From Candidatus Sulfidibacterium hydrothermale (GTDB lineage Bacteria; Bacteroidota; Bacteroidia; Bacteroidales; F082), in assembly GCF_020149915.1 (NCBI RefSeq), contig NZ_CP083760.1, positions 2,418,001-2,482,000 on the forward strand: DNA of 64,000 nt, in the 5' to 3' direction. Numbering within the stretch: position 1 is the first letter of the stretch; each line of letters opens with the position of its first letter. The translations under genes and the position numbers were made by a program. This document shows positions 1-64,000 of the stretch, one piece after another. The notes beneath the pieces are model-generated. The model was given only the letters and a program-made list of their open reading frames with translations, had not been told where the DNA came from and made no database searches.

Positions 1-49
1 TTTTGTTCTTTACAGAACCTTTTGCCGGTTTAAGATTGCTTAAATCCAT
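1..49 (-). CDS. rplO: 50S ribosomal protein L15, N-terminal fragment
   Basis: Only the first 16 codons lie in the window; the gene runs off the left edge. The visible start, MDLSNLKPAKGSVKNK, is the typical N-terminus of bacterial L15, a large-subunit protein that stabilises 23S rRNA late in assembly. It begins 14 nt after the L30 stop codon, the standard spc-operon order rpmD-rplO. Confidence 0.85.
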   Translation of the reverse strand, partial: MDLSNLKPAKGSVKNK

Positions 50-63
50 TGTTTTTCCTTGTT

Positions 64-243
64 TTAAATTTCTTCAACCTTCAATAAATGTTTCACTTTT
101 TCAATCATTCCCAGCACCTGAGGGGTAGATTCTACCTCTTTCGGGCGGTTCAGTTTTTTCAGTCCGAGCGCTTCCAATGTTTTTTTCTGACGCAAGGGTC
201 TGTTAATAGCGCTTCTCACCTGAGTAATTCTCAACTTTGTCAT
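64..243 (-). CDS. rpmD: 50S ribosomal protein L30
   Basis: A 59-residue L30 starting MTKLRITQVRSAINRP and ending in an acidic tail. An upstream in-frame Met three codons earlier is less likely, because MTKLRITQ is the normal L30 beginning and leaves 14 nt after the rpsE stop. L30 is a small 23S rRNA-binding protein, present in bacteria and missing from many organelles. It lies between rpsE and rplO as in other spc operons. Confidence 0.93.
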   Translation of the reverse strand: MTKLRITQVRSAINRPLRQKKTLEALGLKKLNRPKEVESTPQVLGMIEKVKHLLKVEEI

Positions 244-257
244 ATCTCTCAATGCTC

Positions 258-776
258 CTATCCGTTAAAAACAGTATCTAATTCTACCCCTCTTACTTGT
301 GCAACAGTAATGGGGTCGCGCAATTTAGTTAACGCATCAATGGTTGCTTTCACCACAGAGTGAGGATTCGACGAACCTTTTGATTTGGCCAATACGTTTT
401 TCACGCCGACACTTTCCAGTACGGCACGCATAGCACCACCGGCGATAACACCGGTACCGGGAGCAGCCGGTTGGATATAAACCCGGGCGCCGCTGTATTT
501 TCCGGTTTGTTCGTGCGGGATGGTACCTTTCAGCACAGGAACTTTTACCAGGTGTTTTTTGGCATCATCAATTCCTTTGGCAATAGCAGCAGTAACTTCC
601 TTTGCTTTACCCAGTCCATAGCCTACTACACCGTTTTCGTTTCCTACAACCACAATGGCAGAGAAGCTGAAAGTCCGTCCTCCTTTGGTCACTTTCGTCA
701 CTCTTTGGATACTCACCAGCCTGTCTTTAAATTCGATATCGCTGGATTTAATCTTTTTTACGTTTGCGTTTGACAT
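258..776 (-). CDS. rpsE: 30S ribosomal protein S5
   Basis: A 172-residue S5. The N-terminal double-stranded-RNA-binding-like half contains [11 protein letters not shown] at about residues 51-61, and the C-terminal S5 fold contains [15 protein letters not shown]5 forms part of the mRNA entry channel and of the decoding fidelity centre (the ram site). It sits 6 nt after rplR. Length and motifs are ordinary. Confidence 0.97.
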
Positions 777-782
777 AATTTT

Positions 783-1145
783 CTAAAATTTAAGTCCTCC
801 TTCTCTGGCAGCATCAGCAAGTGCTTTTACTCTGCCATGGTACAGATAACCGTTTCTATCGAAAACAACTGTTGTAATTCCGGCAGCTAAGGCCCGTTCG
901 GCGGCCAGCTTACCTACTTTATTCGCTTGTTCTATCTTGGTCATTTTTTGTCCTTCCAGACTCTTGTCGGCGGATGATGCAGAAACCAATGTTTTTTGTG
1001 CCAGGTCGTCAATCAACTGAACATAAATTTGTTTGTTGCTTCTGAAGACACTCATACGGGGACGTTCAGCAGTCCCTTTGATGGTCTTCCTGACCCGCAT
1101 CTTAATCCTGTTTCTACGAAATACTTTTTTATTCTTAATAGCCAT
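783..1145 (-). CDS. rplR: 50S ribosomal protein L18
   Basis: A 120-residue L18 with a basic N-terminus ([16 protein letters not shown]) and the conserved C-terminal [24 protein letters not shown]18 binds 5S rRNA and, with L5, attaches it to the central protuberance of the large subunit. Its position between rplF and rpsE is the standard spc-operon order. Confidence 0.97.
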
Positions 1146-1184
1146 CTCTTTAATGGATTTTTCAGTTTATGAATGCGTCTGCAA

Positions 1185-1742
1185 TTATTTTTTCTCTGCT
1201 GATTTACCGGCTTTACGTCTGAGTTCTTCACCCTGGAACCGGATTCCTTTACCTTTATACGGCTCGGGTTTACGGAAAGAGCGGATTTTAGCAGCCACCT
1301 GACCCAGCAGTTGTTTATCGGCAGAGGTCATTTTAATCTGTGGATTTTTCCCTCGCTCAGAAACCGTTTCGATTTTAATTTCGGAAGGGATTTCCATAAA
1401 GATATTATGAGAATAACCCAGAGACAGTTCAAGGAGCTGACCTTTGGCTTCGGCTTTAAAACCCACACCGACCAATTCCTGCACCGTTGTAAAACCCTGG
1501 CTAACTCCTGTAATCATATTATTCAGCAACGAGCGGTACAAACCATGTTTTGATTTGTGCTCTTTGCTTTCAGTAGCTCTGGAGAGTACCACACGGCCGT
1601 CTTCCACTTTCACAGTAATGGCAGGGTCAACAACCTGAGTCAGTTCGCCCAGTTTTCCTTTTACGGTAACTACATTGTTATCGCTCACCTTTACTTCCAC
1701 TCCCTGCGGGATGGTTATCGGTAATCTTCCTATTCTTGACAT
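1185..1742 (-). CDS. rplF: 50S ribosomal protein L6
   Basis: A 185-residue L6 starting MSRIGRLPITIPQGVEV, with the two repeated alpha/beta domains and the C-terminal signature KPEPYKGKGIRF followed by a short basic tail. L6 lies at the base of the L7/L12 stalk near the factor-binding site. The start is the first Met and is conserved in the family; 16 nt separate it from rpsH. Confidence 0.97.
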   Translation of the reverse strand: MSRIGRLPITIPQGVEVKVSDNNVVTVKGKLGELTQVVDPAITVKVEDGRVVLSRATESKEHKSKHGLYRSLLNNMITGVSQGFTTVQELVGVGFKAEAKGQLLELSLGYSHNIFMEIPSEIKIETVSERGKNPQIKMTSADKQLLGQVAAKIRSFRKPEPYKGKGIRFQGEELRRKAGKSAEKK

Positions 1743-1758
1743 TGCTCTTTCTCCTGTA

Positions 1759-2157
1759 TTAACTTACGTAACAAATAACTTCGCCGCCCACATTCAGTTT
1801 CCGAGCTTCTTTATCGGTAATTACACCGGCAGAAGTGGACAAAATAGCGATACCCAGTCCGTTGATCACACGCGGGAGATCTCTGGCTCCCACATATTTC
1901 CGCAAACCAGGTGTCGAAGCACGCTGAATGGTATTGATAGCGGGCATTTTGGTAACGGGATGATATTTCAGGGCAATTTTAATGGTTTCAAATTTGCCTG
2001 AATCATCGAATTTATAATTCAGTATATATCCTTTTTCATAAAGGATTTTTGTAATGTTCTTTTTCAGGTTAGAAGCGGGTATTTCCACCATACGGTGTCC
2101 GGCTGCTACGGCGTTCCTGATTCTTGTCAAATAGTCTGCTATTGGATCGGTATTCAT
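1759..2157 (-). CDS. rpsH: 30S ribosomal protein S8
   Basis: A 132-residue S8 starting [16 protein letters not shown]. The frame is open eight codons further upstream, but that would overlap rpsN and the family starts at this Met. The C-terminus carries [20 protein letters not shown], the usual S8 signature. S8 organises the central domain of 16S rRNA and in other bacteria represses the spc operon by binding its mRNA; I did not identify such a site here. Confidence 0.96.
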
Positions 2158-2174
2158 CTTCCTTAATTTTTTAA

Positions 2175-2444
2175 CTACCAACTGGCTTTTTTAATTCCGG
2201 GAATAAGGCCTTTGAGAGCCATTTCTCTGAATTCAATACGTGAAATTCCAAACTGTCTCATATACCCTTTCGGTCTTCCGGAGAGCTGACAACGGTTGTG
2301 TAAACGAACGGGAGACGAGTTTTTGGGTAATTTTTGCAAACCTTCGTAATCTCCGGCAGCTTTCAAGGCAGCACGTTTAGCCGCATATTTCTCCACCATT
2401 TTTTGTCTTTTGCGCTCCCGCGCTTTCATCGACTCTTTTGCCAT
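2175..2444 (-). CDS. rpsN: 30S ribosomal protein S14, zinc-free type
   Basis: An 89-residue S14 with the conserved [19 protein letters not shown] core. It is the longer form without the two CxxC zinc motifs of the 61-residue paralogue. S14 is a late-binding protein of the 30S head. It sits 6 nt after rplE and 17 nt before rpsH. Confidence 0.97.
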
Positions 2445-2450
2445 GTTTGC

Positions 2451-3008
2451 TTATTTTTTTTGATTTTTAAATGGTAATCCAAATTCTTTCAACAAAGCGA
2501 AAGCTTCTTCGTCGGTTCTGGCCGATGTTACAAAAGTAATGTCCATACCGTTAATACGCATCACATTGTCGATATTAATTTCAGGGAAAATGATTTGTTC
2601 GGGAACACCAAAGGTGTAATTTCCGTGGCCATCAAATCCTTTATCGTTAATGCCTTTAAAGTCGCGTACACGCGGCAGGGCTACGGCAATAAGTTTATCC
2701 AGAAACTCGTACATTTTGTCACCACGCAGGGTTACCCGAACTCCAATGGGGTTTCCTCTTCTCAGTTTAAAATTGGAAACGTCTCTTTTAGAGATCGTCG
2801 GCACTGCTTTTTGTCCGGTAATAGCGGTCATTTCAGCAATACCGGCATCGATCAGTTTCTTGTCGGTAAGCGCAGCACCAATTCCCTGGTTAATTGCAAT
2901 TTTCTCCAACTTGGGAACCTGCATAATGGTTTTGTAACCAAATTTTTTGGTTAATGCAGGAATAATTTCCTCAAAGTATTGTTTCTTTAATCTAGGTTGA
3001 TATTCCAT
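2451..3008 (-). CDS. rplE: 50S ribosomal protein L5
   Basis: A 185-residue L5 with the characteristic [19 protein letters not shown] and the C-terminal [19 protein letters not shown]5 binds 5S rRNA and contacts the P-site tRNA from the central protuberance. The first base of its ATG is the last base of the rplX stop codon (TAATG), which suggests translational coupling. Confidence 0.97.
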
Positions 3009-3328
3009 TACTTAATTACCTCCCCTGATTTTTTTGAGTAACGAACTGATTTACCGGTCTTCTCATCCAATTTACGTCCCACACGGGTAGGATTACCGGA
3101 AGGGTCAATCACTTTCAGGTTAGAAAGATGAATGGGCGCTTCCTTTTTAATAATCCCTCCATTGGGGTAATCGGCATTGGGCTTCGTATGTTTAGCAATC
3201 ATATTCACACCTTCCACAATTGCCCTGTTTTTCTCGGCGATAACTTCCAGCACTTTACCAGAGCGACCTTTGTCGTTTCCGGCAATGACCATCACATTAT
3301 CCCCTTTTTTTATATGCAACTTTGCCAT
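3008..3328 (-). CDS. rplX: 50S ribosomal protein L24
   Basis: A 106-residue L24 starting [17 protein letters not shown], with the KOW motif in the first 35 residues. Sixteen further upstream in-frame codons are not L24-like and would overlap rplN, so the start at 3328 is chosen. L24 is an assembly initiator that binds the 5' end of 23S rRNA. Its stop overlaps the L5 start by one base. Confidence 0.96.
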
Positions 3329-3347
3329 ATCTAACTTTTTTCTGGGT

Positions 3348-3716
3348 TTAAAGCACCTCAGGTGCCAGTGAAACAATTTTCATATATTGTTTTTCACGCA
3401 ATTCACGGGCAACGGGACCGAAGATACGGGTTCCCATCATTTCGCCGGAGGCATTCAGCAACACACAGGCGTTATCATCAAAACGAATATAAGACCCGTC
3501 GCTCCTTCTGATTTCCTTTTTAGTTCTGACTACAACAGCTTTGGCAACAGCGCCTTTTTTCACGTTTCCGGAAGGGATAGCGTTTTTAACGGTTACCACA
3601 ATCTGGTCACCTACCGATGCATATCTTTTCCGTGTACCGCCTAAAACCCGGATAACCAGCACTTCTCTGGCTCCGCTGTTGTCAGCAACCGTAAGTCTTG
3701 ATTCTTGTTGTACCAT
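3348..3716 (-). CDS. rplN: 50S ribosomal protein L14
   Basis: A 122-residue L14, the family's usual length, starting [19 protein letters not shown] and containing the signature [21 protein letters not shown]14 makes an inter-subunit bridge and binds the silencing factor RsfS in other bacteria. It lies 2 nt after rpsQ. Confidence 0.97.
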
Positions 3717-3718
3717 GA

Positions 3719-3976
3719 TTATTTCGCTCTTTCAATAATTTCTACTAATCTCCAATTTTTTCTTTTGCTCAGAGGACGTGTTTCCATAATGCGAACGGTA
3801 TCACCGATATTGCATTCATTGTTCTCGTCGTGGGCAATAAATTTTTTGGTCTTCTTGACAAATTTTCCATAAATGGGATGTTTAAAACGGCGTTCGATTC
3901 TAACCACAATCGATTTGTCCATTTTATTGCTAACGACAAGACCAATTCTTTCTTTTCTAAGATTTCTCTTTTCCAT
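3719..3976 (-). CDS. rpsQ: 30S ribosomal protein S17
   Basis: An 85-residue S17 with the OB-fold signature [21 protein letters not shown] and the C-terminal [19 protein letters not shown]17 is a primary 16S rRNA-binding protein of the 30S body. It is tightly packed between rpmC and rplN. Confidence 0.97.
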
Positions 3977-3984
3977 TGTAGCGT

Positions 3985-4194
3985 TTACTTATTGTTTTTT
4001 TCCTCTTCTAATTCTCTTCTTCTGAGCTCTGTGAGCATACGGGCAATTGTTTTTTTACTTTCAACAATTACCTGCGGATTTTCCAACGGAGAAACGGCAT
4101 GATTGAGTTTCAGACGGGTAAGATGTTTTCTTTCTTCTACCAGTCTGTCCTGCAGATCGGCCGTACTCATTTCTTTGACAACTTCCTGTTTCAT
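3985..4194 (-). CDS. rpmC: 50S ribosomal protein L29
   Basis: A 69-residue L29, a helical hairpin, with [16 protein letters not shown] in the middle. L29 lies at the polypeptide exit and helps recruit trigger factor and SRP. It lies 8 nt after rplP and 8 nt before rpsQ, the standard S10-operon order L16-L29-S17. Confidence 0.95.
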
Positions 4195-4202
4195 AGTTCT
4201 TT

Positions 4203-4625
4203 CTAATTTTCGACGTAATCACGTCTAACCACAAATTTAGTTTTTACAGGCAATTTTTGGGCTGCCAAGCGCATAGCTTCCCGCGCAATTTCCAACGGAA
4301 CGCCATCAGCTTCGAATAAAATCCGGCCCGGAGTAATCCGTGCAACAAAATATTCGGGAGCCCCTTTTCCTTTACCCATACGTACCTCAGCCGGTTTTTT
4401 GGTTACCGGTTTATCGGGAAAAATACGAATCCAGATTTGCCCCTGACGTTTCATGTAACGGGTAACAGCCTGACGGGCAGCTTCAATCTGACGACCGGTG
4501 ATCCAGGCTTGCTCAAGGGTTTTAATGCCGTAAGAGCCAAAAGCCAGCTGGGCACCTCTTTGGGCATTCCCTTTCATCCGGCCCTTTTGCTGCTTTCTAT
4601 ATTTAGTTTTTTTCGGTTGTAACAT
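4203..4625 (-). CDS. rplP: 50S ribosomal protein L16
   Basis: A 140-residue L16 starting [19 protein letters not shown], with [16 protein letters not shown] and [10 protein letters not shown]16 organises the A site and the elbow of tRNA on the large subunit. The arginine in RMGKGKG (near residue 82) is the residue hydroxylated by YcfD-type oxygenases in some bacteria. Confidence 0.97.
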
Positions 4626-4659
4626 TTTTCGTTTCCTTTAAAATATTATCAATGCTCTG

Positions 4660-5373
4660 TTATCTTCTTCTTCTCGGGCGTCCGCCACCACGTACAGGAC
4701 CTCTCTGACGACCGGAGTTTTTATCTTCAACGGAAACCAAATCGGGACGTCCGTAAATTTCTCCTTTAAAGATCCAGACTTTAATACCAATTCGTCCGTA
4801 AGTGGTATGGGCTTCTACCAAAGCATAGTCGATATCGGCACGCAAGGTATGCAAAGGAATCCGTCCTTCTTTATACATTTCGCTCCGCGCCATTTCGGCA
4901 CCACCCACACGGCCGGAAATAATGACTTTAATACCACCGGCACCCAAACGCATGCTGGAGGCAATAGCTGTTTTGATAGCCCGGCGGAAAGAAACACGTC
5001 CTTCAATCTGACGGGCAATGTTGGTGGCCACCAAACGGGCATCCAGCTCCGGACGTCTGATTTCGGAAATATTGATTTGTACCTCTTTCCGGGTCAGTTT
5101 TTTCAATTCTTCTTTCAGTTTATCCACTTCGGCACCGCCTTTTCCAATAATAATACCCGGCCGGGCCGTAAAAATAGTTACGGTAACCATTTTCAGGGTA
5201 CGCTGAATCATAATCTTGGAAATCCCGGCTTTAGCCAAACGGGCATTCAGGTACTTACGGATTTCGTTGTCTTCAATGAGTTTTTCAGAGAAGTTTTTAC
5301 CGCCGTACCAGTACGAGTCCCATCCTTTGATGATTCCTAATCTGAGTCCTATTGGATTAGTTTTTTGTCCCAT
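4660..5373 (-). CDS. rpsC: 30S ribosomal protein S3
   Basis: A 237-residue S3. It has an N-terminal KH domain with the GxxG loop ([15 protein letters not shown], about residues 72-86) and the S3 C-terminal domain ending in a strongly basic tail. S3 lines the mRNA entry tunnel and contributes to the ribosomal helicase. The start [14 protein letters not shown] is conserved. Confidence 0.97.
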
Positions 5374-5399
5374 TTAATCTATACTGTTAAAGATGTTAA

Positions 5400-5846
5400 T
5401 TATTCGTTATTTGCTGTTTCAGCAGCCACTTCTTCGGTTGCTTTCATTTCTTCCGTACGGTTACCGAGAATCAGCGTAACATGGTTTGAGCGTTTCCGGA
5501 TACGGTGTGCTCTACCCTGCGGTGCCGGTTGAATTCGTTTCAACATGCGGCCGCCGTCAACCATAATTTGTTTAATGTAAAGCTGATTATCTTCGATACG
5601 GGCACCTTCGTTTTTCACTTCCCAGTTGGCAATAGCCGAACGCAAGAGTTTATAAAGGCTGCCTGCAGCTTCTTTTTGCGTATGCTGAAGGACATGAAGA
5701 GCCTGTTCGGCATCCATTCCGCGAACCAGATCGGCTACGAGACGCATTTTACGCGGTGAAGCGGGAACATTCCGCAACCGTGCAATATACTGGGTTTTAC
5801 GCTCTTCTTTACGCTTTTCAGCACTATTATGTTTTCTAGATCCCAT
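5400..5846 (-). CDS. rplV: 50S ribosomal protein L22
   Basis: A 148-residue L22. The core is [19 protein letters not shown] at about residues 26-44, followed by the beta-hairpin that lines the exit tunnel. The protein is longer than the E. coli form by an N-terminal basic stretch and an acidic C-terminal tail rich in Glu and Ala. Both extensions look like lineage features, not errors. Confidence 0.96.
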
Positions 5847-5858
5847 TTTTCTTGTGCT

Positions 5859-6137
5859 TTATTTTCTACCTTTATCTTTTTTACCGGCATGTCCGCGAAA
5901 AATGCGGGTAGGAGCAAATTCTCCCAGTTTATGCCCAACCATATTTTCTGTAATATACACAGGAATAAATTTATTCCCGTTATGAACGGCGATGGTTTGC
6001 CCTACAAAGTCAGGTGAAATCATGGAAGCACGTGACCAGGTTTTGATCACCGTCTTCTTTCCTGACTCAACATTGGCCAACACCTTCTTTTCCAGTTTAT
6101 AATGAATGTATGGTCCTTTTTTTAATGAACGGCTCAT
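5859..6137 (-). CDS. rpsS: 30S ribosomal protein S19
   Basis: A 92-residue S19 starting [19 protein letters not shown], with the conserved [22 protein letters not shown]19 pairs with S13 in the 30S head near the A site. It lies 12 nt upstream of rplV and 27 nt after rplB. Confidence 0.97.
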
Positions 6138-6164
6138 ATTCGTATCCTTTTAATTCAGCTTAGA

Positions 6165-6986
6165 TTACTTTCTTTTATCAATGATATATTTGTTGGAAGC
6201 CTTTTTCTTGGAACGGGTTTTGTAACCTTTAGCAGGAAGGCCTTTTCTCGAACGCGGATGTCCACCCGAAGCACGACCTTCGCCACCACCCATGGGGTGA
6301 TCAACCGGGTTCATAGCCACACCACGAACACGCGGGCGACGGCCTAACCAACGGCTACGACCTGCTTTTCCTGATTTCTCCAGCTGATGGTCACTATTGG
6401 AAACCATTCCAATGGTTGCCTTACAAGTTTGCAAAATCATCCGGGTTTCACCAGAAGGCATCTTAATGATGGCAAATTTACCGTCACGCGACATCAACTG
6501 AGCATAAGCACCGGCACTACGGGCCATTTTGGCACCCTGTCCGGGACGCAATTCAATATTATGAATAATCGTTCCGAAAGGCACTTCACTCAGGTACATG
6601 GTATTTCCCACTTCAGGAGAAACGCCTTTACCAGAGATAACCTGTTGTCCGACTTTCAAACCCTGCGGGGCAATAATGTAGCGCTTTTCACCATCGGCAT
6701 AATGCACCAAAGCGATACGTGCAGTACGATTCGGATCATACTCAATGGTCTTCACCGTACCCGGAATGCCCTCTTTATCGCGTTTGAAATCGATAATTCT
6801 ATATTTCTTTTTATGACCACCGCCAATATTACGCACGGTCATTTTTCCTTCGCTGTTTCGTCCACCTGAACTTTTTTTACCCACCAATAAACTTTTTTCA
6901 GGTTTACTGGTAGTAATGTCGTCAAAAGCGCTGATTATTTTAAAGCGCTGACCTGGTGTCGTCGGTTTATATTTCTTTAGAGCCAT
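6165..6986 (-). CDS. rplB: 50S ribosomal protein L2
   Basis: A 273-residue L2 of standard length. The RNA-binding OB and SH3-like folds are followed by the C-terminal [20 protein letters not shown], which includes the histidine near the peptidyl-transferase centre. L2 is needed for subunit association and tRNA binding. The start [16 protein letters not shown] is conserved. Confidence 0.98.
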
Positions 6987-6995
6987 GTCTTTCGT

Positions 6996-7286
6996 CTAGA
7001 TGTTGCTAAAAAAATCAATTGTATCTCCTTCGGCAAGCGTCACCACCGCTTTTTTATACGCTTTGGTCTTGCCGGATATCACACCGGATTTTGTAAACCT
7101 TGATTTACTTTTTCCGGAATAATTCATCGTATTTACGGAAAGAACCTGCACATTGTATAAATCTTCAATCTCTTTCCTAATTTGGATCTTGTTGGCTCTT
7201 TTGTCAACAATAAAACCAAATTGATTGAGCTTATCGCCTTTGGCAGTCATTTTTTCCGTAATCACCGGTTTCAATATTACACCCAT
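6996..7286 (-). CDS. rplW: 50S ribosomal protein L23
   Basis: A 96-residue L23 with VITEKMTAKGDKLNQFGFIVD near the N-terminus and KKAVVTLAEGDTIDFF at the end. L23 is the main docking site for trigger factor and SRP at the tunnel exit. It lies 9 nt upstream of rplB. Confidence 0.96.
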   Translation of the reverse strand: MGVILKPVITEKMTAKGDKLNQFGFIVDKRANKIQIRKEIEDLYNVQVLSVNTMNYSGKSKSRFTKSGVISGKTKAYKKAVVTLAEGDTIDFFSNI

Positions 7287-7306
7287 CTTCTTCGGATTTA
7301 TATTTT

Positions 7307-7930
7307 TTAAAATATTTCTTCGGTTGCTTTCACCGCGCTTTCGGTAAAAATCAATGTACCGCCGTTTAAAATATCGTAAGTATTTAAGGAGGCAGCACGC
7401 ATTACTCTGGCATTCGGCAAATTACGCACCGAAAGGTAGAGGTTTTGATCGCTATCGGTAACGATGAGCAAAGATTTCCCGTCTTTCACTTTCAATTGAT
7501 CCAGAATTTTGAGATAATCTTTGGTTTTGGGGGCATCCAATTTAAAATCTTCCACCACCAAAATTTCGTTATCCTTTGCTTTGTAGGTTAAAGCCGATTT
7601 GCGGGCCAACCGTTTTACTTTTTTGTTCAGTTTAAAAGAGTAATCGCGGGGATGCGGTCCAAAAACGCGTCCGCCACCACGGAACAAGGGATTTTTAATA
7701 TCACCGGCACGAGCTGTTCCTGTTCCCTTTTGTCTTTTAATTTTCCGGGTACTTCCGCTAACATCACTCCGCTCTCTGGTGTCGTGAGTTCCCTGACGAC
7801 GATTGGCCATAATCTGCTTCACATCCAAATAAATGGCGTGGTCGTTAGGTTCGATACCAAAAATAGTATCGGGCAGTACCACTCTACGGCCGGTATCTTC
7901 TCCTTGAATATTTACAACTGCTAATTCCAT
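7307..7930 (-). CDS. rplD: 50S ribosomal protein L4
   Basis: A 207-residue L4 with the tunnel-loop signature [18 protein letters not shown] and [20 protein letters not shown]4 forms part of the exit-tunnel constriction; in enterobacteria it also regulates the S10 operon. Its start overlaps the end of rplC by 10 nt, so translation is probably coupled. Confidence 0.97.
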
Positions 7931-8544
7931 CTTTCTACAATTACGTATGAATTATTGGGACCGGGAACGGCACCTTTTACAACTAATAAATTCTTTTCAG
8001 GAATAATTTTCATCACACGCAGGTTAATCATTTTCACCCGGTCACCACCGGTACGTCCTGCCATGCGCATTCCTTTAAAAACCCTCGAAGGATAAGAAGA
8101 TGCGCCCAATGAACCGGGAGCTCTCATCCGGTTATGCTGACCGTGTGTAGCATCATTAACCCCACGGAAACCATGACGTTTTACCACACCCTGAAAACCT
8201 TTTCCTTTGGAAGTGCCTACCACATCCACAAATTCGCCTTCCGTAAAAACTTCAACGGTAACCGTTTCGCCCAGTTCTTTCTTTTCCTGAAAACGGGTAA
8301 ACTCGGCAACCACTTTTTTAGGCGTTGTGTTGGCCTTGGCAAAATGTCCTTTTAAAGCTTTGGTTGTATGCTTTTCTTTTTTCTCTCCATAGGCCAGCTG
8401 GATAGCCGAGTAACCGTCATTTTCCACGGTACGTACCTGGGTAACCACACACGGCCCGGCTTCAATGACGGTACAGGGAATATTTTTCCCGTTTTCGTCA
8501 TAGATGCTGGTCATCCCTATTTTTTTTCCAATTATTCCTGACAT
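7921..8544 (-). CDS. rplC: 50S ribosomal protein L3
   Basis: A 207-residue L3 starting [19 protein letters not shown], with the conserved [15 protein letters not shown] and a loop that reaches the peptidyl-transferase centre. L3 is an early assembly protein. Its last 10 nt overlap the start of rplD. Confidence 0.97.
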
Positions 8545-8577
8545 TGCTTTATCTCTTTAAGCCGTTAATAGTTTATA

Positions 8578-8883
8578 TCAAACTTTGATTTCTACTTCCA
8601 CACCACTGGGCAGCTCCAGTTTCATGAGCGCATCAATGGTTTTCGAAGTGGAATTATACACATCCATCAACCTTTTATAAGTGTCCAGCTCAAACTGTTC
8701 ACGCGATTTTTTATTCACAAAGGTCGAACGGTTAACCGTGTAAATTTTCTTATGGGTCGGTAAAGGAATGGGACCGCTTACTACGGCTCCGGTTGATTTT
8801 ACCGTTTTTACGATCTTCTCGGCCGATTTGTCAACCAGGTTATGATCGTACGATTTGAGTTTTATTCTGATTCTTTGGCTCAC
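8578..8883 (-). CDS. rpsJ: 30S ribosomal protein S10
   Basis: A 101-residue S10 starting [20 protein letters not shown], with [19 protein letters not shown] and the C-terminal [12 protein letters not shown]10 is part of the 30S head and, as NusE, of transcription antitermination complexes. It follows fusA by 15 nt; there is no tuf gene between them, which is usual in this phylum. Confidence 0.97.
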
Positions 8884-8898
8884 TTTATATAGTTTTTA

Positions 8899-11010
8899 CT
8901 AAACAATACCTTTTATCTTTTTTATCACTTCTTCGGCAATATTCGCCGGTGTTTCAGCATAACTATGAAATTCCATAGTGGACGAAGCTCTTCCCGAAGT
9001 TAACGTCCGCAATGCGGTAACATAACCAAACATTTCGGACAACGGCACTTTGGCTTTTACCACCTGGAATCCCAGTTTCGTCGTGATGTCTTCCAAAATA
9101 GCCCGTCTTTTATTCAGATCACCGGTTACATCACCCACATACTCATCCGGGGTAACCACCTCAAGACGCATAATGGGCTCCAGCAATACGGCTTTGGCTT
9201 TACGTGCAGCGGCTTTGAAACCGAGCTTGGCTGCCATCTCAAACGAGAGCTGATCGGAATCTACCGGATGGTAACTTCCGTCAAACAACCGGACACGCAT
9301 GCTTTCCACCGGGTAACCAGCCAAAACTCCATTTTGCATGGCCATTTCGAAACCTTTTTTCACCGAGGGGATAAACTCTTTCGGAATATTTCCGCCTTTG
9401 ACTTCATCCACAAATTCAAGTCCTTCTTCGGTGCCTTCGGCAGGACCAAGCTCAAACTGAATATCGGCAAATTTACCCCGGCCACCTGTTTGTTTTTTAT
9501 AGACTTCACGGTGAGTAACCGACGATGTAAGCGCTTCTTTATAAGCCACCTGCGGATTACCCACTTTGCATTCTACTTTAAACTCACGTTTCAGCCGGTC
9601 GATAAGAATATCCAAATGCAATTCGCCCATACCGGAAATAATGGTCTGGCCCGAATTTTCATCAGAACGCACACGGAAAGTCGGGTCTTCCTCAGCCAGT
9701 TTGGCCAATGCAGCGCCCATTTTATCCATATCGCCCTGTGTTTTGGGCTCAATGGCCACACTGATCACCGGATCAGGGAAAGTCATGGACTCCAGAATAA
9801 TCGGATGTTTTTCGTCGGTCAGCGTATCTCCTGTACGGATAGTTTTAAATCCAACAGCTGCACCAATGTCTCCGGCTTCGATCTTATCGAGCGGATTTTG
9901 CTTGTTGGCATGCATCTGCATGATCCGGCTAATCCGTTCTTTCTTACCCGTAGAGACATTCAGTACGTACGAACCCGATTTTAAGGTTCCCGAATAAACA
10001 CGGAAAAAACAAAGACGTCCCATATACGGGTCAGTGGCAATTTTAAAAGCCAAAGCCGCAAAATGATCGTTGGGATCAGGACTGCGATACTCTTCTTTTT
10101 CCGTTTTCGGATTAATTCCTTTAATGGCATCAATATCCAACGGGCTGGGCAAAAACTCAATAATGGCGTTCAAAAGCATTTGAACCCCTTTATTTTTGAA
10201 AGCCGAGCCGCACATTACCGGAGTAATTCGCATTTCAAGCGTTGCTTTCCGGATTACTTCGATCATTTCCTGCTCGGTAATGGAATCGGGGTCATCCATG
10301 AATTTCTCCAGCAACTCATCGCTTTCTTCTGCCACACCTTCAATCAGTTTCATACGGTAATCATAAACCGTATCTTCCAGATCTTCAGGAATGGGTATTT
10401 CAATAATTTTGGTTCCTTTGGTGGAATCATCCCACACAAAGGCTTTATTTTTCACCAGATCAACTACGCCCTGAAAATCTTCTTCCGCTCCGATAGGAAT
10501 CTGAATCGGCACCGGATTAGCTCCCAGGCGATCTTTAATCTGATCAATCACGCCAAAGAAATCGGCTCCGGCGCGGTCCATCTTATTCACAAAACTAATA
10601 CGCGGAACTTTGTACTTATCGGCTTGCCGCCAAACGGTTTCCGATTGAGGTTCCACACCGCCTACAGCACAAAACAACGCTACGGCGCCATCCAGCACAC
10701 GCAACGAACGTTCTACTTCCACGGTAAAGTCAACGTGTCCGGGAGTATCAATAATATTGATTTTATGCTTTTTACCTTCCAGCTCCCAAAAAACGGTTGT
10801 GGCAGCTGATGTAATGGTAATTCCCCGCTCCTGCTCCTGAACCATCCAGTCCATAGTGGCAGCTCCCTCGTGTACTTCACCAATTTTGTAATTCTTTCCG
10901 GTATAGAAAAGAATACGTTCGGTAACAGTGGTTTTACCGGCGTCGATATGCGCCATAATCCCAATGTTCCGGGTGAATCTTAACTTGTTATTTTTTTCGG
11001 GTGTTGCCAT
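8899..11010 (-). CDS. fusA: Elongation factor G
   Basis: A 703-residue translational GTPase that drives translocation and, with RRF, ribosome recycling. The G1 motif AHIDAGKTT is at residues 20-28, DTPGH at 88-92 and NKMD at 142-145; domains II-V follow to full length. The genetic position S7-EF-G-S10 marks it as the canonical str-operon EF-G. No abnormality is seen. Confidence 0.98.
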
Positions 11011-11039
11011 CTTATCTCTTCGTAATCTGCATCAATACA

Positions 11040-11513
11040 CTAAAACCTGAAATGAGAGAAAGCTTTGTTGGCTTCAGCCATACGGTGGGTGTCTTCCTTT
11101 TTCTTGAAAGCAGCCCCTTCTTCACGGTAAGCAGCCAAAATTTCACCGGCCAGTTTTTGCCCCATGGTTTTTTCATGACGTTTACGGGCAAAACCGATAA
11201 GGTTTTTCATTCCGATAGACTGTTTACGGGCCGGACGAATTTCAGAAGGAATCTGAAAAGTAGCACCACCAATACGGCGACTTCTAACCTCAACCGATGG
11301 AGTAACATTGGCCAAGGCTTTTTTCCAAACATCCAAAGCATTTTCTTCTTCCCCGATTTTCGAAGCTACAATATCCATAGCATCGTAAAAAATCTTAAAA
11401 GCAAGGCTTTTCTTCCCCTCCAACATGATGTTGTTCACAAACTTGGTGACCAACACATCGTTATAACGCGGGTCGGGCAGAATAATTCGTTTTTTAGGTT
11501 TTGCTTTTCTCAT
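11040..11513 (-). CDS. rpsG: 30S ribosomal protein S7
   Basis: A 157-residue S7 starting [19 protein letters not shown], with [20 protein letters not shown] in the middle. S7 initiates 30S head assembly and lies near the E-site tRNA. It sits between rpsL and fusA in the classic str order. Confidence 0.97.
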
Positions 11514-11548
11514 TATATCTTGAGCTTAAAATACTTGTCTAATTTTTT

Positions 11549-11926
11549 TTATTTTTTCTTAGGCCGTTTGGTACCATATTTTGAACGGCGTTGTGTACGA
11601 CCTTCCACACCGGAAGTATCCAGTGCCCCACGGATAATGTGATAACGCACACCCGGGAGGTCTTTTACACGACCGCCACGGATCATCACAATAGAGTGCT
11701 CCTGCAAGTTATGACCTTCGCCGGGAATATAGGCATTCACCTCTTTTCCATTGGTCAAACGTACCCTGGCCACTTTACGCATGGCAGAGTTAGGTTTTTT
11801 CGGTGTAGTGGTATAAACCCTTACACAAACTCCACGACGTTGCGGACATGAATCCAACGCAGGTGATTTGCTTTTATCAACCAGCTTGTTGCGTCCTTTT
11901 CTTACTAACTGTTGTATTGTAGGCAT
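11549..11926 (-). CDS. rpsL: 30S ribosomal protein S12
   Basis: A 125-residue S12, the first gene of the operon. The decoding-centre loops [16 protein letters not shown] and [14 protein letters not shown] carry lysines at the positions that mutate in streptomycin resistance, so the sequence looks wild-type there. Transcription probably starts near 12170, giving a leader of about 240 nt. Confidence 0.97.
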
Positions 11927-12174
11927 ATCAAACTTTAATTAATTCTTTTTATCCTCATTTTTTGGAGGCGCAAAAGTATAAAATATTTCAATCCAAAATA
12001 CTTTTTACTAAAATTAAAGTTGAAGGAAAATTGAAAAGGTAAGCTATTCAAAACAACAGCGGTAAATTTCAGATTCTTTACCGATGCCGAACCTATAACG
12101 TTTTACCTTATCAGGTTCCTTTAACTTCGTCTGTTTCAGTAGTTTTTACTACTTTTACCGTCCAAAACGGGGTG
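11927..12174 (-). promoter_or_regulatory. Structured 5' leader of the rpsL ribosomal operon
   Basis: Between the mapped-by-eye promoter and the S12 start are about 240 noncoding nt. On the transcribed (minus) strand they hold at least three hairpins: GTAGT-AAAA-ACTAC; a 10-bp stem GAACCT(G bulge)ATAA / TTATAGGTTC; and a perfect 7-bp stem CGGTAAA / TTTACCG. A second TAnnTTTG match (complement of 11971-11978) lies near the gene but lacks a well-spaced -33 box. The length and density of stems suggest an attenuator or a protein-binding leader; I do not recognise a known riboswitch class. Confidence 0.5.
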
Positions 12175-12204
12175 CAAAGGTAAAAAGTTTTTTTGAATTG
12201 ACAA
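12175..12204 (-). promoter_or_regulatory. Promoter of the rpsL operon (TTG-N19-TAnnTTTG)
   Basis: The minus strand shows TTG at 12204-12202, a 19-nt spacer, then TACCTTTG at 12182-12175, followed by GCAC. This matches the Bacteroidota sigma-ABfr consensus in both boxes and in spacing. Confidence 0.75.
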
Positions 12205-12261
12205 GAAAATCACTGAAAATCAGAAAAAATATTTACTCCAAAGCTATTCTTTTTGGTTTCC

Positions 12262-12530
12262 CTGAATAAATTCGGAACAAAAGAATCTTAATCATACCCA
12301 ATTCCCACTTCTCCCAACACGCCAGTACTTCAAGTACTTAAAATGCCTAAAGTTTGAAGTGCGCTAAAGTGGGAAATCACAAAAGACAAATCCAAAAAAA
12401 TATCAAACGCCAAAAACCAACTGTTTTGTCCTGTTGAACGCAGTGAAACATCTCTTTTAAAGCCGTGGTTATTTTTGAGATCCTTCGCTCCGCTCAGGAG
12501 GACAGTAATACAACAATAAACCAATGATAA
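12262..12530. repeat. Intergenic repeat family, copy A
   Basis: A noncoding AT-rich module beginning CTGAATAAATTCGGAACAAA. It contains the core shared with three other places in the window (CCAACTGTTTTGTCCTG at 12417, running 43 nt) and ends with a CCTTCGCTCCGCTCAGG quasi-palindrome. Short frames inside it are accidental. Confidence 0.8.
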
Positions 12531-12592
12531 CTAATAACTCATCCTTCTACATTCATCGTTCTACACTTATCGTTCATCATTTGCCATTCTCT

Positions 12593-12930
12593 CTGAATAA
12601 ATTCGAAACAAAAGAATCTTAATCATACCCAATTCCTACCTTACCCAACACGCCAGTACTTCAAGTGACTAAAATTAGAAGTGCCTAAAGTTTGAAATCG
12701 CAAAAGACAAATCCAAAAAAATATCAAACGCCAAAAACCAACTGTTTTGTCCTGTTGAACGCAGTGAAACATCTCTTTTAATAATCGTGGTTATTTTTGA
12801 AATCCTTCGCTGTACCCGGAACAGATCCCAACCCCATTTATCATTCTACACTCATCGCTGACATCAAACATCCTTCTATCCCAACATTCTCCATCCATCC
12901 TTGGAGATCCTTCGCTCCGCTCAGGATGGA
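12593..12930. repeat. Intergenic repeat family, copy B
   Basis: A second, diverged copy of the module about 331 bp downstream of copy A, with the shared 43-nt core at 12738-12780. It continues into a GCTGTACCCGGAACAGATCC segment also present in both copies near 31.6 and 32.1 kb, and again ends with the CCTTCGCTCCGCTCAGGA element. No coding potential is apparent. Confidence 0.8.
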
Positions 12931-12935
12931 AAAGA

Positions 12936-12971
12936 GCAAAAAAAAGTCCGGACCCTACCAGCCCGGACTTT
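12936..12971 (-). terminator. Rho-independent terminator of secDF
   Basis: On the minus strand AAAGTCCGG (12971-12963) and CCGGACTTT (12951-12943) form a 9-bp GC-rich stem followed by a run of T. It lies about 20 nt after the secDF stop. Confidence 0.85.
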
Positions 12972-12993
12972 GCTTACAAAGCTTCTATAAACA

Positions 12994-15900
12994 TTATTTT
13001 TTCTTTTTCGATTTTGCTTTTTTCTGATTCATCTTGGCTTCCCTTTCTTCAATTTTCTTGTCTTCGCGGGCACCATGCAGCAGGTCGTATGCAATGGGGC
13101 TGGCCGTAAAGACCGAAGAATAAGTACCAATGGTAATCCCTACCAGCAAAGCAAACACGAAACCACGAATGACTTCTCCACCGAAAATAAAGATCACCAA
13201 CAATACCACTAACGTAGTACCTGATGTATTCATTGTACGGGCCAAAGTCTGGTTCAAACCTTCATTCATATTTCGTTTCAACGTATGCCGCGGGAAAAGG
13301 TTCACATTTTCACGAATACGGTCAAAGATAATTACCGTATCGTTAATGGAGTACCCGATGATGGTCAAAATAGCTGCTATAAACGATTGGTCCACCTGCA
13401 TACTAAAGGGCATAATACCGTTAAACAACGAGAAGACCCCTATCGTAATTAAGGTATCGTGGAACAACGCGGCCACACCTCCCACGCCATATTGCCAGTT
13501 TTTAAACCGGATGGCAACATAAATAAAGATGATGAGCAGCGCAAAGAAGATCGCAAAATAGGCTTTCTCCCGAATGTCGTAAGCAATCGTCGGCCCAAAT
13601 TTTTGCGAGCTCAAAATACCCAGTAATTTGTTTTCTCCTTCAGTATCTGAAGTAAATGCCTTAAATGAGATCGGTTTTTTATAGAATTTCTTCAGGCCGT
13701 TGTACAATTTGGTCTGTAAGATAGAATCCACATTGTCACGGTTATCATCGATCAAATATTTGGTGACAATTTTTATTTGGTTATCCGGACCAAACGTTTT
13801 CACAATCGGAGCCTGGTTGTCAAATTCAGCCGTAAGGGCTTTCCGGATGGCTTCAGTATTTACATTTTGGTCAAAGCGCACCACAAAAGTACGTCCCCCG
13901 GTGAAGTCAACCCCAAAGTTCAGCCCTTTGGTAAATAATGAAATCAAACCAACTAAAATCAGTGTTCCGGAGAAGATATAGGCTTTTTTCCGCATCCCGA
14001 TAAAATCGAAATGGGTGTTCGAAAGGGTATTCGCCGTCCATTTATAAGAGAAGGTAATCTTTTTGTTTTTCTTCAGCATCCCTTCAAAGATGATACGGGA
14101 GATGAAGATAGCGGTAAAGAGAGACGAAAGCAGACCGATAATCAAGGTGGTAGCAAATCCCTGAATAGGACCGGTACCAAACACATACAATACTACACCG
14201 GTCAGCAACGTGGTCACGTTACCGTCGATAATAGCCGAATAAGCATTTCTATATCCGTCGGTCAATGCAAGGCGTAGTCCTTTTCCTGCCCGCATTTCTT
14301 CTTTAATACGCTCGTAAATAATTACGTTAGCATCCACCGCCATACCTAGCGTCAGCACAATACCGGCAATACCTGGAAGCGTCAGTACCGCACCCAGTGA
14401 GGCCAGCACGCCTAACAAGAAAAATACGTTGACAATCAAAGCCAAACTGGCTACCCAACCGGCTTTGTTGTAGTACACGATCATATAAACCAGCACCACA
14501 ATGAAAGCCAAAATAAAGCTGTTCATACCGGCACGTACCGCTTCGCGTCCCAAAGAAGGACCCACCACGGCTTCTTCCACAATTTTGGCCGGAGCAGGCA
14601 ATTTACCGGCTTTCAGAATATTTGCCAGGTCTTTGGCTTCTTCTACCGTCATGCCCCCACCGGAAATAGAAGAACGTCCGTTGGGAATCTGATCGTTAAC
14701 CACCGGATAAGAGTAAACATAACCATCAAGAACAATGGCAATTTGTTTACCAATATTTTCACCGGTAAGCCGTTTCCATATCTTAGCCCCTTCGCTGTTC
14801 ATCTGCAGGTCAACCGTTACCCGGCCGTTTTGGTCAAAATCCTGACGGGCGTCAGAGATCACATCACCGCCAAGGGCTGCACTTCCGTCACGTGAACTGG
14901 CTTTTAATGCAATTAAAGCCAAATAATTCGGCGTATGCGGATCGGGTTTAACCGCCCAGGCCAGTTTCAGGTCACGCGGGAAAATATTTTTCACCATTTT
15001 CAGCATCCGGTTCACACGGGCCGTATCTTTAATGGCTACCAATCCCACACGGGCCGTGTTGGCCGGATAGTAACGGCCGTCTTTTCCCTGAATATAGGAC
15101 GGATGCAAATAAGCATATAACGGATTTTTCTTTGCATACGTAGAAAAAGAAGCGTTTTCATTTTGTCCTTTGGTAGTATCCTTGGCAATTTTGTTCAGCA
15201 AGCTGTTTGTAGCTGTATCCGAAACGGCTTTGGTCGTTTTATTTCCGGTTGCCGTTGCTTTTTGCGAAGCTGCCGTTTTAGTAGAATCGGACAGTAAGTT
15301 TTCTTCTGCACGCAGTTTAGCATTGGCTTCATCAAAATAAGTGTGAATATCTGCGAAGCTATATGTTTCCCAAAACTGGAGTTTTGCGGTTCCCTGCAGC
15401 AGTTTCCGCACCCGTTCAGGATCTTTAATTCCCGGAAGCTCCACCAAAATACGTCCGCTGGTAGCCAGTTTCTGAATATTCGGCTGGGCTACCCCAAAAC
15501 GGTCAATACGGGTTCGCAAAATCTGGAAAGTACGATCCACCGCACCATCGGTTTCTTTTTTCAGCACTTTCAGTACTTCAGCATTGGACGATGTGGTTGT
15601 AATTCCCTTATCTTTAAATTCATACAAAAAAATGGAAGCCAGGCGACCATTGGGATCCACTTTATGAAAAGCTTCTCCAAAAAGCGTAACAAAGTCTTTA
15701 TTGCTGTGTTTTTGCATTTCGGTAGCCAGTTTCATGGCTTTCCGGAAAGCCGGGTCTTTACTATGGCCGGCAAGTGCATCAACAATATCCTGCACTTTTA
15801 CTTCGAGCACTACGTTCATTCCGCCTTTCAGGTCAAGGCCAAGGTTCAGCTCTCTTTCTTTTACCTGTTTGTAAGTGTATTTTCCAATGCCCAGGTTGTA

Positions 15901-16149
15901 CACCACTTCGTTATTCACACTGTCGAGATAATATTTCTCACGTGCTTTGGCAATTGAATCAAGATAATACACTTCTTTGGCTTCATTTCCCTTAGCCAGC
16001 TCTTTTGCCAGACGGACCGCCTCTTTGTTGTGTGCATAAGCCTTTGCTTTTTTCTCCACCCGGGCTGCCACATACGTAAAACTCAGCTGATACAGGCATA
16101 CCAGGCCAAAGGCAATAGCAAAAAACTTGATAGCTCCTTTGTTTTGCAT
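12994..16149 (-). CDS. secDF: Protein translocase SecDF fusion protein
   Basis: A 1051-residue inner-membrane protein that uses the proton gradient to complete Sec-dependent export. SecD is at the N-terminus: TM1 at about 6-27, LGLDLKGGMNVVLEV near residue 105, a large periplasmic P1 domain, then six-helix bundle. SecF follows with GLNFGVDFTGGRTFVVRF near 770 and its own helices, ending in a Lys-rich tail. Such fusions are normal in Bacteroidota. Between residues about 285 and 350 there is a low-complexity Ser/Thr/Ala/Lys-rich insertion inside the periplasmic part of SecD. Confidence 0.96.
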   Translation of the reverse strand: MQNKGAIKFFAIAFGLVCLYQLSFTYVAARVEKKAKAYAHNKEAVRLAKELAKGNEAKEVYYLDSIAKAREKYYLDSVNNEVVYNLGIGKYTYKQVKERELNLGLDLKGGMNVVLEVKVQDIVDALAGHSKDPAFRKAMKLATEMQKHSNKDFVTLFGEAFHKVDPNGRLASIFLYEFKDKGITTTSSNAEVLKVLKKETDGAVDRTFQILRTRIDRFGVAQPNIQKLATSGRILVELPGIKDPERVRKLLQGTAKLQFWETYSFADIHTYFDEANAKLRAEENLLSDSTKTAASQKATATGNKTTKAVSDTATNSLLNKIAKDTTKGQNENASFSTYAKKNPLYAYLHPSYIQGKDGRYYPANTARVGLVAIKDTARVNRMLKMVKNIFPRDLKLAWAVKPDPHTPNYLALIALKASSRDGSAALGGDVISDARQDFDQNGRVTVDLQMNSEGAKIWKRLTGENIGKQIAIVLDGYVYSYPVVNDQIPNGRSSISGGGMTVEEAKDLANILKAGKLPAPAKIVEEAVVGPSLGREAVRAGMNSFILAFIVVLVYMIVYYNKAGWVASLALIVNVFFLLGVLASLGAVLTLPGIAGIVLTLGMAVDANVIIYERIKEEMRAGKGLRLALTDGYRNAYSAIIDGNVTTLLTGVVLYVFGTGPIQGFATTLIIGLLSSLFTAIFISRIIFEGMLKKNKKITFSYKWTANTLSNTHFDFIGMRKKAYIFSGTLILVGLISLFTKGLNFGVDFTGGRTFVVRFDQNVNTEAIRKALTAEFDNQAPIVKTFGPDNQIKIVTKYLIDDNRDNVDSILQTKLYNGLKKFYKKPISFKAFTSDTEGENKLLGILSSQKFGPTIAYDIREKAYFAIFFALLIIFIYVAIRFKNWQYGVGGVAALFHDTLITIGVFSLFNGIMPFSMQVDQSFIAAILTIIGYSINDTVIIFDRIRENVNLFPRHTLKRNMNEGLNQTLARTMNTSGTTLVVLLVIFIFGGEVIRGFVFALLVGITIGTYSSVFTASPIAYDLLHGAREDKKIEEREAKMNQKKAKSKKKK

Positions 16150-16193
16150 TTGAAATTAGATATTTATAATTTTACTTTCATTTTAAGAGGGTG

Positions 16194-16224
16194 CAAAAAT
16201 AGAATAATATTTCATACATCCCAA
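16194..16224 (-). promoter_or_regulatory. Promoter of secDF
   Basis: The minus strand shows TTG at 16224-16222, a 20-nt spacer and TATTTTTG at 16201-16194, followed by CACC. It lies about 45 nt upstream of the SecDF start. Confidence 0.6.
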
Positions 16225-16346
16225 TAACGCTTCCCGACATTACAGCCGATTTATCAATTTTTTCTCTTCTTTTTTGTCAAAAACAATTCCGCAAAAGAAA
16301 ACCGGAAAATAAAATACCAGCCACTAAAACGGTAAACTCAAACTAA

Positions 16347-17663
16347 TCAATACCTTAACCATTTCCACAAATCGGAATACCCTACTTTCTTTCCATAAAC
16401 AAGAATACCGATACGATAAATTTTTCCGGCCAAAAAAGTGGCAAATAAAAAAGTAATCACCAAAATAGCTGCCGAGAGCCCAATTTGCCAATACGGAACC
16501 CCAAAAGGAATCCGCATCATCATAATTACCGGCGAAGTAAACGGAATCATCGACATCCACAGGGCCAGCGGCCCGTCAGGCTGGTTGGCCACCACACTAA
16601 TCATCACCATCGAAAAAATCAGCGGAATGGAAATGGGAAACATAAACTGCTGGGCATCGGTATCGTGATCGATAGCCCCGCCAACAGCTGCAAACAGTGA
16701 AGCATACAGCAGATATCCTCCCAAAAAATAAAAGAGAAAACTTAAAATCATCACCTTAAAATTAACCGCCGACAAAAAGCCGGAAACCGCCGTCATTACC
16801 GCATTTGTCTTGTCCGGTGATGCAGTAGCTGCCGGAACAGCCATCGTCTGTTCGGTCATGGTTTGTACCTGATGAACAACACGTTTCTCGCTAAAAATAT
16901 GACTCTGAAATGCTCCTACAAACCCCATAGTGAGCATCACCCACAGCAAAAACTGGGTTAATCCCACCAATCCGACTCCGATGATTTTTCCCACCATCAG
17001 CTGAAACGGTTTTACCGAAGAAATGATCAGTTCCACAATCCGGTTTTGTTTCTCTTCCATCACCCCTCGCATCACCTGTGCACCGTACATAAAAACGAAA
17101 AAATAAATCAAAAACCCGGAAAAAACTGCCAATCCGGTTTCCAGGCCGGTATTGGTCTTTTTTTCTGTTCCTTCTTCCGACACTTTTATGGTTGCCAGGT
17201 GAATATGTGCTTTGATGGATTTCAACACATTAGGATCAATCCCTTTGGCCAGCATTTTTTTATCTTCGACCACCTGTCGCATCACCGTTTTGATATAATT
17301 CTCCACAAAAACACCGGGTTGCTTGACAGAAAACAATTCGGCATTTTCAGGAAGATTGAGCCGGGTAAGCGGAATATACAGCAGCATATCTCCTTTGGAC
17401 AACGCTTCGGCTTTTGCCTGTTCCAGACTTTTGTACACATAATAAAACTGCACTTTTCCCTGGCTGTGAAATTTCTGATAAAACCATCCGGTTTCGTCCA
17501 ATACGGCAATTTTTGCGGAAGGCGCAGCATTTTCCGTCAAGTAAACCGGTAAAATGACCAACGCCGCCATCAAAACTGGACCAAGAATGGTCATAATCAA
17601 AAATGATTTTTTCCGGACCCGGGTTAAATATTCCCGCTGAATGATGAGCAAAATTTTTTTCAT
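16347..17663 (-). CDS. ABC-2 type transporter permease (NatB/YhaP-like)
   Basis: A 438-residue membrane protein starting MKKILLIIQREYLTRVRKKSF. One helix near residues 24-42 is followed by a large extracytoplasmic domain to about 185, then five or six helices. The motif QRGVMEEKQNRIVELIISSVKP-like region near residues 205-226 (MEEKQNRIVEL) is typical of NatB/ABC-2 permeases used for sodium, drug or lipid export. Such permeases need an ATPase partner, which normally lies directly upstream; here the upstream gene is a divergent purine permease and no ATPase is nearby. The partner must be encoded elsewhere. Confidence 0.85.
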   Translation of the reverse strand: MKKILLIIQREYLTRVRKKSFLIMTILGPVLMAALVILPVYLTENAAPSAKIAVLDETGWFYQKFHSQGKVQFYYVYKSLEQAKAEALSKGDMLLYIPLTRLNLPENAELFSVKQPGVFVENYIKTVMRQVVEDKKMLAKGIDPNVLKSIKAHIHLATIKVSEEGTEKKTNTGLETGLAVFSGFLIYFFVFMYGAQVMRGVMEEKQNRIVELIISSVKPFQLMVGKIIGVGLVGLTQFLLWVMLTMGFVGAFQSHIFSEKRVVHQVQTMTEQTMAVPAATASPDKTNAVMTAVSGFLSAVNFKVMILSFLFYFLGGYLLYASLFAAVGGAIDHDTDAQQFMFPISIPLIFSMVMISVVANQPDGPLALWMSMIPFTSPVIMMMRIPFGVPYWQIGLSAAILVITFLFATFLAGKIYRIGILVYGKKVGYSDLWKWLRY

Positions 17664-17896
17664 ATCGCAACGAAAGGCTGAAATGCATGCAAATATCCGA
17701 AAAATTCAACTGCTGCCGATTTTTATCTTTACAAAACAATCTCCGGTTAAACCTTCAATAAAAATGGGCATTCACAACCGGAAGAAATCCGGATTTTTTT
17801 TATTTTTGACAGGTATCATTAAAAACTATATCTGTTGCCTTTTAAAAATCTATCAACGGTTGTTCTTTTTATCGTTTAACCTTAAAAATCAGATCT

Positions 17897-19189
17897 ATGC
17901 TTGAAAAATACTTTCAACTGGAAGCCCATAAAACCAACGTAAAAACAGAAGTTATTGCCGGGATCACCACTTTTTTAACCATGGCCTATATTCTTGTGGT
18001 AAACCCTTCCATTCTTCATGATGCAGGGATGAACACCGGTGCTGTTTTTACCGCCACAGCCATTGCTTCCATTATCGGAACCCTGATTATGGCCCTGTAT
18101 GCCAAACTTCCCATCGCCATGGCCCCCGGCATGGGATTAAATGCTTTTTTTGCCTATACCGTTGTCGTTTCCATGGGTTACTCCTGGGAATTTGCACTCA
18201 CCGCTGTTTTTCTCGAAGGAATACTATTTATTCTGCTTACCTTTTTCAATGTTCGTGAATTGATTGTGGATGCCATCCCGTTGAGCCAAAAACATGCCAT
18301 TTCGGTAGGTATCGGACTGTTTATTGCTTTTATCGGGCTGGAAGATGCCGGAATTATTGTACACGATAAAGCCACGCTGGTAACGCTCGGAAATTTAGGC
18401 AGCCCTTCGGCACTGATCGCTCTTTTCGGACTTTTCATTTCTGCCTTGCTGCTCACTCTCCGGGTAAAAGGGGCACTGCTCATCGGGATTTTTTCATCCA
18501 CCATTCTGGCTGTTTTCATGGGAAAAGCGGCCTTGCCGGATACTGCACTGATTCAAACTCCGCCTTCGCTGGCGCCTACTTTTCTTAAATTCGAGTGGCA
18601 ACACATTTTTTCGACGGATATGCTTATTGTCCTGTTCACTTTTTTGTTTGTGGATTTGTTCGACACCATCGGAACACTTGTTGGGGTTGCTTCCCAGGCA
18701 GGCATACTGGATGAAAAAGGTCGTTTCCCCAACGTAAAAAAAGCCCTGATGGCCGATGCTTTCAGTACCACAGCCGGTGCCATGCTCGGCACTTCCACCA
18801 CTACAGCCTATATTGAAAGTGCTGCCGGCGTAGCTGAAGGAGGGCGCACAGGACTTACCACGCTGGTTGTCGCAATTTTGTTTATCCTGTCACTCTTTTT
18901 ATCTCCGCTATTCCTGATGGTCCCTTCTTCGGCTACAGCCCCGGTACTGATTTTGGTCGGAACGTTTATGATGGAACCGGTAACCAAGATTTCTTTTTCG
19001 GATTATACCGAAAGTATCCCGGCCTTTCTGGCTATTATTATGATGCCGCTGACTTACAGCATTGCCGAAGGAATTGCTTTCGGAATGATTTCGTACGTTT
19101 TACTGAAAGCCCTTACCGGCCGTCATAAAGAAATCACCCCGGTGATGTACATCCTGGCCGCCCTGTTTATGCTGAAGTTTTTTGTGTGA
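17897..19189 (+). CDS. NCS2-family purine (adenine/guanine/hypoxanthine) permease
   Basis: A 430-residue, roughly 13-helix transporter of the AzgA/PbuG branch of NCS2. Signatures are KTEVIAGITTFLTMAYIL near residue 16, APGMGLNAFFAYTVV near 78-92 and SAAGVAEGGRTGLTTL near 310-325. The family imports purine bases by proton symport. A purine nucleoside phosphorylase lies at 30.5 kb, so purine salvage is present. The first Met is used; a weak promoter-like TTGAC ... TATATCTG lies about 60-90 nt upstream. Confidence 0.93.
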   Translation: MLEKYFQLEAHKTNVKTEVIAGITTFLTMAYILVVNPSILHDAGMNTGAVFTATAIASIIGTLIMALYAKLPIAMAPGMGLNAFFAYTVVVSMGYSWEFALTAVFLEGILFILLTFFNVRELIVDAIPLSQKHAISVGIGLFIAFIGLEDAGIIVHDKATLVTLGNLGSPSALIALFGLFISALLLTLRVKGALLIGIFSSTILAVFMGKAALPDTALIQTPPSLAPTFLKFEWQHIFSTDMLIVLFTFLFVDLFDTIGTLVGVASQAGILDEKGRFPNVKKALMADAFSTTAGAMLGTSTTTAYIESAAGVAEGGRTGLTTLVVAILFILSLFLSPLFLMVPSSATAPVLILVGTFMMEPVTKISFSDYTESIPAFLAIIMMPLTYSIAEGIAFGMISYVLLKALTGRHKEITPVMYILAALFMLKFFV

Positions 19190-19462
19190 TGCTAGAAACA
19201 TGTATCTGTTGATTTTTTGAACAATTTTCCTCATTCAATAATACTTTCAAAGATTCTCACTTCCCTTTCTAATCGGGACCAACAATAAAGAAAGTACGAT
19301 GTCTACGGATATTATATTCTCTCCCCGGTATCTGTGCTATCAGGCAGCTTTTAAACAATAAATACAACCAAAACCGCCACATTTTACACCAAAATACAGC
19401 AATAAAAAATCTTTCGGATTAATTTTTACAGAATCTAAGAAACGCTTTCGTCAGACATTGGC
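19190..19462. other. Intergenic region without visible gene
   Basis: AT-rich sequence between the purine permease and peptidase T. I see no open frame with coding character and no strong stem with a T run; only the pepT promoter at its right edge is recognisable. Confidence 0.5.
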
Positions 19463-19470
19463 TACCTTTG
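19463..19470 (+). promoter_or_regulatory. -7 box of the pepT promoter
   Basis: TACCTTTG matches TAnnTTTG and is followed by CAAAAAA, 16 nt before the pepT ATG. No clear TTG is found at the expected -33 position. Confidence 0.5.
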
Positions 19471-19486
19471 CAAAAAATTAAAAATC

Positions 19487-20719
19487 ATGGAAAAAATTGA
19501 AGAACGTTTTATCCGCTATGCCAAAATAGACACACAGTCGGATCCGGAAAACGAACAATGTCCCTCCACTGAAAAACAATGGAAACTGGCCAAATTATTA
19601 GTCAAAGAGCTGGAACAAATCGGGTTGGAAGAGGTAACCATTGACGACCATGCTTACGTAATGGCCACTTTGCCCGCCAATACAGACCAGCCGGTGCCGG
19701 TTATCGGATTTATTGCCCACATGGATACTGCTCCTGATTTTACGGCAGAAAATGTCCAACCGCAAATCCATAAAAATTACGATGGCGGCGACATTATTCT
19801 AAACCAGGAACAAAACATTGTATTATCACCCAAAGATTTTAAAGAGCTTCCTGGTTACAAAGGGCAAACCCTGATTACCACCGACGGGACGACCCTGCTC
19901 GGAGCGGACGATAAAGCCGGCATTGCCGAAATTATTGCCGCCATGGAATACCTGCTGGAACACCCGGAAATCAAACACGGAAAAATCAGAGTGGCTTTTA
20001 ATCCGGACGAAGAAGTGGGTCGCGGGGCCCATCTGTTTGATGTGGAAAAATTCGGAGCCGACTGGGCTTATACACTGGACGGTGGTCCCGTGGGAGAACT
20101 GGAATTTGAAAATTTCAATGCAGCCGGAGCCAAAGTCATTATCAGTGGGAAAAGCGTTCACCCCGGAACAGCTTACCACACCATGGTCAATTCTATGCTG
20201 ATTGCCGCTGAATTCATTGCTTCGTTCCCGGAAAAAGAAACACCACAGGAAACCCGCGGATATGAAGGCTTTTTCCACCTGTATCAGATGGAAGGCCGTG
20301 TGGAAGAAACTGTTTTACAATACATTATTCGCGACCACGACCGGAAACTTTTTGAAGAAAAGAAAAAACGTTTCATGGAAAAAGCAGAAGCCATCAATAA
20401 AAAGTATGGCAACGTCATTAAAGTGGAAATGGAAGACCAATATTATAATATGCGTGAGAAGATCGAACCGCAGATGCACATTATTGACATTGCCGAAGAA
20501 GCCATGAAATCATTGAATATTCAACCCATTGTAAAGGCTATTCGCGGCGGCACCGACGGCGCACAACTTTCGTTCAAAGGGCTGCCCTGCCCTAACCTGT
20601 TTACCGGCGGACATAATTTTCACGGACGCTATGAATATATTCCGGTAGAATCCATGGAAAAAGCCATCAGTGTTATTGTAAAGATCATTGAGCTCACGGC
20701 CCAAAAAGGAATTCGTTAG
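19487..20719 (+). CDS. pepT: Peptidase T (tripeptide aminopeptidase)
   Basis: A 410-residue M20 metallopeptidase that removes the N-terminal residue of tripeptides in the cytoplasm. Two-zinc site residues are visible in IAHMDTAPD (near 77-85), [27 protein letters not shown] (catalytic Glu pair), [11 protein letters not shown] and [14 protein letters not shown] near the C-terminus. The dimerisation domain lies in the middle. Length is the usual one. It is a single-gene unit with its own promoter and terminator. Confidence 0.97.
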
Positions 20720-20748
20720 GCTCCCGATCAGCAAACTTCTAAAATGAA

Positions 20749-20790
20749 AAAAAAGAGATGTCTTTGAACAGGCATCTCTTTTTTTTGTTA
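20749..20790 (+). terminator. Rho-independent terminator of pepT
   Basis: AAAAAAGAGATG (20749-20760) pairs with CATCTCTTTTTT (20773-20784), with a 12-nt loop and further T residues. It lies 30 nt after the pepT stop. Confidence 0.85.
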
Positions 20791-21050
20791 TTCACAAAAA
20801 TTATTTCTGGTTACACCACAGACCAAAACGGGATAAAAACCGGTAATCCAGGCACCATTTAAAATATTATTTCTTGCATTTTCGTAAAAAAATGCCTGAC
20901 TTTCCCAAAATGTACCTGACCATCAGAAAAAAAATCAAACGGCCTTTTTTTATTTCCTGTATTGCAACATCTTAACCGGCAAGCTCTATTTTTCTGCTCA
21001 TTTTTTATAAAAAATTTACGTAATTTTATACGCAGATAAAAAATATATGA
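20791..21050. other. Intergenic region upstream of the bd-oxidase operon
   Basis: About 260 AT-rich nt with no plausible gene. It probably carries the control region of the cytochrome bd operon, but I could not identify an operator with confidence. Confidence 0.4.
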
Positions 21051-21058
21051 TATATTTG
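21051..21058 (+). promoter_or_regulatory. -7 box of the cytochrome bd operon
   Basis: TATATTTG followed by CATG matches TAnnTTTG and lies 25 nt before the DUF4492 gene. A -33 TTG is not evident, which would fit an activator-dependent promoter. Confidence 0.5.
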
Positions 21059-21083
21059 CATGTAATATATATTTAAGTACTCA

Positions 21084-21293
21084 ATGACTAAATTAATCAA
21101 AAAAGTATTTTATTTTTATTACGACGGGTTCCGGAACATGACCGTAGGAAAAAGATTATGGGTTATTGTTCTCATCAAACTCTTTATCATCTTTGTCATT
21201 TTCAAACTCTTTTTCTTCCACGACTTCCTCAAGACCAATTTCAAGACCGATCAGCAAAGAAGCGATTACGTGATTGAACAATTAACAAAATAA
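21084..21293 (+). CDS. DUF4492 small membrane protein of the bd-oxidase operon
   Basis: A 69-residue protein with one hydrophobic helix at about residues 25-47 (RLWVIVLIKLFIIFVIFKLF), flanked by Tyr/Lys-rich ends. It matches in size and pattern the DUF4492 family that precedes cydA in Bacteroidota and in some Campylobacterota. It starts 23 nt before cydA, so it belongs to the same transcript. A role in assembly or as an accessory subunit of cytochrome bd is inferred from context only. Confidence 0.8.
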   Translation: MTKLIKKVFYFYYDGFRNMTVGKRLWVIVLIKLFIIFVIFKLFFFHDFLKTNFKTDQQRSDYVIEQLTK

Positions 21294-21316
21294 AGTTACA
21301 AATCATTATTAATTAA

Positions 21317-22864
21317 ATGCTTATGGAACATTTTAACATGGCCCTGGTTGATTGGTCCCGGGCGCAGTTTGCGCTCACGGCATTGTATCACTGGCTGTTT
21401 GTCCCGCTTACGCTGGGAACCAGTTTTATTCTTGCCATCATGGAGACCATCTATGTAAAAACGGGAAAAGAGATCTGGAAACGGATTACAAAGTTCTGGA
21501 TGACCTTGTTTGCCATTAACTTTGCAATCGGTGTGGCTACTGGTATTATTCTGGAATTTGAGTTCGGTACCAACTGGTCGAACTATTCTTGGTTTGTTGG
21601 CGACATTTTCGGTGCGCCGCTGGCTATTGAAGGAATTATGGCTTTCTTTATGGAATCCACCTTTTTTGCCGTTATGTTTTTCGGATGGAACAAAGTCAGC
21701 AAAGGTTTTCACCTGACATCCACCTGGCTGGTAGCTATCGGCTCCAACCTTTCGGCATTATGGATTTTGGTAGCTAATGCCTGGATGCAAAACCCGGTAG
21801 GAATGCACTTTAACCCCGAAACCGCCCGTAATGAAATGGTCGATTTCTGGGCTATTTTATTCTCGCCCACAGCCGTAAACAAATTTTTACATACCATTTC
21901 TTCGGCTTATGTATTGTCGGCTATTTTTGTTCTCGGTGTTAGTGCCTGGTTTTTGCTGAAAAAACGGAACGAAGCCCTGGCCAAACGGAGTATGATTGTA
22001 GCCGGAACGTTCGGGTTAATCATGTCAATTTTTATGGTGACCACCGGTGACGAATCAGCAAGACAGATTTTTAATGTGCAGCCCATGAAATTTGCTTCTA
22101 TGGAAGGTTTGTATCATGGCGAAAGCAATGCTGCTCTCACCGCTGTTGGATTTTTTACCAAAGTACCCAAACCCGAAGATCCGGATGCCAATGACTGGGG
22201 ACCAAAAATCAAGATTCCCGGTATGCTTTCTTACCTGGCCACCCTGGATCCCAAAGCTTATGTTCCGGGCATTAACGATATGATCAACGGGAACAAAGCC
22301 CACAATATCATTTCGTATTACGACCGGATAAAAATGGGAAAACTGGCCATTGCAGCACTGAAAGAGTTTCAGCTGGCCAAAAAAGCCAAAAACGACAGCA
22401 AAGCGGCAGCAGCGCTGAAAACGTTTGAAGCCAACTATAAATATTTCGGGTACGGATATTATGATGATCCGCATAAATTGATTCCTGACGTACCGCTTAC
22501 CTTCTATTCGTTCCATATTATGGTGGGACTGGGAACACTCTTTATTTTCATCTTCCTGTTTGCCGTCATTTACGGTGTAAAAGGAAAACTCACCCAAAAA
22601 CGCTGGTTACTTTACGTGGCTTTATGGGCTATTCCGTTTGCTTATCTTGCTCAGGAAGCCGGCTGGATGGTAGCTGAATTTGGACGTCAGCCCTGGGTTG
22701 TTCAGGACTATATGCCGACTCTGTCAGCTGTTTCGAACATCGATCAAACTTCGGTAATCATTACCTTTTTCTTGTTTGCCGTTGTATTTACGGTACTGCT
22801 GATTGCCGAAGTAAAGATTATGCTCAATCAAATTAAACAACTAAAAGATGGAGGGCAGCAATAA
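21317..22864 (+). CDS. cydA: Cytochrome bd ubiquinol oxidase subunit I
   Basis: A 515-residue polytopic subunit that oxidises quinol and reduces O2 at hemes b558, b595 and d; it is a high-affinity oxidase suited to low O2. DWSRAQFALTALYHWLF near the N-terminus holds the heme histidine at about residue 25, and the signature EFGRQPWVVQDYMPT lies near residue 455. A long hydrophilic segment of about 100 residues near 270-375 is the quinol-loop region. A second Met two codons later is an equally good start. The stop shares its last base with the cydB ATG. Confidence 0.97.
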   Translation: MLMEHFNMALVDWSRAQFALTALYHWLFVPLTLGTSFILAIMETIYVKTGKEIWKRITKFWMTLFAINFAIGVATGIILEFEFGTNWSNYSWFVGDIFGAPLAIEGIMAFFMESTFFAVMFFGWNKVSKGFHLTSTWLVAIGSNLSALWILVANAWMQNPVGMHFNPETARNEMVDFWAILFSPTAVNKFLHTISSAYVLSAIFVLGVSAWFLLKKRNEALAKRSMIVAGTFGLIMSIFMVTTGDESARQIFNVQPMKFASMEGLYHGESNAALTAVGFFTKVPKPEDPDANDWGPKIKIPGMLSYLATLDPKAYVPGINDMINGNKAHNIISYYDRIKMGKLAIAALKEFQLAKKAKNDSKAAAALKTFEANYKYFGYGYYDDPHKLIPDVPLTFYSFHIMVGLGTLFIFIFLFAVIYGVKGKLTQKRWLLYVALWAIPFAYLAQEAGWMVAEFGRQPWVVQDYMPTLSAVSNIDQTSVIITFFLFAVVFTVLLIAEVKIMLNQIKQLKDGGQQ

Positions 22865-24021
22865 TGTTTGAAAATTTATCATATCTCGCATTACAGCAAT
22901 ACTGGTGGGCTATCATTGCCCTGCTTGGTGGCATTTTGGTTTTCATGCTGTTTGTCCAGGGCGGACAAACCTTGCTGTACACCATTGGAAAAACCGATAC
23001 AGAAGTTAAAATGCTCGTGAACTCGCTGGGACGGAAATGGGACATTACCTTTACTTCCCTTGTTGTTTTCGGCGGTGCTGCTTTTGCTTCTTTCCCGCTC
23101 TTTTATTCTACCAGTTTTGGCGGAGCTTACTGGGTGTGGATGATCATCTTGTTTGCCTTTATTCTGCAGGCCGTTTCGTACGAATACCGCAGTAAAGCCA
23201 AAAACTGGCTGGGAACCCGTACCTATGACACTTTTTTGTTTATTAACGGGTTAATAGGAACCGTTTTCTTGGGAACTGCTGTAGCAACCTTTTTTACCGG
23301 CTCCCTATTCTCGGTTAGCGCCATGCATCACTCCTTCTGGCAGTCACCTTACAAAGGACTGGAACTGGCACTGAATTTTGGCCGTTATGCCACTTACATT
23401 AACCTGTCACTCGGACTGGCCGTATTTTTCCTTTCCCGGATTTTGGCTTCGCTCTATTTCATGAACAACATCGATGATGAAACCATCATGGAAAGAGCCA
23501 AAAAACAGGTGATGAAAAACACCATTCCTTTCCTGTTTTTCTTTCTCTTTTTCCTGATCAACATTTTGGTCATGAAAGGTTTCAACTACGATCCGGTGAC
23601 TAAAGTGGTCAATATGGAATCGTTTAAGTATCTCCATAACCTGTTGGCCATGCCGTTGGTACTCATCATTCTGTTGTTGGGTGTTGTTTTGGTATTGTGG
23701 GGGATTTATCGGGCCGTTTTTGCTACGGAAAAATGCGGTAAAAAAGCCATCTGGTTTTCCGGTTTGGGAACTATTTTAACGGTTTTTGCCTTGTTTTTAA
23801 TGGCAGGATATAACCACACTGCTTTTTACCCTTCCATTTTTGACCTGCAAAGTTCATTAACCATTCAAAACGCATCATCCAGTAAATACACACTCACCGC
23901 AATGAGTTACGTTTCCTTACTGGTACCCTTTGTAGTGGCTTATATTTGGTATGCCTGGGCACAAATGAACAAAACGCCCATTACCAGAAAAGAAATGGAA
24001 GAAGATGCACACGCTTATTAA
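22864..24021 (+). CDS. cydB: Cytochrome bd ubiquinol oxidase subunit II
   Basis: A 385-residue membrane protein with about nine helices, the partner of CydA. It starts MFENLSYLALQQYWWAIIALLGG, the usual beginning in Bacteroidota. TAATG coupling with cydA shows co-translation. The C-terminus extends into KTPITRKEMEEDAHAY. It is followed 19 nt later by a 39-codon gene. Confidence 0.97.
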   Translation: MFENLSYLALQQYWWAIIALLGGILVFMLFVQGGQTLLYTIGKTDTEVKMLVNSLGRKWDITFTSLVVFGGAAFASFPLFYSTSFGGAYWVWMIILFAFILQAVSYEYRSKAKNWLGTRTYDTFLFINGLIGTVFLGTAVATFFTGSLFSVSAMHHSFWQSPYKGLELALNFGRYATYINLSLGLAVFFLSRILASLYFMNNIDDETIMERAKKQVMKNTIPFLFFFLFFLINILVMKGFNYDPVTKVVNMESFKYLHNLLAMPLVLIILLLGVVLVLWGIYRAVFATEKCGKKAIWFSGLGTILTVFALFLMAGYNHTAFYPSIFDLQSSLTIQNASSSKYTLTAMSYVSLLVPFVVAYIWYAWAQMNKTPITRKEMEEDAHAY

Positions 24022-24040
24022 ACCTTAAAAACAAAAACTT

Positions 24041-24160
24041 ATGTATACAACAGAAATTTTATGGTTTATATCATGGCCTGTTCTCATCTGGTTTTCCTAC
24101 AAAATGGTAAGACTGGCCGTAGATAAATTTGAAAAAACAGAAGAAGCAGCCGAGAACTAA
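24041..24160 (+). CDS. CydX-like small subunit of cytochrome bd
   Basis: A 39-residue frame, ATG at 24041 and TAA at 24158-24160, 19 nt after cydB. It encodes a Trp-rich hydrophobic helix (ILWFISWPVLIWFSYKMV) followed by a charged tail KFEKTEEAAEN. Size, single helix and position match CydX/CydH-type small subunits that stabilise heme d in bd oxidases, though the sequence is not close to the enterobacterial CydX. A strong terminator follows at once, closing the operon. It is easily missed because of its length. Confidence 0.75.
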   Translation: MYTTEILWFISWPVLIWFSYKMVRLAVDKFEKTEEAAEN

Positions 24161-24182
24161 TCTGGCTGATGATAACCTGCAT

Positions 24183-24220
24183 AAAAAGGCTTTGATTGAT
24201 CAATCAAAGCCTTTTTTTAT
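24183..24220 (+). terminator. Terminator of the cyd operon
   Basis: A 34-nt perfect palindrome (24183-24216) built on AAAAAGGCTTTGATTGA and its complement, with a T run, 22 nt after the CydX-like stop. It would also act on the minus strand. Confidence 0.85.
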
Positions 24221-24243
24221 GGAGATGTGACAGGGATAATACC

Positions 24244-24281
24244 ATCCACTTTTCAAGTCTTGTCCGACTTGAAAAGTGGAT
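24244..24281. repeat. Perfect 16-bp inverted repeat
   Basis: ATCCACTTTTCAAGTC (24244-24259) and its exact complement (24266-24281) surround the loop TTGTCC. There is no T run, so it is not an obvious terminator; it may be a small repeat unit or an RNA processing site. Confidence 0.7.
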
Positions 24282-24890
24282 GCAGAAAAATTCTCCCCCT
24301 TGTCTTTTCTCCACCTAGGATCTCGTCCGTGTTTGCCCGCCAGAGGGCGGATGGCTACGGACAAACGCGAATAAGATCAGTTGCCAAATGAAACTTGAAC
24401 AACAAAAGATATTTCGCTGCGCTCAATTGACAAAACAATTGACTTTTAATGTTTTAAACCACATATAAAATCAATCTGAAGGGATTTCTTTTCTGAAAAT
24501 CTGCGAAGTTCCTTTATTTAACCCCTTTGGGGTTATTTTTTCTTTGCTGATTTTTTCCTGCACTTCGTGCAGGATTATTTCGGTTTTATCCCTTCAGGAT
24601 AAAGATAGTCTTCAGAAAACAAGATAAAAAATACAATACTGTTTGTTCTGTCTTCCTGTCCAAAGGACTCTGCCGACGGCATCACTTCGTGACTTCGGAG
24701 AACGGAGCGCAACAAAACGAAGGATCTCTTTGGATGTGCAAATAGGTAATTTTTGACGTGGTTCTTTAATTGGAAAATTTCTTTTGCTTATCCCATTACA
24801 TCTGAATGAAATTTACAGGCAATAGACATTACTTTCATTTTCCCGGACAAAACCCGTATTTTTACACCACCAAATAAAAAATTAACCAGA
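24282..24890. other. Gene-free, hairpin-rich intergenic region
   Basis: About 600 nt between the cyd operon and rsmE with no credible gene. It contains short palindromes such as CCTGCACTTCGTGCAGG, CCGCCAGAGGGCGG and CCCCTTTGGGG, and GAAGGATCTCTTTGG-type words that resemble the intergenic repeat family at 12.3 and 31.5 kb. It looks like decayed repetitive intergenic DNA. Confidence 0.55.
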
Positions 24891-25598
24891 ATGAATATCA
24901 ACCTGTTTTTTGTTCCTGAAATCCTTTCCCCGGTTTTTCAGCTACCGGCTGAGGAATCAAAACATATTGTGAAGGTTTTACGAATGAAAATAAACGATAA
25001 AATTCAGGTTACCGACGGAAAGGGGTTTTTGTACCACTGCCGGATTGTGGAAGCCAACCCAAAAGGAACCCTTCTGGAAATTATTTCAAAAGAAGAAGGC
25101 CATGACAAACGGGATTTTTTTCTCCATATTGCAGTAGCTCCCACCAAAAACATCAACCGTTATGAATGGTTTCTGGAAAAAGCTACCGAAATTGGAATTG
25201 ACCGGATTACCCCGTTTTTGTCGGAGCACTCTGAGCGCAAGGTGGTAAAACCCGACCGGTTGAACCGCGTCATCGTAGCCGCCATGAAACAATCATTAAA
25301 AACCCGGCTCCCGGTTTTAGACCCACTGACTTCTTTCGGCGAACTAATCCGGCAGCCTTTTGACGGCAAAAAATACATTGCTTACATTGATGACCAGGTA
25401 AACCGCGAGCTGGTACATACATATCAAAAAGGCGAGAATGCCATGGTATTAATCGGACCGGAAGGGGGCTTCAGCGCAAAAGAGGTAGAACAAGCCGAAG
25501 CCGAAGGTTTTATTCCCGTAAAACTGGGTCCGTCACGATTACGTACTGAAACAGCTGCAGTAGCTTCCTGCTTAACCATAAATATTGTAAATTACTGA
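24891..25598 (+). CDS. rsmE: 16S rRNA (uracil(1498)-N(3))-methyltransferase
   Basis: A 235-residue SPOUT-class enzyme that methylates U1498 of 16S rRNA using SAM. The N-terminal PUA-like domain holds EESKHIVKVLRMKINDKI. The C-terminal trefoil knot carries VLIGPEGGFSAKEVEQA near 180-195 and KLGPSRLRTETAAVAS near 212-227, both classic RsmE motifs. It is followed 8 nt later by a flavoprotein gene on the same strand. Confidence 0.95.
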   Translation: MNINLFFVPEILSPVFQLPAEESKHIVKVLRMKINDKIQVTDGKGFLYHCRIVEANPKGTLLEIISKEEGHDKRDFFLHIAVAPTKNINRYEWFLEKATEIGIDRITPFLSEHSERKVVKPDRLNRVIVAAMKQSLKTRLPVLDPLTSFGELIRQPFDGKKYIAYIDDQVNRELVHTYQKGENAMVLIGPEGGFSAKEVEQAEAEGFIPVKLGPSRLRTETAAVASCLTINIVNY

Positions 25599-25606
25599 TT
25601 CATAAC

Positions 25607-26638
25607 ATGAAATCGTATGATGTCATTATTGTTGGAGCTGGTCCGGCCGGATTACGTTGTGCCGAAATTTTGGGACAATCCGGGAAAAGTGTTCTTTTGC
25701 TGGAGAAAAAACCGGAAACCGGGCCAAAAGTATGTGCCGGAGGGATTACCAGAAAATCCCTGGAATTGATGGAAATACCCGATTCCATTATCGAGATGGA
25801 AATCAACAAAGCCCGGATTGTTGGCCCCACACGCGACTTCACCACTCAGGGGGTAAAAAAACCCTTTACTTTTATGGTCAACCGCAAAGATTTTGGCCAG
25901 TGGCAACAGCAAAAGCTGCAATCATTTGAACAGGTAACCGTAATGAACCAGGCACAGGTTACCACTGTAGATAAAAACTTCGTTGAAATAAATCGCAGCA
26001 AACGGCTGGGCTATCGTTATCTTGTAGGAGCCGACGGAGCAACCTCCATTGTCCGGCGGTTTTTAAAACTTCCGGTAAAAAAACAGCTGGTTACCTTTCA
26101 GTATCTGATTCCGGAAAAAAACAGCCGTCGATTTGAGATTCACATGGATAACCGCTATTTCCGGTCGGGCTACGCCTGGATTTTCCCCCATCGCGGACAT
26201 CTTGCCGTTGGCTGTCTGGCCGATCCCAAAAAAGTACCGGTGCAAGTTCTCAAAAAAGGATTTCACCAATGGCTGAAAAAAGAAAAATTTGATCTTTCCA
26301 AAGCCGAATATCAAAGTTTTCCTATTGCATACGACTACCGCGGATACCGGTTTGGCAATATTTTTTTGTGTGGAGAAGCTGCGGGGCTGGCTTCAGGGCT
26401 TACCGGCGAGGGAATACACGCAGCCCTGCTGTCAGGCGAAGAAATCGCCCGAACCATTATCAACCCCGACCATCCGGAAGATAAAATAAAGGCCGTGTTA
26501 CACTACAAAAAAATGCAGGATCGTTTTTTGGAACTCCTGCACATGGCAGGTCCCGTCCGCAATTTGATTTTCCGTACCATTCTTTATCTGATGAACAACA
26601 AACGTTTTAATCAGAAAGTTACCGACGGTTTTTCATAG
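25607..26638 (+). CDS. Geranylgeranyl-reductase-family FAD-dependent oxidoreductase
   Basis: A 343-residue flavoprotein. The Rossmann FAD motif VIIVGAGPAGLRCAEI is at residues about 5-20, the family word KVCAGGITRKSLEL at about 44-57, GADGATSIVRRFLK near 144-157 and the second FAD site CGEAAGLASGLTGEGIHAAL near 252-271. The family saturates isoprenoid double bonds (geranylgeranyl chains, polyprenols) or acts on other hydrophobic substrates. Substrate here is unknown. It shares a transcript direction with rsmE and the following acyltransferase; idi at 34.3 kb shows isoprenoid synthesis is present. Confidence 0.85.
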   Translation: MKSYDVIIVGAGPAGLRCAEILGQSGKSVLLLEKKPETGPKVCAGGITRKSLELMEIPDSIIEMEINKARIVGPTRDFTTQGVKKPFTFMVNRKDFGQWQQQKLQSFEQVTVMNQAQVTTVDKNFVEINRSKRLGYRYLVGADGATSIVRRFLKLPVKKQLVTFQYLIPEKNSRRFEIHMDNRYFRSGYAWIFPHRGHLAVGCLADPKKVPVQVLKKGFHQWLKKEKFDLSKAEYQSFPIAYDYRGYRFGNIFLCGEAAGLASGLTGEGIHAALLSGEEIARTIINPDHPEDKIKAVLHYKKMQDRFLELLHMAGPVRNLIFRTILYLMNNKRFNQKVTDGFS

Positions 26639-26668
26639 AGAAACGCCCCACTTCAGGCCGACTTTTTG

Positions 26669-26676
26669 TATCTTTG
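26669..26676 (+). promoter_or_regulatory. -7 box upstream of the acyltransferase gene
   Basis: TATCTTTG followed by CGCATC matches TAnnTTTG, 20 nt before the ATG at 26696. Its location rules out a TTG start at 26666. Confidence 0.5.
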
Positions 26677-26695
26677 CGCATCACAGGAAAAAAGG

Positions 26696-27862
26696 ATGAC
26701 TATGAACGTGACGGATTTTGACAGCATTAGACCATACAACGAAGAAGAAGCAAAAGAAGCCTTTCAGCGAATTGTCCGGCAACATGAATTTAGGACCATT
26801 GTTGCTTTTGCCTTTGGCGAAGACAAGATTGATGAAATGATTGCCCGGGTAGCCGCTACAAAATCCATCAACGAATTTCAACGGAATTTTATGCGGCCAT
26901 TGGTGCAGGAGCTGGTCAAAAAAACCACCCGCGGCCTGACGGTTTCCGGATTTCATTCTTTGCGTCCTGACGATCCGCATCTTTTTATCGGAAACCATCG
27001 CGATATTACGCTGGACTCTTCCATCCTGGCTACCATCCTGACGGATTACGACATTTTTTTGGCAATCACCTGGGGCGATAACCTGATGGTTTCTCCTTTT
27101 GTTACCGATTTAGGCAAAGTAAACCGCATGGTTACGGTATTTCGTGAAGGAACTCCCCGCGAGATTTTATTAAACTCTCAACGGCTCTCTGCCTATCTGC
27201 GAAAAACTATTCTCGAAGACAAATTATACGTTTGGATTGCCCAGCGAAAGGGCCGGGCGAAAAACGGAGACGACAGAACCGATCCGGGAGTTCTGAAAAT
27301 GCTGAGCTTGTCAGGAAAAGGAGATCTTGTAGAAAAATTAAAACCGTTAAACATCCGCCCGGTATGCGTTTCATACGAATGGGAGCCTTGTGATATCCAG
27401 AAAGTTAAAGAGCTTTACATTTCATCCAGGCAAACCTATGTAAAAAGTAAAGATGAAGATCTGCAAAGTATTATCGGAGGTATTATGGGACAAAAAGGGC
27501 GCGTACATTACGCTGTAGGAAACAGCCTGAATGCCGCCATGGACAAACTGCCGGAAGACCTTCCCAACAACGAACGGCTGCAAAGGATTACTTCGCTTAT
27601 CGACATTGAGATGTTTAACAGCTACCGGCTTTGGCCCAACAATTTCCTGGCACTCGATCTGTTAAATAACAGCCGGGAGTTTCAAAACCATTATGATGCC
27701 AAAACAGAAAAAGCTTTTGAAGAAAAAACAGCTGTCATGCTGGAAAAGCTTCAATCTGTAAAAGGAAATCCGGAAGAACTGATACAGCTTTTCCGGACTT
27801 TATATGCCAAACCACTTCAAAACAAACTGGAAAACAACCTGTCTCCAGACAGTCCCCAATAA
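26696..27862 (+). CDS. PlsC-like acyltransferase
   Basis: A 388-residue protein with a glycerolphosphate-acyltransferase core. The block FIGNHRDITLDSSIL near residue 97 corresponds to the NHxxxxD region, and TVFREGTPREIL and the WIAQRKGRAKNGDD block are further acyltransferase motifs. It resembles the roughly 390-residue PlsC-like acyltransferases common in Bacteroidota, where the spacing is NHRDIxLD. The upstream frame begins with TTG inside the promoter, so ATG at 26696 (or 26702) is the start. It probably acts in phospholipid or lipid acylation; the acceptor is unknown. Confidence 0.8.
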   Translation: MTMNVTDFDSIRPYNEEEAKEAFQRIVRQHEFRTIVAFAFGEDKIDEMIARVAATKSINEFQRNFMRPLVQELVKKTTRGLTVSGFHSLRPDDPHLFIGNHRDITLDSSILATILTDYDIFLAITWGDNLMVSPFVTDLGKVNRMVTVFREGTPREILLNSQRLSAYLRKTILEDKLYVWIAQRKGRAKNGDDRTDPGVLKMLSLSGKGDLVEKLKPLNIRPVCVSYEWEPCDIQKVKELYISSRQTYVKSKDEDLQSIIGGIMGQKGRVHYAVGNSLNAAMDKLPEDLPNNERLQRITSLIDIEMFNSYRLWPNNFLALDLLNNSREFQNHYDAKTEKAFEEKTAVMLEKLQSVKGNPEELIQLFRTLYAKPLQNKLENNLSPDSPQ

Positions 27863-27876
27863 GCTAAGAAAGGCTG

Positions 27877-28761
27877 TTATTTTTTCTTCCCGCGGATCAT
27901 GGCTTCAAGCATATCCCACATTTCCTGAGGAATCGCTTCAAACATGTTAAATTCTCCGGCTCCCTGAAGCCATTCGCCACCATCAATGGTAATCACTTCT
28001 CCGTTGATATAGGCCGAAAAATCCGACATCAAATAAGCCGCCAGATTAGCCAGCTCCTGGTGTTCTCCAACCCTTTTGAGCGGCACTTTTTTACTGACAT
28101 CGAATTTTTCTCTTATGTCTCCAGGCAAAAGACGATCCCAGGCTCCCTTTGTAGGAAACGGCCCGGGGGCAATAGCATTCATGCGGATACCATATTTTGC
28201 CCATTCCACCGCCAGCGACCGCGTCATGGCCAACACACCAGCCTTGGCTGTTGCCGAAGGCACCACATAAGCACTACCGGTAAAAGCATAAGTGGTAACT
28301 ATATTCAACACCACTGCTTTTTTCTGTTTGGTTTTTATCCAGTGTTTTCCCAATGCCAGCGTACAGTTTTTACTGCCTTTCAATACGATGTCGATTACCG
28401 TGTCAAAAGCACGAGACGAAAGACGTTCCGTCGGGCTGATAAAATTGCCGGCTGCATTATTCAACAGGCCATCCACTTTTCCAAAAGTATCCAGTGTAGC
28501 CTTTAACATGGCCTGTACTTCATCATCATTTCTAACGTCGCACCGTACCGGCAACACCGTTCCACCGGTTTCGTTCATCAGTTCTTCTGCGGTTTTTTCC
28601 AGTTTTTCCAAATTCCGCGAAGTAATTACCACTTTTGCTCCCAATTGCAAAAAGTAACGGCTCATCGATCTTCCCAGTCCGGAACCTCCGCCGGTAACAA
28701 TGATCACATTGTCTTTCAATACCTCCGACGTAAACATCGGTGCTTTAAAATCATTTTCCAT
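27877..28761 (-). CDS. SDR oxidoreductase, 2,4-dienoyl-CoA reductase-like
   Basis: A 294-residue short-chain dehydrogenase starting MENDFKAPMFTSEV. The nucleotide motif TGGGSGLGRSMSR is near 22-34, and LLNNAAGNFISPTE is the NNAG-equivalent typical of mitochondrial/peroxisomal 2,4-dienoyl-CoA reductases. The usual catalytic Tyr-x3-Lys is replaced by PSATAKAG, as in that subfamily. It overlaps the acyl-CoA synthetase stop by 11 nt, so the pair probably works on unsaturated fatty acids. Confidence 0.83.
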   Translation of the reverse strand: MENDFKAPMFTSEVLKDNVIIVTGGGSGLGRSMSRYFLQLGAKVVITSRNLEKLEKTAEELMNETGGTVLPVRCDVRNDDEVQAMLKATLDTFGKVDGLLNNAAGNFISPTERLSSRAFDTVIDIVLKGSKNCTLALGKHWIKTKQKKAVVLNIVTTYAFTGSAYVVPSATAKAGVLAMTRSLAVEWAKYGIRMNAIAPGPFPTKGAWDRLLPGDIREKFDVSKKVPLKRVGEHQELANLAAYLMSDFSAYINGEVITIDGGEWLQGAGEFNMFEAIPQEMWDMLEAMIRGKKK

Positions 28762-30415
28762 CTTCTCCAATTTTTTCGTTATACAAAAACCGCTTGATCT
28801 TCTTGGTTGCCGTTTTAACAAATTCTTCATTTTGCGGAATGACCTGCTGTATGCGGGCAAACCGGCTTACCCGGCTATTAATAAAGTCTTTTAGTTCCCT
28901 GGCCAGGTCGTTATACGTTTTTTCCACATAATCAGAAACCCCATGCCTGAACTCTTTATATTTTTTTTCAATTTCGTCTCTGTCGAAATGGACCAGCGCC
29001 ACCAGTTTCCCTTTATGTTCTACTACCAGCGATTCTACCACATGTTTAAAGTTATTGATCACCGACTCAATCTCTTCGGGATAAATATTTTCGCCCCCCG
29101 GACCAATAATCACATTTTTCGAGCGTCCCCGGATATACAAATAGCCTTCTTCATCAAAAACGCCCAAATCACCCGTTCTGAACCAACCATCTTCGGTAAG
29201 TACCTGTTTGGTTAATTCCGGCTCTCTGTAATAGCCTTTCATCACATTGGGACCACGAGCCCAAATTTCACCTTCACCGGTTTTCTCATCCGGCCGGTAA
29301 ATTTTCACTTCCACGCCTTTGAGCACTTTACCGGCAGCCTGCAAACGGGCTTCTTTAGGTCCGAAAGCAGCAATCAACGGCGAAGTTTCCGTAAGGCCGT
29401 AACCCACAGCATACGGAAACTTAGCTTCAAGTAAAAACTCTTCTACCTGCTCATTAAGTTTGGCTCCACCGATGCCAAAAAATTTCAGTTCTCCACCAAA
29501 AGTTTTCAATAACTTTTTTCCGGCCATCCGGTTTAGCTTTTTCCTGAAAAAAGGCTTGGCATACAGTTTTTTTACCATCTTCTTTTCCATGAATGCCGGC
29601 AGAATCTTCGTTCGGTAGATCTTTTCAATGATCAACGGAACGGTCAGCATCATGGTCGGTTTTATTTTCTGAAAAGCCGGCAACAACACCGACGGTGAAG
29701 GTGCTCTTTTCAGGTAATAAATGCAAGCCCCATTGATCACCGGCAACAGAAAACCTATGGTATTCTCATAGGTATGCGAAAGCGGTAATACCGACAAAAA
29801 ACGGTCTTTCGGCGTAATTTTCTGAATGGTATTTCCCTGCACGGCATTAAAAGCAATGTTTTTATGGCTAAGCATTACCCCTTTTGATTTTCCTGTGGTT
29901 CCGGAAGTATAAATAATGGCAGCCAGATCATCTTCTGCCACCACATATTCTTTTTCTGAAACAGCATTTTCTTCAAAATACACAACCGGATTTCCTTCAA
30001 TCACGCGGAAATTTTCCACCGAAAGTTTATATTGCAACGAATGTATGTTTGAAGAAGCCAGCTTTGAAACCAAACCTTCGGAAACAAAAAGCGCTTTGGC
30101 ACGCGAATGCCGCAAAACATTCTTAATTTCTTCCGGAGAAAAATCGGGTAAAAGCGGGACAATCACCGCCCCCATGGAAACTACCGCAAAATAAGCAACG
30201 CCCCAATGTGGCATATTGGCACTCAACAAAGCCACCCGGTCACCAGGTACAATGCCCATTTTTTCGAGCCAGGCACTCACTGCCTTTACACGATAAAAAA
30301 ATTCCTGATAAGTAAGGGGTTTTTCTCCGACAAAAGCCACCATTGGTGCAGATGCGTGTTTTTTCACCGTGGTTTCGAGCAATGCCGGAAGTGTAAACAC
30401 AGGGAATTCAGCCAT
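28751..30415 (-). CDS. Long-chain acyl-CoA synthetase / AMP-binding ligase
   Basis: A 554-residue ANL-superfamily enzyme that activates a carboxylic acid to an acyl-AMP and then a CoA thioester. The P-loop-like motif IIYTSGTTGKSKGVMLSHKN is near 168-187, YGLTETSPLIA near 340 and WFRTGDLGVFDEEGYLYIRGR near 412-432. The substrate is not readable; a fatty acid is likely because the next gene is a dienoyl-CoA-reductase-like SDR. It has its own promoter. Confidence 0.9.
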   Translation of the reverse strand: MAEFPVFTLPALLETTVKKHASAPMVAFVGEKPLTYQEFFYRVKAVSAWLEKMGIVPGDRVALLSANMPHWGVAYFAVVSMGAVIVPLLPDFSPEEIKNVLRHSRAKALFVSEGLVSKLASSNIHSLQYKLSVENFRVIEGNPVVYFEENAVSEKEYVVAEDDLAAIIYTSGTTGKSKGVMLSHKNIAFNAVQGNTIQKITPKDRFLSVLPLSHTYENTIGFLLPVINGACIYYLKRAPSPSVLLPAFQKIKPTMMLTVPLIIEKIYRTKILPAFMEKKMVKKLYAKPFFRKKLNRMAGKKLLKTFGGELKFFGIGGAKLNEQVEEFLLEAKFPYAVGYGLTETSPLIAAFGPKEARLQAAGKVLKGVEVKIYRPDEKTGEGEIWARGPNVMKGYYREPELTKQVLTEDGWFRTGDLGVFDEEGYLYIRGRSKNVIIGPGGENIYPEEIESVINNFKHVVESLVVEHKGKLVALVHFDRDEIEKKYKEFRHGVSDYVEKTYNDLARELKDFINSRVSRFARIQQVIPQNEEFVKTATKKIKRFLYNEKIGEDGK

Positions 30416-30429
30416 ATTATATTTTTTTT

Positions 30430-30459
30430 CAAAAATAGGAAATTGTTTAAAAATAACAA
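30430..30459 (-). promoter_or_regulatory. Promoter of the acyl-CoA synthetase-SDR operon
   Basis: The minus strand shows TTG at 30459-30457, a 19-nt spacer and TATTTTTG at 30437-30430, an exact fit to the phylum consensus, 14 nt before the ATG. Confidence 0.75.
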
Positions 30460-30488
30460 CCCTTTAACAGGAAGCCCAAAATCCCATC

Positions 30489-31301
30489 TTACATTTCCTG
30501 AATCAATTGCCCGAAAAGAAAGACCAAATCTTTTTCTGCTATCCGGGCATTATTCAATACATCATCGATATCAATAGGAACAAGATTATCCGGATCACAG
30601 GTGTCGGTAATCACAGAAACAGCAGCCACCCGCATTCCCATATGATTGGCCACAATCACTTCCGGAACAGTGGACATGCCCACCACATCGGCTCCCATGG
30701 TTTTAATAAACCGGTACTCAGCACGGGTTTCCAGACTCGGTCCTATCCAGGCCACATATACTCCCTTTTGCAAAGGAATCTTTTTATCTGCCGCAATTTT
30801 CTCCATGTGGGTAATTAATTCCGGATCATAAGGCCGGCTCATGTCCGGGAAACGCGGTCCCAGTTCATCCAGATTTCTCCCCACCAATGGATTTCCGGGC
30901 AACATATTGATGTGATCATCAATAATCATCAGGGAAGCCTTTTTCAAATCCAAATTAACCGCTCCGGCTGCATTGGAAACCAACAGGGTATGAATTCCCA
31001 ACATTTTCATCACCCTGACCGGAAAAGTAATCTCCTGCAGGGAATATCCTTCATAAAAATGAAAACGGCCGTTCATCACCAGTACCTTTTTCCCACCCAG
31101 CTCACCGTAAATCAATTTTCCGGTATGAAACTCTACCGTAGAAACCGGAAAATGCGGAATACGTTCATAATCAATTGTCTTCTCTACTTTCACATTCTGT
31201 ACAAGCGAGCCCAGACCCGTTCCGAGAATAATTCCAACTTCCGGAGCAACCATCCCCTCCCGTTGTAAGAATTCTGCTGATTCTTTTATTTTTTTTATCA
31301 T
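30489..31301 (-). CDS. punA: Purine nucleoside phosphorylase
   Basis: A 270-residue trimeric-type PNP that cleaves purine nucleosides with phosphate to the base and ribose-1-phosphate. GIILGTGLGSLV near residues 23-34 is the phosphate site; VSNAAGAVNLDLKKASLMIIDDHIN near 115-139 and MGADVVGMSTVPEVIVANHMGMRV near 206-229 form the base site. It pairs functionally with the purine permease at 17.9 kb. Start is the first Met. Confidence 0.94.
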   Translation of the reverse strand: MIKKIKESAEFLQREGMVAPEVGIILGTGLGSLVQNVKVEKTIDYERIPHFPVSTVEFHTGKLIYGELGGKKVLVMNGRFHFYEGYSLQEITFPVRVMKMLGIHTLLVSNAAGAVNLDLKKASLMIIDDHINMLPGNPLVGRNLDELGPRFPDMSRPYDPELITHMEKIAADKKIPLQKGVYVAWIGPSLETRAEYRFIKTMGADVVGMSTVPEVIVANHMGMRVAAVSVITDTCDPDNLVPIDIDDVLNNARIAEKDLVFLFGQLIQEM

Positions 31302-31323
31302 CTGACTTTATCTTTTGCGCCTA

Positions 31324-31331
31324 CAAAGCTA
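31324..31331 (-). promoter_or_regulatory. -7 box of the purine nucleoside phosphorylase promoter
   Basis: The minus strand reads TAGCTTTG followed by TAGG, 23 nt before the ATG. The -33 element is weak (CTG instead of TTG at the 19-nt spacing). Confidence 0.5.
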
Positions 31332-31448
31332 AGAAAAACAGAACGCCGGACAGCCAAATAATTTAAGGGCCTAAAGTTGGAAATCACAAAAGACAAAAAA
31401 ACAAATCGCAAACGAAATTCCAAAAAACAAATCACAAAGAAACTATTA

Positions 31449-32545
31449 CTTTAAGTACTTCTCACTTCAAACTTCAAGTACTTCAAATGCCTAAAGTGCA
31501 AAATCACAAAAGACAAATCCAAAAAAATATCAAACGCCAAAAACCAACTGTTTTGTCCTGTTGAACGCAGTGAAACATCTCTTTTAAAGCTGTGATTATT
31601 TTTGAGATCCTTCGCTGTACCCGGAACAGATCCCAACCCCATTTATCATTCTACACTCATCGCTGACATCAAAATCCTTCTATCCCAACACCCTCCATCC
31701 TGGAGATCCTTCGCTTCGCTCAGGAGGACAGTAAAACAAGGGTAAAATACCTGAAAATCAACCAATCACCAATAACCAGGTTAAAATCACAAAAGACAAA
31801 AAAACAAATCGCAAGAAAAATCCCAAACGCCCAAATGCAAAACCATAAACCACTCAAAATCAACCAATGACCAATGACTGTTTTTTTACCACAAAGTTCC
31901 CCAAAGGACATCACAAAGGAACTCAAAGGCAAACGTTAAAAGTTATAGAAAATTCCATCTCACTTTAAGTACTTCTCACTTCAAACTTCAAGTACTTCAA
32001 ATGCCTAAAGTTTGAAGTGCGCTAAAGTGGGAAATCACAAAAGACAAAAAAGCAAATGACAATTCCAAAACCAACTGTTTTGTCCTGTTGAACGCAGTGA
32101 AACATCTCTTTTAAAGCCGTGATTATTTTTGAGATCCTTCGCTGTACCCGGAACAGATCCCAACCCCATTTATCATTCTACACTCATCGCTGACATCAAA
32201 ATCCTTCTATCCCAACACCCTCCATCCTTGGAGATCCTTCGCTTCGCTCAGGAGGACAGTAAAACAAGGGTAAAATACCTGAAAATCAACCAATCACCAA
32301 TAACCAGGTTGAAATCACAAAAGACAAAAAAACAAATCGCAAGAAAAATCCCAAACGCCCAAATGCAAAACCATAAACCACTCAAAATCGGCCAATGACC
32401 AATGACTGTTTTTTTACCACAAAGTTCCCCAAAGGACATCACAAAGGAACTCAAAGGCAAACGTTAAAAGTTATAGAAAATTCCATCTCACTTTAAGTAC
32501 TTCTCACTTCAAACTTCAAGTACTTCAAATGCCTAAAGTGGGAAA
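31449..32545. repeat. Tandem duplication of the intergenic repeat family (period about 528 bp)
   Basis: The segment starting CTTTAAGTACTTCTCACTTC occurs at 31449, 31963 and 32491, giving two complete units of 514 and 528 bp and a short third start. From about 31617 to 31980 and 32145 to 32508 the copies are nearly identical, with only a few substitutions. Each unit contains the 43-nt core found at 12.4 and 12.7 kb (here at 31544 and 32071) and the CCTTCGCTTCGCTCAGGAGG element. Mirror frames of 70 codons in both copies are by-products. No transposase is present. Confidence 0.88.
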
Positions 32546-32565
32546 TACAAAAAAGCAAAGCGATT

Positions 32566-32698
32566 ATACCAATTGTATTTTAAAATGCGCTAAAAGTGCA
32601 TTTTAAAATCTACAATGGTAAATGCCGATGTTAAATCAAAGTGCTTTTGGGATTGAAATGAACCAAAAGCGCATTTTGATTTGCAATTGAATTGGTAT
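32566..32698. mobile_element. MITE-like palindromic element
   Basis: A 133-bp element bounded by 9-bp inverted ends ATACCAATT / AATTGGTAT with TA-like flanks. Inside are two hairpins: a perfect 12-bp stem ATTTTAAAATGC / GCATTTTAAAAT and an imperfect stem ATCAAAGTGCTTTTGG against CCAAAAGCGCATTTTGAT. It carries no gene. The structure is that of a non-autonomous miniature element; the family is not identified. Confidence 0.6.
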
Positions 32699-32806
32699 TA
32701 AACAAAAATTAACCTTAAAGCCAATTTTAGTTTGATTTTAAAAAAGAAGTCCGGGCTAAGCATTTTTTTGCCATATTTGTTTTTTTAACGAAAAAATTGA
32801 TGGCCC

Positions 32807-34228
32807 ATGAGTGGAATTTTACAAGCGATTGACAAGGGAATTGTATGGTACAACGATTATATCGGCGGTTATGCCATTTTATTTATGCTGGTTCCCACCG
32901 GTCTTTATTTTATTTTCAGACTTAAATTTCTAAATGTCACCAAATTATGGCATTCCATCAAGGTAGTTGCCGGCAAATATGACAATCCGGAAGATGAGGG
33001 GGATGTGAACCATTTTAAAGCCCTTACCACCGCTTTATCAGCCACTGTAGGAACAGGAAATATTGTAGGCGTAGCCCTGGCCATTTATCTCGGCGGTCCG
33101 GGAGCCGTTTTCTGGATGTGGGTTACCGGTTTTCTCGGGATGATCTTAAAATATTCAGAATGTACCCTATCGCATAAATTCCGCGTTTTCAATTCAGACG
33201 GAACCGTTTCGGGAGGTCCCATGTATTATATCCGCGATGGTATCGGGAAATTATACAATATGCCAACGGCTGCTAAAGTGCTGGCCGGAATCTTTGCTGT
33301 GGCCACCATTCTGGCATCGCTCGGTACCGGCAATATGGCCCAGGCCAATGGCATGACCGATGCTTTAAGAACCACTTACGGATTTCCGACCTGGGCATCC
33401 GGACTGGTCATTACGGCACTGGTATTGCTCATCATTGTAGGCGGACTGAAACGAATTGCCGAAGTCACCGCTAAACTGGTTCCTTTTATGGCCGTAACTT
33501 ATGTCGGCGCTACCCTGCTGGTCCTTATCGACCGATCGGCTTATTTACCGCATGCTTTTGAAATGATCTTTCAGGGAGCTTTTACCGGAACAGCCGCTAC
33601 CGGTGGTTTTGTGGGCAGCACCATCATGATGACCATGATCTGGGGAATCCGTCGCGGACTTTTTTCCAACGAAGCCGGACAAGGTTCTGCTCCTATTGCT
33701 CACGCTGCTGCCAAAACCGAATACTCTGCCCGCGAAGGGTTGGTTGCCTCTCTGGAACCTCTGGTGGATACGCTTATTATCTGCACCATGACGGCATTGA
33801 TGCTCATCAGTACCGATGCCTGGCACTCCGGAATCAAAGGCGTTGGCATGACCATTGCCGGAATGGACGAAGGACTGGCCGCTGTGGGACTTTCCAACCT
33901 GGGAAAACACATTATCACTTTCGGACTGATTATGTTTGCTTTTTCCACCGTAATCAGCTGGTCGTATTACGGCACCCGTGCCGCTAATTATCTTCTCGGA
34001 GAAAAAGCCATTAAACCTTACCGTTACCTGTACGGTATTTTTGTCTTTTTCGGTTCGGTATGGGGAATTGATGTCGTATGGCATTTTGTGGACATGGTGA
34101 TTACTTTTATGACCATTCCCAACCTTATTGCCTTGCTTTTACTTTCCGGTGTAGTTGTAAAGGAAACGAAAGATTACTTTGACGAAATGAAAAAAATAGA
34201 CCGGAAAAAGAAACAACAAATTTCTTGA
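32807..34228 (+). CDS. Alanine/glycine:cation symporter (AgcS family)
   Basis: A 473-residue, roughly 11-helix sodium:amino-acid symporter. TALSATVGTGNIVGVALAIYLGGPGA near residues 67-92 is the AgcS signature; WGIRRGLFSNEAGQGSAPIAHAAAKT near 280-305 is the second. It imports alanine or glycine with sodium. It is a single gene; the repeat-rich region lies upstream, and a 12-bp palindrome TTGACCGGTCAA overlaps its stop codon. Confidence 0.93.
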   Translation: MSGILQAIDKGIVWYNDYIGGYAILFMLVPTGLYFIFRLKFLNVTKLWHSIKVVAGKYDNPEDEGDVNHFKALTTALSATVGTGNIVGVALAIYLGGPGAVFWMWVTGFLGMILKYSECTLSHKFRVFNSDGTVSGGPMYYIRDGIGKLYNMPTAAKVLAGIFAVATILASLGTGNMAQANGMTDALRTTYGFPTWASGLVITALVLLIIVGGLKRIAEVTAKLVPFMAVTYVGATLLVLIDRSAYLPHAFEMIFQGAFTGTAATGGFVGSTIMMTMIWGIRRGLFSNEAGQGSAPIAHAAAKTEYSAREGLVASLEPLVDTLIICTMTALMLISTDAWHSGIKGVGMTIAGMDEGLAAVGLSNLGKHIITFGLIMFAFSTVISWSYYGTRAANYLLGEKAIKPYRYLYGIFVFFGSVWGIDVVWHFVDMVITFMTIPNLIALLLLSGVVVKETKDYFDEMKKIDRKKKQQIS

Positions 34229-34283
34229 CCGGTCAAAAGTTAGCTAAATCCGGTTTCTTAAATCTTAAAAACGTACTTGATTT

Positions 34284-34814
34284 TTAACGGGCTCCGCCAC
34301 GGCGAAAGTGGTGGATTACCTCTTTCAGGGCAATTTTAAACCACTCGGTATATTGTTCCGGATGTTCTTTGACGTCTTTTGCCACAAAATCGAGATCAAC
34401 ATATTTCCAGTCGGCGACCTCGTCCGGATTGGGCACCGGCGTTTTGTCACAAGTTCCCATAAATACATGATCAAATTCATGTTCTTTTAATCCGTCGCCC
34501 ACATCAGCTTTATAGACAAAAGAAAAAGCTTCTTTAATATCGCATTCGAGTCCCATTTCTTCCATCATCCGGCGACGGGCAGCTTCATCTGTAGATTCTC
34601 CTGCCCGTGGATGGCTACAAACCGTATTGGTCCATAATCCCGGTGAATGGTATTTATGCAAAGCTCTTTGTTGCAACATCAATTTTCCTTCTGAATTGAA
34701 AATAAAAACAGAAAAAGCCCGGTGAAGAACACCTTTTTCATGTGCTTCCATCTTCTCCATCGTTCCCAAGGGCTTATCGTCTTTGGTAACCAGTATTACA
34801 TATTCAACTTCCAT
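34284..34814 (-). CDS. idi: Isopentenyl-diphosphate delta-isomerase, type I
   Basis: A 176-residue Nudix-fold enzyme that interconverts IPP and DMAPP. The catalytic Cys is in WTNTVCSHPRAGES (about residues 61-74) and the catalytic Glu region is EHEFDHVFMG near 132-141; the degenerate Nudix box runs through DEAARRRMMEEMGLE. Length is typical. It is transcribed divergently from the next gene, with overlapping promoters between them. Confidence 0.94.
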   Translation of the reverse strand: MEVEYVILVTKDDKPLGTMEKMEAHEKGVLHRAFSVFIFNSEGKLMLQQRALHKYHSPGLWTNTVCSHPRAGESTDEAARRRMMEEMGLECDIKEAFSFVYKADVGDGLKEHEFDHVFMGTCDKTPVPNPDEVADWKYVDLDFVAKDVKEHPEQYTEWFKIALKEVIHHFRRGGAR

Positions 34815-34831
34815 CTATTTTTGCTTTACTG

Positions 34832-34861
34832 TTGACAAATGCAAAGATATAAATATATTTG
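34832..34861 (+). promoter_or_regulatory. Divergent promoter pair between idi and the PH-like membrane protein
   Basis: On the plus strand TTG (34832-34834), 19 nt, TATATTTG (34854-34861) is an exact consensus for the gene at 34885. On the minus strand TATCTTTG (complement of 34842-34849) is the -7 box for idi. The two promoters overlap, so they may exclude each other. Confidence 0.65.
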
Positions 34862-34884
34862 TTATCTGTATTTTACCCTGAATT

Positions 34885-35343
34885 ATGACAAAGAAAAAAA
34901 TAAAAACAGTGATCTATTTTACAGAGCAACAAAACATCCAACGTTTTTATATCCGCCTGGTTTTGTTGTTCGAAATCATTTTCTTTTCAGGAATGTTATA
35001 TCGTCAAATTATTGAGGGAAAACCGGTGGGGCCCTATCCGGTAACCAACTCCGGGCTCTTGCTTCTTGCTGTTTTGCTTACACTACCTGTACTGATTTTA
35101 TTTTTTGTTCGTGTAAAAATAAAAGTAACCAACCGGCAAATTGAATATTATATGATGCCGGCCGGAATTTTTCGCCATCACATCACACGCGAAGAGCTTA
35201 AAGATTTTAACATCGAAACCCCTAAAGGGAAAATTACAGGAATCAAACTCCGCTTAAAAAACGGGAAAGCCCTTTTCCTCCCCACACAAAAACCCGAGAA
35301 GCTGCAACTGGCCATTGAGAAAATGATGCATGATAATCCTTAA
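34885..35343 (+). CDS. Two-helix membrane protein with a PH-like cytoplasmic domain, unknown function
   Basis: A 152-residue protein not recognised by name. After about 22 polar residues there are two hydrophobic helices (about 24-42 and 56-75), then a soluble C-terminal half with alternating strands: KIKVTNRQIEYYMMPAGIF and ITGIKLRLKNGKALFLP. This resembles bacterial PH-like (bPH/YcxB-type) domains that sit on small membrane proteins. Role unknown. Confidence 0.7.
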   Translation: MTKKKIKTVIYFTEQQNIQRFYIRLVLLFEIIFFSGMLYRQIIEGKPVGPYPVTNSGLLLLAVLLTLPVLILFFVRVKIKVTNRQIEYYMMPAGIFRHHITREELKDFNIETPKGKITGIKLRLKNGKALFLPTQKPEKLQLAIEKMMHDNP

Positions 35344-35587
35344 TAGAGAAAATTAAATTCAATCAAAAATCAAAAAAAGAAAGGATCCTGTAAATTACCA
35401 GAAAATGGCAGTATTCGTGATTTTCTTTGCCGGAAACCGGAAAGAAAACTTCCATTTACCTTTTTACTTTGAGGACACGAAATAACAAGATTCCACTCAA
35501 ATGGAAATTGAATTATAAAAAGGAAACTTCCTGTACAACAAGAGTTGGCCAACGGAAAAATTACTTACCGTTTATTTTTCCCGGCTG

Positions 35588-37102
35588 TTAGTGAACAAAG
35601 GTAAAAATACGATTCCAGCGTATTTTACCGTCTAACAACGTTTTATTCGGATCGAGCGACAGCCATACAAAAACGGCTTTCCCTTCAATGTGATTTTCCG
35701 GCACAAATCCCCAGTAACGCGAGTCCGCCGAATTATCGCGGTTATCTCCCATCATCCAGTAGTAATTCATCTTAAAAGTGTAGTGGTCAGCCACTTTTCC
35801 ATTGATGTAAATCTTGCCGTTTTTTACTTTCAGGTCGTTGCCTTCGTAAGCATGAATGATCCGGCGGTAAAGCGGGAGAACTTTCAGGTTAAGTGCCACC
35901 GTAGCTCCTTTCTTCGGAATGTAAATCGGTCCGTAATTATCCCGGTTCCAGGGAAAATCTTTACTGTAAGGAAAGATTTCGGGATCACGTATGCCGGCCG
36001 GAATATTAAAAACTTCTATTTTCTTGACAATGGGCAATTTAGCCAAGGCATCGCGGGCTTCGTCAGTAAGCATATAAACAAATTCTCCGGGAATACTGGT
36101 ACGTCCGCCCTCGGTAATATTCAACCGGCTTAGAATAATCGGATTAATGGAATGGCCATCAGTATACACCTTGTATTCAAACTCTTTCTTGCCCGGATCG
36201 TGATTTTCTTTTCCATTGATATACACTTTCCGGTTAATAATCTGTAACGAATCACCGGGGAGCCCGATACATCTTTTAATATAATTTTCGCGTTTATCCA
36301 CCGGACGGTAAATAATATTTCCAAAATCTTTTTTATCGCTCCATACTTTTTTACGTCCGTACTGCCGGATCAACGTGTAATAACTCACATTGCTCTGATA
36401 ACGGGTAGAAACCGTATCCCCGGCCGGATAATTAAAGACTACAGCATCATTACGATGTACTTTTCCCAAACCGGGCAACCGCCAATAGGGAAGTTCAATC
36501 CAAGTTAAATAAGAATTAACATGACGGGTAAACGGTAAAGTATGATGAACAAATGGAAATGACAACGGAGTGTTAGGCACTTTAGGTCCGTAAGCAATTT
36601 TACTCACAAAAAGATAATCGCCCACCAGCAACGATTTTTCCATGGAAGAAGTTGGAATCGTGTAAGCTTCTATCAGAAAAGTCCGGATAATGGTAGCAGC
36701 TACCACAGCAAAAATGATGGCATCGGTCCACTCACGAACCGCACTTTTTTTCGGTTCTTCCCGTTTATCGGGATCTAAAAATTCATCTTTATTTTTTATA
36801 GCCAGCCACGGAAAATAAATAAACGGAAAAACCACGGCCATAAACTGCTCGCCCAAACTGTATTTTCCAAAACATTTGGCCATTTCCACCAGCATCAGCA
36901 TGTACATGAACACGTTGATAAAAGGGAACAGCAACAACAAATACCACCACAAGGGCTTTTTAATGATTTTTAAAAATACATACAGGTTGTAAAAGGGAAT
37001 AAGTGTTTCCCAGCCTTTGCGGCCGGCCTTTTCAAACTGAGCCCATAAAAATACCGTGGGAAGGGTAAACAAAAGCGGGATAAGGACAAGTAATTCTACC
37101 AT
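35588..37102 (-). CDS. lepB: Signal peptidase I, long Bacteroidota form
   Basis: A 504-residue S26 peptidase that cleaves Sec signal peptides. The first about 115 residues form an extra four-helix domain (the DUF5684-like region with WETLIPFYNLYVFLKI). The peptidase follows: TM near 128-145, catalytic Ser in IPTSSMEKSLLVGD near 151-164, catalytic Lys in YIKRCIGLPGDSL near 275-287 and GDNRDNSADSRYWGFVP near 455-471. The spacing between Ser and Lys boxes is long, as usual in this phylum. Confidence 0.93.
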   Translation of the reverse strand: MVELLVLIPLLFTLPTVFLWAQFEKAGRKGWETLIPFYNLYVFLKIIKKPLWWYLLLLFPFINVFMYMLMLVEMAKCFGKYSLGEQFMAVVFPFIYFPWLAIKNKDEFLDPDKREEPKKSAVREWTDAIIFAVVAATIIRTFLIEAYTIPTSSMEKSLLVGDYLFVSKIAYGPKVPNTPLSFPFVHHTLPFTRHVNSYLTWIELPYWRLPGLGKVHRNDAVVFNYPAGDTVSTRYQSNVSYYTLIRQYGRKKVWSDKKDFGNIIYRPVDKRENYIKRCIGLPGDSLQIINRKVYINGKENHDPGKKEFEYKVYTDGHSINPIILSRLNITEGGRTSIPGEFVYMLTDEARDALAKLPIVKKIEVFNIPAGIRDPEIFPYSKDFPWNRDNYGPIYIPKKGATVALNLKVLPLYRRIIHAYEGNDLKVKNGKIYINGKVADHYTFKMNYYWMMGDNRDNSADSRYWGFVPENHIEGKAVFVWLSLDPNKTLLDGKIRWNRIFTFVH

Positions 37103-37181
37103 TTGAATTGTTTTTACAGATGGCTCAACATCAGAAAAACCACTTCGGTATTTGCTGATGTCATGCTCCGGATTTTGTCTG

Positions 37182-37189
37182 CAAAGCTA
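37182..37189 (-). promoter_or_regulatory. -7 box of the lepB promoter
   Basis: The minus strand reads TAGCTTTG followed by CAG, 80 nt before the lepB ATG. No clear -33 TTG is visible. Confidence 0.4.
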
Positions 37190-37376
37190 TAACAAAAACA
37201 GGAAAACCGGACAGGAAATATTTCGGTAAGGGCTGTTTTTTTGAAAAAACCGAGAAAAGGCAGCCTGTAACGGTTTTATTCCTCTATTCTGTTGCCTTCT
37301 CTAAATTATTTTATGGTTCTTCTTTTCAAAAAATCAATGGCGGGAAGAAACTTTTTATCCCACAGGTTTTTCCTTC

Positions 37377-37406
37377 TTGCATATCCTGATTTTTTGGTTA
37401 TTTTTG
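37377..37406 (+). promoter_or_regulatory. Promoter of the POT transporter gene
   Basis: TTG (37377-37379), a 19-nt spacer and TATTTTTG (37399-37406) match the consensus; the ATG is 46 nt downstream. Confidence 0.7.
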
Positions 37407-37452
37407 TTCCTTTCAGAAATCATTCTTTTTTTATTCACCAATACCAAAACTT

Positions 37453-39120
37453 ATGTTTAAAGGACACCCTAAAGGCCTCTATGTGGCATTCTTTGCCAAC
37501 ATGGGCGAGCGGTTTGGCTACTATACAATGCTGGCCATCTTTGTTTTATACCTGCAATCGAAATTTGGCTGGGATGCCACTCAAGCCGGACATGTTTACG
37601 GCGGATTTCTGTTTGGCATTTATTTTCTTCCGCTGCTGGGCGGTTTTATTGCTGACAACATTCTTGGTTACGGAAAGACTATTGTGCTGGGTATCATTGT
37701 GATGTTTATCGGCTATCTGATGCTGGCCTTACCCGGACACGGCGAGTGGTTTATTTATGGTGCTCTGGCCGTTATTTCATTGGGGACAGGACTGTTTAAA
37801 GGAAATCTGCAGGCACTGGTTGGAAACTTATACGATGAATCCAAGTACAAAAAATTACGCGACTCGGCTTTTAATATCTTTTACATGGGCATCAACATTG
37901 GGGCTTTCTTTGCTCCGAGTGCGGCACGTGCCGTACGCAGCTGGGTTTTAAAAAGTCAGGGGCTCGAATACGATGCAGCCATTCCTTCGCTGGCACACAA
38001 ATACCTGAACGGCACACTGGCCAATGCCAAAGAATTGTCGCAGTTTGCCCACGAGCAGATGGGGAGTCATTTCACCAATCTTGAAGAATTTTCGCGGCAT
38101 TACATTGATGCACTGAGTAAATCGTACAATGCCGGTTTTGCCGTGGCAGCTCTCAGTATGATTCTTTCTATTGTGATTTTTCTCGGTTTCCGGAAATATT
38201 ACAAACATGCTGATATAACCCACAAACAGCAAAAGGCACTGAACAAAGACAGTGTAGTAGAGCTTACCCCGGAACAAACCAAAGACCGTTTGATGGCCTT
38301 AGGATTGGTTTTCCTTGTGGTGATTTTCTTTTGGATGGCTTTCCACCAAAATGGATTTACGCTTACCATATTTGCCCGTGACTACACGGTAAGTGCTGTA
38401 AATAAAGCCACTGCTGTCATCTTTAACTTGTCCACCTTTTTGCCTGTTCTTATGGGTATTCTCGGAATTGTTTTGGCTGTCGGAAAAAACAATTCGGCTA
38501 AAGTGCGGCTCATTGGCGCAGCCATCGCCGTGGGTTCGGCCCTGGTAGGTTATTATACCATCAGCCAACTCAAACCGGAAGGAAATCCTATTTCTCCGGA
38601 AATATTCCAGCAGTTTAATCCTATTTTTATCGTATTCATGACTCCGGTGATCGTAGGATTCTTCTCCTATCTCCGGAAACGCGGAAAAGAACCGTCGTCT
38701 CCAAAGAAAATCGGAATCGGTATGGTAATCACGGCACTGGGATTCTCCATCATGGTACTGGCTTCACAAGGATTGATGAGTCCGCATGATCTGGCCCAAC
38801 AGGGAGGGGTTTCGCCCGTACTGCGTTCTCCGTTCTGGCTCATCGGCACTTATTTCACCCTGACCATTGCCGAATTATTTCTGAGCCCTATTGGCATTTC
38901 GTTTGTTTCGCAAGTAGCACCGCCACAATACAAAGGGCTGGCACAAGGGGGCTGGCTGGGTGCTACGGCCGTAGGGAATCTTGCTGCCGGACTTATCGGA
39001 CCCTTTTGGGATAAATGGGAACTGTGGCAGTTTTTTGCTCTTTTGGTCGGACTTACACTGCTCTCGGCCTTGTTCATTTTCTCCATCCTGAAGTTGCTTG
39101 AAAGAGCGACTAATTCTTAA
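37453..39120 (+). CDS. POT/PTR family proton-coupled oligopeptide transporter
   Basis: A 555-residue MFS transporter for di- and tripeptides. The family motif ExxERFxYY is seen as NMGERFGYYTM near residues 16-26, and the second signature region GNLQALVGNLYDE near 118-130. Helix count is about 14. A periplasmic or cytoplasmic loop of about 80 residues near 170-250 is longer than in the E. coli homologues but common in Bacteroidota. It has its own promoter and a strong terminator. Confidence 0.93.
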   Translation: MFKGHPKGLYVAFFANMGERFGYYTMLAIFVLYLQSKFGWDATQAGHVYGGFLFGIYFLPLLGGFIADNILGYGKTIVLGIIVMFIGYLMLALPGHGEWFIYGALAVISLGTGLFKGNLQALVGNLYDESKYKKLRDSAFNIFYMGINIGAFFAPSAARAVRSWVLKSQGLEYDAAIPSLAHKYLNGTLANAKELSQFAHEQMGSHFTNLEEFSRHYIDALSKSYNAGFAVAALSMILSIVIFLGFRKYYKHADITHKQQKALNKDSVVELTPEQTKDRLMALGLVFLVVIFFWMAFHQNGFTLTIFARDYTVSAVNKATAVIFNLSTFLPVLMGILGIVLAVGKNNSAKVRLIGAAIAVGSALVGYYTISQLKPEGNPISPEIFQQFNPIFIVFMTPVIVGFFSYLRKRGKEPSSPKKIGIGMVITALGFSIMVLASQGLMSPHDLAQQGGVSPVLRSPFWLIGTYFTLTIAELFLSPIGISFVSQVAPPQYKGLAQGGWLGATAVGNLAAGLIGPFWDKWELWQFFALLVGLTLLSALFIFSILKLLERATNS

Positions 39121-39127
39121 AAAGATC

Positions 39128-39170
39128 AATCAGTATGGTTCAAGCATTTATTGAACCATACTGATTTTTT
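39128..39170 (+). terminator. Terminator of the POT transporter gene
   Basis: AATCAGTATGGTTCAA (39128-39143) pairs perfectly over 16 bp with its complement at 39151-39166 around a 7-nt loop, followed by T residues. It ends only 5 nt before the next gene's -7 box. Confidence 0.88.
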
Positions 39171-39174
39171 CCTG

Positions 39175-39182
39175 TACTTTTG
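39175..39182 (+). promoter_or_regulatory. -7 box of the radical SAM gene
   Basis: TACTTTTG ends 4 nt before the ATG at 39187, so the mRNA would be leaderless or nearly so. A TTG lies 21 nt upstream, inside the terminator stem. Confidence 0.5.
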
Positions 39183-39186
39183 CCGC

Positions 39187-40131
39187 ATGAACTCTCCATT
39201 TGGCACGAAACACCGATATAACGCCTATTCCGATTATTTTAAAAGGACTTTTGGCGAACGGGTACAGAAAATTACCATCGATGCCGGTTTTACCTGTCCG
39301 AACCGCGATGGCACGCTGGCACGTGGCGGTTGTACTTATTGCAACAACAATGCTTTCAATCCGTCCTATTGTCATCCGCAAAAACCGGTAGTCCAACAGG
39401 TAGCCGAAGGAATCGAATTTCACAAAGTACGTTATCGCCGTGCTTCGCGGTATCTGGTTTATTTTCAACCCTATTCCAATACTTATGCCCCGCTGGAAAA
39501 GCTAAAGAGTCTTTACGAAGAAGCCCTGGCACAGGAAGGCGTTACCGGTCTGGTAATCGGAACCCGCCCCGATTGTGTGGATGATGAAAAACTGGACTAT
39601 CTGCAACAACTGGCCGAAAAATACTATATCATTATTGAATTCGGAGTAGAAAGCATATATAATCAAACCCTGGAACGTATTAATCGTCAACACACTTTTG
39701 AGCAATCTGTTGAGGCCATTAAAGCCACTGCACAGAGGAACCTGCATGTGGGTGCACATTTTATTTTTGGTCTTCCCGGTGAAACCCGCCAAATGATGCT
39801 GGACTCGGTAAAAACGGTTTCGCAGCTGCCGCTGACCACCATCAAATTCCACCAGTTGCAAATCATTACCGGAACAGCCATGGCAGCAGATTATAAAAAA
39901 CATCCGGAAAACTATTCGTTATTTTCGTTTGAAGAATATCTTGATTTTATTATCCGGTATACCGAGCAACTCAATCCGGATTTTATTATTGAACGCTTTG
40001 CCGGGGAAGTGCCGCCGCGATTTTTAGCCGGACCGGGCTGGGGACTGATCCGTAACGACCAGATCAATGTCGCCATTGAAAAAGAGATGGAAAAACGCAA
40101 TACCTGGCAGGGAAAATATTATAAACCTTGA
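39187..40131 (+). CDS. TIGR01212/YhcC-like radical SAM protein
   Basis: A 314-residue radical SAM enzyme starting MNSPFGTKHRYNAYSDYF. The Fe-S cysteines lie in FTCPNRDGTLARGGCTYCNN near residues 34-53, a long-spaced variant typical of TIGR01212 (YhcC) proteins; GVESIYNQTLERINRQHT and GAHFIFGLPGETRQ are further radical SAM blocks. Homologues are implicated in RNA or tRNA modification but the reaction is not established. Twelve upstream in-frame codons overlap the promoter and are rejected as start. The next gene follows after 3 nt. Confidence 0.88.
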   Translation: MNSPFGTKHRYNAYSDYFKRTFGERVQKITIDAGFTCPNRDGTLARGGCTYCNNNAFNPSYCHPQKPVVQQVAEGIEFHKVRYRRASRYLVYFQPYSNTYAPLEKLKSLYEEALAQEGVTGLVIGTRPDCVDDEKLDYLQQLAEKYYIIIEFGVESIYNQTLERINRQHTFEQSVEAIKATAQRNLHVGAHFIFGLPGETRQMMLDSVKTVSQLPLTTIKFHQLQIITGTAMAADYKKHPENYSLFSFEEYLDFIIRYTEQLNPDFIIERFAGEVPPRFLAGPGWGLIRNDQINVAIEKEMEKRNTWQGKYYKP

Positions 40132-40134
40132 GTG

Positions 40135-40671
40135 ATGACTGTCAACAACTCATATGAACTCTTCCGAAAAAAGAGGAACAGCGAAAAAGCGGGCTTTGTG
40201 CAACCGGTTATTGTAGCCGATCATATCCAGTCACCGATGAACGTGGGGGCCATTTTACGGCTGGCTGCCAATATTCATGCCACCAAAGTTTGGCTGGTAT
40301 ATAAAGAAGACCCGGGATTTCGTTCTTACAAAATCAAAAGCACCTCTTCGGGCGCCAGCGAAAAAACCGACTGGGAAATTATTTCACCGGAAAAATTACC
40401 GGAAGTTTTACCGGCTGACTATGAAGTTGTTGCCATTGAAACTACTGAAGATGCACAAAACATTTACCAGACCCGGCTTCCGGAAAAGATTGCTTTTGTA
40501 GTCGGGAACGAACGGTACGGCATTTCGGACGAACTCCTCCGGCTCTGCTCACAAAAGGTTTTTATTCCCATCCCCGGCCCTATCTCATCACTAAATGTCA
40601 GTCATGCTTTAGGAATTAGCCTGTTTGAATGGCTACGCCGGCAGATAAACGAAACTACCGGGCCGTTTTAA
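40135..40671 (+). CDS. SpoU/TrmH family RNA methyltransferase
   Basis: A 178-residue SPOUT methyltransferase using SAM on tRNA or rRNA 2'-hydroxyls. Motif 1 is SPMNVGAILRLAAN (near 33-46), motif 2 IAFVVGNERYGISDELL (near 121-137) and motif 3 SSLNVSHALGISLFEWL (near 155-171). No N-terminal substrate domain is present, as in TrmL/TrmH-short forms. Start is ATG at 40135, with GTG one codon earlier. Its 3' end overlaps the convergent endonuclease gene by 17 nt. Confidence 0.9.
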   Translation: MTVNNSYELFRKKRNSEKAGFVQPVIVADHIQSPMNVGAILRLAANIHATKVWLVYKEDPGFRSYKIKSTSSGASEKTDWEIISPEKLPEVLPADYEVVAIETTEDAQNIYQTRLPEKIAFVVGNERYGISDELLRLCSQKVFIPIPGPISSLNVSHALGISLFEWLRRQINETTGPF

Positions 40672-41695
40672 CTACTTTCTGCTTTTTAAGGACCGTACCT
40701 TTTTCATCTTTTACCAGTACAAAATACAATCCATCCGGGAGCGATTGCATATCAATCCGGTCAGCAGCAGTGGTTTTCAACAGCTCTCCCTGCAGTGAAT
40801 AAAGATATTTTACAGCCGGAACCTGTCCTGAAAAATGCAGGACATCCGAAACAGGATTGGGATACACAGAAAAATTTGCTTCTGCATAATGGGGAATCGC
40901 CGTGGCTGTCGTATCCCCCCAAATGAGTTGCACATACTCCGGATGATCAATAAACGGATTGCGGTTATGCTGATAAGAATAAACCACATCATTACGATGG
41001 CGTTCAAAAGCATCTACCGGATCTTCTTCACTCCAGCGCAGCAAAGTATGCAACATGGCAAAAAGCGGTTCTCGCGTATCAACATCTGCCGGAAGATAAT
41101 CAATAAGCTGAAGATCAGGCTCTCCGTTTTCACCTTCATAACGGGTAGCCATATAAAAGATCATGCGGGCCACATCGCCTTTCACTTCTTTCCGGGGTTG
41201 CCAAACCCAACGGGTAGTACTTGTATAACTTCCGGTAAATACTCCATCATCATAAACTTTTACCGTACAGGAATCGAACCAACGATTACTACGGGCACTG
41301 TTTACAGAAATATCAGCCGGACGTAAGTTATGAGCATCCGTACCCGCCGGCGGGTCGGTATCAAAATCGCCCCGCGACTTGGCCCAGACATGCTCACGCG
41401 ACCATCCTTTCCCGTTATTATATTCCTGAGCGGCATTTACAGACCGGCCGGTGTACAACAAAATTACATTGTCAGGATTTGCTGTATCGCGATCGGTTTC
41501 CTTCAAAATATCCCACACATCTGTCGAACTACTCGTATAAGGATAGGTCGTGTGCCCTTTAATGATATTGTATAGCGCTGTTTTTAAGGCTTTTCCTTTT
41601 AATCCGGCTGCCCCATCATAATAACCATCCGGAATCTGGGCAATAAGAACAAAGCCCAATAAGGAAAAGAAAAAAGAAAGTAAGAATCGTTTCAT
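40655..41695 (-). CDS. Secreted endonuclease I with T9SS sorting domain
   Basis: A 346-residue exported nuclease. Signal peptide MKRFLLSFFFSLLGFVLIAQ; the endonuclease I (PF04231, His-Me finger) domain holds GWSREHVWAKSRGDF and GTDAHNLRPADISVNSARSNR at about residues 105-160. The C-terminal about 75 residues form a type A Por secretion tail (FSVYPNPVSDVLHFSG ... LPDGLYFVLV). It would be exported by Sec and then by T9SS to degrade extracellular DNA/RNA. Upstream codons overlap the promoter, so the start is 41695. Confidence 0.92.
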   Translation of the reverse strand: MKRFLLSFFFSLLGFVLIAQIPDGYYDGAAGLKGKALKTALYNIIKGHTTYPYTSSSTDVWDILKETDRDTANPDNVILLYTGRSVNAAQEYNNGKGWSREHVWAKSRGDFDTDPPAGTDAHNLRPADISVNSARSNRWFDSCTVKVYDDGVFTGSYTSTTRWVWQPRKEVKGDVARMIFYMATRYEGENGEPDLQLIDYLPADVDTREPLFAMLHTLLRWSEEDPVDAFERHRNDVVYSYQHNRNPFIDHPEYVQLIWGDTTATAIPHYAEANFSVYPNPVSDVLHFSGQVPAVKYLYSLQGELLKTTAADRIDMQSLPDGLYFVLVKDEKGTVLKKQKVVKTAR

Positions 41696-41715
41696 ATGCA
41701 AAAAAATATAAGCCG

Positions 41716-41723
41716 CAAAGATA
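41716..41723 (-). promoter_or_regulatory. -7 box of the endonuclease I promoter
   Basis: The minus strand reads TATCTTTG followed by CGGC, 20 nt before the ATG at 41695. Confidence 0.5.
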
Positions 41724-41863
41724 GAATAATTTTCATATGACCGGGAAGCCCCGTCATCTTTCCATTCAACGATATCCCAAAGAGAAAAATCTCCCCTTTT
41801 TGACAAATAAAAAAATATAAAATAATAAAAGACCTTTTACTCTTTTATTTTAAAAAAAAGTGT

Positions 41864-41871
41864 ATTTTTGC
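41864..41871 (+). promoter_or_regulatory. -7 box of the DUF2249-NnrS-like-DUF59-Rrf2 operon
   Basis: TATTTTTG followed by CCGC, 22 nt before the ATG at 41894. No good -33 TTG is present, which fits control by a regulator such as the Rrf2 protein encoded in the same cluster. Confidence 0.5.
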
Positions 41872-41893
41872 CGCAGAATTCAACTAAAAAAAG

Positions 41894-42715
41894 ATGGTCA
41901 TTACCGGAAATACAAAGATTTCAAAAATCATAAAGCAAGACAAAAATGTGATTGATGTCATTGCTTCAATCAATAAGCATTTTCGCAAGTTAAAAAATCC
42001 GATATTGTGTAAAATGCTGGCTTCGCGCGTAAGCGTAGCCGACGCCGCCCGGATTGGCGGAATCAGCACAGAAGAATTTCTGAAAAAATTACAACAACAC
42101 GGCTACGCCGTGCAATTTTCGGATTACCCTGAAAATGAAGAAGTAAAAAATACGAACCATAATTCTTTAACCGATAAAAAAGTGATGGACAAAACAAATA
42201 TTGTAACCCTGGACGCTCGTCCCATACTGGCCAAAGGCATTGATCCGTTTGACGACATCATGAAGACACTTAAAAGTATGAATGACGATCAAACCCTTTT
42301 GATCATTAATACTTTTGAGCCCATTCCGATTTTGAATATCCTGAAAAAACGGGGATATGAATACGAAACGGAACGTCCCGAACCGGGCGTGGTTCATACC
42401 TATCTGCAAAAAGCCGGGAAGCCGGAAGACGGCAAAACAATTACCGAAATTCATACTTCAAAAGAAGATGATTTTGAATCGGTTGAAAAACGTTTCGACG
42501 GAAAAATGAGAGAAATTGATGTGCGCAACATGGAAATGCCCATGCCTATGGTAACCGTTTTGGAAGAGCTGGAAAAACTCTCGCCGGGAGAAGCCCTGTA
42601 CGTTCACCATAAACGGCTGCCCCAATACCTTTTACCCGAACTGGAAAACCGCGGTTTTCAACTGGTTCAAAAGCCTGTTAACGAAGAGAATTTAAAACTT
42701 ATTATCTACAAATAA
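41894..42715 (+). CDS. DUF1858-DUF2249-DUF2249 protein
   Basis: A 273-residue soluble protein. Residues about 1-75 resemble DUF1858 (NKHFRKLKNPILCKMLASRVSVADAARIGG). Two TusA-like DUF2249 domains follow: DARPILAKGIDPFDDIMKTL near 110-180 and DVRNMEMPMPMVTVLEELEKL near 213-270. DUF2249/DUF1858 proteins often travel with nitric-oxide and nitrosative-stress genes and with Rrf2 regulators. Its stop overlaps the next start by one base. The biochemical role is unknown. Confidence 0.82.
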   Translation: MVITGNTKISKIIKQDKNVIDVIASINKHFRKLKNPILCKMLASRVSVADAARIGGISTEEFLKKLQQHGYAVQFSDYPENEEVKNTNHNSLTDKKVMDKTNIVTLDARPILAKGIDPFDDIMKTLKSMNDDQTLLIINTFEPIPILNILKKRGYEYETERPEPGVVHTYLQKAGKPEDGKTITEIHTSKEDDFESVEKRFDGKMREIDVRNMEMPMPMVTVLEELEKLSPGEALYVHHKRLPQYLLPELENRGFQLVQKPVNEENLKLIIYK

Positions 42716-44025
42716 TGCAAGCAGGATTAAGTACAAAAAATGCCCCGTCACCTTCGGTGGTTTTGCCCCATTTTATTTTTGCGGCACTGATGTTTCTTAC
42801 CGCAGCATTTGTCTTAACCGTGGCAGCCCCTCACCTGCTGCTTCCGTTCCACCTTAATCCGCAAATGCTGACAATCACGCATCTTATGGTCCTGGGGTTC
42901 ATCACCATGATTATCTTCGGCTCTTTGTATCAGCTTATTCCGGTGGTCATGGAGGTGAAGCTTTACAGCGAAATTCTGGCTAAAATTACTTTTTGGTTGT
43001 TTGGCATTGGTTTGCTCATTCTGGTATACAGTTTCTGGGAAGCCGATTTCGGCCCCAAGCAAGACTGGCTTTGGTTCGAAATATCCGGCACTCTTGTGCT
43101 CACTGCTGTTTTTTTGTTTGCCATCAACACGCTGGTGAGTGCATCCCGGTCTGACCGGATGGATATGGGAAATATCTTTGTGGTAACCGGTATCATTTAT
43201 CTGGTTTTAACCGTTTCGCTGGCCATTTTAATGATTATCAATTTTGCTCATCCTTATATCCCGGTAAGCGTTTTGGATTTATTAAAAATGCACCTGACCC
43301 TGGGATTGGCCGGATGGTTTTTATTTTTGGTTATCGGTGTATCCAGCAAGCTAATGCCCATGTTTCTGATCATTCACAAACTGCCTGATCATTTGCTAAA
43401 ATATGCCTATTATCTGCTGAATGCCGGAGTTATTGCCCTGTCTTCGGTTTTATATTTCTATCCGAAACCCTGGGCCGTAATTGTATCGACTTTATTTATC
43501 CTGGCCGGAATCATCCTTTACCTGGCTTTTATCCGGTATGCTTTCCAGCACCGGTTTCGTAAAAACCTGGATACCGGCATGTTACTTTCCAAAGCCGCTT
43601 TTTTGCTTTCGGTACTAACCCTTGTATTGGGAATTTTGGCAATTGCCGCGCCTGACTTTTTACAAGATTACCAAATCCAGGTAGATGTTGCCTTTATAAT
43701 GAGCATTATCTTTGGTTTTCTGACAGCACTCATACTGGGACAAACCTACAAAACACTCCCTTTTATTGTGTGGCTGCAAAAATACTCTGCCAAAGTAGGG
43801 AAACAAAAAATTCCGTTGCCCCAGGAAATTTATTCCGATCGTATTGCGCGCTGGCATATGCAAACCTACTATGTGGCTTTTGCTTTTTTAATGGCCGGAG
43901 AGCTAATGAAAGCGACATGGCTCATTCAGTCGGCCGGGGCCATGTTTTTAATTACCGCTGTTTTGTACAACATCAATGTTTTTAAAATTGTATTTCACAA
44001 AGAAAAAATTATAGAAAATGAGTGA
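42715..44025 (+). CDS. NnrS/CcoN-like polytopic membrane protein
   Basis: A 436-residue protein with about 12 helices. Histidines lie at helix ends in patterns reminiscent of heme-copper oxidase subunit I and NnrS proteins: LPHFIFAA, MLTITHLMVLGFITM near 57-71, and LLKMHLTLGLAGWFLFLVIG near 190-209 followed by SSKLMPMF. The full set of six heme-copper ligands is not obvious, so I do not call it a NO reductase. It overlaps the DUF59 gene by 8 nt. Its company suggests a role in NO resistance or nitrogen-oxide metabolism. Confidence 0.7.
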   Translation: MQAGLSTKNAPSPSVVLPHFIFAALMFLTAAFVLTVAAPHLLLPFHLNPQMLTITHLMVLGFITMIIFGSLYQLIPVVMEVKLYSEILAKITFWLFGIGLLILVYSFWEADFGPKQDWLWFEISGTLVLTAVFLFAINTLVSASRSDRMDMGNIFVVTGIIYLVLTVSLAILMIINFAHPYIPVSVLDLLKMHLTLGLAGWFLFLVIGVSSKLMPMFLIIHKLPDHLLKYAYYLLNAGVIALSSVLYFYPKPWAVIVSTLFILAGIILYLAFIRYAFQHRFRKNLDTGMLLSKAAFLLSVLTLVLGILAIAAPDFLQDYQIQVDVAFIMSIIFGFLTALILGQTYKTLPFIVWLQKYSAKVGKQKIPLPQEIYSDRIARWHMQTYYVAFAFLMAGELMKATWLIQSAGAMFLITAVLYNINVFKIVFHKEKIIENE

Positions 44026-44344
44026 CATTCATCATCTGACAGAAAAAGAGAAAGAGATTGCAGAATTATTAAAAACCGTTATTGACCCGGAAGTAGCCGT
44101 TAACATTATCGACTTGGGTCTGGTTTATGAAATTGATTATAACGAAGAAGAAAAAACCATTAAAGTGGTCATGACACTTTCCACACGGGGCTGTCCGCTG
44201 GGCGATACCATCATGCAAAACGTGGAAGTGGTCCTGCAATCGAACTATCCCGATTTTAAAATCGAAGTAGAGTTGGTTTGGGAACCCATGTGGTCACCTG
44301 AAATGATCACAGAAGCCGGACGCCAGGCTATTGAGGGTTTTTAA
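44018..44344 (+). CDS. DUF59/MIP18-type metal-sulfur cluster assembly factor
   Basis: A 108-residue SufT/PaaD-like protein with LKTVIDPEVAVNIIDLGLVYEI at the start and the conserved Cys in STRGCPLGDTIM near residue 57. Such proteins help load or repair Fe-S clusters. It overlaps the NnrS-like gene by 8 nt and precedes an Fe-S regulator, consistent with repair of clusters damaged by NO. Confidence 0.9.
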   Translation: MSDIHHLTEKEKEIAELLKTVIDPEVAVNIIDLGLVYEIDYNEEEKTIKVVMTLSTRGCPLGDTIMQNVEVVLQSNYPDFKIEVELVWEPMWSPEMITEAGRQAIEGF

Positions 44345-44393
44345 GATCATAAAAAAATAATTCTAACATCAAGGTGATTTAAAAACGGAAAAG

Positions 44394-44852
44394 ATGTTTT
44401 TCTCCAAACCTACAGAATACGCGATCAGGGCCATGGTTTATCTCTCGGTTTATGCTTCGGAAGAAAAGAAGCTGGGGCTGAAACAAATGGCCCAGGATCT
44501 GGAGTTTCCGGAGCATTACCTGGGGAAAGTATTGCAAGACCTTACCAAAAAACATCTGATCCGTTCAGCCAAAGGTCCGCACGGTGGTTTTTACATGGAA
44601 GAAAAAGATCTCGACATTAGCCTGTTGGCCATTATTGATGCGCTGGAAGGATTACAGTTTTTCAACACCTGCGGACTGGGGCTTCACGAATGCAATGAAG
44701 AACGCCCCTGCCCTATCCATAAAGATTATCAGATTGTCCGGGGAAATTTCTTTAAAATCCTTTCGGAAAAAACCATCCGGCAGATGCGCGAAGATTTAAA
44801 AAATGAAGTAGCATTTATGGATTTTTACCGGGCAGAAAAAGAAAACGAATAA
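44394..44852 (+). CDS. Rrf2-family transcriptional regulator (NsrR/IscR-like)
   Basis: A 152-residue winged-helix regulator starting MFFSKPTEYAIRAMVYLS. Three cysteines, C93, C100 and C106 (CX6CX5C in CGLGLHECNEERPC), are placed to bind an Fe-S cluster as in NsrR and IscR. With NO-linked neighbours on both sides it is likely a NO or Fe-S sensor that controls this cluster and perhaps the nos genes. It lies 49 nt after the DUF59 gene and converges on the nos locus with a 5-nt gap. Confidence 0.88.
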   Translation: MFFSKPTEYAIRAMVYLSVYASEEKKLGLKQMAQDLEFPEHYLGKVLQDLTKKHLIRSAKGPHGGFYMEEKDLDISLLAIIDALEGLQFFNTCGLGLHECNEERPCPIHKDYQIVRGNFFKILSEKTIRQMREDLKNEVAFMDFYRAEKENE

Positions 44853-44857
44853 CGCTT

Positions 44858-45463
44858 TTATTTTTTGGGCGTTGCCCGCAAATCAAAAGAAATCCCAATA
44901 CTGTCGCTCACAATAAAGTTCTTACGGCTTTTAGCCACATGGGCCGAATAACTGGTGATACCCCATCGCAGCCGGTTGATATAAAACTTATCCGACTTGA
45001 TCTCCAGATGGTCTCCTTTTTTCAAAATACGCACCTTAAAAGTTATACAGCCCTCCACTCCCGTGAGTTCCAGATCACCGGTTACTTCGTACTCACTGCC
45101 TTTTATGTGACGGGCATGATCAAGAACAAAACGCGAATAAGGATATTTTTTGGTATTGAAAAAGACATCGGAGCGTAAAATATTTTGCAATGTCTTTTTC
45201 ATCAATTGATAGGTAATATCCTGATCGAATACGCTGTCCATTTTCATCAGGATATCAGCACCAATCAAATTTTCCCCACTCATTTTCAGGCATCCCTGTT
45301 GCAAATACATATAGCCGTGATGGATATTACACGACCAGTAAAGGCGGCTGTGCACCGTATCAATACGATATTCTGTAGTATCTCCTTTTACCGGTTCCAT
45401 GGCAAATACCGAACCACTCATCAAAAAAGAGAAAAACAGGTATGTAATTAGTCTTTGTTTCAT
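44858..45463 (-). CDS. YceI-like secreted protein
   Basis: A 201-residue protein with a signal peptide ending near AMEP. The YceI beta-barrel follows: YRIDTVHSRLYWSC near residue 32, VTGDLELTGVEGCITFKV near 128-145 and ITSYSAHVAKSRKNFIVSDSIGISFDL at the end. YceI domains bind polyprenoid or other hydrophobic ligands in the periplasm. It is the last gene of the nos-locus transcript, 12 nt after the pentapeptide lipoprotein. Its link to N2O respiration is unexplained. Confidence 0.82.
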   Translation of the reverse strand: MKQRLITYLFFSFLMSGSVFAMEPVKGDTTEYRIDTVHSRLYWSCNIHHGYMYLQQGCLKMSGENLIGADILMKMDSVFDQDITYQLMKKTLQNILRSDVFFNTKKYPYSRFVLDHARHIKGSEYEVTGDLELTGVEGCITFKVRILKKGDHLEIKSDKFYINRLRWGITSYSAHVAKSRKNFIVSDSIGISFDLRATPKK

Positions 45464-45475
45464 CGTGTCCAGTTG

Positions 45476-46429
45476 TTATTGAGCAATATGACGTTCAGTA
45501 ATAACCCCGGTAATTTTATCATCTTTCAGCAACTTTTTCAGTTCTGCCGGAATATTTTTAGCCTCTTTAAAAATGGTATTTCGCATTTCGGCACCATAAA
45601 AATTACAGCCTTCGAGGTCTGCCCCGGTAAAATTGGCTTCCTGCAAATGGGCACCACCAAAATTCACCCGCTTTAAAATGGCATTTTTAAAACTGGCGCC
45701 TTCCAGTCCGGCCCCGGTAAAATCAGAACCGGTCAGAATACAATCGTCAAATCGGGATTGGGTAAGCACGCCCCGTATAAAACGGGTGTGAATTGCTATG
45801 GAATGGCTAAAATCAGCATGGGTAAACTCCACATCTTTCATCAGGGCATTGGTAAAATTACAATACCGCAACGAAGCCCGGTGTCCGGTCATTCCAAACA
45901 TATTGGCCCCCTGAAAATCGGAGCTGTCCAGCCGTGAATCCGTCACATGGTCATGAAAAAGCTTTGCCTGGCTAAAATCACAATGTTCAAGTAACGAACG
46001 GTCAAAAAGTGTCCAGCGGATATCAGCAGCCCTGAAATCGGAATAACTAAAATTACTTTCGCTGCATTTAGCCGAACGCATACTGGCTCCGCGGAAATCA
46101 CCTTCTTCCACATGTACACCGTTCCAGTACACTTTATCCAACATGGCACGGCGAAAATCGTCGCCGTTTTGCGGTACCGGCTTAATGCCTTTGGCCCGGA
46201 CTTTTCCGCTGCGCCGCGTGGTCTTTATGGAAACAATGCTGTCGATTTCATGCGGGCTTAAAAAATTGGCCACTTTTTTCATCACAACAGGTCCATTCTT
46301 CCCGTCCGGCCGGACAGCGGACATACTTTTTGTCGATGTCTTTTGCTGCTCTTTTGAAGCCTGATTTCCACAAGCCACAAGTCCAAAAAACAAAACGATC
46401 ACCGGTACTATTCGAACAAAACGTATCAT
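45476..46429 (-). CDS. Pentapeptide-repeat lipoprotein
   Basis: A 317-residue exported protein starting MIRFVRIVPV with a lipobox (FGLVACGN), so probably a lipoprotein. From about residue 90 to 300 it is made of pentapeptide repeats of the A(D/N)F/LxG kind (SDFRAADI, ANFTGADLEGCNFYGAEM), which fold into a right-handed quadrilateral beta-helix. It follows nosY by 23 nt. Function is unknown; the beta-helix form recalls NosD in architecture but not in sequence. Confidence 0.83.
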   Translation of the reverse strand: MIRFVRIVPVIVLFFGLVACGNQASKEQQKTSTKSMSAVRPDGKNGPVVMKKVANFLSPHEIDSIVSIKTTRRSGKVRAKGIKPVPQNGDDFRRAMLDKVYWNGVHVEEGDFRGASMRSAKCSESNFSYSDFRAADIRWTLFDRSLLEHCDFSQAKLFHDHVTDSRLDSSDFQGANMFGMTGHRASLRYCNFTNALMKDVEFTHADFSHSIAIHTRFIRGVLTQSRFDDCILTGSDFTGAGLEGASFKNAILKRVNFGGAHLQEANFTGADLEGCNFYGAEMRNTIFKEAKNIPAELKKLLKDDKITGVITERHIAQ

Positions 46430-46452
46430 CTGAACTGCAATAATCAAAAAAA

Positions 46453-47283
46453 TTAAATAATATCTTTCCGGTTAAACCGGCGATTTCCGAGCCATCCAAA
46501 CAAAAAGCCCAGCAGCGTAGGATAAAGCACAGAAAAAACAATAAAGGTACCCCGGCTTACCGTATCCAGTATAAAATAAGCAGCAGCTCCCATTACGGTC
46601 AGTTTTGGATCAAAAAGAACCAGAACGCCCACCCTGAAAACCTGCAACGGATTCAGCATTCCCAATCCGATAACAACGTTAGGGCTGACCCGAAGTTTCA
46701 GCAACATTCCCATCAGTAAGAGATCAATAAAAGCCACCAGCATCAGCCAAAGCACAAAAGCAGTACTCACTGCCATTTCCTGCGAACGGGCATAAACAGA
46801 AATAAACATGCCGATTCCGAGAAAGCAGAAAACCATGGCCGCCAGCAAAAAGCTGTACAAAGCAAACATATCCCAGGGAATGTCAAGATTGGTAACGGAT
46901 CCCCAAATTACCGCTCCGGTAAGCGAAACCAATAACGGGATATAAATCACAATAAATTTGGCAAAAAACTTTCCCCAGTAAAAATCGCTCAAAGAAACGG
47001 GTAACGAGAGCATATATTCCATTACATTACTCTCCTTGTCGCCTACAATAGAGCGCACCACGGTTATCAAAACATAGATAGGGATAATCACCATACAAAC
47101 CTGCATAAAGGTAACCATCAGGCGCCCTAACCCCACGAAGCCGATAATTTGCGTTTCGGTAATTCCCGAAACAAACATAAAGGCCACAAATCCGCCAAAT
47201 AAAATGCTGTATATCCAAAAACCCTTACTTCTCAGACTTTGGTTCAAATCCAGAACCAAAATCGACTTCAAACCTTTTGCCAT
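46453..47283 (-). CDS. nosY: NosY, permease of the copper-sulfur ABC transporter for NosZ
   Basis: A 276-residue ABC-2-type permease with six helices starting MAKGLKSILVLDLNQSLRSKGF. NosY with NosF and NosD supplies sulfur for the CuZ cluster of nitrous-oxide reductase. The block GDKESNVMEYMLSLPVSLSDFYWGKF near residues 80-105 is typical. Eleven upstream in-frame codons are not conserved and are excluded. It lies between nosL and the pentapeptide lipoprotein. Confidence 0.88.
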   Translation of the reverse strand: MAKGLKSILVLDLNQSLRSKGFWIYSILFGGFVAFMFVSGITETQIIGFVGLGRLMVTFMQVCMVIIPIYVLITVVRSIVGDKESNVMEYMLSLPVSLSDFYWGKFFAKFIVIYIPLLVSLTGAVIWGSVTNLDIPWDMFALYSFLLAAMVFCFLGIGMFISVYARSQEMAVSTAFVLWLMLVAFIDLLLMGMLLKLRVSPNVVIGLGMLNPLQVFRVGVLVLFDPKLTVMGAAAYFILDTVSRGTFIVFSVLYPTLLGFLFGWLGNRRFNRKDII

Positions 47284-47346
47284 ATTTTTTCTGTTACTTA
47301 TCGGGAGAACCTGCAAAAAAAGAAAACCAACGAGAAATCGTTCTCG

Positions 47347-47835
47347 TTATTTTTTCTTCATTCCTTTTCCCATCATTTTATGTTCTTTCAAAAACTCTTC
47401 ACGCATGGTTTTCCCTTCATCAATCCGTTTAAACATCTGCTGAAAAGTATACGTGGAATCATTGGGCTGTGCCACAGCACTGTAACCATATCCCATGGGC
47501 GTATGTTTTCCGAAGTTGTAATAGGCTTTTTCGGCATCTAACCATTTGCCTTTATGTTCGCTGTCGCCTACCCAGATTTGTACTTTTTTTCCTCCGGTAA
47601 ATTTTTTCCAATCGGGACTTTTCATGTATTCATGCAGACATCCGATATCATCAAACCACAGCACATCGCCATACGAATTAATGGCCTGAACAGCATATTC
47701 CTGATCAGCAATTCCCATCAGGCACTGGGCACAAATATCCCGGTCGTAATTAATCTTACGGGGAGAGAAATCAGGAGCATGACTACAAGAAGCCAAAAAC
47801 AACAAAACAATCGGAAGAAACATAAATTTTTTCAT
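47347..47835 (-). CDS. nosL: NosL, copper-binding lipoprotein
   Basis: A 162-residue lipoprotein: signal with lipobox LASC at Cys17. The NosL copper site CAQCLM is at C35, C38 and M40, and GDVLWFDDIGCLHEYM follows. NosL delivers Cu(I) to NosD/NosZ during CuZ assembly. The C-terminus is Met/Lys-rich (HKMMGKGMKKK), perhaps additional copper ligands. It is 4 nt after nosF. Confidence 0.93.
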   Translation of the reverse strand: MKKFMFLPIVLLFLASCSHAPDFSPRKINYDRDICAQCLMGIADQEYAVQAINSYGDVLWFDDIGCLHEYMKSPDWKKFTGGKKVQIWVGDSEHKGKWLDAEKAYYNFGKHTPMGYGYSAVAQPNDSTYTFQQMFKRIDEGKTMREEFLKEHKMMGKGMKKK

Positions 47836-47839
47836 CTTT

Positions 47840-48517
47840 TTAATTTTTTAAAGGTTCTAAAATCTTATCTAAAACAATTTTTCCAAAATCCATTTCTACC
47901 ACCCGGTTTACCAAACCGGATATTTCAGACATCCGGTGGCTGCTCAAAACCAAAAGCGCTTCTTTGTTATACCGGCTGAGGTAGTCAAAAAATATTTCCC
48001 GGGCAGCCGGATCGAGGTTGGCAGAAGGTTCATCCATCAGCAAAATAGCCGGTTTTTTACCTAATGCAAACGAAACCAGCAACTTCTGCTTCATACCACC
48101 AGATAAAGCCACAAAAGGCTTATTGTAACTGTCGGCAATTTTCAGCCCCAGTTTTTCGGCAATATCCACATATTCATCTTGCGAGGTATGGCTTAAATCG
48201 GAAAAAAACCGCAACAATTCTTTCACTGTAATTTTCAGTGGCGGAGGAATTTGCGGAACAAACCCCACTTCTTTCAGAATTTCCACCCGATGCTGGCGGG
48301 GGCTTTTATTCAGTACTTCAAGACTTCCGTCAAAAACATACTGTCCTAAAATACAACGAATCAATGTTGTTTTTCCGGCACCATTCTGTCCGATCAGGGC
48401 AATCCGGTCGCCTTCATTAAAATCAACGGACAACTCTTTCAAAACGTTTACTTTATTGAAAGATTTGCTCAATCCTCTTGCCCGGATCACCGGCTGATTA
48501 TTTTCTTTCTCCATCAT
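47840..48517 (-). CDS. nosF: NosF, ABC ATPase for NosZ maturation
   Basis: A 225-residue ABC ATPase. Walker A GQNGAGKTT at 43-50, signature ALSGGMKQK near 138-146, Walker B AILLMDEPSANLDP near 157-170. It energises NosDFY. Its start overlaps the end of nosH by 4 nt and its stop is 4 nt before nosL, so these genes are one transcript. Confidence 0.92.
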   Translation of the reverse strand: MMEKENNQPVIRARGLSKSFNKVNVLKELSVDFNEGDRIALIGQNGAGKTTLIRCILGQYVFDGSLEVLNKSPRQHRVEILKEVGFVPQIPPPLKITVKELLRFFSDLSHTSQDEYVDIAEKLGLKIADSYNKPFVALSGGMKQKLLVSFALGKKPAILLMDEPSANLDPAAREIFFDYLSRYNKEALLVLSSHRMSEISGLVNRVVEMDFGKIVLDKILEPLKN

Positions 48518-49458
48518 AAAATTCTGTCAAAACCTTTAACTGTATAACTCAAGGCATTTCCCGGACAAATATCAATACACAATCCGCAACGGGTACAATC
48601 TGCTCCCACATCATGGCGTTTGCTGGTCGCTTTTCCCCGTTCAACAAACCAAAGCTCATGCGGAACAAGGCATACGGTCTGACAATCAAGGCAATGCGCA
48701 CATTTATCCAGATCAAATTTCACGGCAAGTGGCGAAAGTTGTCCGACCATACTGTAAGTGGCTCCGATAGGACAAACATACCGACACCAAAACCGCTTGC
48801 TGTAAACAATTTCAAAAACAATCAGCACTAAAATCCACAACAGAATCAGTCCCGGGCCGTAAATCATGGCACGCGAGAGAATACCTACCGGATTTAAATC
48901 TTCAAAAACCAGGTTCTGCGTAAGCAAAGCCAGCAAAAGAAAACCTGCCCAAAAAACATAACGCAAATACCGGTTGTAGGTATGTTCTTTAATTTTTTTC
49001 TTTTTCACCAGATAATTATGCAGCTTTTCGCCCCATTCGGCCAGGAAATGATAGGGGCAAATCCAGGAACAGAAAGAGCGTCCGCCCATCAAAAAGTAAA
49101 AGATAAAAATGGTACTGGCTCCAATAACAAAGTTCATGGTCAGATGCACCCAGTGGCCGGTATAAAACGAAATCACCAGCTGTTGTAAAGTATTAAACGG
49201 ATCCATCAGATAAAAACCGATAAGTCGTGAGCCGCTTAAGGAACCTTCCAACATGGAAAGGTCAAACATAAAAGAGAGAACAAACAAGCCATTAATGGCA
49301 ATCAGCACTGTCCAGCGGATGGTACGCCATTTATGTCGCCCACCGAATTTTTCACGCCACTCTTTAAAGCTCAAACCTGCTTTGGTATAAGGCATCTCTT
49401 CCTTGCTCTTCACCGGCAGAGGTGTTTTATTCTTTTTTCCAAACATAAGGCTAAGCAT
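48514..49458 (-). CDS. nosH: NosH, NapH-type membrane ferredoxin
   Basis: A 314-residue protein with four or five helices and cysteines on both sides of the membrane. FCSWICPYHFLAEWG and CRYVCPIGATYS are NapH/NosR CxxxCP motifs; two [4Fe-4S] sites follow, CAHCLDCQTVC and CTRCGLCIDICP. NosGH pass electrons from menaquinol to the periplasm in clade II nos systems, replacing NosR. It overlaps nosG by 8 nt. Confidence 0.88.
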   Translation of the reverse strand: MLSLMFGKKNKTPLPVKSKEEMPYTKAGLSFKEWREKFGGRHKWRTIRWTVLIAINGLFVLSFMFDLSMLEGSLSGSRLIGFYLMDPFNTLQQLVISFYTGHWVHLTMNFVIGASTIFIFYFLMGGRSFCSWICPYHFLAEWGEKLHNYLVKKKKIKEHTYNRYLRYVFWAGFLLLALLTQNLVFEDLNPVGILSRAMIYGPGLILLWILVLIVFEIVYSKRFWCRYVCPIGATYSMVGQLSPLAVKFDLDKCAHCLDCQTVCLVPHELWFVERGKATSKRHDVGADCTRCGLCIDICPGNALSYTVKGFDRIL

Positions 49459-50278
49459 TTACAGGTTTAACAACAATGCTGGGTTCTTCGGTCGGACAAA
49501 CCATCACACATACGCCACAGCCCACACAACCGTCGAGCACCTTCGGGCGATAAGACACAGAACCATCCGGGCGGGTTTGTTTATCCAGCACAATGGCTTC
49601 ATCACCCATCGGACACTCTTTTACACAGATATCGCAAATTTTTTCGTCATACTGTTTATCCCGCAATGGAGTTGCTTTCGGGGAATCTCCGTAAGGAGAC
49701 CGGTTAACGCCTTTGAAATCTTTCCCGCGGGGAGTTCCTTTAAATCCTTTTCCGAGAACAGCAAGACAGGTTTTGTCATTTACCTCTGCCACCCCCATTT
49801 TTACCTGCCGTTTCATGGCTTTTATCTGAACCGGAAACGGATTATAATTGGGGTCGGCTTTATGCGTTTTGTCATATTGTTCAATGGCTTTTTCCCCTGC
49901 ATTTTTAAACGGAATAAAATAGAGGGCAGCTGTCGGACAAGTTTCCACACATTGAATGGAATCACAGGAGAGATCGCAGGCCTGCTCACGGGCATCGATA
50001 TAAGGCGTTCCATAAGCCAGCCCGTCTTTGATTCCGGCAAATTTAATGGCTTTCACCGGGCAAATCTGGATACACAGGCCACATTTAATACAAGCATAAA
50101 TAAAAGTTGTTTCGTCAATTGCTCCCGGAGGTCTCAGAAATTTTTGGTTTACCCGTTTTTCGGTAGTTACTTTTTGCAAGTACCCTACCCCGACACCCAC
50201 GGCAGCCATAGCGCCCACCGCAATGGCACTTGATTTGAGAAACTGACGGCGGTTAAGTCCATCGGTTTGTCTTTTCAT
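49451..50278 (-). CDS. nosG: NosG, NapG-type Tat-exported ferredoxin
   Basis: A 275-residue periplasmic ferredoxin. A twin-arginine signal RRQFLK at residues 10-15 starts the protein. Four [4Fe-4S] motifs follow: CIKCGLCIQICP, CDSIQCVETCP, CDICVKECP and CVGCGVCVMVCP. It works with NosH in quinol oxidation. The gene has its own -7 box, 53 nt upstream. Confidence 0.9.
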   Translation of the reverse strand: MKRQTDGLNRRQFLKSSAIAVGAMAAVGVGVGYLQKVTTEKRVNQKFLRPPGAIDETTFIYACIKCGLCIQICPVKAIKFAGIKDGLAYGTPYIDAREQACDLSCDSIQCVETCPTAALYFIPFKNAGEKAIEQYDKTHKADPNYNPFPVQIKAMKRQVKMGVAEVNDKTCLAVLGKGFKGTPRGKDFKGVNRSPYGDSPKATPLRDKQYDEKICDICVKECPMGDEAIVLDKQTRPDGSVSYRPKVLDGCVGCGVCVMVCPTEEPSIVVKPVNA

Positions 50279-50330
50279 ACTGGCACGCGTTTAATTAGTT
50301 AAGCATTCTTTTTTCCCTAGTAATATTGAC

Positions 50331-50338
50331 CAAATATA
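50331..50338 (-). promoter_or_regulatory. Internal -7 box upstream of nosG
   Basis: The minus strand reads TATATTTG followed by GTCA. GTG occupies the -33 position at the standard spacing (one mismatch to TTG). It overlaps the end of the HgdC-type gene region and could make nosGHFLY independent of the upstream genes. Confidence 0.45.
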
Positions 50339-50359
50339 CATATAATAGGTACTTAAACA

Positions 50360-51157
50360 CTATTTTTTGAAGAATTTTTTTAAGGCAATATGTGCTGAAC
50401 CAATCGCGGTAGTAAATTGGGGGTGAGGATGAATATAAATTTTTCGCATTAACTCGTTTTCCAGGGCATCGACCATGCCTTTGTTCAGGGCTGTTCCACC
50501 GTCAAACAAAACATCGTCTTCGATGCGTCCGCGGGCAGCCAAACGGGCAATCCGCCGGGCAATGGAATAATGGATTCCGGAAACAATTTCATTGACCTGG
50601 TGACCGGCGGCAAGCAAGGATATAATTTCAGACTCGGCAAAAACGGCGCACGTGCTGTTAACCGGCAAAGGAGAATCTTTGGCTTCAAAATGCAAGCCTT
50701 CCATCTCTACGATATCCACTTCGAGATTACGGGCAGCAATATCCAAAAAACGGCCGGTACCTGCTGCACATTTGTCATTCATTACAAAGTTTTTGATATC
50801 TCCGTTTTCATCGAGCAGAATCACTTTGGTATCCTGTCCGCCCACATTGATAATGGTTCGAATTTTAACGCCTTCCTGCTGGTAAGCCCTTGCTCCTACA
50901 GCGTTCGCTGTCAACTCATTGACATTTTCGTCACTTCCTTTGAACAATTTTCTTCCATAACCGGTAGAAACCGTGTAAGCAATATCTTCTTTTTGGATAT
51001 GATTTCGAAAAAGCAACAAATCCAACGCATCCACTGCATTTTGATTAAACCGGCTTCCGGTAGGCGAAGCGCCTTTGGCCACCAGTTCTTTTTCTTCGTT
51101 GATAATGGCAATTTTTATGGTTGTCGATCCAATATCTATTCCTACAAAATACTTCAT
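50360..51157 (-). CDS. HgdC/BcrA-type ATPase, activator of a double-cubane cluster protein
   Basis: A 265-residue actin-fold ATPase of the BadF/BadG/HgdC family. GIDIGSTTIKIAI is at 6-18 and NVGGQDTKVI near 104-113. C130 (NDKCAAGTG) and C170 (NSTCAVFAESE) match the two cysteines that bridge one [4Fe-4S] cluster across the homodimer in HgdC. The protein injects low-potential electrons into its partner with ATP hydrolysis. The partner is encoded 12 nt upstream. A 2-hydroxyacyl-CoA dehydratase role is unlikely because there is no second dehydratase subunit. Confidence 0.9.
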   Translation of the reverse strand: MKYFVGIDIGSTTIKIAIINEEKELVAKGASPTGSRFNQNAVDALDLLLFRNHIQKEDIAYTVSTGYGRKLFKGSDENVNELTANAVGARAYQQEGVKIRTIINVGGQDTKVILLDENGDIKNFVMNDKCAAGTGRFLDIAARNLEVDIVEMEGLHFEAKDSPLPVNSTCAVFAESEIISLLAAGHQVNEIVSGIHYSIARRIARLAARGRIEDDVLFDGGTALNKGMVDALENELMRKIYIHPHPQFTTAIGSAHIALKKFFKK

Positions 51158-51169
51158 CTCTCTCTGCTG

Positions 51170-52441
51170 CTATTTTTTATTTTTCAATGAATCAAGAAAC
51201 GCTTCCAGGCGGGTGGTAAGCTGCCCGAAGTCATCCGGATTGTAATCCGATTCAATAAACAGGGTAGATACCCCCAGACTCTCTACAAAATTTCCTACCG
51301 TCCGCGATTCCATATCGTACAACTGACAACCGGTAAAAGTCTGATAAATTACCCCGTCCACTTTAAAATCTTCAATTCCTTTGGCAATTTTTCTTTTTCT
51401 GTCGTCGTTCGGACTAAAATTAGGGCAAGTACTGGGTTTCAGGTACCTGTCGGCTACGGCAGGAATCATATCATACAAAAACCATTCGTCCACCGCCACG
51501 GTATCCCAAATCATCCGGCTGGTAGAACAAAACTCTTCATAAACCACCACTCCACCCAGTTCTTCAATTAAAACAGGAAGTTTTACATTGGGGAAAATGC
51601 TGGGCGAACCCGTTAAAAGAATACGGGGAGAATGGGCCTTTCCGACATAAACTTTTTGTTCTATCCGTTTTTCAAGCTCATCGTTGAGTTCTGATAATTT
51701 TTGTGTCCACCGCTCAATATCATCAAAAAAATAGGCATTGGTCACCAGAATGGCATCTTTACCGTAAATAACCGGGGCTGTTTTTCTGATTTGATTAAAC
51801 CGGCGATATTCGGCTTGTGCTTTCGCCACCATTTTAATGGCTCTTTTCAGGCTCCGGCGTGTAATTTTATTTCCGGTAACCGATTCCAGTTTTTTTACAA
51901 ATTTTTTAATCACCCGGTGCCAGTAACGGCGGGCTTCTTCCGTATCTTTAGTAGGGGGAACTTCAAGCAGATAAAGTGGTTTACCCAGTTCATCCCCCAT
52001 TTCGCCCATTTTTTTCTTTTGGTCGCAGGTAGCCGGATTTACAATGAGAACAGGGTCAATATTACCGGGTAAAATATCAAGATAGATGGCCCCTAAAGTT
52101 GATTTTACCATCGGACAGGTTTTCGCCGGCAAAAACTCGGTTCCAATCTGGTCCATCGAATAAGCGCCGGAGCAAATACGCACCGGCACTGCTCCCACGG
52201 CGTAAATCAATTCGAGCGGAACATGAATACACATGGAAGCCACCACCTTTTTTCCCTGATAAGAAGTATCATCACCACTGAGAAACTTTTCGTAACGATC
52301 GTAGAAATAATTCATTCCTTGCGGGTTATCGGGAAATTTATCCACCATCTCCGCAAGGTTTCGCTTAATTTCCATGGAGTAATGAATACTCCCTGTTTTT
52401 CTCATCCGCTCGTACCGGTCTTTACTCACAGTATGTTGCAT
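51170..52441 (-). CDS. HgdB-family protein, probable double-cubane cluster reductase (DCCP-like)
   Basis: A 423-residue protein of the 2-hydroxyacyl-CoA dehydratase D-component fold. It has seven cysteines: C71, C90, C109, C139, C305, C339 and C372. Two-subunit dehydratases carry about three cluster cysteines per subunit, whereas the single-subunit double-cubane proteins carry six for an [Fe8S9] cluster; this gene fits the latter. The only enzyme studied in that group (from Carboxydothermus) reduces small molecules such as acetylene with ATP and its activator. It lies 3 nt after a membrane ferredoxin. The physiological substrate is unknown. Confidence 0.85.
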   Translation of the reverse strand: MQHTVSKDRYERMRKTGSIHYSMEIKRNLAEMVDKFPDNPQGMNYFYDRYEKFLSGDDTSYQGKKVVASMCIHVPLELIYAVGAVPVRICSGAYSMDQIGTEFLPAKTCPMVKSTLGAIYLDILPGNIDPVLIVNPATCDQKKKMGEMGDELGKPLYLLEVPPTKDTEEARRYWHRVIKKFVKKLESVTGNKITRRSLKRAIKMVAKAQAEYRRFNQIRKTAPVIYGKDAILVTNAYFFDDIERWTQKLSELNDELEKRIEQKVYVGKAHSPRILLTGSPSIFPNVKLPVLIEELGGVVVYEEFCSTSRMIWDTVAVDEWFLYDMIPAVADRYLKPSTCPNFSPNDDRKRKIAKGIEDFKVDGVIYQTFTGCQLYDMESRTVGNFVESLGVSTLFIESDYNPDDFGQLTTRLEAFLDSLKNKK

Positions 52442-52444
52442 ACT

Positions 52445-53470
52445 TTATTTTTTTGATTGCTCCGACGGCAGTTCTTTGGAATCGCCGGCCGGATTATAAC
52501 GTTTAAAAAAGCCTTCTTCTGTAGATGTGAAAATTTTAAAATTCAATACTTTTACGTTCAGGCAATCCTCTTCCGGACAAGCTTCCACGCATTTAAAACA
52601 CATCATACAATTATCGGTCACCACATTCACACTGGTAATATCTTCTGCAATGGATAAAATACCCATATCGCAAACCCGTGAGCAGTTTCCGCAGCGGGTA
52701 CATTTATCCCCCACTTTCGTCAAACGCAAAATCCCGATCTTAGAAAACAGGTATTGCAGCGCACTCATGGGACAGAAAAAACAAAAGAAACGTTTTTTTA
52801 CAAACGACCCCACAAAAAACAGTGCCAAAATAATAATGGCAAGCGACGACATCACAATGGTTACCGTACTGGAAAAATTAATACTCAACTGGGATGTGTC
52901 CCCCGAAAAAAGCGGCAAAATAATCCGTGCCGGACAAATTTGACAAAACGGCGTATGTAAATCATGCGAAAGTTTGGGCAAGCCAAAAAACGAGTTGGAA
53001 ATTGCCAGGGGAATAAGGAAAAGCAAGGCCAATAAAACATATTTTATCCAGCTAAGCTTTTTAAAACTTTTCTCATCATACTGTCCACCTCTGATTCCCA
53101 AACGTTTACGAAGCATAGTGATCCAATCCTGGATGGTTCCCAACGGACAAAGAAATCCACACCAGGCTTTATTAAAAATAATAAAGAACAAGACAAAGGA
53201 GAGCAACGAAGTTAAGAATCCCACACCCCGCCAGCTGAATAGCGCCGAAAAAGAGGTATGCATCCGGTGCTGAACAGACATCAGAAAACAGGTTCCGGGA
53301 CTGCCCGGATTGTACGGACAGGCAAAAGTGGGAAGATTTTGCCCTACCTGTATGAGAAAATAACTGCCATAAACAAACAAAATAAATGCGATAATCTGTA
53401 TCCAGAAACGAAACCGGGATACATTACCATTGTTTACCCACCTTCTGATTTTACTTATTTTCGTTTTCAT
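52445..53470 (-). CDS. NapH/NosR-type membrane polyferredoxin next to the DCCP pair
   Basis: A 341-residue protein starting MKTKISKIRRWVNNGN. About five helices; CxxxCP motifs CGFLCPLGTIQDW near 115 and CFFCPMSALQYL near 235; then two ferredoxin sites CTRCGNCSRVC and CMMCFKCVEAC. It is a second member of the NosH/NosR C-terminal family in this operon. It ends 3 nt before the HgdB-family gene, so it may feed that reductase instead of NosZ. Its start overlaps the previous gene by 20 nt. Confidence 0.85.
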   Translation of the reverse strand: MKTKISKIRRWVNNGNVSRFRFWIQIIAFILFVYGSYFLIQVGQNLPTFACPYNPGSPGTCFLMSVQHRMHTSFSALFSWRGVGFLTSLLSFVLFFIIFNKAWCGFLCPLGTIQDWITMLRKRLGIRGGQYDEKSFKKLSWIKYVLLALLFLIPLAISNSFFGLPKLSHDLHTPFCQICPARIILPLFSGDTSQLSINFSSTVTIVMSSLAIIILALFFVGSFVKKRFFCFFCPMSALQYLFSKIGILRLTKVGDKCTRCGNCSRVCDMGILSIAEDITSVNVVTDNCMMCFKCVEACPEEDCLNVKVLNFKIFTSTEEGFFKRYNPAGDSKELPSEQSKK

Positions 53471-54464
53471 CAAAAATATATTCTTTATAAGGTTTCTTTC
53501 TCCGTTCACGGTATACAAAAACACCAATACTGATTATCACCAAGGATATGATAAAGATAATAAGTCCCCATACCATTGACTGGTACATGGTTCTCGACGG
53601 GAAATATCCGTCAGACATAGAGGTAACATAATGTACATAACGATAATTCTTTCCCCGAAAAGTACCGGTTTGTTCTTTGGTAAATTCAGAAAAGATCATA
53701 TAGGAATAAATCTTACGCCCCCGGATTTCGCTCCATTTTGAAAAATAATCCTGAATAAACTGAAATGTCGCTTCGCCTTTGCGGTTGGTCATTTTCCGGT
53801 TTACCCATCCCTTTTCTGTACTCAACACAATCGGTATTCCAGCCACCGGTTTCCCCTGATACATCGGCTTATAAGTAAACTTGTCGCCTGATGCGATAAA
53901 GAAATGGAAATTTTCGTTTATGTGACGTTCTCTGACAATTTCGAACGGAATTTTTTCCGGAAAAATTCTCGGAAGAACCGCTTTTCGCACATTAGGATGG
54001 CCGTTACGGCAGCTATGGCTCAGCAACTCGGCCTTAGCAATATTTACGTACAGCGTGTCCCCCGAAAGCTGTTTAATCACAAGATAAACATTCCAATAAC
54101 CTTCTGCGTTATCCACATATTCTACCACACTTTTCCCTTTTATGTTCAGGATTTTTGATTTCACCCGTTTATTTTTGGGAGAAAACACAAAAGTCTGTTT
54201 ATCCAGACTGTCAGGGAGCGACAAGTAAGCAGCATGCTCAACAGAAATTCCCCGGCGAACCCATTGAATCACCCGGATCGGGCCTCCCCTGCCGCGGTGC
54301 CTTTTCATGGTGCAAAGCCGATGCATTCCATACGTTGAAACTTCTTTTCTTAAACGGCCGGGCGGTACATTCGATAACCAAACAGGAGATTCCTGTGCAT
54401 TTACAGCCAAGGCCAATAAAAGCAACCACAAAAAATATCCTCCGGTAATTGTAAACCTTTTCAT
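53451..54464 (-). CDS. Secreted, C-terminally membrane-anchored protein of unknown function
   Basis: A 337-residue protein with a signal peptide (MKRFTITGGYFLWLLLLALAVNAQ) and one C-terminal helix near residues 295-320 followed by a short charged tail. The middle part has a beta-rich segment (GDKFTYKPMYQGKPVAGIPIVLST ... TNRKGEATFQFI) that resembles the DUF4198/CnaB-like domains of periplasmic metal-uptake proteins. It starts 82 nt after the TonB receptor gene and overlaps the polyferredoxin gene. Not recognised by name; a role in copper handling is a guess from context. Confidence 0.7.
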   Translation of the reverse strand: MKRFTITGGYFLWLLLLALAVNAQESPVWLSNVPPGRLRKEVSTYGMHRLCTMKRHRGRGGPIRVIQWVRRGISVEHAAYLSLPDSLDKQTFVFSPKNKRVKSKILNIKGKSVVEYVDNAEGYWNVYLVIKQLSGDTLYVNIAKAELLSHSCRNGHPNVRKAVLPRIFPEKIPFEIVRERHINENFHFFIASGDKFTYKPMYQGKPVAGIPIVLSTEKGWVNRKMTNRKGEATFQFIQDYFSKWSEIRGRKIYSYMIFSEFTKEQTGTFRGKNYRYVHYVTSMSDGYFPSRTMYQSMVWGLIIFIISLVIISIGVFVYRERRKKPYKEYIFDENENK

Positions 54465-54546
54465 AGGGCAACTGCTTCTTGTGAATAAACAAAGATATTG
54501 CAATACCTGCTTCTGGGTATCGCAATATCTTTATTTTTTATTTAAA

Positions 54547-56820
54547 TTAAAAATGATATCCGACAGATAAGACATAATTAACAGGCCAACCTGGTGAATA
54601 ATACTGATACCAAACCGTTTGGTGGGTAACATAATCGTATCGTTTACCGGCATACGCCCAGGTAGCATAATTCACATCAAAAATATTATTCACTGCCAGT
54701 GAAGCTGTAAATTTCTTATAACGGTAATTTACTTTTGCATTCACAAGAGAATGGCCAGGATATTTAAAATGGTCATAGTTATCCATGTAATATGCGTCAA
54801 TAAACTGATAATCAACCGTAAAACTCAAGCCAAAATCAAAGGCATACGTTGCTCCGGCCGAAAACATATTGTGCGGCGTTTTCCGGAGCTGGTTTCCGAT
54901 AAGCGTAGTATCCGGATTGTCTATAAAAGTAGCATTCAGATAAGAATAAGCCAGAAAAGCCGTGAACTTTCTCTTGTAATGATACCGGAGCGACACTTCC
55001 ACCCCATCATGACGAGTATTTCCGATATTGATATAAGTAGCCGGATAACCATCCGAAACAATCTGATCGGTAAAATCCATCCGGAATACGGAAACCTGAT
55101 AATGGATCGCATTTTTCCACAAATTTCCCCGGACACCAATTTCATAATTCGTCAGATATTCTGGTTTCAAATCAGGATTCGGGATCACGTAAGTACTGGT
55201 AAAAAGCTGTGAAATCTGAGGCGGATTAAATCCTCTTGAAATATTTCCAAATACCGTCAGATTTTCAAGCGGATTGTAGGCAAATCCGAATTTCGGACTA
55301 AAGTTGGTTAAGCTGGAAGTTCCGCTGGTATTATCATCTCCGGTATGGAAATTATCTTCCCAGTCATAACCAATATAGTCAAACCGCAGACCAAAAGTCA
55401 GGTCGAGGCGTTCCTGAAACAGGCTTACCCGGTCTTCGGCATAAATTCCCAGCATGTCATAAGTACTTTTTCCGGCCCAAATCAAGCTACCGATAACCCC
55501 TGTTTCACCATCACGGGAATAAGTATGGTTATCATCGGTTTGCCGGTCGAAACTGGTACCTACAACAAAATAATTTTTGGCACTCGAAATTTTAGAAACC
55601 AGTTTATAGCGAACTTCTCCACCATACATTCTCACATTATCTTCTCCCCATTTGGTATCAAGGTAGTGTCCGGTGGTATTTCTGCCACTAAAATAACTAT
55701 TAACGAAAAGATCACTTTTTTCTCCAAATTGTTTATCATAATGAAGGTTGAAGCGATAAATTTCATTGGTCCATCCGGTAAATTTCCGGGTAGCTACGCG
55801 TGATCTTTCCACAAACTGAATACTATCTAACGGACCACCACTCTGGGATGTATCTTTAGTATAATCACCGGTAAATTGTAATTTGCCCATTTTCCCAAAG
55901 TCCTGAATCAATTTAATACCGGCTCTTCCGGAGGTATATTCGGTACGATCCTGGTAGCCATCGGTATGGTAGTAACCGGCTTTGGCAAGGTAGCGGAAAT
56001 TTCCTTTACCCCCATTTACATCCCCGCTAAATTTCTGAAAATTATAAGAGCCGTAAGACCCGTTAATATCTCCATGAAACCCTTCTTCCGGACTTTTTTC
56101 AATGATATTGATCACACCGGTAATTCCATTTGGTCCATACAATGCCGAAACCGGTCCTTTTAACACTTCAATTTTTTCGGCATGATCCATATCCACCCCT
56201 TCAAACAAGGTTCGTCCTGAGGCTTCGGTAATAGGAACACCGTCCACCAAAACCAAAATACCCCGGGTGATATATGTATGCAATCCCACACCACGGAAAC
56301 TAATCACGTTGGATTCACCATGACGCCGGTCTTCAGTAAACACACCGGGAATAGACAACATGGCTTCCCCCACATTCCGGCGCTCCGTGGTCAGATCAAT
56401 TGATTTTTTATCGATCACATACACCGGAGAACTGACGGTTCTTACCGTTTGTGGAATTTTTGTAGCGGAGATCTCCACTTCATCAAAAGTAATGGAAGTC
56501 ATTTCCATTTTAATATTCAAAGTGGTCACTTCGCCGGCTTTCACTTTTACATCTTCAAAATGTTTCGGAAAATAACCCAATAATTTAGCTTCTACAGCAT
56601 GTCTTCCGGCCGGAACATTTTTAATTACATAATGACCTTTACTATCACTCACGCCTCCCAGTTTCAGATGATGGATATAAACTTCCACACGGGCAAGCGG
56701 TTTGCCGGTATTGGCATCAGTTACCGTCCCTTTGATCATGCCTGTATTCTGGCCAGACACTGTCATCCCTGTCAGCGTAAACAAGACAAGAAAAAATAAC
56801 TGAAAGTAAATCTTTTTCAT
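54547..56820 (-). CDS. TonB-dependent outer-membrane receptor of the nos locus
   Basis: A 757-residue receptor. Signal peptide, then a carboxypeptidase-regulatory-like N-domain (GMIKGTVTDANTGKPLARVEVYIH near 28-51), a plug domain (VGEAMLSIPGVF, IEVLKGPVSALYGPNGITGVINII) and a 22-strand barrel ending in VLSVGYHF with the terminal Phe. NosA/OprC in pseudomonads are TonB-type copper receptors needed for NosZ; this one may do the same, but the ligand cannot be read from sequence. It opens a tightly packed series of genes down to YceI. Confidence 0.88.
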   Translation of the reverse strand: MKKIYFQLFFLVLFTLTGMTVSGQNTGMIKGTVTDANTGKPLARVEVYIHHLKLGGVSDSKGHYVIKNVPAGRHAVEAKLLGYFPKHFEDVKVKAGEVTTLNIKMEMTSITFDEVEISATKIPQTVRTVSSPVYVIDKKSIDLTTERRNVGEAMLSIPGVFTEDRRHGESNVISFRGVGLHTYITRGILVLVDGVPITEASGRTLFEGVDMDHAEKIEVLKGPVSALYGPNGITGVINIIEKSPEEGFHGDINGSYGSYNFQKFSGDVNGGKGNFRYLAKAGYYHTDGYQDRTEYTSGRAGIKLIQDFGKMGKLQFTGDYTKDTSQSGGPLDSIQFVERSRVATRKFTGWTNEIYRFNLHYDKQFGEKSDLFVNSYFSGRNTTGHYLDTKWGEDNVRMYGGEVRYKLVSKISSAKNYFVVGTSFDRQTDDNHTYSRDGETGVIGSLIWAGKSTYDMLGIYAEDRVSLFQERLDLTFGLRFDYIGYDWEDNFHTGDDNTSGTSSLTNFSPKFGFAYNPLENLTVFGNISRGFNPPQISQLFTSTYVIPNPDLKPEYLTNYEIGVRGNLWKNAIHYQVSVFRMDFTDQIVSDGYPATYINIGNTRHDGVEVSLRYHYKRKFTAFLAYSYLNATFIDNPDTTLIGNQLRKTPHNMFSAGATYAFDFGLSFTVDYQFIDAYYMDNYDHFKYPGHSLVNAKVNYRYKKFTASLAVNNIFDVNYATWAYAGKRYDYVTHQTVWYQYYSPGWPVNYVLSVGYHF

Positions 56821-57465
56821 AAATCCTTTTCCTTTTAATGATTAACCATAAAAACGTAATTTAACCTTTAACGTATTTTTTTCCTGTTTCTTTCAAAAAA
56901 ACAAAATAATTTTCCAATTAAAATAAAAACTTAATCCCAATGTTAAAACTAATTTGCGGTTCATGCAGGATACAAGGCTGAACAATAAGTGCTATTCAAG
57001 TAAATAATCGCCATAATAACCACAATAAAAAAGTTTTATTGTTGGCAAATAAAACACAGGACAAGTTTTGAATGTTCTTGTTCAATTTCTCCGGTAAGAA
57101 TGTACACAGCCCACCTGCAACCATTACTGCCGTATATTCAACATAATCTGGCACACAGCGGCTCGTGTACATTCAAGGTACTTTTATACTCCATTGTGAG
57201 AAAAACCACTTTCATTTATAAACCTAACAAATTACATGATGTTACGAGAATTACTTACGAACCACATTGTTATGCGGCATCCGATTGTTATCGTAAATAA
57301 ACCTGTTGTTTTAAAAAGATACCGAAGTTCTACAGCCCTTTCGCTGCTTAAAATAACTTCCACACATCTTTTCCTTGCCTTACAAGCAAGGACACAACAC
57401 AGTTTACACGTAAATTGTTAACCAATGGAAGTAAAAAGCCCGGGAAATAATAATACCGGAGAAAA
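56821..57465. other. 645-nt gene-free region upstream of the TonB receptor
   Basis: AT-rich sequence with no credible gene on either strand. It contains short inverted repeats such as CCTTGC...GCAAGG near 57375-57395 and repeated GTACA/TGTAC words. I searched for TAnnTTTG and found no match on the minus strand, so if the receptor has its own promoter it departs from the consensus. No B12-type box was seen. Confidence 0.5.
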
Positions 57466-57873
57466 TTATGCCCGGGAATTGGGCGGTGGAATCAATACTT
57501 TAAGATACCGCTCAGGAAGCGGATCGGCATAACTATAGAAATGTAAAGGAATTCCTTCTGCCAGGAATTGTAAATGAAAGGTTCCCGATACCAGATAAAT
57601 CATATTACTCACCTCATTATTTGTTGTCGGAGGTGGGTTCTGGTTTTTAGTGGTCGCACTATTTTTATCACCGGCACTTTTCAACAGCGCACTCAAATAG
57701 GCCATATCACCGGTTTTAGTATGATCACCATTGGAATAATTCTTATCTTTTGTATTGGCGAAATAAGCGTGGGAAGAGCTAAAAAAATAATAATGCAAAA
57801 GCGGATAAGAAGGCAAAATCAGGAATGCCAGGTACAGCAGTAAAAACGATATGGATATTGCCTTCCGAATCAT
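57466..57873 (-). CDS. Small one-helix protein upstream of the TonB receptor
   Basis: A 135-residue protein with an N-terminal hydrophobic segment (SISFLLLYLAFLILPSYPLLHYYFF) and a hydrophilic remainder rich in Asn, Lys and Thr, ending PPPNSRA. It resembles in plan the short proteins with a Leu-rich N-terminus often found just before copper- or heme-type TonB receptors in Bacteroidota. No function can be given. It follows nosD by 51 nt. Confidence 0.6.
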   Translation of the reverse strand: MIRKAISISFLLLYLAFLILPSYPLLHYYFFSSSHAYFANTKDKNYSNGDHTKTGDMAYLSALLKSAGDKNSATTKNQNPPPTTNNEVSNMIYLVSGTFHLQFLAEGIPLHFYSYADPLPERYLKVLIPPPNSRA

Positions 57874-57924
57874 TGCATCAAAGCTACAAAAAAATTAAAT
57901 ATCTAACTAAGAATATAAATATTT

Positions 57925-59313
57925 TTACCGCACGGGTGTAAACGTATCATTTTTTGGCCATCGAAACACCGGTTTTTTGTCTTCCAGTACAAATTTAGGT
58001 TTGGAAAAGGGAGCCAGCCGGTTTAAAAAGTCCAATACAGCCAAAATCGGGGCACCATAGAAGAACCGCATATACCGGTCAAAATCCCATAAATGGCCAG
58101 AATAAGAAAGCAAAATGTACGGAATATCTCCTATGTTATCATCATTACGGTCAAATCCCTGATAATCATCCCAATAATTATTATCCCACACATTAAAACG
58201 GGCCGTTGTTACCTCTGGATAAACCTGGGTTAAGTTATTATGAAAATAGTTGTGCTTAAAAAGATTGCCCTCCTGATTGGTATGGAAATAGATGGCCGTA
58301 CCACAAAAAGCAATCTCATTATGTTCAATGGTATTTTTTTGTTCCAGCACGTAAGGCGACACATCTACATGGATACCTTCGGTACAATAAATAAACCGGT
58401 TATTCAGGATCTGGTTGGAGGAGGTTTCTTTCATCCCCAGCGCCATGCCACTCCCAATGTGATTGTCTTTGATCAGATTTCCGGTCATAATGGTGCGTTC
58501 GCTGTACATCAGGAAAACTCCTACCGAGTTGTTAATAAGTACATTATTTTGTATCCGGTTATTGTGCGAATACATAAAATGGATTCCATAACGGTTTCCG
58601 ATTCCTTTATTTCCCTGAAAAAGATTCTCTGCCGAGTACCAAACCACCATGTCACGCACATGATGCCAATAATTTCCACGAATGATATTAAATTTGGAAT
58701 ACCACAACCGGATAGCATCGCCTTTAATGGCTTTAGGCCGGTGCAACAGAGAAGTGATTTCGTTGTGAATGATCCGGTTATGATTACACTGCCAGATATC
58801 TACACCAAACAAAACATCTTCGATACGGCAATTTTCAATAACATTATAATCCCCTTTCAAACGAACACCGGAATCCAGCTTATCAAAAGATCCGCCAGAA
58901 TGCCGGATTACAACATTTTTAACGGTTACACTATCCGCATTAATAAAAATCACCGAAGTTTTCCCCAAGCCGTCGATTATTGCTTTTCCCTGGCCGTCAA
59001 TTACCAGCCCGTCGGTTGAAATCTCTACCGGTCCGGTATAAACTGCCGGTTTCAACAGGATGTGCTGTCCCGGCTCCGCATTATCAATAATCGGTTGCAA
59101 CGGAATAGAATCGTAACCGGTGGTCGTCAGGTCATACTGCGTAAGGGTTCCGTAAACCGGTTGTTCGGTCTGTCCCCGTCCATTTGCCGGCCATCCGAAA
59201 ATCAAAAAGGCCATCAGCAAAGAAGCATAAAAAGCAAAACCGGAAAGATTCCGATAAGCCATTCTGCTTCGTTTTCCTTCCGGTTTTGCTTTCATAGAAA
59301 AAAGATTTTTCAA
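57925..59313 (-). CDS. nosD: NosD, parallel beta-helix protein for NosZ maturation
   Basis: A 462-residue periplasmic protein. After the N-terminal hydrophobic segment (about 26-44) there are right-handed beta-helix (CASH/PbH1) repeats: VRLKGDYNVIENCRIEDVLFGVD, RYGIHFMYSHNNRIQNNV and so on to about residue 385, ending with NVWDNNYWDDYQGFD. NosD receives copper from NosL and sulfur via NosFY to build CuZ. A second Met at codon 7 is an alternative start. Confidence 0.93.
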   Translation of the reverse strand: MKNLFSMKAKPEGKRSRMAYRNLSGFAFYASLLMAFLIFGWPANGRGQTEQPVYGTLTQYDLTTTGYDSIPLQPIIDNAEPGQHILLKPAVYTGPVEISTDGLVIDGQGKAIIDGLGKTSVIFINADSVTVKNVVIRHSGGSFDKLDSGVRLKGDYNVIENCRIEDVLFGVDIWQCNHNRIIHNEITSLLHRPKAIKGDAIRLWYSKFNIIRGNYWHHVRDMVVWYSAENLFQGNKGIGNRYGIHFMYSHNNRIQNNVLINNSVGVFLMYSERTIMTGNLIKDNHIGSGMALGMKETSSNQILNNRFIYCTEGIHVDVSPYVLEQKNTIEHNEIAFCGTAIYFHTNQEGNLFKHNYFHNNLTQVYPEVTTARFNVWDNNYWDDYQGFDRNDDNIGDIPYILLSYSGHLWDFDRYMRFFYGAPILAVLDFLNRLAPFSKPKFVLEDKKPVFRWPKNDTFTPVR

Positions 59314-59346
59314 TACTTTTTATTCTTTCCCTGCCGTTTTACAGGA

Positions 59347-60135
59347 CTATTCTCCTTCTTTCAGGCTGTTTTTCTTGATGATCATGGCCACGATAAGCAG
59401 GGCCGTCACCAACAGTGCCAGGAAAAATCCGAAATAGGGATAAGATTGGGTGGTAAACTGCGCCACTTTTCCCTCACCAAATACGGTAGGCATAAAAGGC
59501 TTAATTCCCCTGAAGGCGCCTCCGCCGTGCATCGATAAATGGTGTCCGTACCAATAGAGGTAATAAATGTAAACCCCGAGAAAATAAAACGGAAGCAAAG
59601 CCGAAATAATGGCCGGCACAAAACATTTCCGTTTGGGTGTAAACATAAAAATCAGCACAAACAAAACAAACACCGCAAAAATATAAGGCGAAGCATGCAT
59701 AATCTTATCCAATAAGATCAAGGGTTTTGGTGTAACATTTACCCGGATAGGTTCATTGGTTTTCGGATCAATGATTTCATGCCCCTGGGCATCTTTTTTG
59801 GTGTCAAAAACGTAATAAATAGGATATTTACGGGTTCTGTCTTCGTTCACACCCGGAACGATATGATACATTCCGATAAAATGGTTAATGGCGTTCATTT
59901 CGCGCAAACAGTCAGCGCCCTGTTGACCCTGAGCCAGTTCTGCCCGTTCTTTTTCTCCTTTACAACCATTGTAAACCCCATTGAATTTAAAGTCGATACG
60001 AATACCGCGCGGATACATTGATTTCGGATACTGAATACTTTGCAGTGCCACATGCCACATGGGCAGGAAATAGACCACAATAATCAGGATGGCAGCCAAA
60101 CCGGCCAGTGCCTGATACGTAGTTTTCTTTTTCAT
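59347..60135 (-). CDS. NosB-like integral membrane protein
   Basis: A 262-residue protein with four helices: about 8-28, 150-172, 178-200 and 232-254. Between the first two lies an extracytoplasmic domain of about 110 residues. Clade II nos clusters carry a polytopic NosB between nosZ and nosD, and position and size fit that. The sequence includes histidines next to helices (MWHVAL, YWYGHHLSMHGGG) that could bind metal or heme. I call it NosB-like by context, not by sequence identity. Confidence 0.65.
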   Translation of the reverse strand: MKKKTTYQALAGLAAILIIVVYFLPMWHVALQSIQYPKSMYPRGIRIDFKFNGVYNGCKGEKERAELAQGQQGADCLREMNAINHFIGMYHIVPGVNEDRTRKYPIYYVFDTKKDAQGHEIIDPKTNEPIRVNVTPKPLILLDKIMHASPYIFAVFVLFVLIFMFTPKRKCFVPAIISALLPFYFLGVYIYYLYWYGHHLSMHGGGAFRGIKPFMPTVFGEGKVAQFTTQSYPYFGFFLALLVTALLIVAMIIKKNSLKEGE

Positions 60136-60220
60136 AGTTTGATATTTTAAGTTTTAAAGAGATTGATGATGAAAAGCCAAATGTTGCAGCCGTTGAGCAA
60201 GGCTGAAAAACCAGAAAAAA

Positions 60221-60628
60221 TTATTTGGCCGTTACACCAGCTGTTTTCAACATATAAGCTACTGCATCGTACAAGTCTTGATCAGAGCAGTCAGTACAAC
60301 TTCCACGAGCCGGCATTACACCATATTTTCCGGTAAAACCACTAATGGCATCATGATGCAATTGTTTCAATCCTTTAGCCGCAATTTCGGTCCACCGGGC
60401 TTTGTCTTTCAACGCCGGAGCGCCAGCTACACCGGTCATATGGCAGGCAATACACACTTTATTGTATACTTTTTTACCATTTTCCAGATTGGCAACATAT
60501 GTTTTCTCCGTTTTAGCCTTTTTTACTGCTGCCGTTGATTTTTCACCTTTTTGTGCGTTACCGCCGCAACTCGACAAAAGGAAGCCACCCATGGCTACCA
60601 TAAAGATAAGTACAAATAATTTTTTCAT
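60221..60628 (-). CDS. Lipoprotein monoheme cytochrome c (c5-like)
   Basis: A 135-residue lipoprotein with lipobox Cys21 (FLLSSCGG). Heme motif CIACH at C59-C62-H63, axial Met in YGVMPARGSC at M105, and the C111-C114 pair typical of cytochrome c5. It corresponds to NosC-type cytochromes of clade II clusters and would carry electrons from NosGH to the NosZ proteins. Its own -7 box TAAATTTG lies 31 nt upstream; a terminator separates it from the NosZ paralogue. Confidence 0.9.
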   Translation of the reverse strand: MKKLFVLIFMVAMGGFLLSSCGGNAQKGEKSTAAVKKAKTEKTYVANLENGKKVYNKVCIACHMTGVAGAPALKDKARWTEIAAKGLKQLHHDAISGFTGKYGVMPARGSCTDCSDQDLYDAVAYMLKTAGVTAK

Positions 60629-60658
60629 AGGAACTGTTCTTTTAAAAATTCTACTTTG

Positions 60659-60666
60659 CAAATTTA
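60659..60666 (-). promoter_or_regulatory. -7 box of the cytochrome c-nosB-nosD transcript
   Basis: The minus strand reads TAAATTTG followed by CAAAG. Candidate -33 TTG triplets lie 14 and 22 nt upstream, neither at the ideal distance. Confidence 0.45.
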
Positions 60667-60739
60667 AGAAAATAAATACTCAATTAACCAAAATATTTAT
60701 CCCGATTTTGTTCTTTCAGCCTTTGTTTCACTTCCTTCG

Positions 60740-60794
60740 GTCCAAAAGAAACAAAAGAAGCAACAGGCATCAGATGCGCTATTGCTTCTTTTGT
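60740..60794 (-). terminator. Terminator after the NosZ-cytochrome c gene
   Basis: On the minus strand ACAAAAGAAGCAA (60794-60782) pairs perfectly with TTGCTTCTTTTGT (60763-60751), with an inner GCATC/GATGC stem, then a T-rich tail. It lies 36 nt after the stop and divides the nosZ pair from the rest. Confidence 0.8.
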
Positions 60795-60829
60795 GTAATT
60801 CCCTTCAGTTCAGGTAGAAACCAACAGGA

Positions 60830-63220
60830 TTATTTGTTGTTTTCCTGCTGTTGTTTCAGCACCTGAGCCGATTTGGCTTTCAGATATTCAATGATCTTTC
60901 CGATATCCTGTTCAGAAACATTCTGGTTCGGCATGGCCAGTTTATATTTCTGACGCATCGCTTCGATATCTGCTTCTTTCCGGTGTTTTTCAGGATGCAT
61001 AATCCATGATTTCAACCAGGCATCACTACGCCGTTTGTCCACCATTAACAAGTCCGGACCATTGAAATCTTTACCGAATTTATGACATGCTGTACAACCG
61101 TAGTTGAGGAATTCCAATTCGCCCGGCAACAGGTTTTTCAACTCAATAGCCGAAGGCTGGAATTTCTGCATTTCGTTGTCTTTCTGGATACGTTTAGAGA
61201 AAGCCAACAGACGGGCATTTTCAGCTTTGGCGTTGTATTTTACAGCCAGGTAACCCTGCAGCTGACGGCCTTCCGGAGAATGAATCTTATCTAACAACAA
61301 CGGGTACATCCCGGCTTTATCAGCCACAAAATCAAGCGTAGCCGTTTCGCCCGGACGCCAACGATACTCTTTATCATACGAAGCAATTTCGTAAACATAA
61401 TGATCGAGTTTCGACTGTCCGGTATTGGTCAGATGGATCAGTACATGATTTCCCTGATTTACCGAAATATTTGCCGGCGTTACTTTTCCGTCATTAATTG
61501 TACCAAATACTTCCACCGTATTGCCATACCGTTTGGTATATTCTTTTCCGGCTTCAGTAGCGTAGGGTGCTTTTTTCAGTGTAACAATATCTGTTCCGAC
61601 AGGATACTTATCAATCGGCTTCAGCAAATTGACATTCATCATCACTGTATAGTGAGGCTCACCCATAGGCAACGGCAAATCGTAAATGATTTTCATTTTC
61701 GGACCGCTGATATCGATCAACTGGTGGTTCTGCGGATGCAATGGTCCCACCGGATTAAAGCGGTCAATGGAAAGTTTATCCAGCTCAATGAGATATTTGC
61801 CTTGCGGATGTTTGGTGTCACCATGTGCCGAAACGAGGTGTCCAATGTTATAGTTTGAAGAAACATGGTCAAGCACTTTCAGCGTCAGGTAATTCCATTT
61901 AGTTGTCCAGGAATCCACGTATACCGAAGTGTAAATAATTCCTTTTTTCGGGTCAAACTGGTTGTGCAACGGTCCCAGACCGACTTCCACACTACCATGC
62001 AAAGCCGTTTTCAAAGCAATAATCGGAATACCATAAGAGTCTTTTCCTTCAAAATCTTTTGTTTCAATGGCTTTTTTGATTTTAGCCCAGGAATAAACCC
62101 ATGCATGGGAGTCGAGTTTACCGGCTACGATGATATAATCACCCGTCGGATCCACATCCACACCGTGCGGTGATTTCGGTTCAGGGATCAGGTAAAGCAA
62201 ACCGTGTTTGATGGATTCGCTAATGGGGATTACCCGCATACCGTTCACCATCTTGGTTCTAATTTTTCCGGCTTTAATTAACTCTTCTGCTTTTTTCCAA
62301 TTGGTCACATGCAAATAGTCCACATCACGTGAAGAACATCCGGCTTCAAACGGAGGACGTCCCTGCATATCGCCACCAATATACATTTCTGTACAAAATG
62401 AGTTGGTAAATCCCCAGCCATAAGTAGCATTTTTACCGGCATCAGAAAGGTCTTGCGTATAAGGAGGCAACTCAAAAGTAAAGGATTTCTTTTCATCAAT
62501 TCTTCCTTTTTTGTCATCAAAGGCCCAATAGGTAAGACCACCTCTCCAGTATTTCCGGAAGTTTACATCATTCAACGGATGATATTTATGATCGTAAGGA
62601 GCCGGATACTGGGTAGCTTCCAAAATATACTCTGAATTCGGAGTAAAGAAAGCGCCACCGTGATCGCTTCTGAAGATCGGGTTAATCACCACTTGTTTTA
62701 CTTCAAAATCCTTCAGATCAACGACATAAATCCGCGGATTGGCTTTATCATTAATTACGATCCATTTTCCGTCGTAATCGCCATTGGTTTCAGAAAAACC
62801 CGGATGGTGGGTATCACCCCAAAGGATTTCTTCACCATCAATAAAGCCGGTTTTCATCAGATCATAAGTTTCAGCGGAATAGCCATAACCATCATAAGGC
62901 TGACGGGTATTGGTCGGAGTATATTTTACCAAGCGCATGGAAGGCACCAAATAAGTTGGCATATTTCCTTCCTGTCCGCCTGAGTTAATAGCAACGTATT
63001 CATCTTTCAGATGATCGGGAGTGTACGTTTTGGCAGCAGCCAAAACATCATCGGCGGTAAGGCCTCTGCGGCTTACCACATCGCCAAATGATTCATTACC
63101 TCTGGGTGCTCCTACTTCTGTTGCTTTTTGTTTTTTACCGCCGCAACCGGTAAAAACCATACCAAAGCCAACGAGCAGAACAACCATAAAGAGGCTGGTA
63201 TATTGTTTGAATTTTTTCAT
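60830..63220 (-). CDS. NosZ paralogue without CuA, fused to a C-terminal cytochrome c domain
   Basis: A 796-residue lipoprotein (lipobox VFTGCGG). The N-terminal beta-propeller keeps the seven CuZ histidine positions: H138/H139 (DTHHPG), H187 (SDHGG), H352 (SPHGVDV), H419 (GPLHNQ), H466 or H471 (SAHGDTKHP) and H523 (GEPHYTV). The cupredoxin domain (about 565-665) is folded the same way as in the neighbouring NosZ, but the four residues at the Cys, Cys, His and Met ligand positions are L643, H647, G651 and L654. A cytochrome c domain follows with CTACH at C709-C712-H713 and a likely axial Met at M763. The upstream ATT/TTG codons are not used; ATG is at 63220. Confidence 0.9.
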   Translation of the reverse strand: MKKFKQYTSLFMVVLLVGFGMVFTGCGGKKQKATEVGAPRGNESFGDVVSRRGLTADDVLAAAKTYTPDHLKDEYVAINSGGQEGNMPTYLVPSMRLVKYTPTNTRQPYDGYGYSAETYDLMKTGFIDGEEILWGDTHHPGFSETNGDYDGKWIVINDKANPRIYVVDLKDFEVKQVVINPIFRSDHGGAFFTPNSEYILEATQYPAPYDHKYHPLNDVNFRKYWRGGLTYWAFDDKKGRIDEKKSFTFELPPYTQDLSDAGKNATYGWGFTNSFCTEMYIGGDMQGRPPFEAGCSSRDVDYLHVTNWKKAEELIKAGKIRTKMVNGMRVIPISESIKHGLLYLIPEPKSPHGVDVDPTGDYIIVAGKLDSHAWVYSWAKIKKAIETKDFEGKDSYGIPIIALKTALHGSVEVGLGPLHNQFDPKKGIIYTSVYVDSWTTKWNYLTLKVLDHVSSNYNIGHLVSAHGDTKHPQGKYLIELDKLSIDRFNPVGPLHPQNHQLIDISGPKMKIIYDLPLPMGEPHYTVMMNVNLLKPIDKYPVGTDIVTLKKAPYATEAGKEYTKRYGNTVEVFGTINDGKVTPANISVNQGNHVLIHLTNTGQSKLDHYVYEIASYDKEYRWRPGETATLDFVADKAGMYPLLLDKIHSPEGRQLQGYLAVKYNAKAENARLLAFSKRIQKDNEMQKFQPSAIELKNLLPGELEFLNYGCTACHKFGKDFNGPDLLMVDKRRSDAWLKSWIMHPEKHRKEADIEAMRQKYKLAMPNQNVSEQDIGKIIEYLKAKSAQVLKQQQENNK

Positions 63221-63256
63221 AATACTCAATATTATAAATTTAAAAAATTACGATTT

Positions 63257-64000
63257 TTACTTAATGCCTTCCAGTTTTTCTTTCAACAGTTTTTTAGCAC
63301 GCAAACCGGCATCAGCAGCTTTCACCTGATATTGGAAATACTGCTCGGCCCACAGGAATGCCTGTTTCCATTTGCCTTCTTTAGCAAATTTTTCATAGTT
63401 CTGTTTCGGAACAGCTGCTTTGTTCAACTGAGCCACAGCATCCTGTACCAGTGCTTTTACATACGGATGGTTTTCATAATGGTTTTCTTTCAACCATTTC
63501 ACCACTCCATTGATTACATCCTGGGTTTGGGCAATCACTTTCAGTTTTTCTTCGTAATTTTTCTTATACCCGGCCAGCTCTTTTGCTGTCAGCTGAATTT
63601 CGCCGGAGCCACCTGTGGATTTGTAATTTTTCGGTTTCACCATCAAGATACCTTCCATTTCGAGGTGCAAGGCCGAACAGAATTCGGTACAATAGTACGG
63701 GAATGCACCTGCACGGTCGGCCACAAAGGTCAACGAAGCGGTTTTACCCGGTTCGAAGCTACCGTGTTTACCGTAGGTATCAATGGTAAATCCGTGGGTT
63801 TCGTCCTCTGCCAGCTCAAGGTTGGTCAGGTGGAACGTAACAATATCACCCTGATTTACTTCTACAATTTCAGGGGTAATGTGTGAACGGATAAGGGTTC
63901 CGAATACGTGAACACGGTTTCCTTTACGTTCAATTTTTTCTTTTCCGGCCACCGTTTTGAAAGGTGAAATTTCGCCGGTTCTGGAGTTGGTTCCGGTGGG
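63257..64000 (-). CDS. nosZ: Nitrous-oxide reductase NosZ, C-terminal part (cut by window edge)
   Basis: The frame stays open to the right edge, so at least 247 codons of the 3' end are visible. The cupredoxin domain is intact and holds the binuclear CuA ligands: ETHGF (His) and YYCTEFCSALHLEM (Cys, Cys, His, Met). Its left part aligns with the paralogue up to the edge, implying that a propeller with CuZ lies beyond. After CuA the protein continues for about 110 charged, helix-like residues (ELAGYKKNYEEKLK ... KLLKEKLEGIK), longer than the NosZ tails I know. It catalyses N2O + 2e- to N2 in the periplasm. Confidence 0.9.
   Translation of the reverse strand, partial: PTGTNSRTGEISPFKTVAGKEKIERKGNRVHVFGTLIRSHITPEIVEVNQGDIVTFHLTNLELAEDETHGFTIDTYGKHGSFEPGKTASLTFVADRAGAFPYYCTEFCSALHLEMEGILMVKPKNYKSTGGSGEIQLTAKELAGYKKNYEEKLKVIAQTQDVINGVVKWLKENHYENHPYVKALVQDAVAQLNKAAVPKQNYEKFAKEGKWKQAFLWAEQYFQYQVKAADAGLRAKKLLKEKLEGIK

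Follow-up and report, generated by a model that had tools for sequence, protein, structure and literature searches.

A reductase cassette of double-cubane type within a nos operon of Candidatus Sulfidibacterium hydrothermale, and its possible part in metal uptake

The nos operon of Candidatus Sulfidibacterium hydrothermale harbors five genes that may encode an ATP-boosted system for reductive metal uptake, most likely of copper, settled in the slot that an OprC/NosA-type receptor occupies in some relatives. We put this forward as the best explanation, with confidence and doubt in equal measure. The window, that is the whole stretch of DNA analyzed, spans 64,000 nt of NZ_CP083760.1, and all coordinates are window positions. 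The five genes, hereafter the cassette, are:

54547..56820, minus strand: TonB-dependent receptor, 757 aa, with Pfam TonB barrel and plug, cysteine-free and not OprC-like
53451..54503, minus strand: p350, with signal peptide, DUF4198-fold periplasmic domain, HSCRNGH motif and C-terminal membrane helix; likely start 54464
52445..53527, minus strand: FeS_mem, a membrane polyferredoxin with 16 invariant cysteines; likely start 53470
51170-52441, minus strand: HgdB, 423 aa, double-cubane (DCCP-type) reductase; PF06050 E 5.7e-94
50360-51157, minus strand: HgdC, 265 aa, ATPase activator; PF01869 E 1.9e-58

Identity of HgdB and HgdC

The two minus-strand reading frames, 12 bp apart, lie exactly where an initial annotation of this DNA had placed them, and the seven cysteines of HgdB and the two bridging cysteines of HgdC to which it drew attention are all present and conserved in relatives. 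In the alignments (44 rows for HgdB, 37 for HgdC and 35 for FeS_mem, window included and fragments excluded), positions 71, 90, 109, 139, 305, 339 and 372 of HgdB are cysteine wherever a row has a residue (42 to 44 of the 44 rows). Six of these, C71, 109, 139, 305, 339 and 372, align with C36, 73, 100, 263, 293 and 327 of BzdN, and by this alignment all six ligands of the [8Fe-9S] cluster, as listed in the accessible part of PMC11971306, are retained. HgdC matches 1hux (E 9.2e-55), with C130 and C170 aligned to the cysteines of its bridging cluster and kept in 37 of 37 rows, and scores 230.2 bits with TIGR00241 (cut-off 125.4). The NCBIfam DCCP model NF040772 is passed narrowly by HgdB (353.6 bits against a cut-off of 350).

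HgdB is a single HGD-D subunit with an adjoining activator; no second HGD-D gene lies beside it, nor was one found in the neighborhood survey of 47 cassette loci. Two other HGD-D genes of the same genome stand side by side about 128 kb away, next to an HgdC-type activator of their own, and are set apart from HgdB by very long branches in a midpoint-rooted tree of 61 rows, in which some branches are very long and the loci L002 and L003 contribute the same two proteins twice. Judged by sequence, HgdB and HgdC are a double-cubane-type reductase of one subunit with its ATPase activator and not a dehydratase, an assignment already made in the initial annotation and upheld here by the NF040772 score, the six ligands and the phylogeny. 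The DCCP of Carboxydothermus and reductase (6eno, 7yyl; YjiM/YjiL of E. coli) likewise combine a single HGD-D protein, the six ligands and an adjoining HgdC-type ATPase. HgdB shares about 30-36% identity with the other DCCPs compared, which form a separate group in the tree, and the 4.1 kb around E. coli yjiM contains no TonB receptor, p350 or FeS_mem, unlike the cassette.

Partners and spread of the cassette

The cassette recurs, at identities above 40%, in 47 related loci of 46 other genomes (L069 and L072 share one genome). The locus scan relies on exact short peptides and therefore misses more distant members. FeS_mem adjoins HgdB in 43 of the 47 loci, the other four being cut by a contig end, while HgdC does so in 45 and p350 accompanies HgdB in 41, with the misses again at contig ends. 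In 33 loci a receptor gene precedes HgdB; of the 14 loci without one, 13 have less than 4.3 kb of upstream DNA, and L039, with no receptor within 10 kb, is the sole case of a missing part away from a contig end. The pair described in the initial annotation is real, but its upstream partners, the receptor, p350 and FeS_mem, had been overlooked. Carriers belong to Bacteroidota, Campylobacterota, Pseudomonadota and Desulfobulbaceae, among them Sulfurovum mangrovi and Desulfurivibrio sp. AMeS2, and the cassette mostly lies away from nos genes, as seen in a neighbor survey of 51 loci (the 47 plus L002, L003, L005 and L006) that detects nos genes only when similar to those of the window. In a Flavobacteriaceae sample the HgdB subfamily occurs in just 1 of 199 genomes. 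Among 199 Campylobacterales genomes, FeS_mem (at least 48% identity) is present in 16, all of which carry this HgdB subfamily; the latter is found in 17, and in the 17th (G290), which lacks an FeS_mem match, the contig ends inside HgdB. Three genomes have two FeS_mem matches and a single HgdB match.

The placement of the pair between ferredoxin genes of the nos locus holds on the downstream side, where NosG follows the end of HgdC after 81 bp. Upstream lies FeS_mem, an iron-sulfur protein which we do not regard as a nos gene, because it is tied to HgdBC and carries four cysteines that NosH is without. Eight of its 16 cysteines are of ferredoxin type and four near the membrane are common to NosH, which makes 12 shared with the NosH of the window. 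The four extra ones (70, 80, 195 and 198), invariant together with H87 and missing from that NosH, fall in loops on what is presumably the periplasmic side (model pLDDT 71.5, built from 25 of 35 sequences). The NapH/MauN polyferredoxin model TIGR02163 gives 73.4 bits, below the NCBIfam cut-off of 213.05.

The p350 profile found no match among PDB sequences at E 1, and PF10670 (DUF4198; gathering score 34) none in the window's p350 at E 1e-3, its best score among the relatives scanned being 31.6 bits. The AlphaFold model of p350 (pLDDT 85.3, built from 20 of 41 sequences), however, has the same fold as Zcp (Z 19.0, rmsd 2.8 over 204 residues, 10% identity), for which Cu-, Zn- and Co-bound structures exist, and also matches the Ni-bound DUF4198 structure 9gcb. 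The HSCRNGH motif is present in the alignment of relatives, and p350 tails are rich in Met and His. Furthermore, a NosL domain (PF05573) is fused to p350 in 4 of 7 relatives scanned, all Campylobacterota (L053, L058, L066 and L099; 49.1-60.0 bits, cut-off 24, E 4e-16 to 1e-12), and was not found in the other three (L054, L041 and L104).

The closest solved relatives of the receptor are YncD/PqqU. OprC is not among its 44 PDB matches, and the copper site of OprC, CxxxM plus HxM, is absent from this protein without any cysteine; the siderophore-receptor model TIGR01783 reaches 211.7 bits, just under its cut-off of 223.5. No riboswitch was matched by Rfam at gathering score in the window, including upstream of the receptor, or in seven further loci (six of the 47 and L098), and Fur, FNR, CsoR, CueR, NtrC and Zur-like sites showed no excess over shuffles in 28 upstream regions.

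Sister modules (L105-L109) contain a receptor, a small periplasmic protein (with a weak, below-cut-off DUF4198 match in 3 of 4), FeS_mem and DsbD_2 but no HgdBC, and so HgdBC looks, on this gene content, like an add-on to a receptor/FeS_mem module. In L056 the cassette has NifU and a NifS-like class-V aminotransferase as neighbors, and in L108 the sister module does.

The OprC/NosA slot and the link with NosZ

The remaining features of the operon are:

60830..63229, minus strand: NosZ, CuZ-bearing half with fused cytochrome c; TIGR04246 678.4 bits
57925..59313, minus strand: NosD (TIGR04247), upstream edge of the slot
57466..57873, minus strand: p135, a small protein that precedes the OprC slot in relatives
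56921..56974, minus strand: remnant of an OprC/NosA-type receptor, its final 18 codons followed by a stop
49451-50278, minus strand: NosG, downstream edge of the slot
45476..49458, minus strand: NosH, NosF, NosL, NosY and a pentapeptide-repeat protein, the rest of the nos operon

In the HgdB-less nos operons of L117 and L119 the same slot is occupied by a lone OprC bearing the CxxxM and HxM motifs, and in L032 and L034 OprC is followed directly by the cassette. Like the cassette receptor, OprC/NosA serves TonB-dependent import across the outer membrane; the cassette receptor differs in being devoid of cysteine and CxxxM and in bringing its own reductase genes. The remnant agrees with the OprC of L032 at 55.6%, as well as which none of 150 shuffles did. 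A generic barrel-end signal was ruled out as its source: BLOSUM scoring gives it 46-64 against three OprC ends, no more than 26 against any of the other 54 receptor ends from the loci and -1 against the window's own receptor. Apart from these 18 codons, no OprC match was found in this genome at E<=1e-30. The slot is not general, since four cassette genomes (L122-L125) and L121, which lacks HgdB, go from NosD to NosG with no receptor in between, and L118 has no arrangement of this kind.

Across 53 genomes there is no significant mutual exclusion of OprC and cassette. Strong OprC matches (E 1e-80 or better, a line set afterwards) occur in 7 of 14 cassette genomes, which thus hold both, against 28 of 39 cassette-less ones (p 0.19); at 1e-30 the counts are 10 of 14 and 30 of 39. 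In the genus of G248, represented by drafts, none of the 3 cassette genomes has a strong OprC match, whereas 20 of the 26 cassette-less NosZ genomes do (p 0.02). These Fisher figures, and that for NosZ below, ignore kinship and gaps in draft genomes.

Recurrence next to nos genes bears out the genomic association suggested by the initial annotation: cassette and nos genes share a contig in 6 of 14 Bacteroidota-type genomes, window's included, and NosZ is found in 32 of 46 cassette genomes (1e-40), 26 of them above the cut-off of the model. NosZ is present in 12 of the 13 other Bacteroidota-type cassette genomes, a count whose comparison with 13 of 246 in the order of the window mixes families and is only indicative. 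A role specific to NosZ, also considered in that annotation, is not supported, as 14 of the 46 genomes have no NosZ match. Most of these are incomplete drafts, and one, G289, has nosY adjoining; G386 and G392, too, yield no NosZ match, though their cassette contigs exceed 2.2 Mb. In Campylobacterales, where 7 of 17 carriers are without a NosZ match, the link is not significant (10 of 17 carriers against 70 of 182 others, Fisher p 0.12), and 70 of the 80 NosZ genomes of that sample are without the HgdB subfamily. The genus of G248 has NosZ in 29 of 38 genomes and HgdB in 3, all NosZ-positive and too few to tell, which leaves 26 of 29 NosZ genomes without HgdB. Heme-copper oxidase family genes were found in all 52 cassette genomes searched, which lends no support, as they are expected of most such bacteria.

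Proposed mechanism, alternatives and significance

In the scenario that we favor, the TonB receptor would carry a metal complex into the periplasm, where the membrane-anchored p350 would keep the metal. ATP hydrolysis by HgdC would drive electrons into the [8Fe-9S] cluster of cytoplasmic HgdB, which would hand them on at very low potential to FeS_mem, a contact between the two proteins that is a guess. The clusters of FeS_mem might then form a path across the membrane that links cytoplasmic ferredoxin sites with the four-cysteine site, where the complex would be reduced on the periplasmic side and the metal freed as Cu(I) for NosL/NosDFY and NosZ. Copper is favored because of the OprC that occupies the slot in L117 and L119, the pairing of OprC and cassette in L032 and L034, the remnant and the NosL-p350 fusions. 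Copper supply is accordingly the part of the earlier proposal, copper or sulfur supply or NosZ reactivation, that survives best. Against copper stand the kinship of the receptor with YncD/PqqU rather than with a copper receptor, and the fact that Cu(II) can ordinarily be reduced at a higher potential, whereas ferric catecholates would call for one this low; the search for Fur and other metal boxes speaks neither way.

In an alternative scenario, which is unlikely but deserves attention, the same machine serves iron: ferric siderophores would be imported, HgdBC would provide the low potential, and the nos position would reflect a shared anaerobic promoter. Ferric catecholates have very negative redox potentials, and hence the need for ATP would be explained. 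The near-threshold siderophore score of the receptor fits, as do NifU and the NifS-like aminotransferase beside the cassette and sister module. DUF4198 proteins, moreover, are encoded in operons with a proposed role in reducing Fe(III) in the periplasm (PMC11870441, accessible part), which also weighs against our preferred reading. Iron accounts poorly for the NosL-p350 fusions, the OprC slot in relatives and OprC loss here, and the presence of NosZ in nearly all other Bacteroidota-type carriers, and no excess of Fur boxes was seen upstream.

It is less probable still that HgdBC reduces an imported small substrate in the cytoplasm, such as N2O, a nitrogen oxide, polysulfide or an organic ligand, with FeS_mem as electron donor. 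The DCCP reduces acetylene, hydrazine and azide (PMC11971306, accessible part), and HgdC requires a low-potential donor, for which FeS_mem has ferredoxin sites. Nevertheless, a quinol-fed FeS_mem would probably fall short of the required potential without coupling to the proton motive force, and reduction of a small nitrogen or sulfur compound accounts for little of the partner gene set, leaving unexplained the invariant, presumably periplasmic cysteines of FeS_mem, the related FeS_mem/receptor set without HgdBC and the NosL fusion. Reductive activation of NosZ (CuZ), resembling that of F430 by the MCR activation complex, is very improbable. The cassette does sit within a nos operon, and MCR is a known example of a metalloenzyme whose ATP-driven activation proceeds through complex iron-sulfur clusters, there with other proteins (ABC-type A2, McrC, Mmp7, Mmp17 and Mmp3) and a cytoplasmic target (PMC12176620, accessible part). 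NosZ, however, is periplasmic, most NosZ genomes are without HgdB, and carriers without a NosZ match exist; with G386 and G392 appearing NosZ-free, such activation is tenable only as a secondary role. That HgdBC is an ordinary two-subunit 2-hydroxyacyl-CoA dehydratase or benzoyl-CoA reductase with its second subunit elsewhere is scarcely credible despite the shared Pfam families and the two further HGD-D genes, given that the latter form a distant pair with its own activator, far off in the tree, that the six ligands are all retained and that the 47 loci hold no second HGD-D gene.

Returning to reductive metal uptake, related arrangements are the TonB receptor/PepSY_TM pairs, CrtA with its PepSY_TM protein for copper and FoxB for ferrioxamine iron, in which import of a metal chelate through the outer membrane is likewise coupled to a (proposed) inner-membrane reductase (PMC12914433, accessible part); in the cassette the putative membrane reductase is instead a polyferredoxin that would receive its electrons from an ATP-driven double-cubane protein. 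CcoG, a membrane [4Fe-4S] cupric reductase that has a periplasmic Ig-like domain and takes part in copper reduction, resembles FeS_mem by literature description alone and has no ATP-driven donor (PMC7558416, accessible part).

The families are already known; it is their combination that we did not meet. Searches of the open-access literature found no work joining double-cubane proteins with nitrous oxide or nos, or with TonB, and none joining (hydroxyacyl/hydroxyglutaryl-CoA) dehydratase with nosZ, or with TonB and nitrous oxide or copper. Combinations of polyferredoxin, TonB-dependent receptor and dehydratase activase gave only unrelated work, judged by title and start of abstract. The view that the pair is undescribed in N2O respiration is in line with these searches. 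What double-cubane proteins do in the cell is described as unknown and the physiological relevance of the DCCP activities as unclear (PMC11971306, accessible part). In this context, the cassette could reveal a natural function for the family for the first time, its fixed partners suggesting a testable role, and its occurrence in named organisms such as those above makes tests possible. It is conceivable, if still doubtful, that one lineage of double-cubane proteins naturally serves as an ATP-driven electron booster across the cytoplasmic membrane, via a polyferredoxin of its own, that frees copper from imported complexes in the periplasm and here replaces OprC/NosA. NosZ, the chief biological sink of N2O, is a copper enzyme, and dedicated, energy-costly metal scavenging would alter the view of copper-limited N2O reduction in sediments, groundwater and vents. 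If true, N2O respiration in sulfidic habitats poor in copper would depend in part on chemistry like that of nitrogenase.

The HgdB/HgdC pair and its cassette

HgdB and HgdC reside in a single-contig genome of 3.27 Mb, within a minus-strand gene run bounded by NosZ (63229) and a YceI-like gene (44858). Positions and cysteines reported for both in the initial annotation were confirmed, and both genes are on the minus strand. Three further genes accompany the pair:

54547-56820, minus strand, TonB receptor
53451-54503, minus strand, p350, membrane-anchored DUF4198-fold protein
52445-53527, minus strand, FeS_mem, membrane polyferredoxin
51170-52441, minus strand, HgdB
50360-51157, minus strand, HgdC

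HgdB narrowly passes the NCBIfam double-cubane model (353.6 bits, cut-off 350), and its closest solved relatives by sequence are 7yyl (E 5e-68) and 6eno (E 1e-67), the latter described as the double-cubane protein DCCP (PMC11971306). Six of its cysteines (C71, C109, C139, C305, C339 and C372) align with those listed in the same source as holding the [8Fe-9S] cluster of BzdN; the seventh, C90, is invariant within the aligned cassette HgdB group. HgdC has both bridging-cluster cysteines and can be aligned to solved activators. In a tree of 61 rows, the window HgdB sits among HgdBs of the same gene set (12 rows, support 98/97). Seven rows of other double-cubane proteins, YjiM among them, group by themselves (100/100), and very long branches carry the two HGD-D proteins that this genome encodes as a dehydratase-type pair at a distance of 128 kb. 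All cassette HgdBs likely form one clade, with the deepest forks unsettled. The phylogeny and the model match bear out the initial proposal of a double-cubane-type reductase: HgdB belongs to the double-cubane proteins and HgdC is the activator that goes with it, each a protein of a known kind.

An HgdB-based scan of 84,980 species genomes returned 47 loci from 46 genomes. FeS_mem precedes HgdB in 43 of the 47, p350 does so in 41 and HgdC follows HgdB in 45, every absence of the three coinciding with a contig ending at that point. A TonB receptor lies upstream in 33 loci; 13 of the 14 absences have less than 4.3 kb of upstream DNA, and the one true absence is L039, with no receptor within 10 kb. 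The unit is the cassette, larger than the HgdB/HgdC pair. In Sulfurovum mangrovi, a named organism, an annotated example is found on plasmid NZ_CP087125. A DsbD_2-family membrane protein is a frequent addition in proteobacterial and campylobacterial loci (a cluster of 20 loci; PF13386 in both proteins scanned), and ExbB, ExbD or TonB genes belonging to the locus itself occur in some (6 to 7 loci for each). RND efflux genes also recur nearby (a cluster with 12 loci, most of them from Campylobacterota; e.g., L050, L054, L059, L096, L104), and may export metal or a chelator.

Sixteen FeS_mem cysteines are invariant across 35 aligned rows: eight are ferredoxin-type, four lie at CX3CP pairs common to NosH, and four more are C70, C80, C195 and C198. 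In the structural model, which has four long helices, these last four and H87 are found in the two connecting loops on the side opposite the ferredoxin part; all five residues are absent from NosH and kept in sister proteins from loci lacking HgdBC. The sidedness of FeS_mem is presumed from the model's helix order (pLDDT 71.5) and from positive loops read by eye. The window p350 has no Pfam match at 1e-3, and its model (pLDDT 85.3) matches the folds of Zcp (Z 19.0), for which structures with copper, zinc and cobalt exist, and of a DUF4198 protein with bound nickel (Z 15.7), subsequent rows dropping to Z 5.8. An HSCRNGH motif occurs in Bacteroidota-type p350 rows and a similar one in four others (L038, L039, L055, L056); a fifth match to the pattern, in L050, seems to fall in a ferredoxin part. 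Many Pseudomonadota rows have Met- or His-rich stretches, and Campylobacterota p350 is fused to a polyferredoxin, in some also to a NosL domain.

A sister module in Campylobacterales

Among 199 Campylobacterales genomes, FeS_mem (at least 48% identity) is found in 16, all among the 17 with the cassette HgdB subfamily (42-49% identity); in the seventeenth, G290 (the genome of locus L070), the contig begins inside HgdB. Other DCCPs (34-36%) occur in a further eleven genomes, none with FeS_mem of this kind. FeS_mem-like proteins at 34-37% occur in five further genomes, where the four loci with enough DNA encode a receptor, a small periplasmic protein, FeS_mem and a DsbD_2-type protein, with ExbB in two of the four; the fifth, L108, is cut by a contig end. 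The small protein has histidines near its start and, in three of four, weak DUF4198 matches, all under cut-off. Since no HgdB or HgdC was found in the sister loci read (L105-L109), a base module exists to which HgdBC looks like an added part. Both L108 and the L056 cassette adjoin genes for NifU and a NifS-like aminotransferase.

G359, G471 and G482 show two FeS_mem matches per single HgdB match, and the two loci read (L097, L110) have two receptor-p350-FeS_mem sets beside one HgdBC. In G447, G368, G284 and G381 the FeS_mem matches are marked as interrupted by stop codons, perhaps because the copies have decayed or through an effect at the edge of the match.

Nos genes and the copper-import slot

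NosZ is found in 32 of the 46 cassette genomes: 12/13 Bacteroidota-type (one titled Calditrichota), 14/16 Campylobacterota, 6/15 Pseudomonadota and 0/2 Desulfobulbaceae; within Campylobacterales the link is weak. The pair had initially been proposed to take part in N2O respiration. Recurrence near nos genes holds, with cassette genes and nos genes on one contig in 6 of 14 Bacteroidota-type genomes (the window genome, L032, L034, L037, L069 and L125), but presence in genomes with no NosZ match (14/46) speaks against a NosZ-specific role. At L037 the cassette faces the end of the nos operon, at L069 nosY lies upstream, and at L125 p350 and the receptor stand beside tandem nosZ, with HgdB on another contig of that genome. 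For the other eight genomes, the sequence examined on either side of the cassette contains no nos gene, some contigs being short. L059 is the only Campylobacterota locus with nos genes like the window's (nosF, L, Y, about 7 kb off).

The window's N2O reductase is itself split, an arrangement shared with G247; in G199 a partial neighbour keeps one of the three CuZ columns covered.

60830-63229, minus strand, NosZ: seven CuZ histidine columns kept, CuA ligands lost, cytochrome c domain
63257-64000, continuing to G000 (window genome) 2483368, NosZ-like neighbour: all seven CuZ histidines lost, CuA cysteines and histidines kept

Beside the nos operon, a divergent group (41894-44852), kept in L032, encodes a DUF1858/DUF2249/TusA protein and a membrane protein that matches COX1 weakly. 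Two small proteins complete it, which we take to be an Rrf2-type regulator and a factor for metal-sulfur assembly.

In L117 and L119, from two relatives in the same taxonomic order whose nos operon lacks HgdB, a lone TonB receptor lies between NosD-p135 and NosG. The six best solved relatives of these receptors are OprC (E 7e-38 and 2e-32), and their CxxxM and HxM motifs resemble the OprC copper site (motif as given in PMC8610252). L032, whose HgdB is 93% identical to the window's, and L034 read NosD, p135, OprC, five-gene cassette, NosG. The window genome has no OprC-type receptor at E 1e-30 or better, and the 645 bp that separate p135 from the cassette receptor preserve the 3' end of an OprC-type gene, 18 codons plus the stop. 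The cassette is therefore what remains in the window's copper-import slot. Not every nos operon has this slot: NosD and NosG enclose no receptor in L121, nor in four genomes with the cassette (L122-L125). OprC accompanies the cassette in 7 of 14 cassette genomes versus 28 of 39 NosZ genomes without it, a contrast that is not significant; in the genus of G248 the counts are 0/3 and 20/26.

Small proteins of 125-135 aa precede TonB receptors, in the OprC slot and elsewhere, in Bacteroidota; two were scanned against Pfam and neither matched:

57466-57873, window
4729-5106, L028
12745-13122, L028
17225-17602, L028

Proposed role

We propose an import-and-reduce line in which the TonB receptor would pass metal to a periplasmic holder (p350), with FeS_mem as transmembrane iron-sulfur wire and HgdB/HgdC as ATP-driven, low-potential electron source. 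Slot position, NosL fusion and NosZ rate speak for copper as the metal, as we infer. The weak point is the large driving force, for which copper gives no obvious reason; our guess is that copper in anoxic habitats is tightly chelated or bound to sulfide. Alternatively, the metal may be iron from ferric siderophores, which would explain the low potential better than copper does but the genome context worse.

Known lines of this type are described as using a PepSY_TM protein (PMC12914433), and CcoG, which combines an Ig-like domain in the periplasm with [4Fe-4S] clusters, is known to reduce copper at the membrane (PMC7558416). In contrast to both, the donor proposed here is an ATP-driven double-cubane protein, which is what would be new. 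The cassette's context and probable role represent a new variant: a probable ATP-boosted metal-uptake cassette, serving N2O reducers among others.
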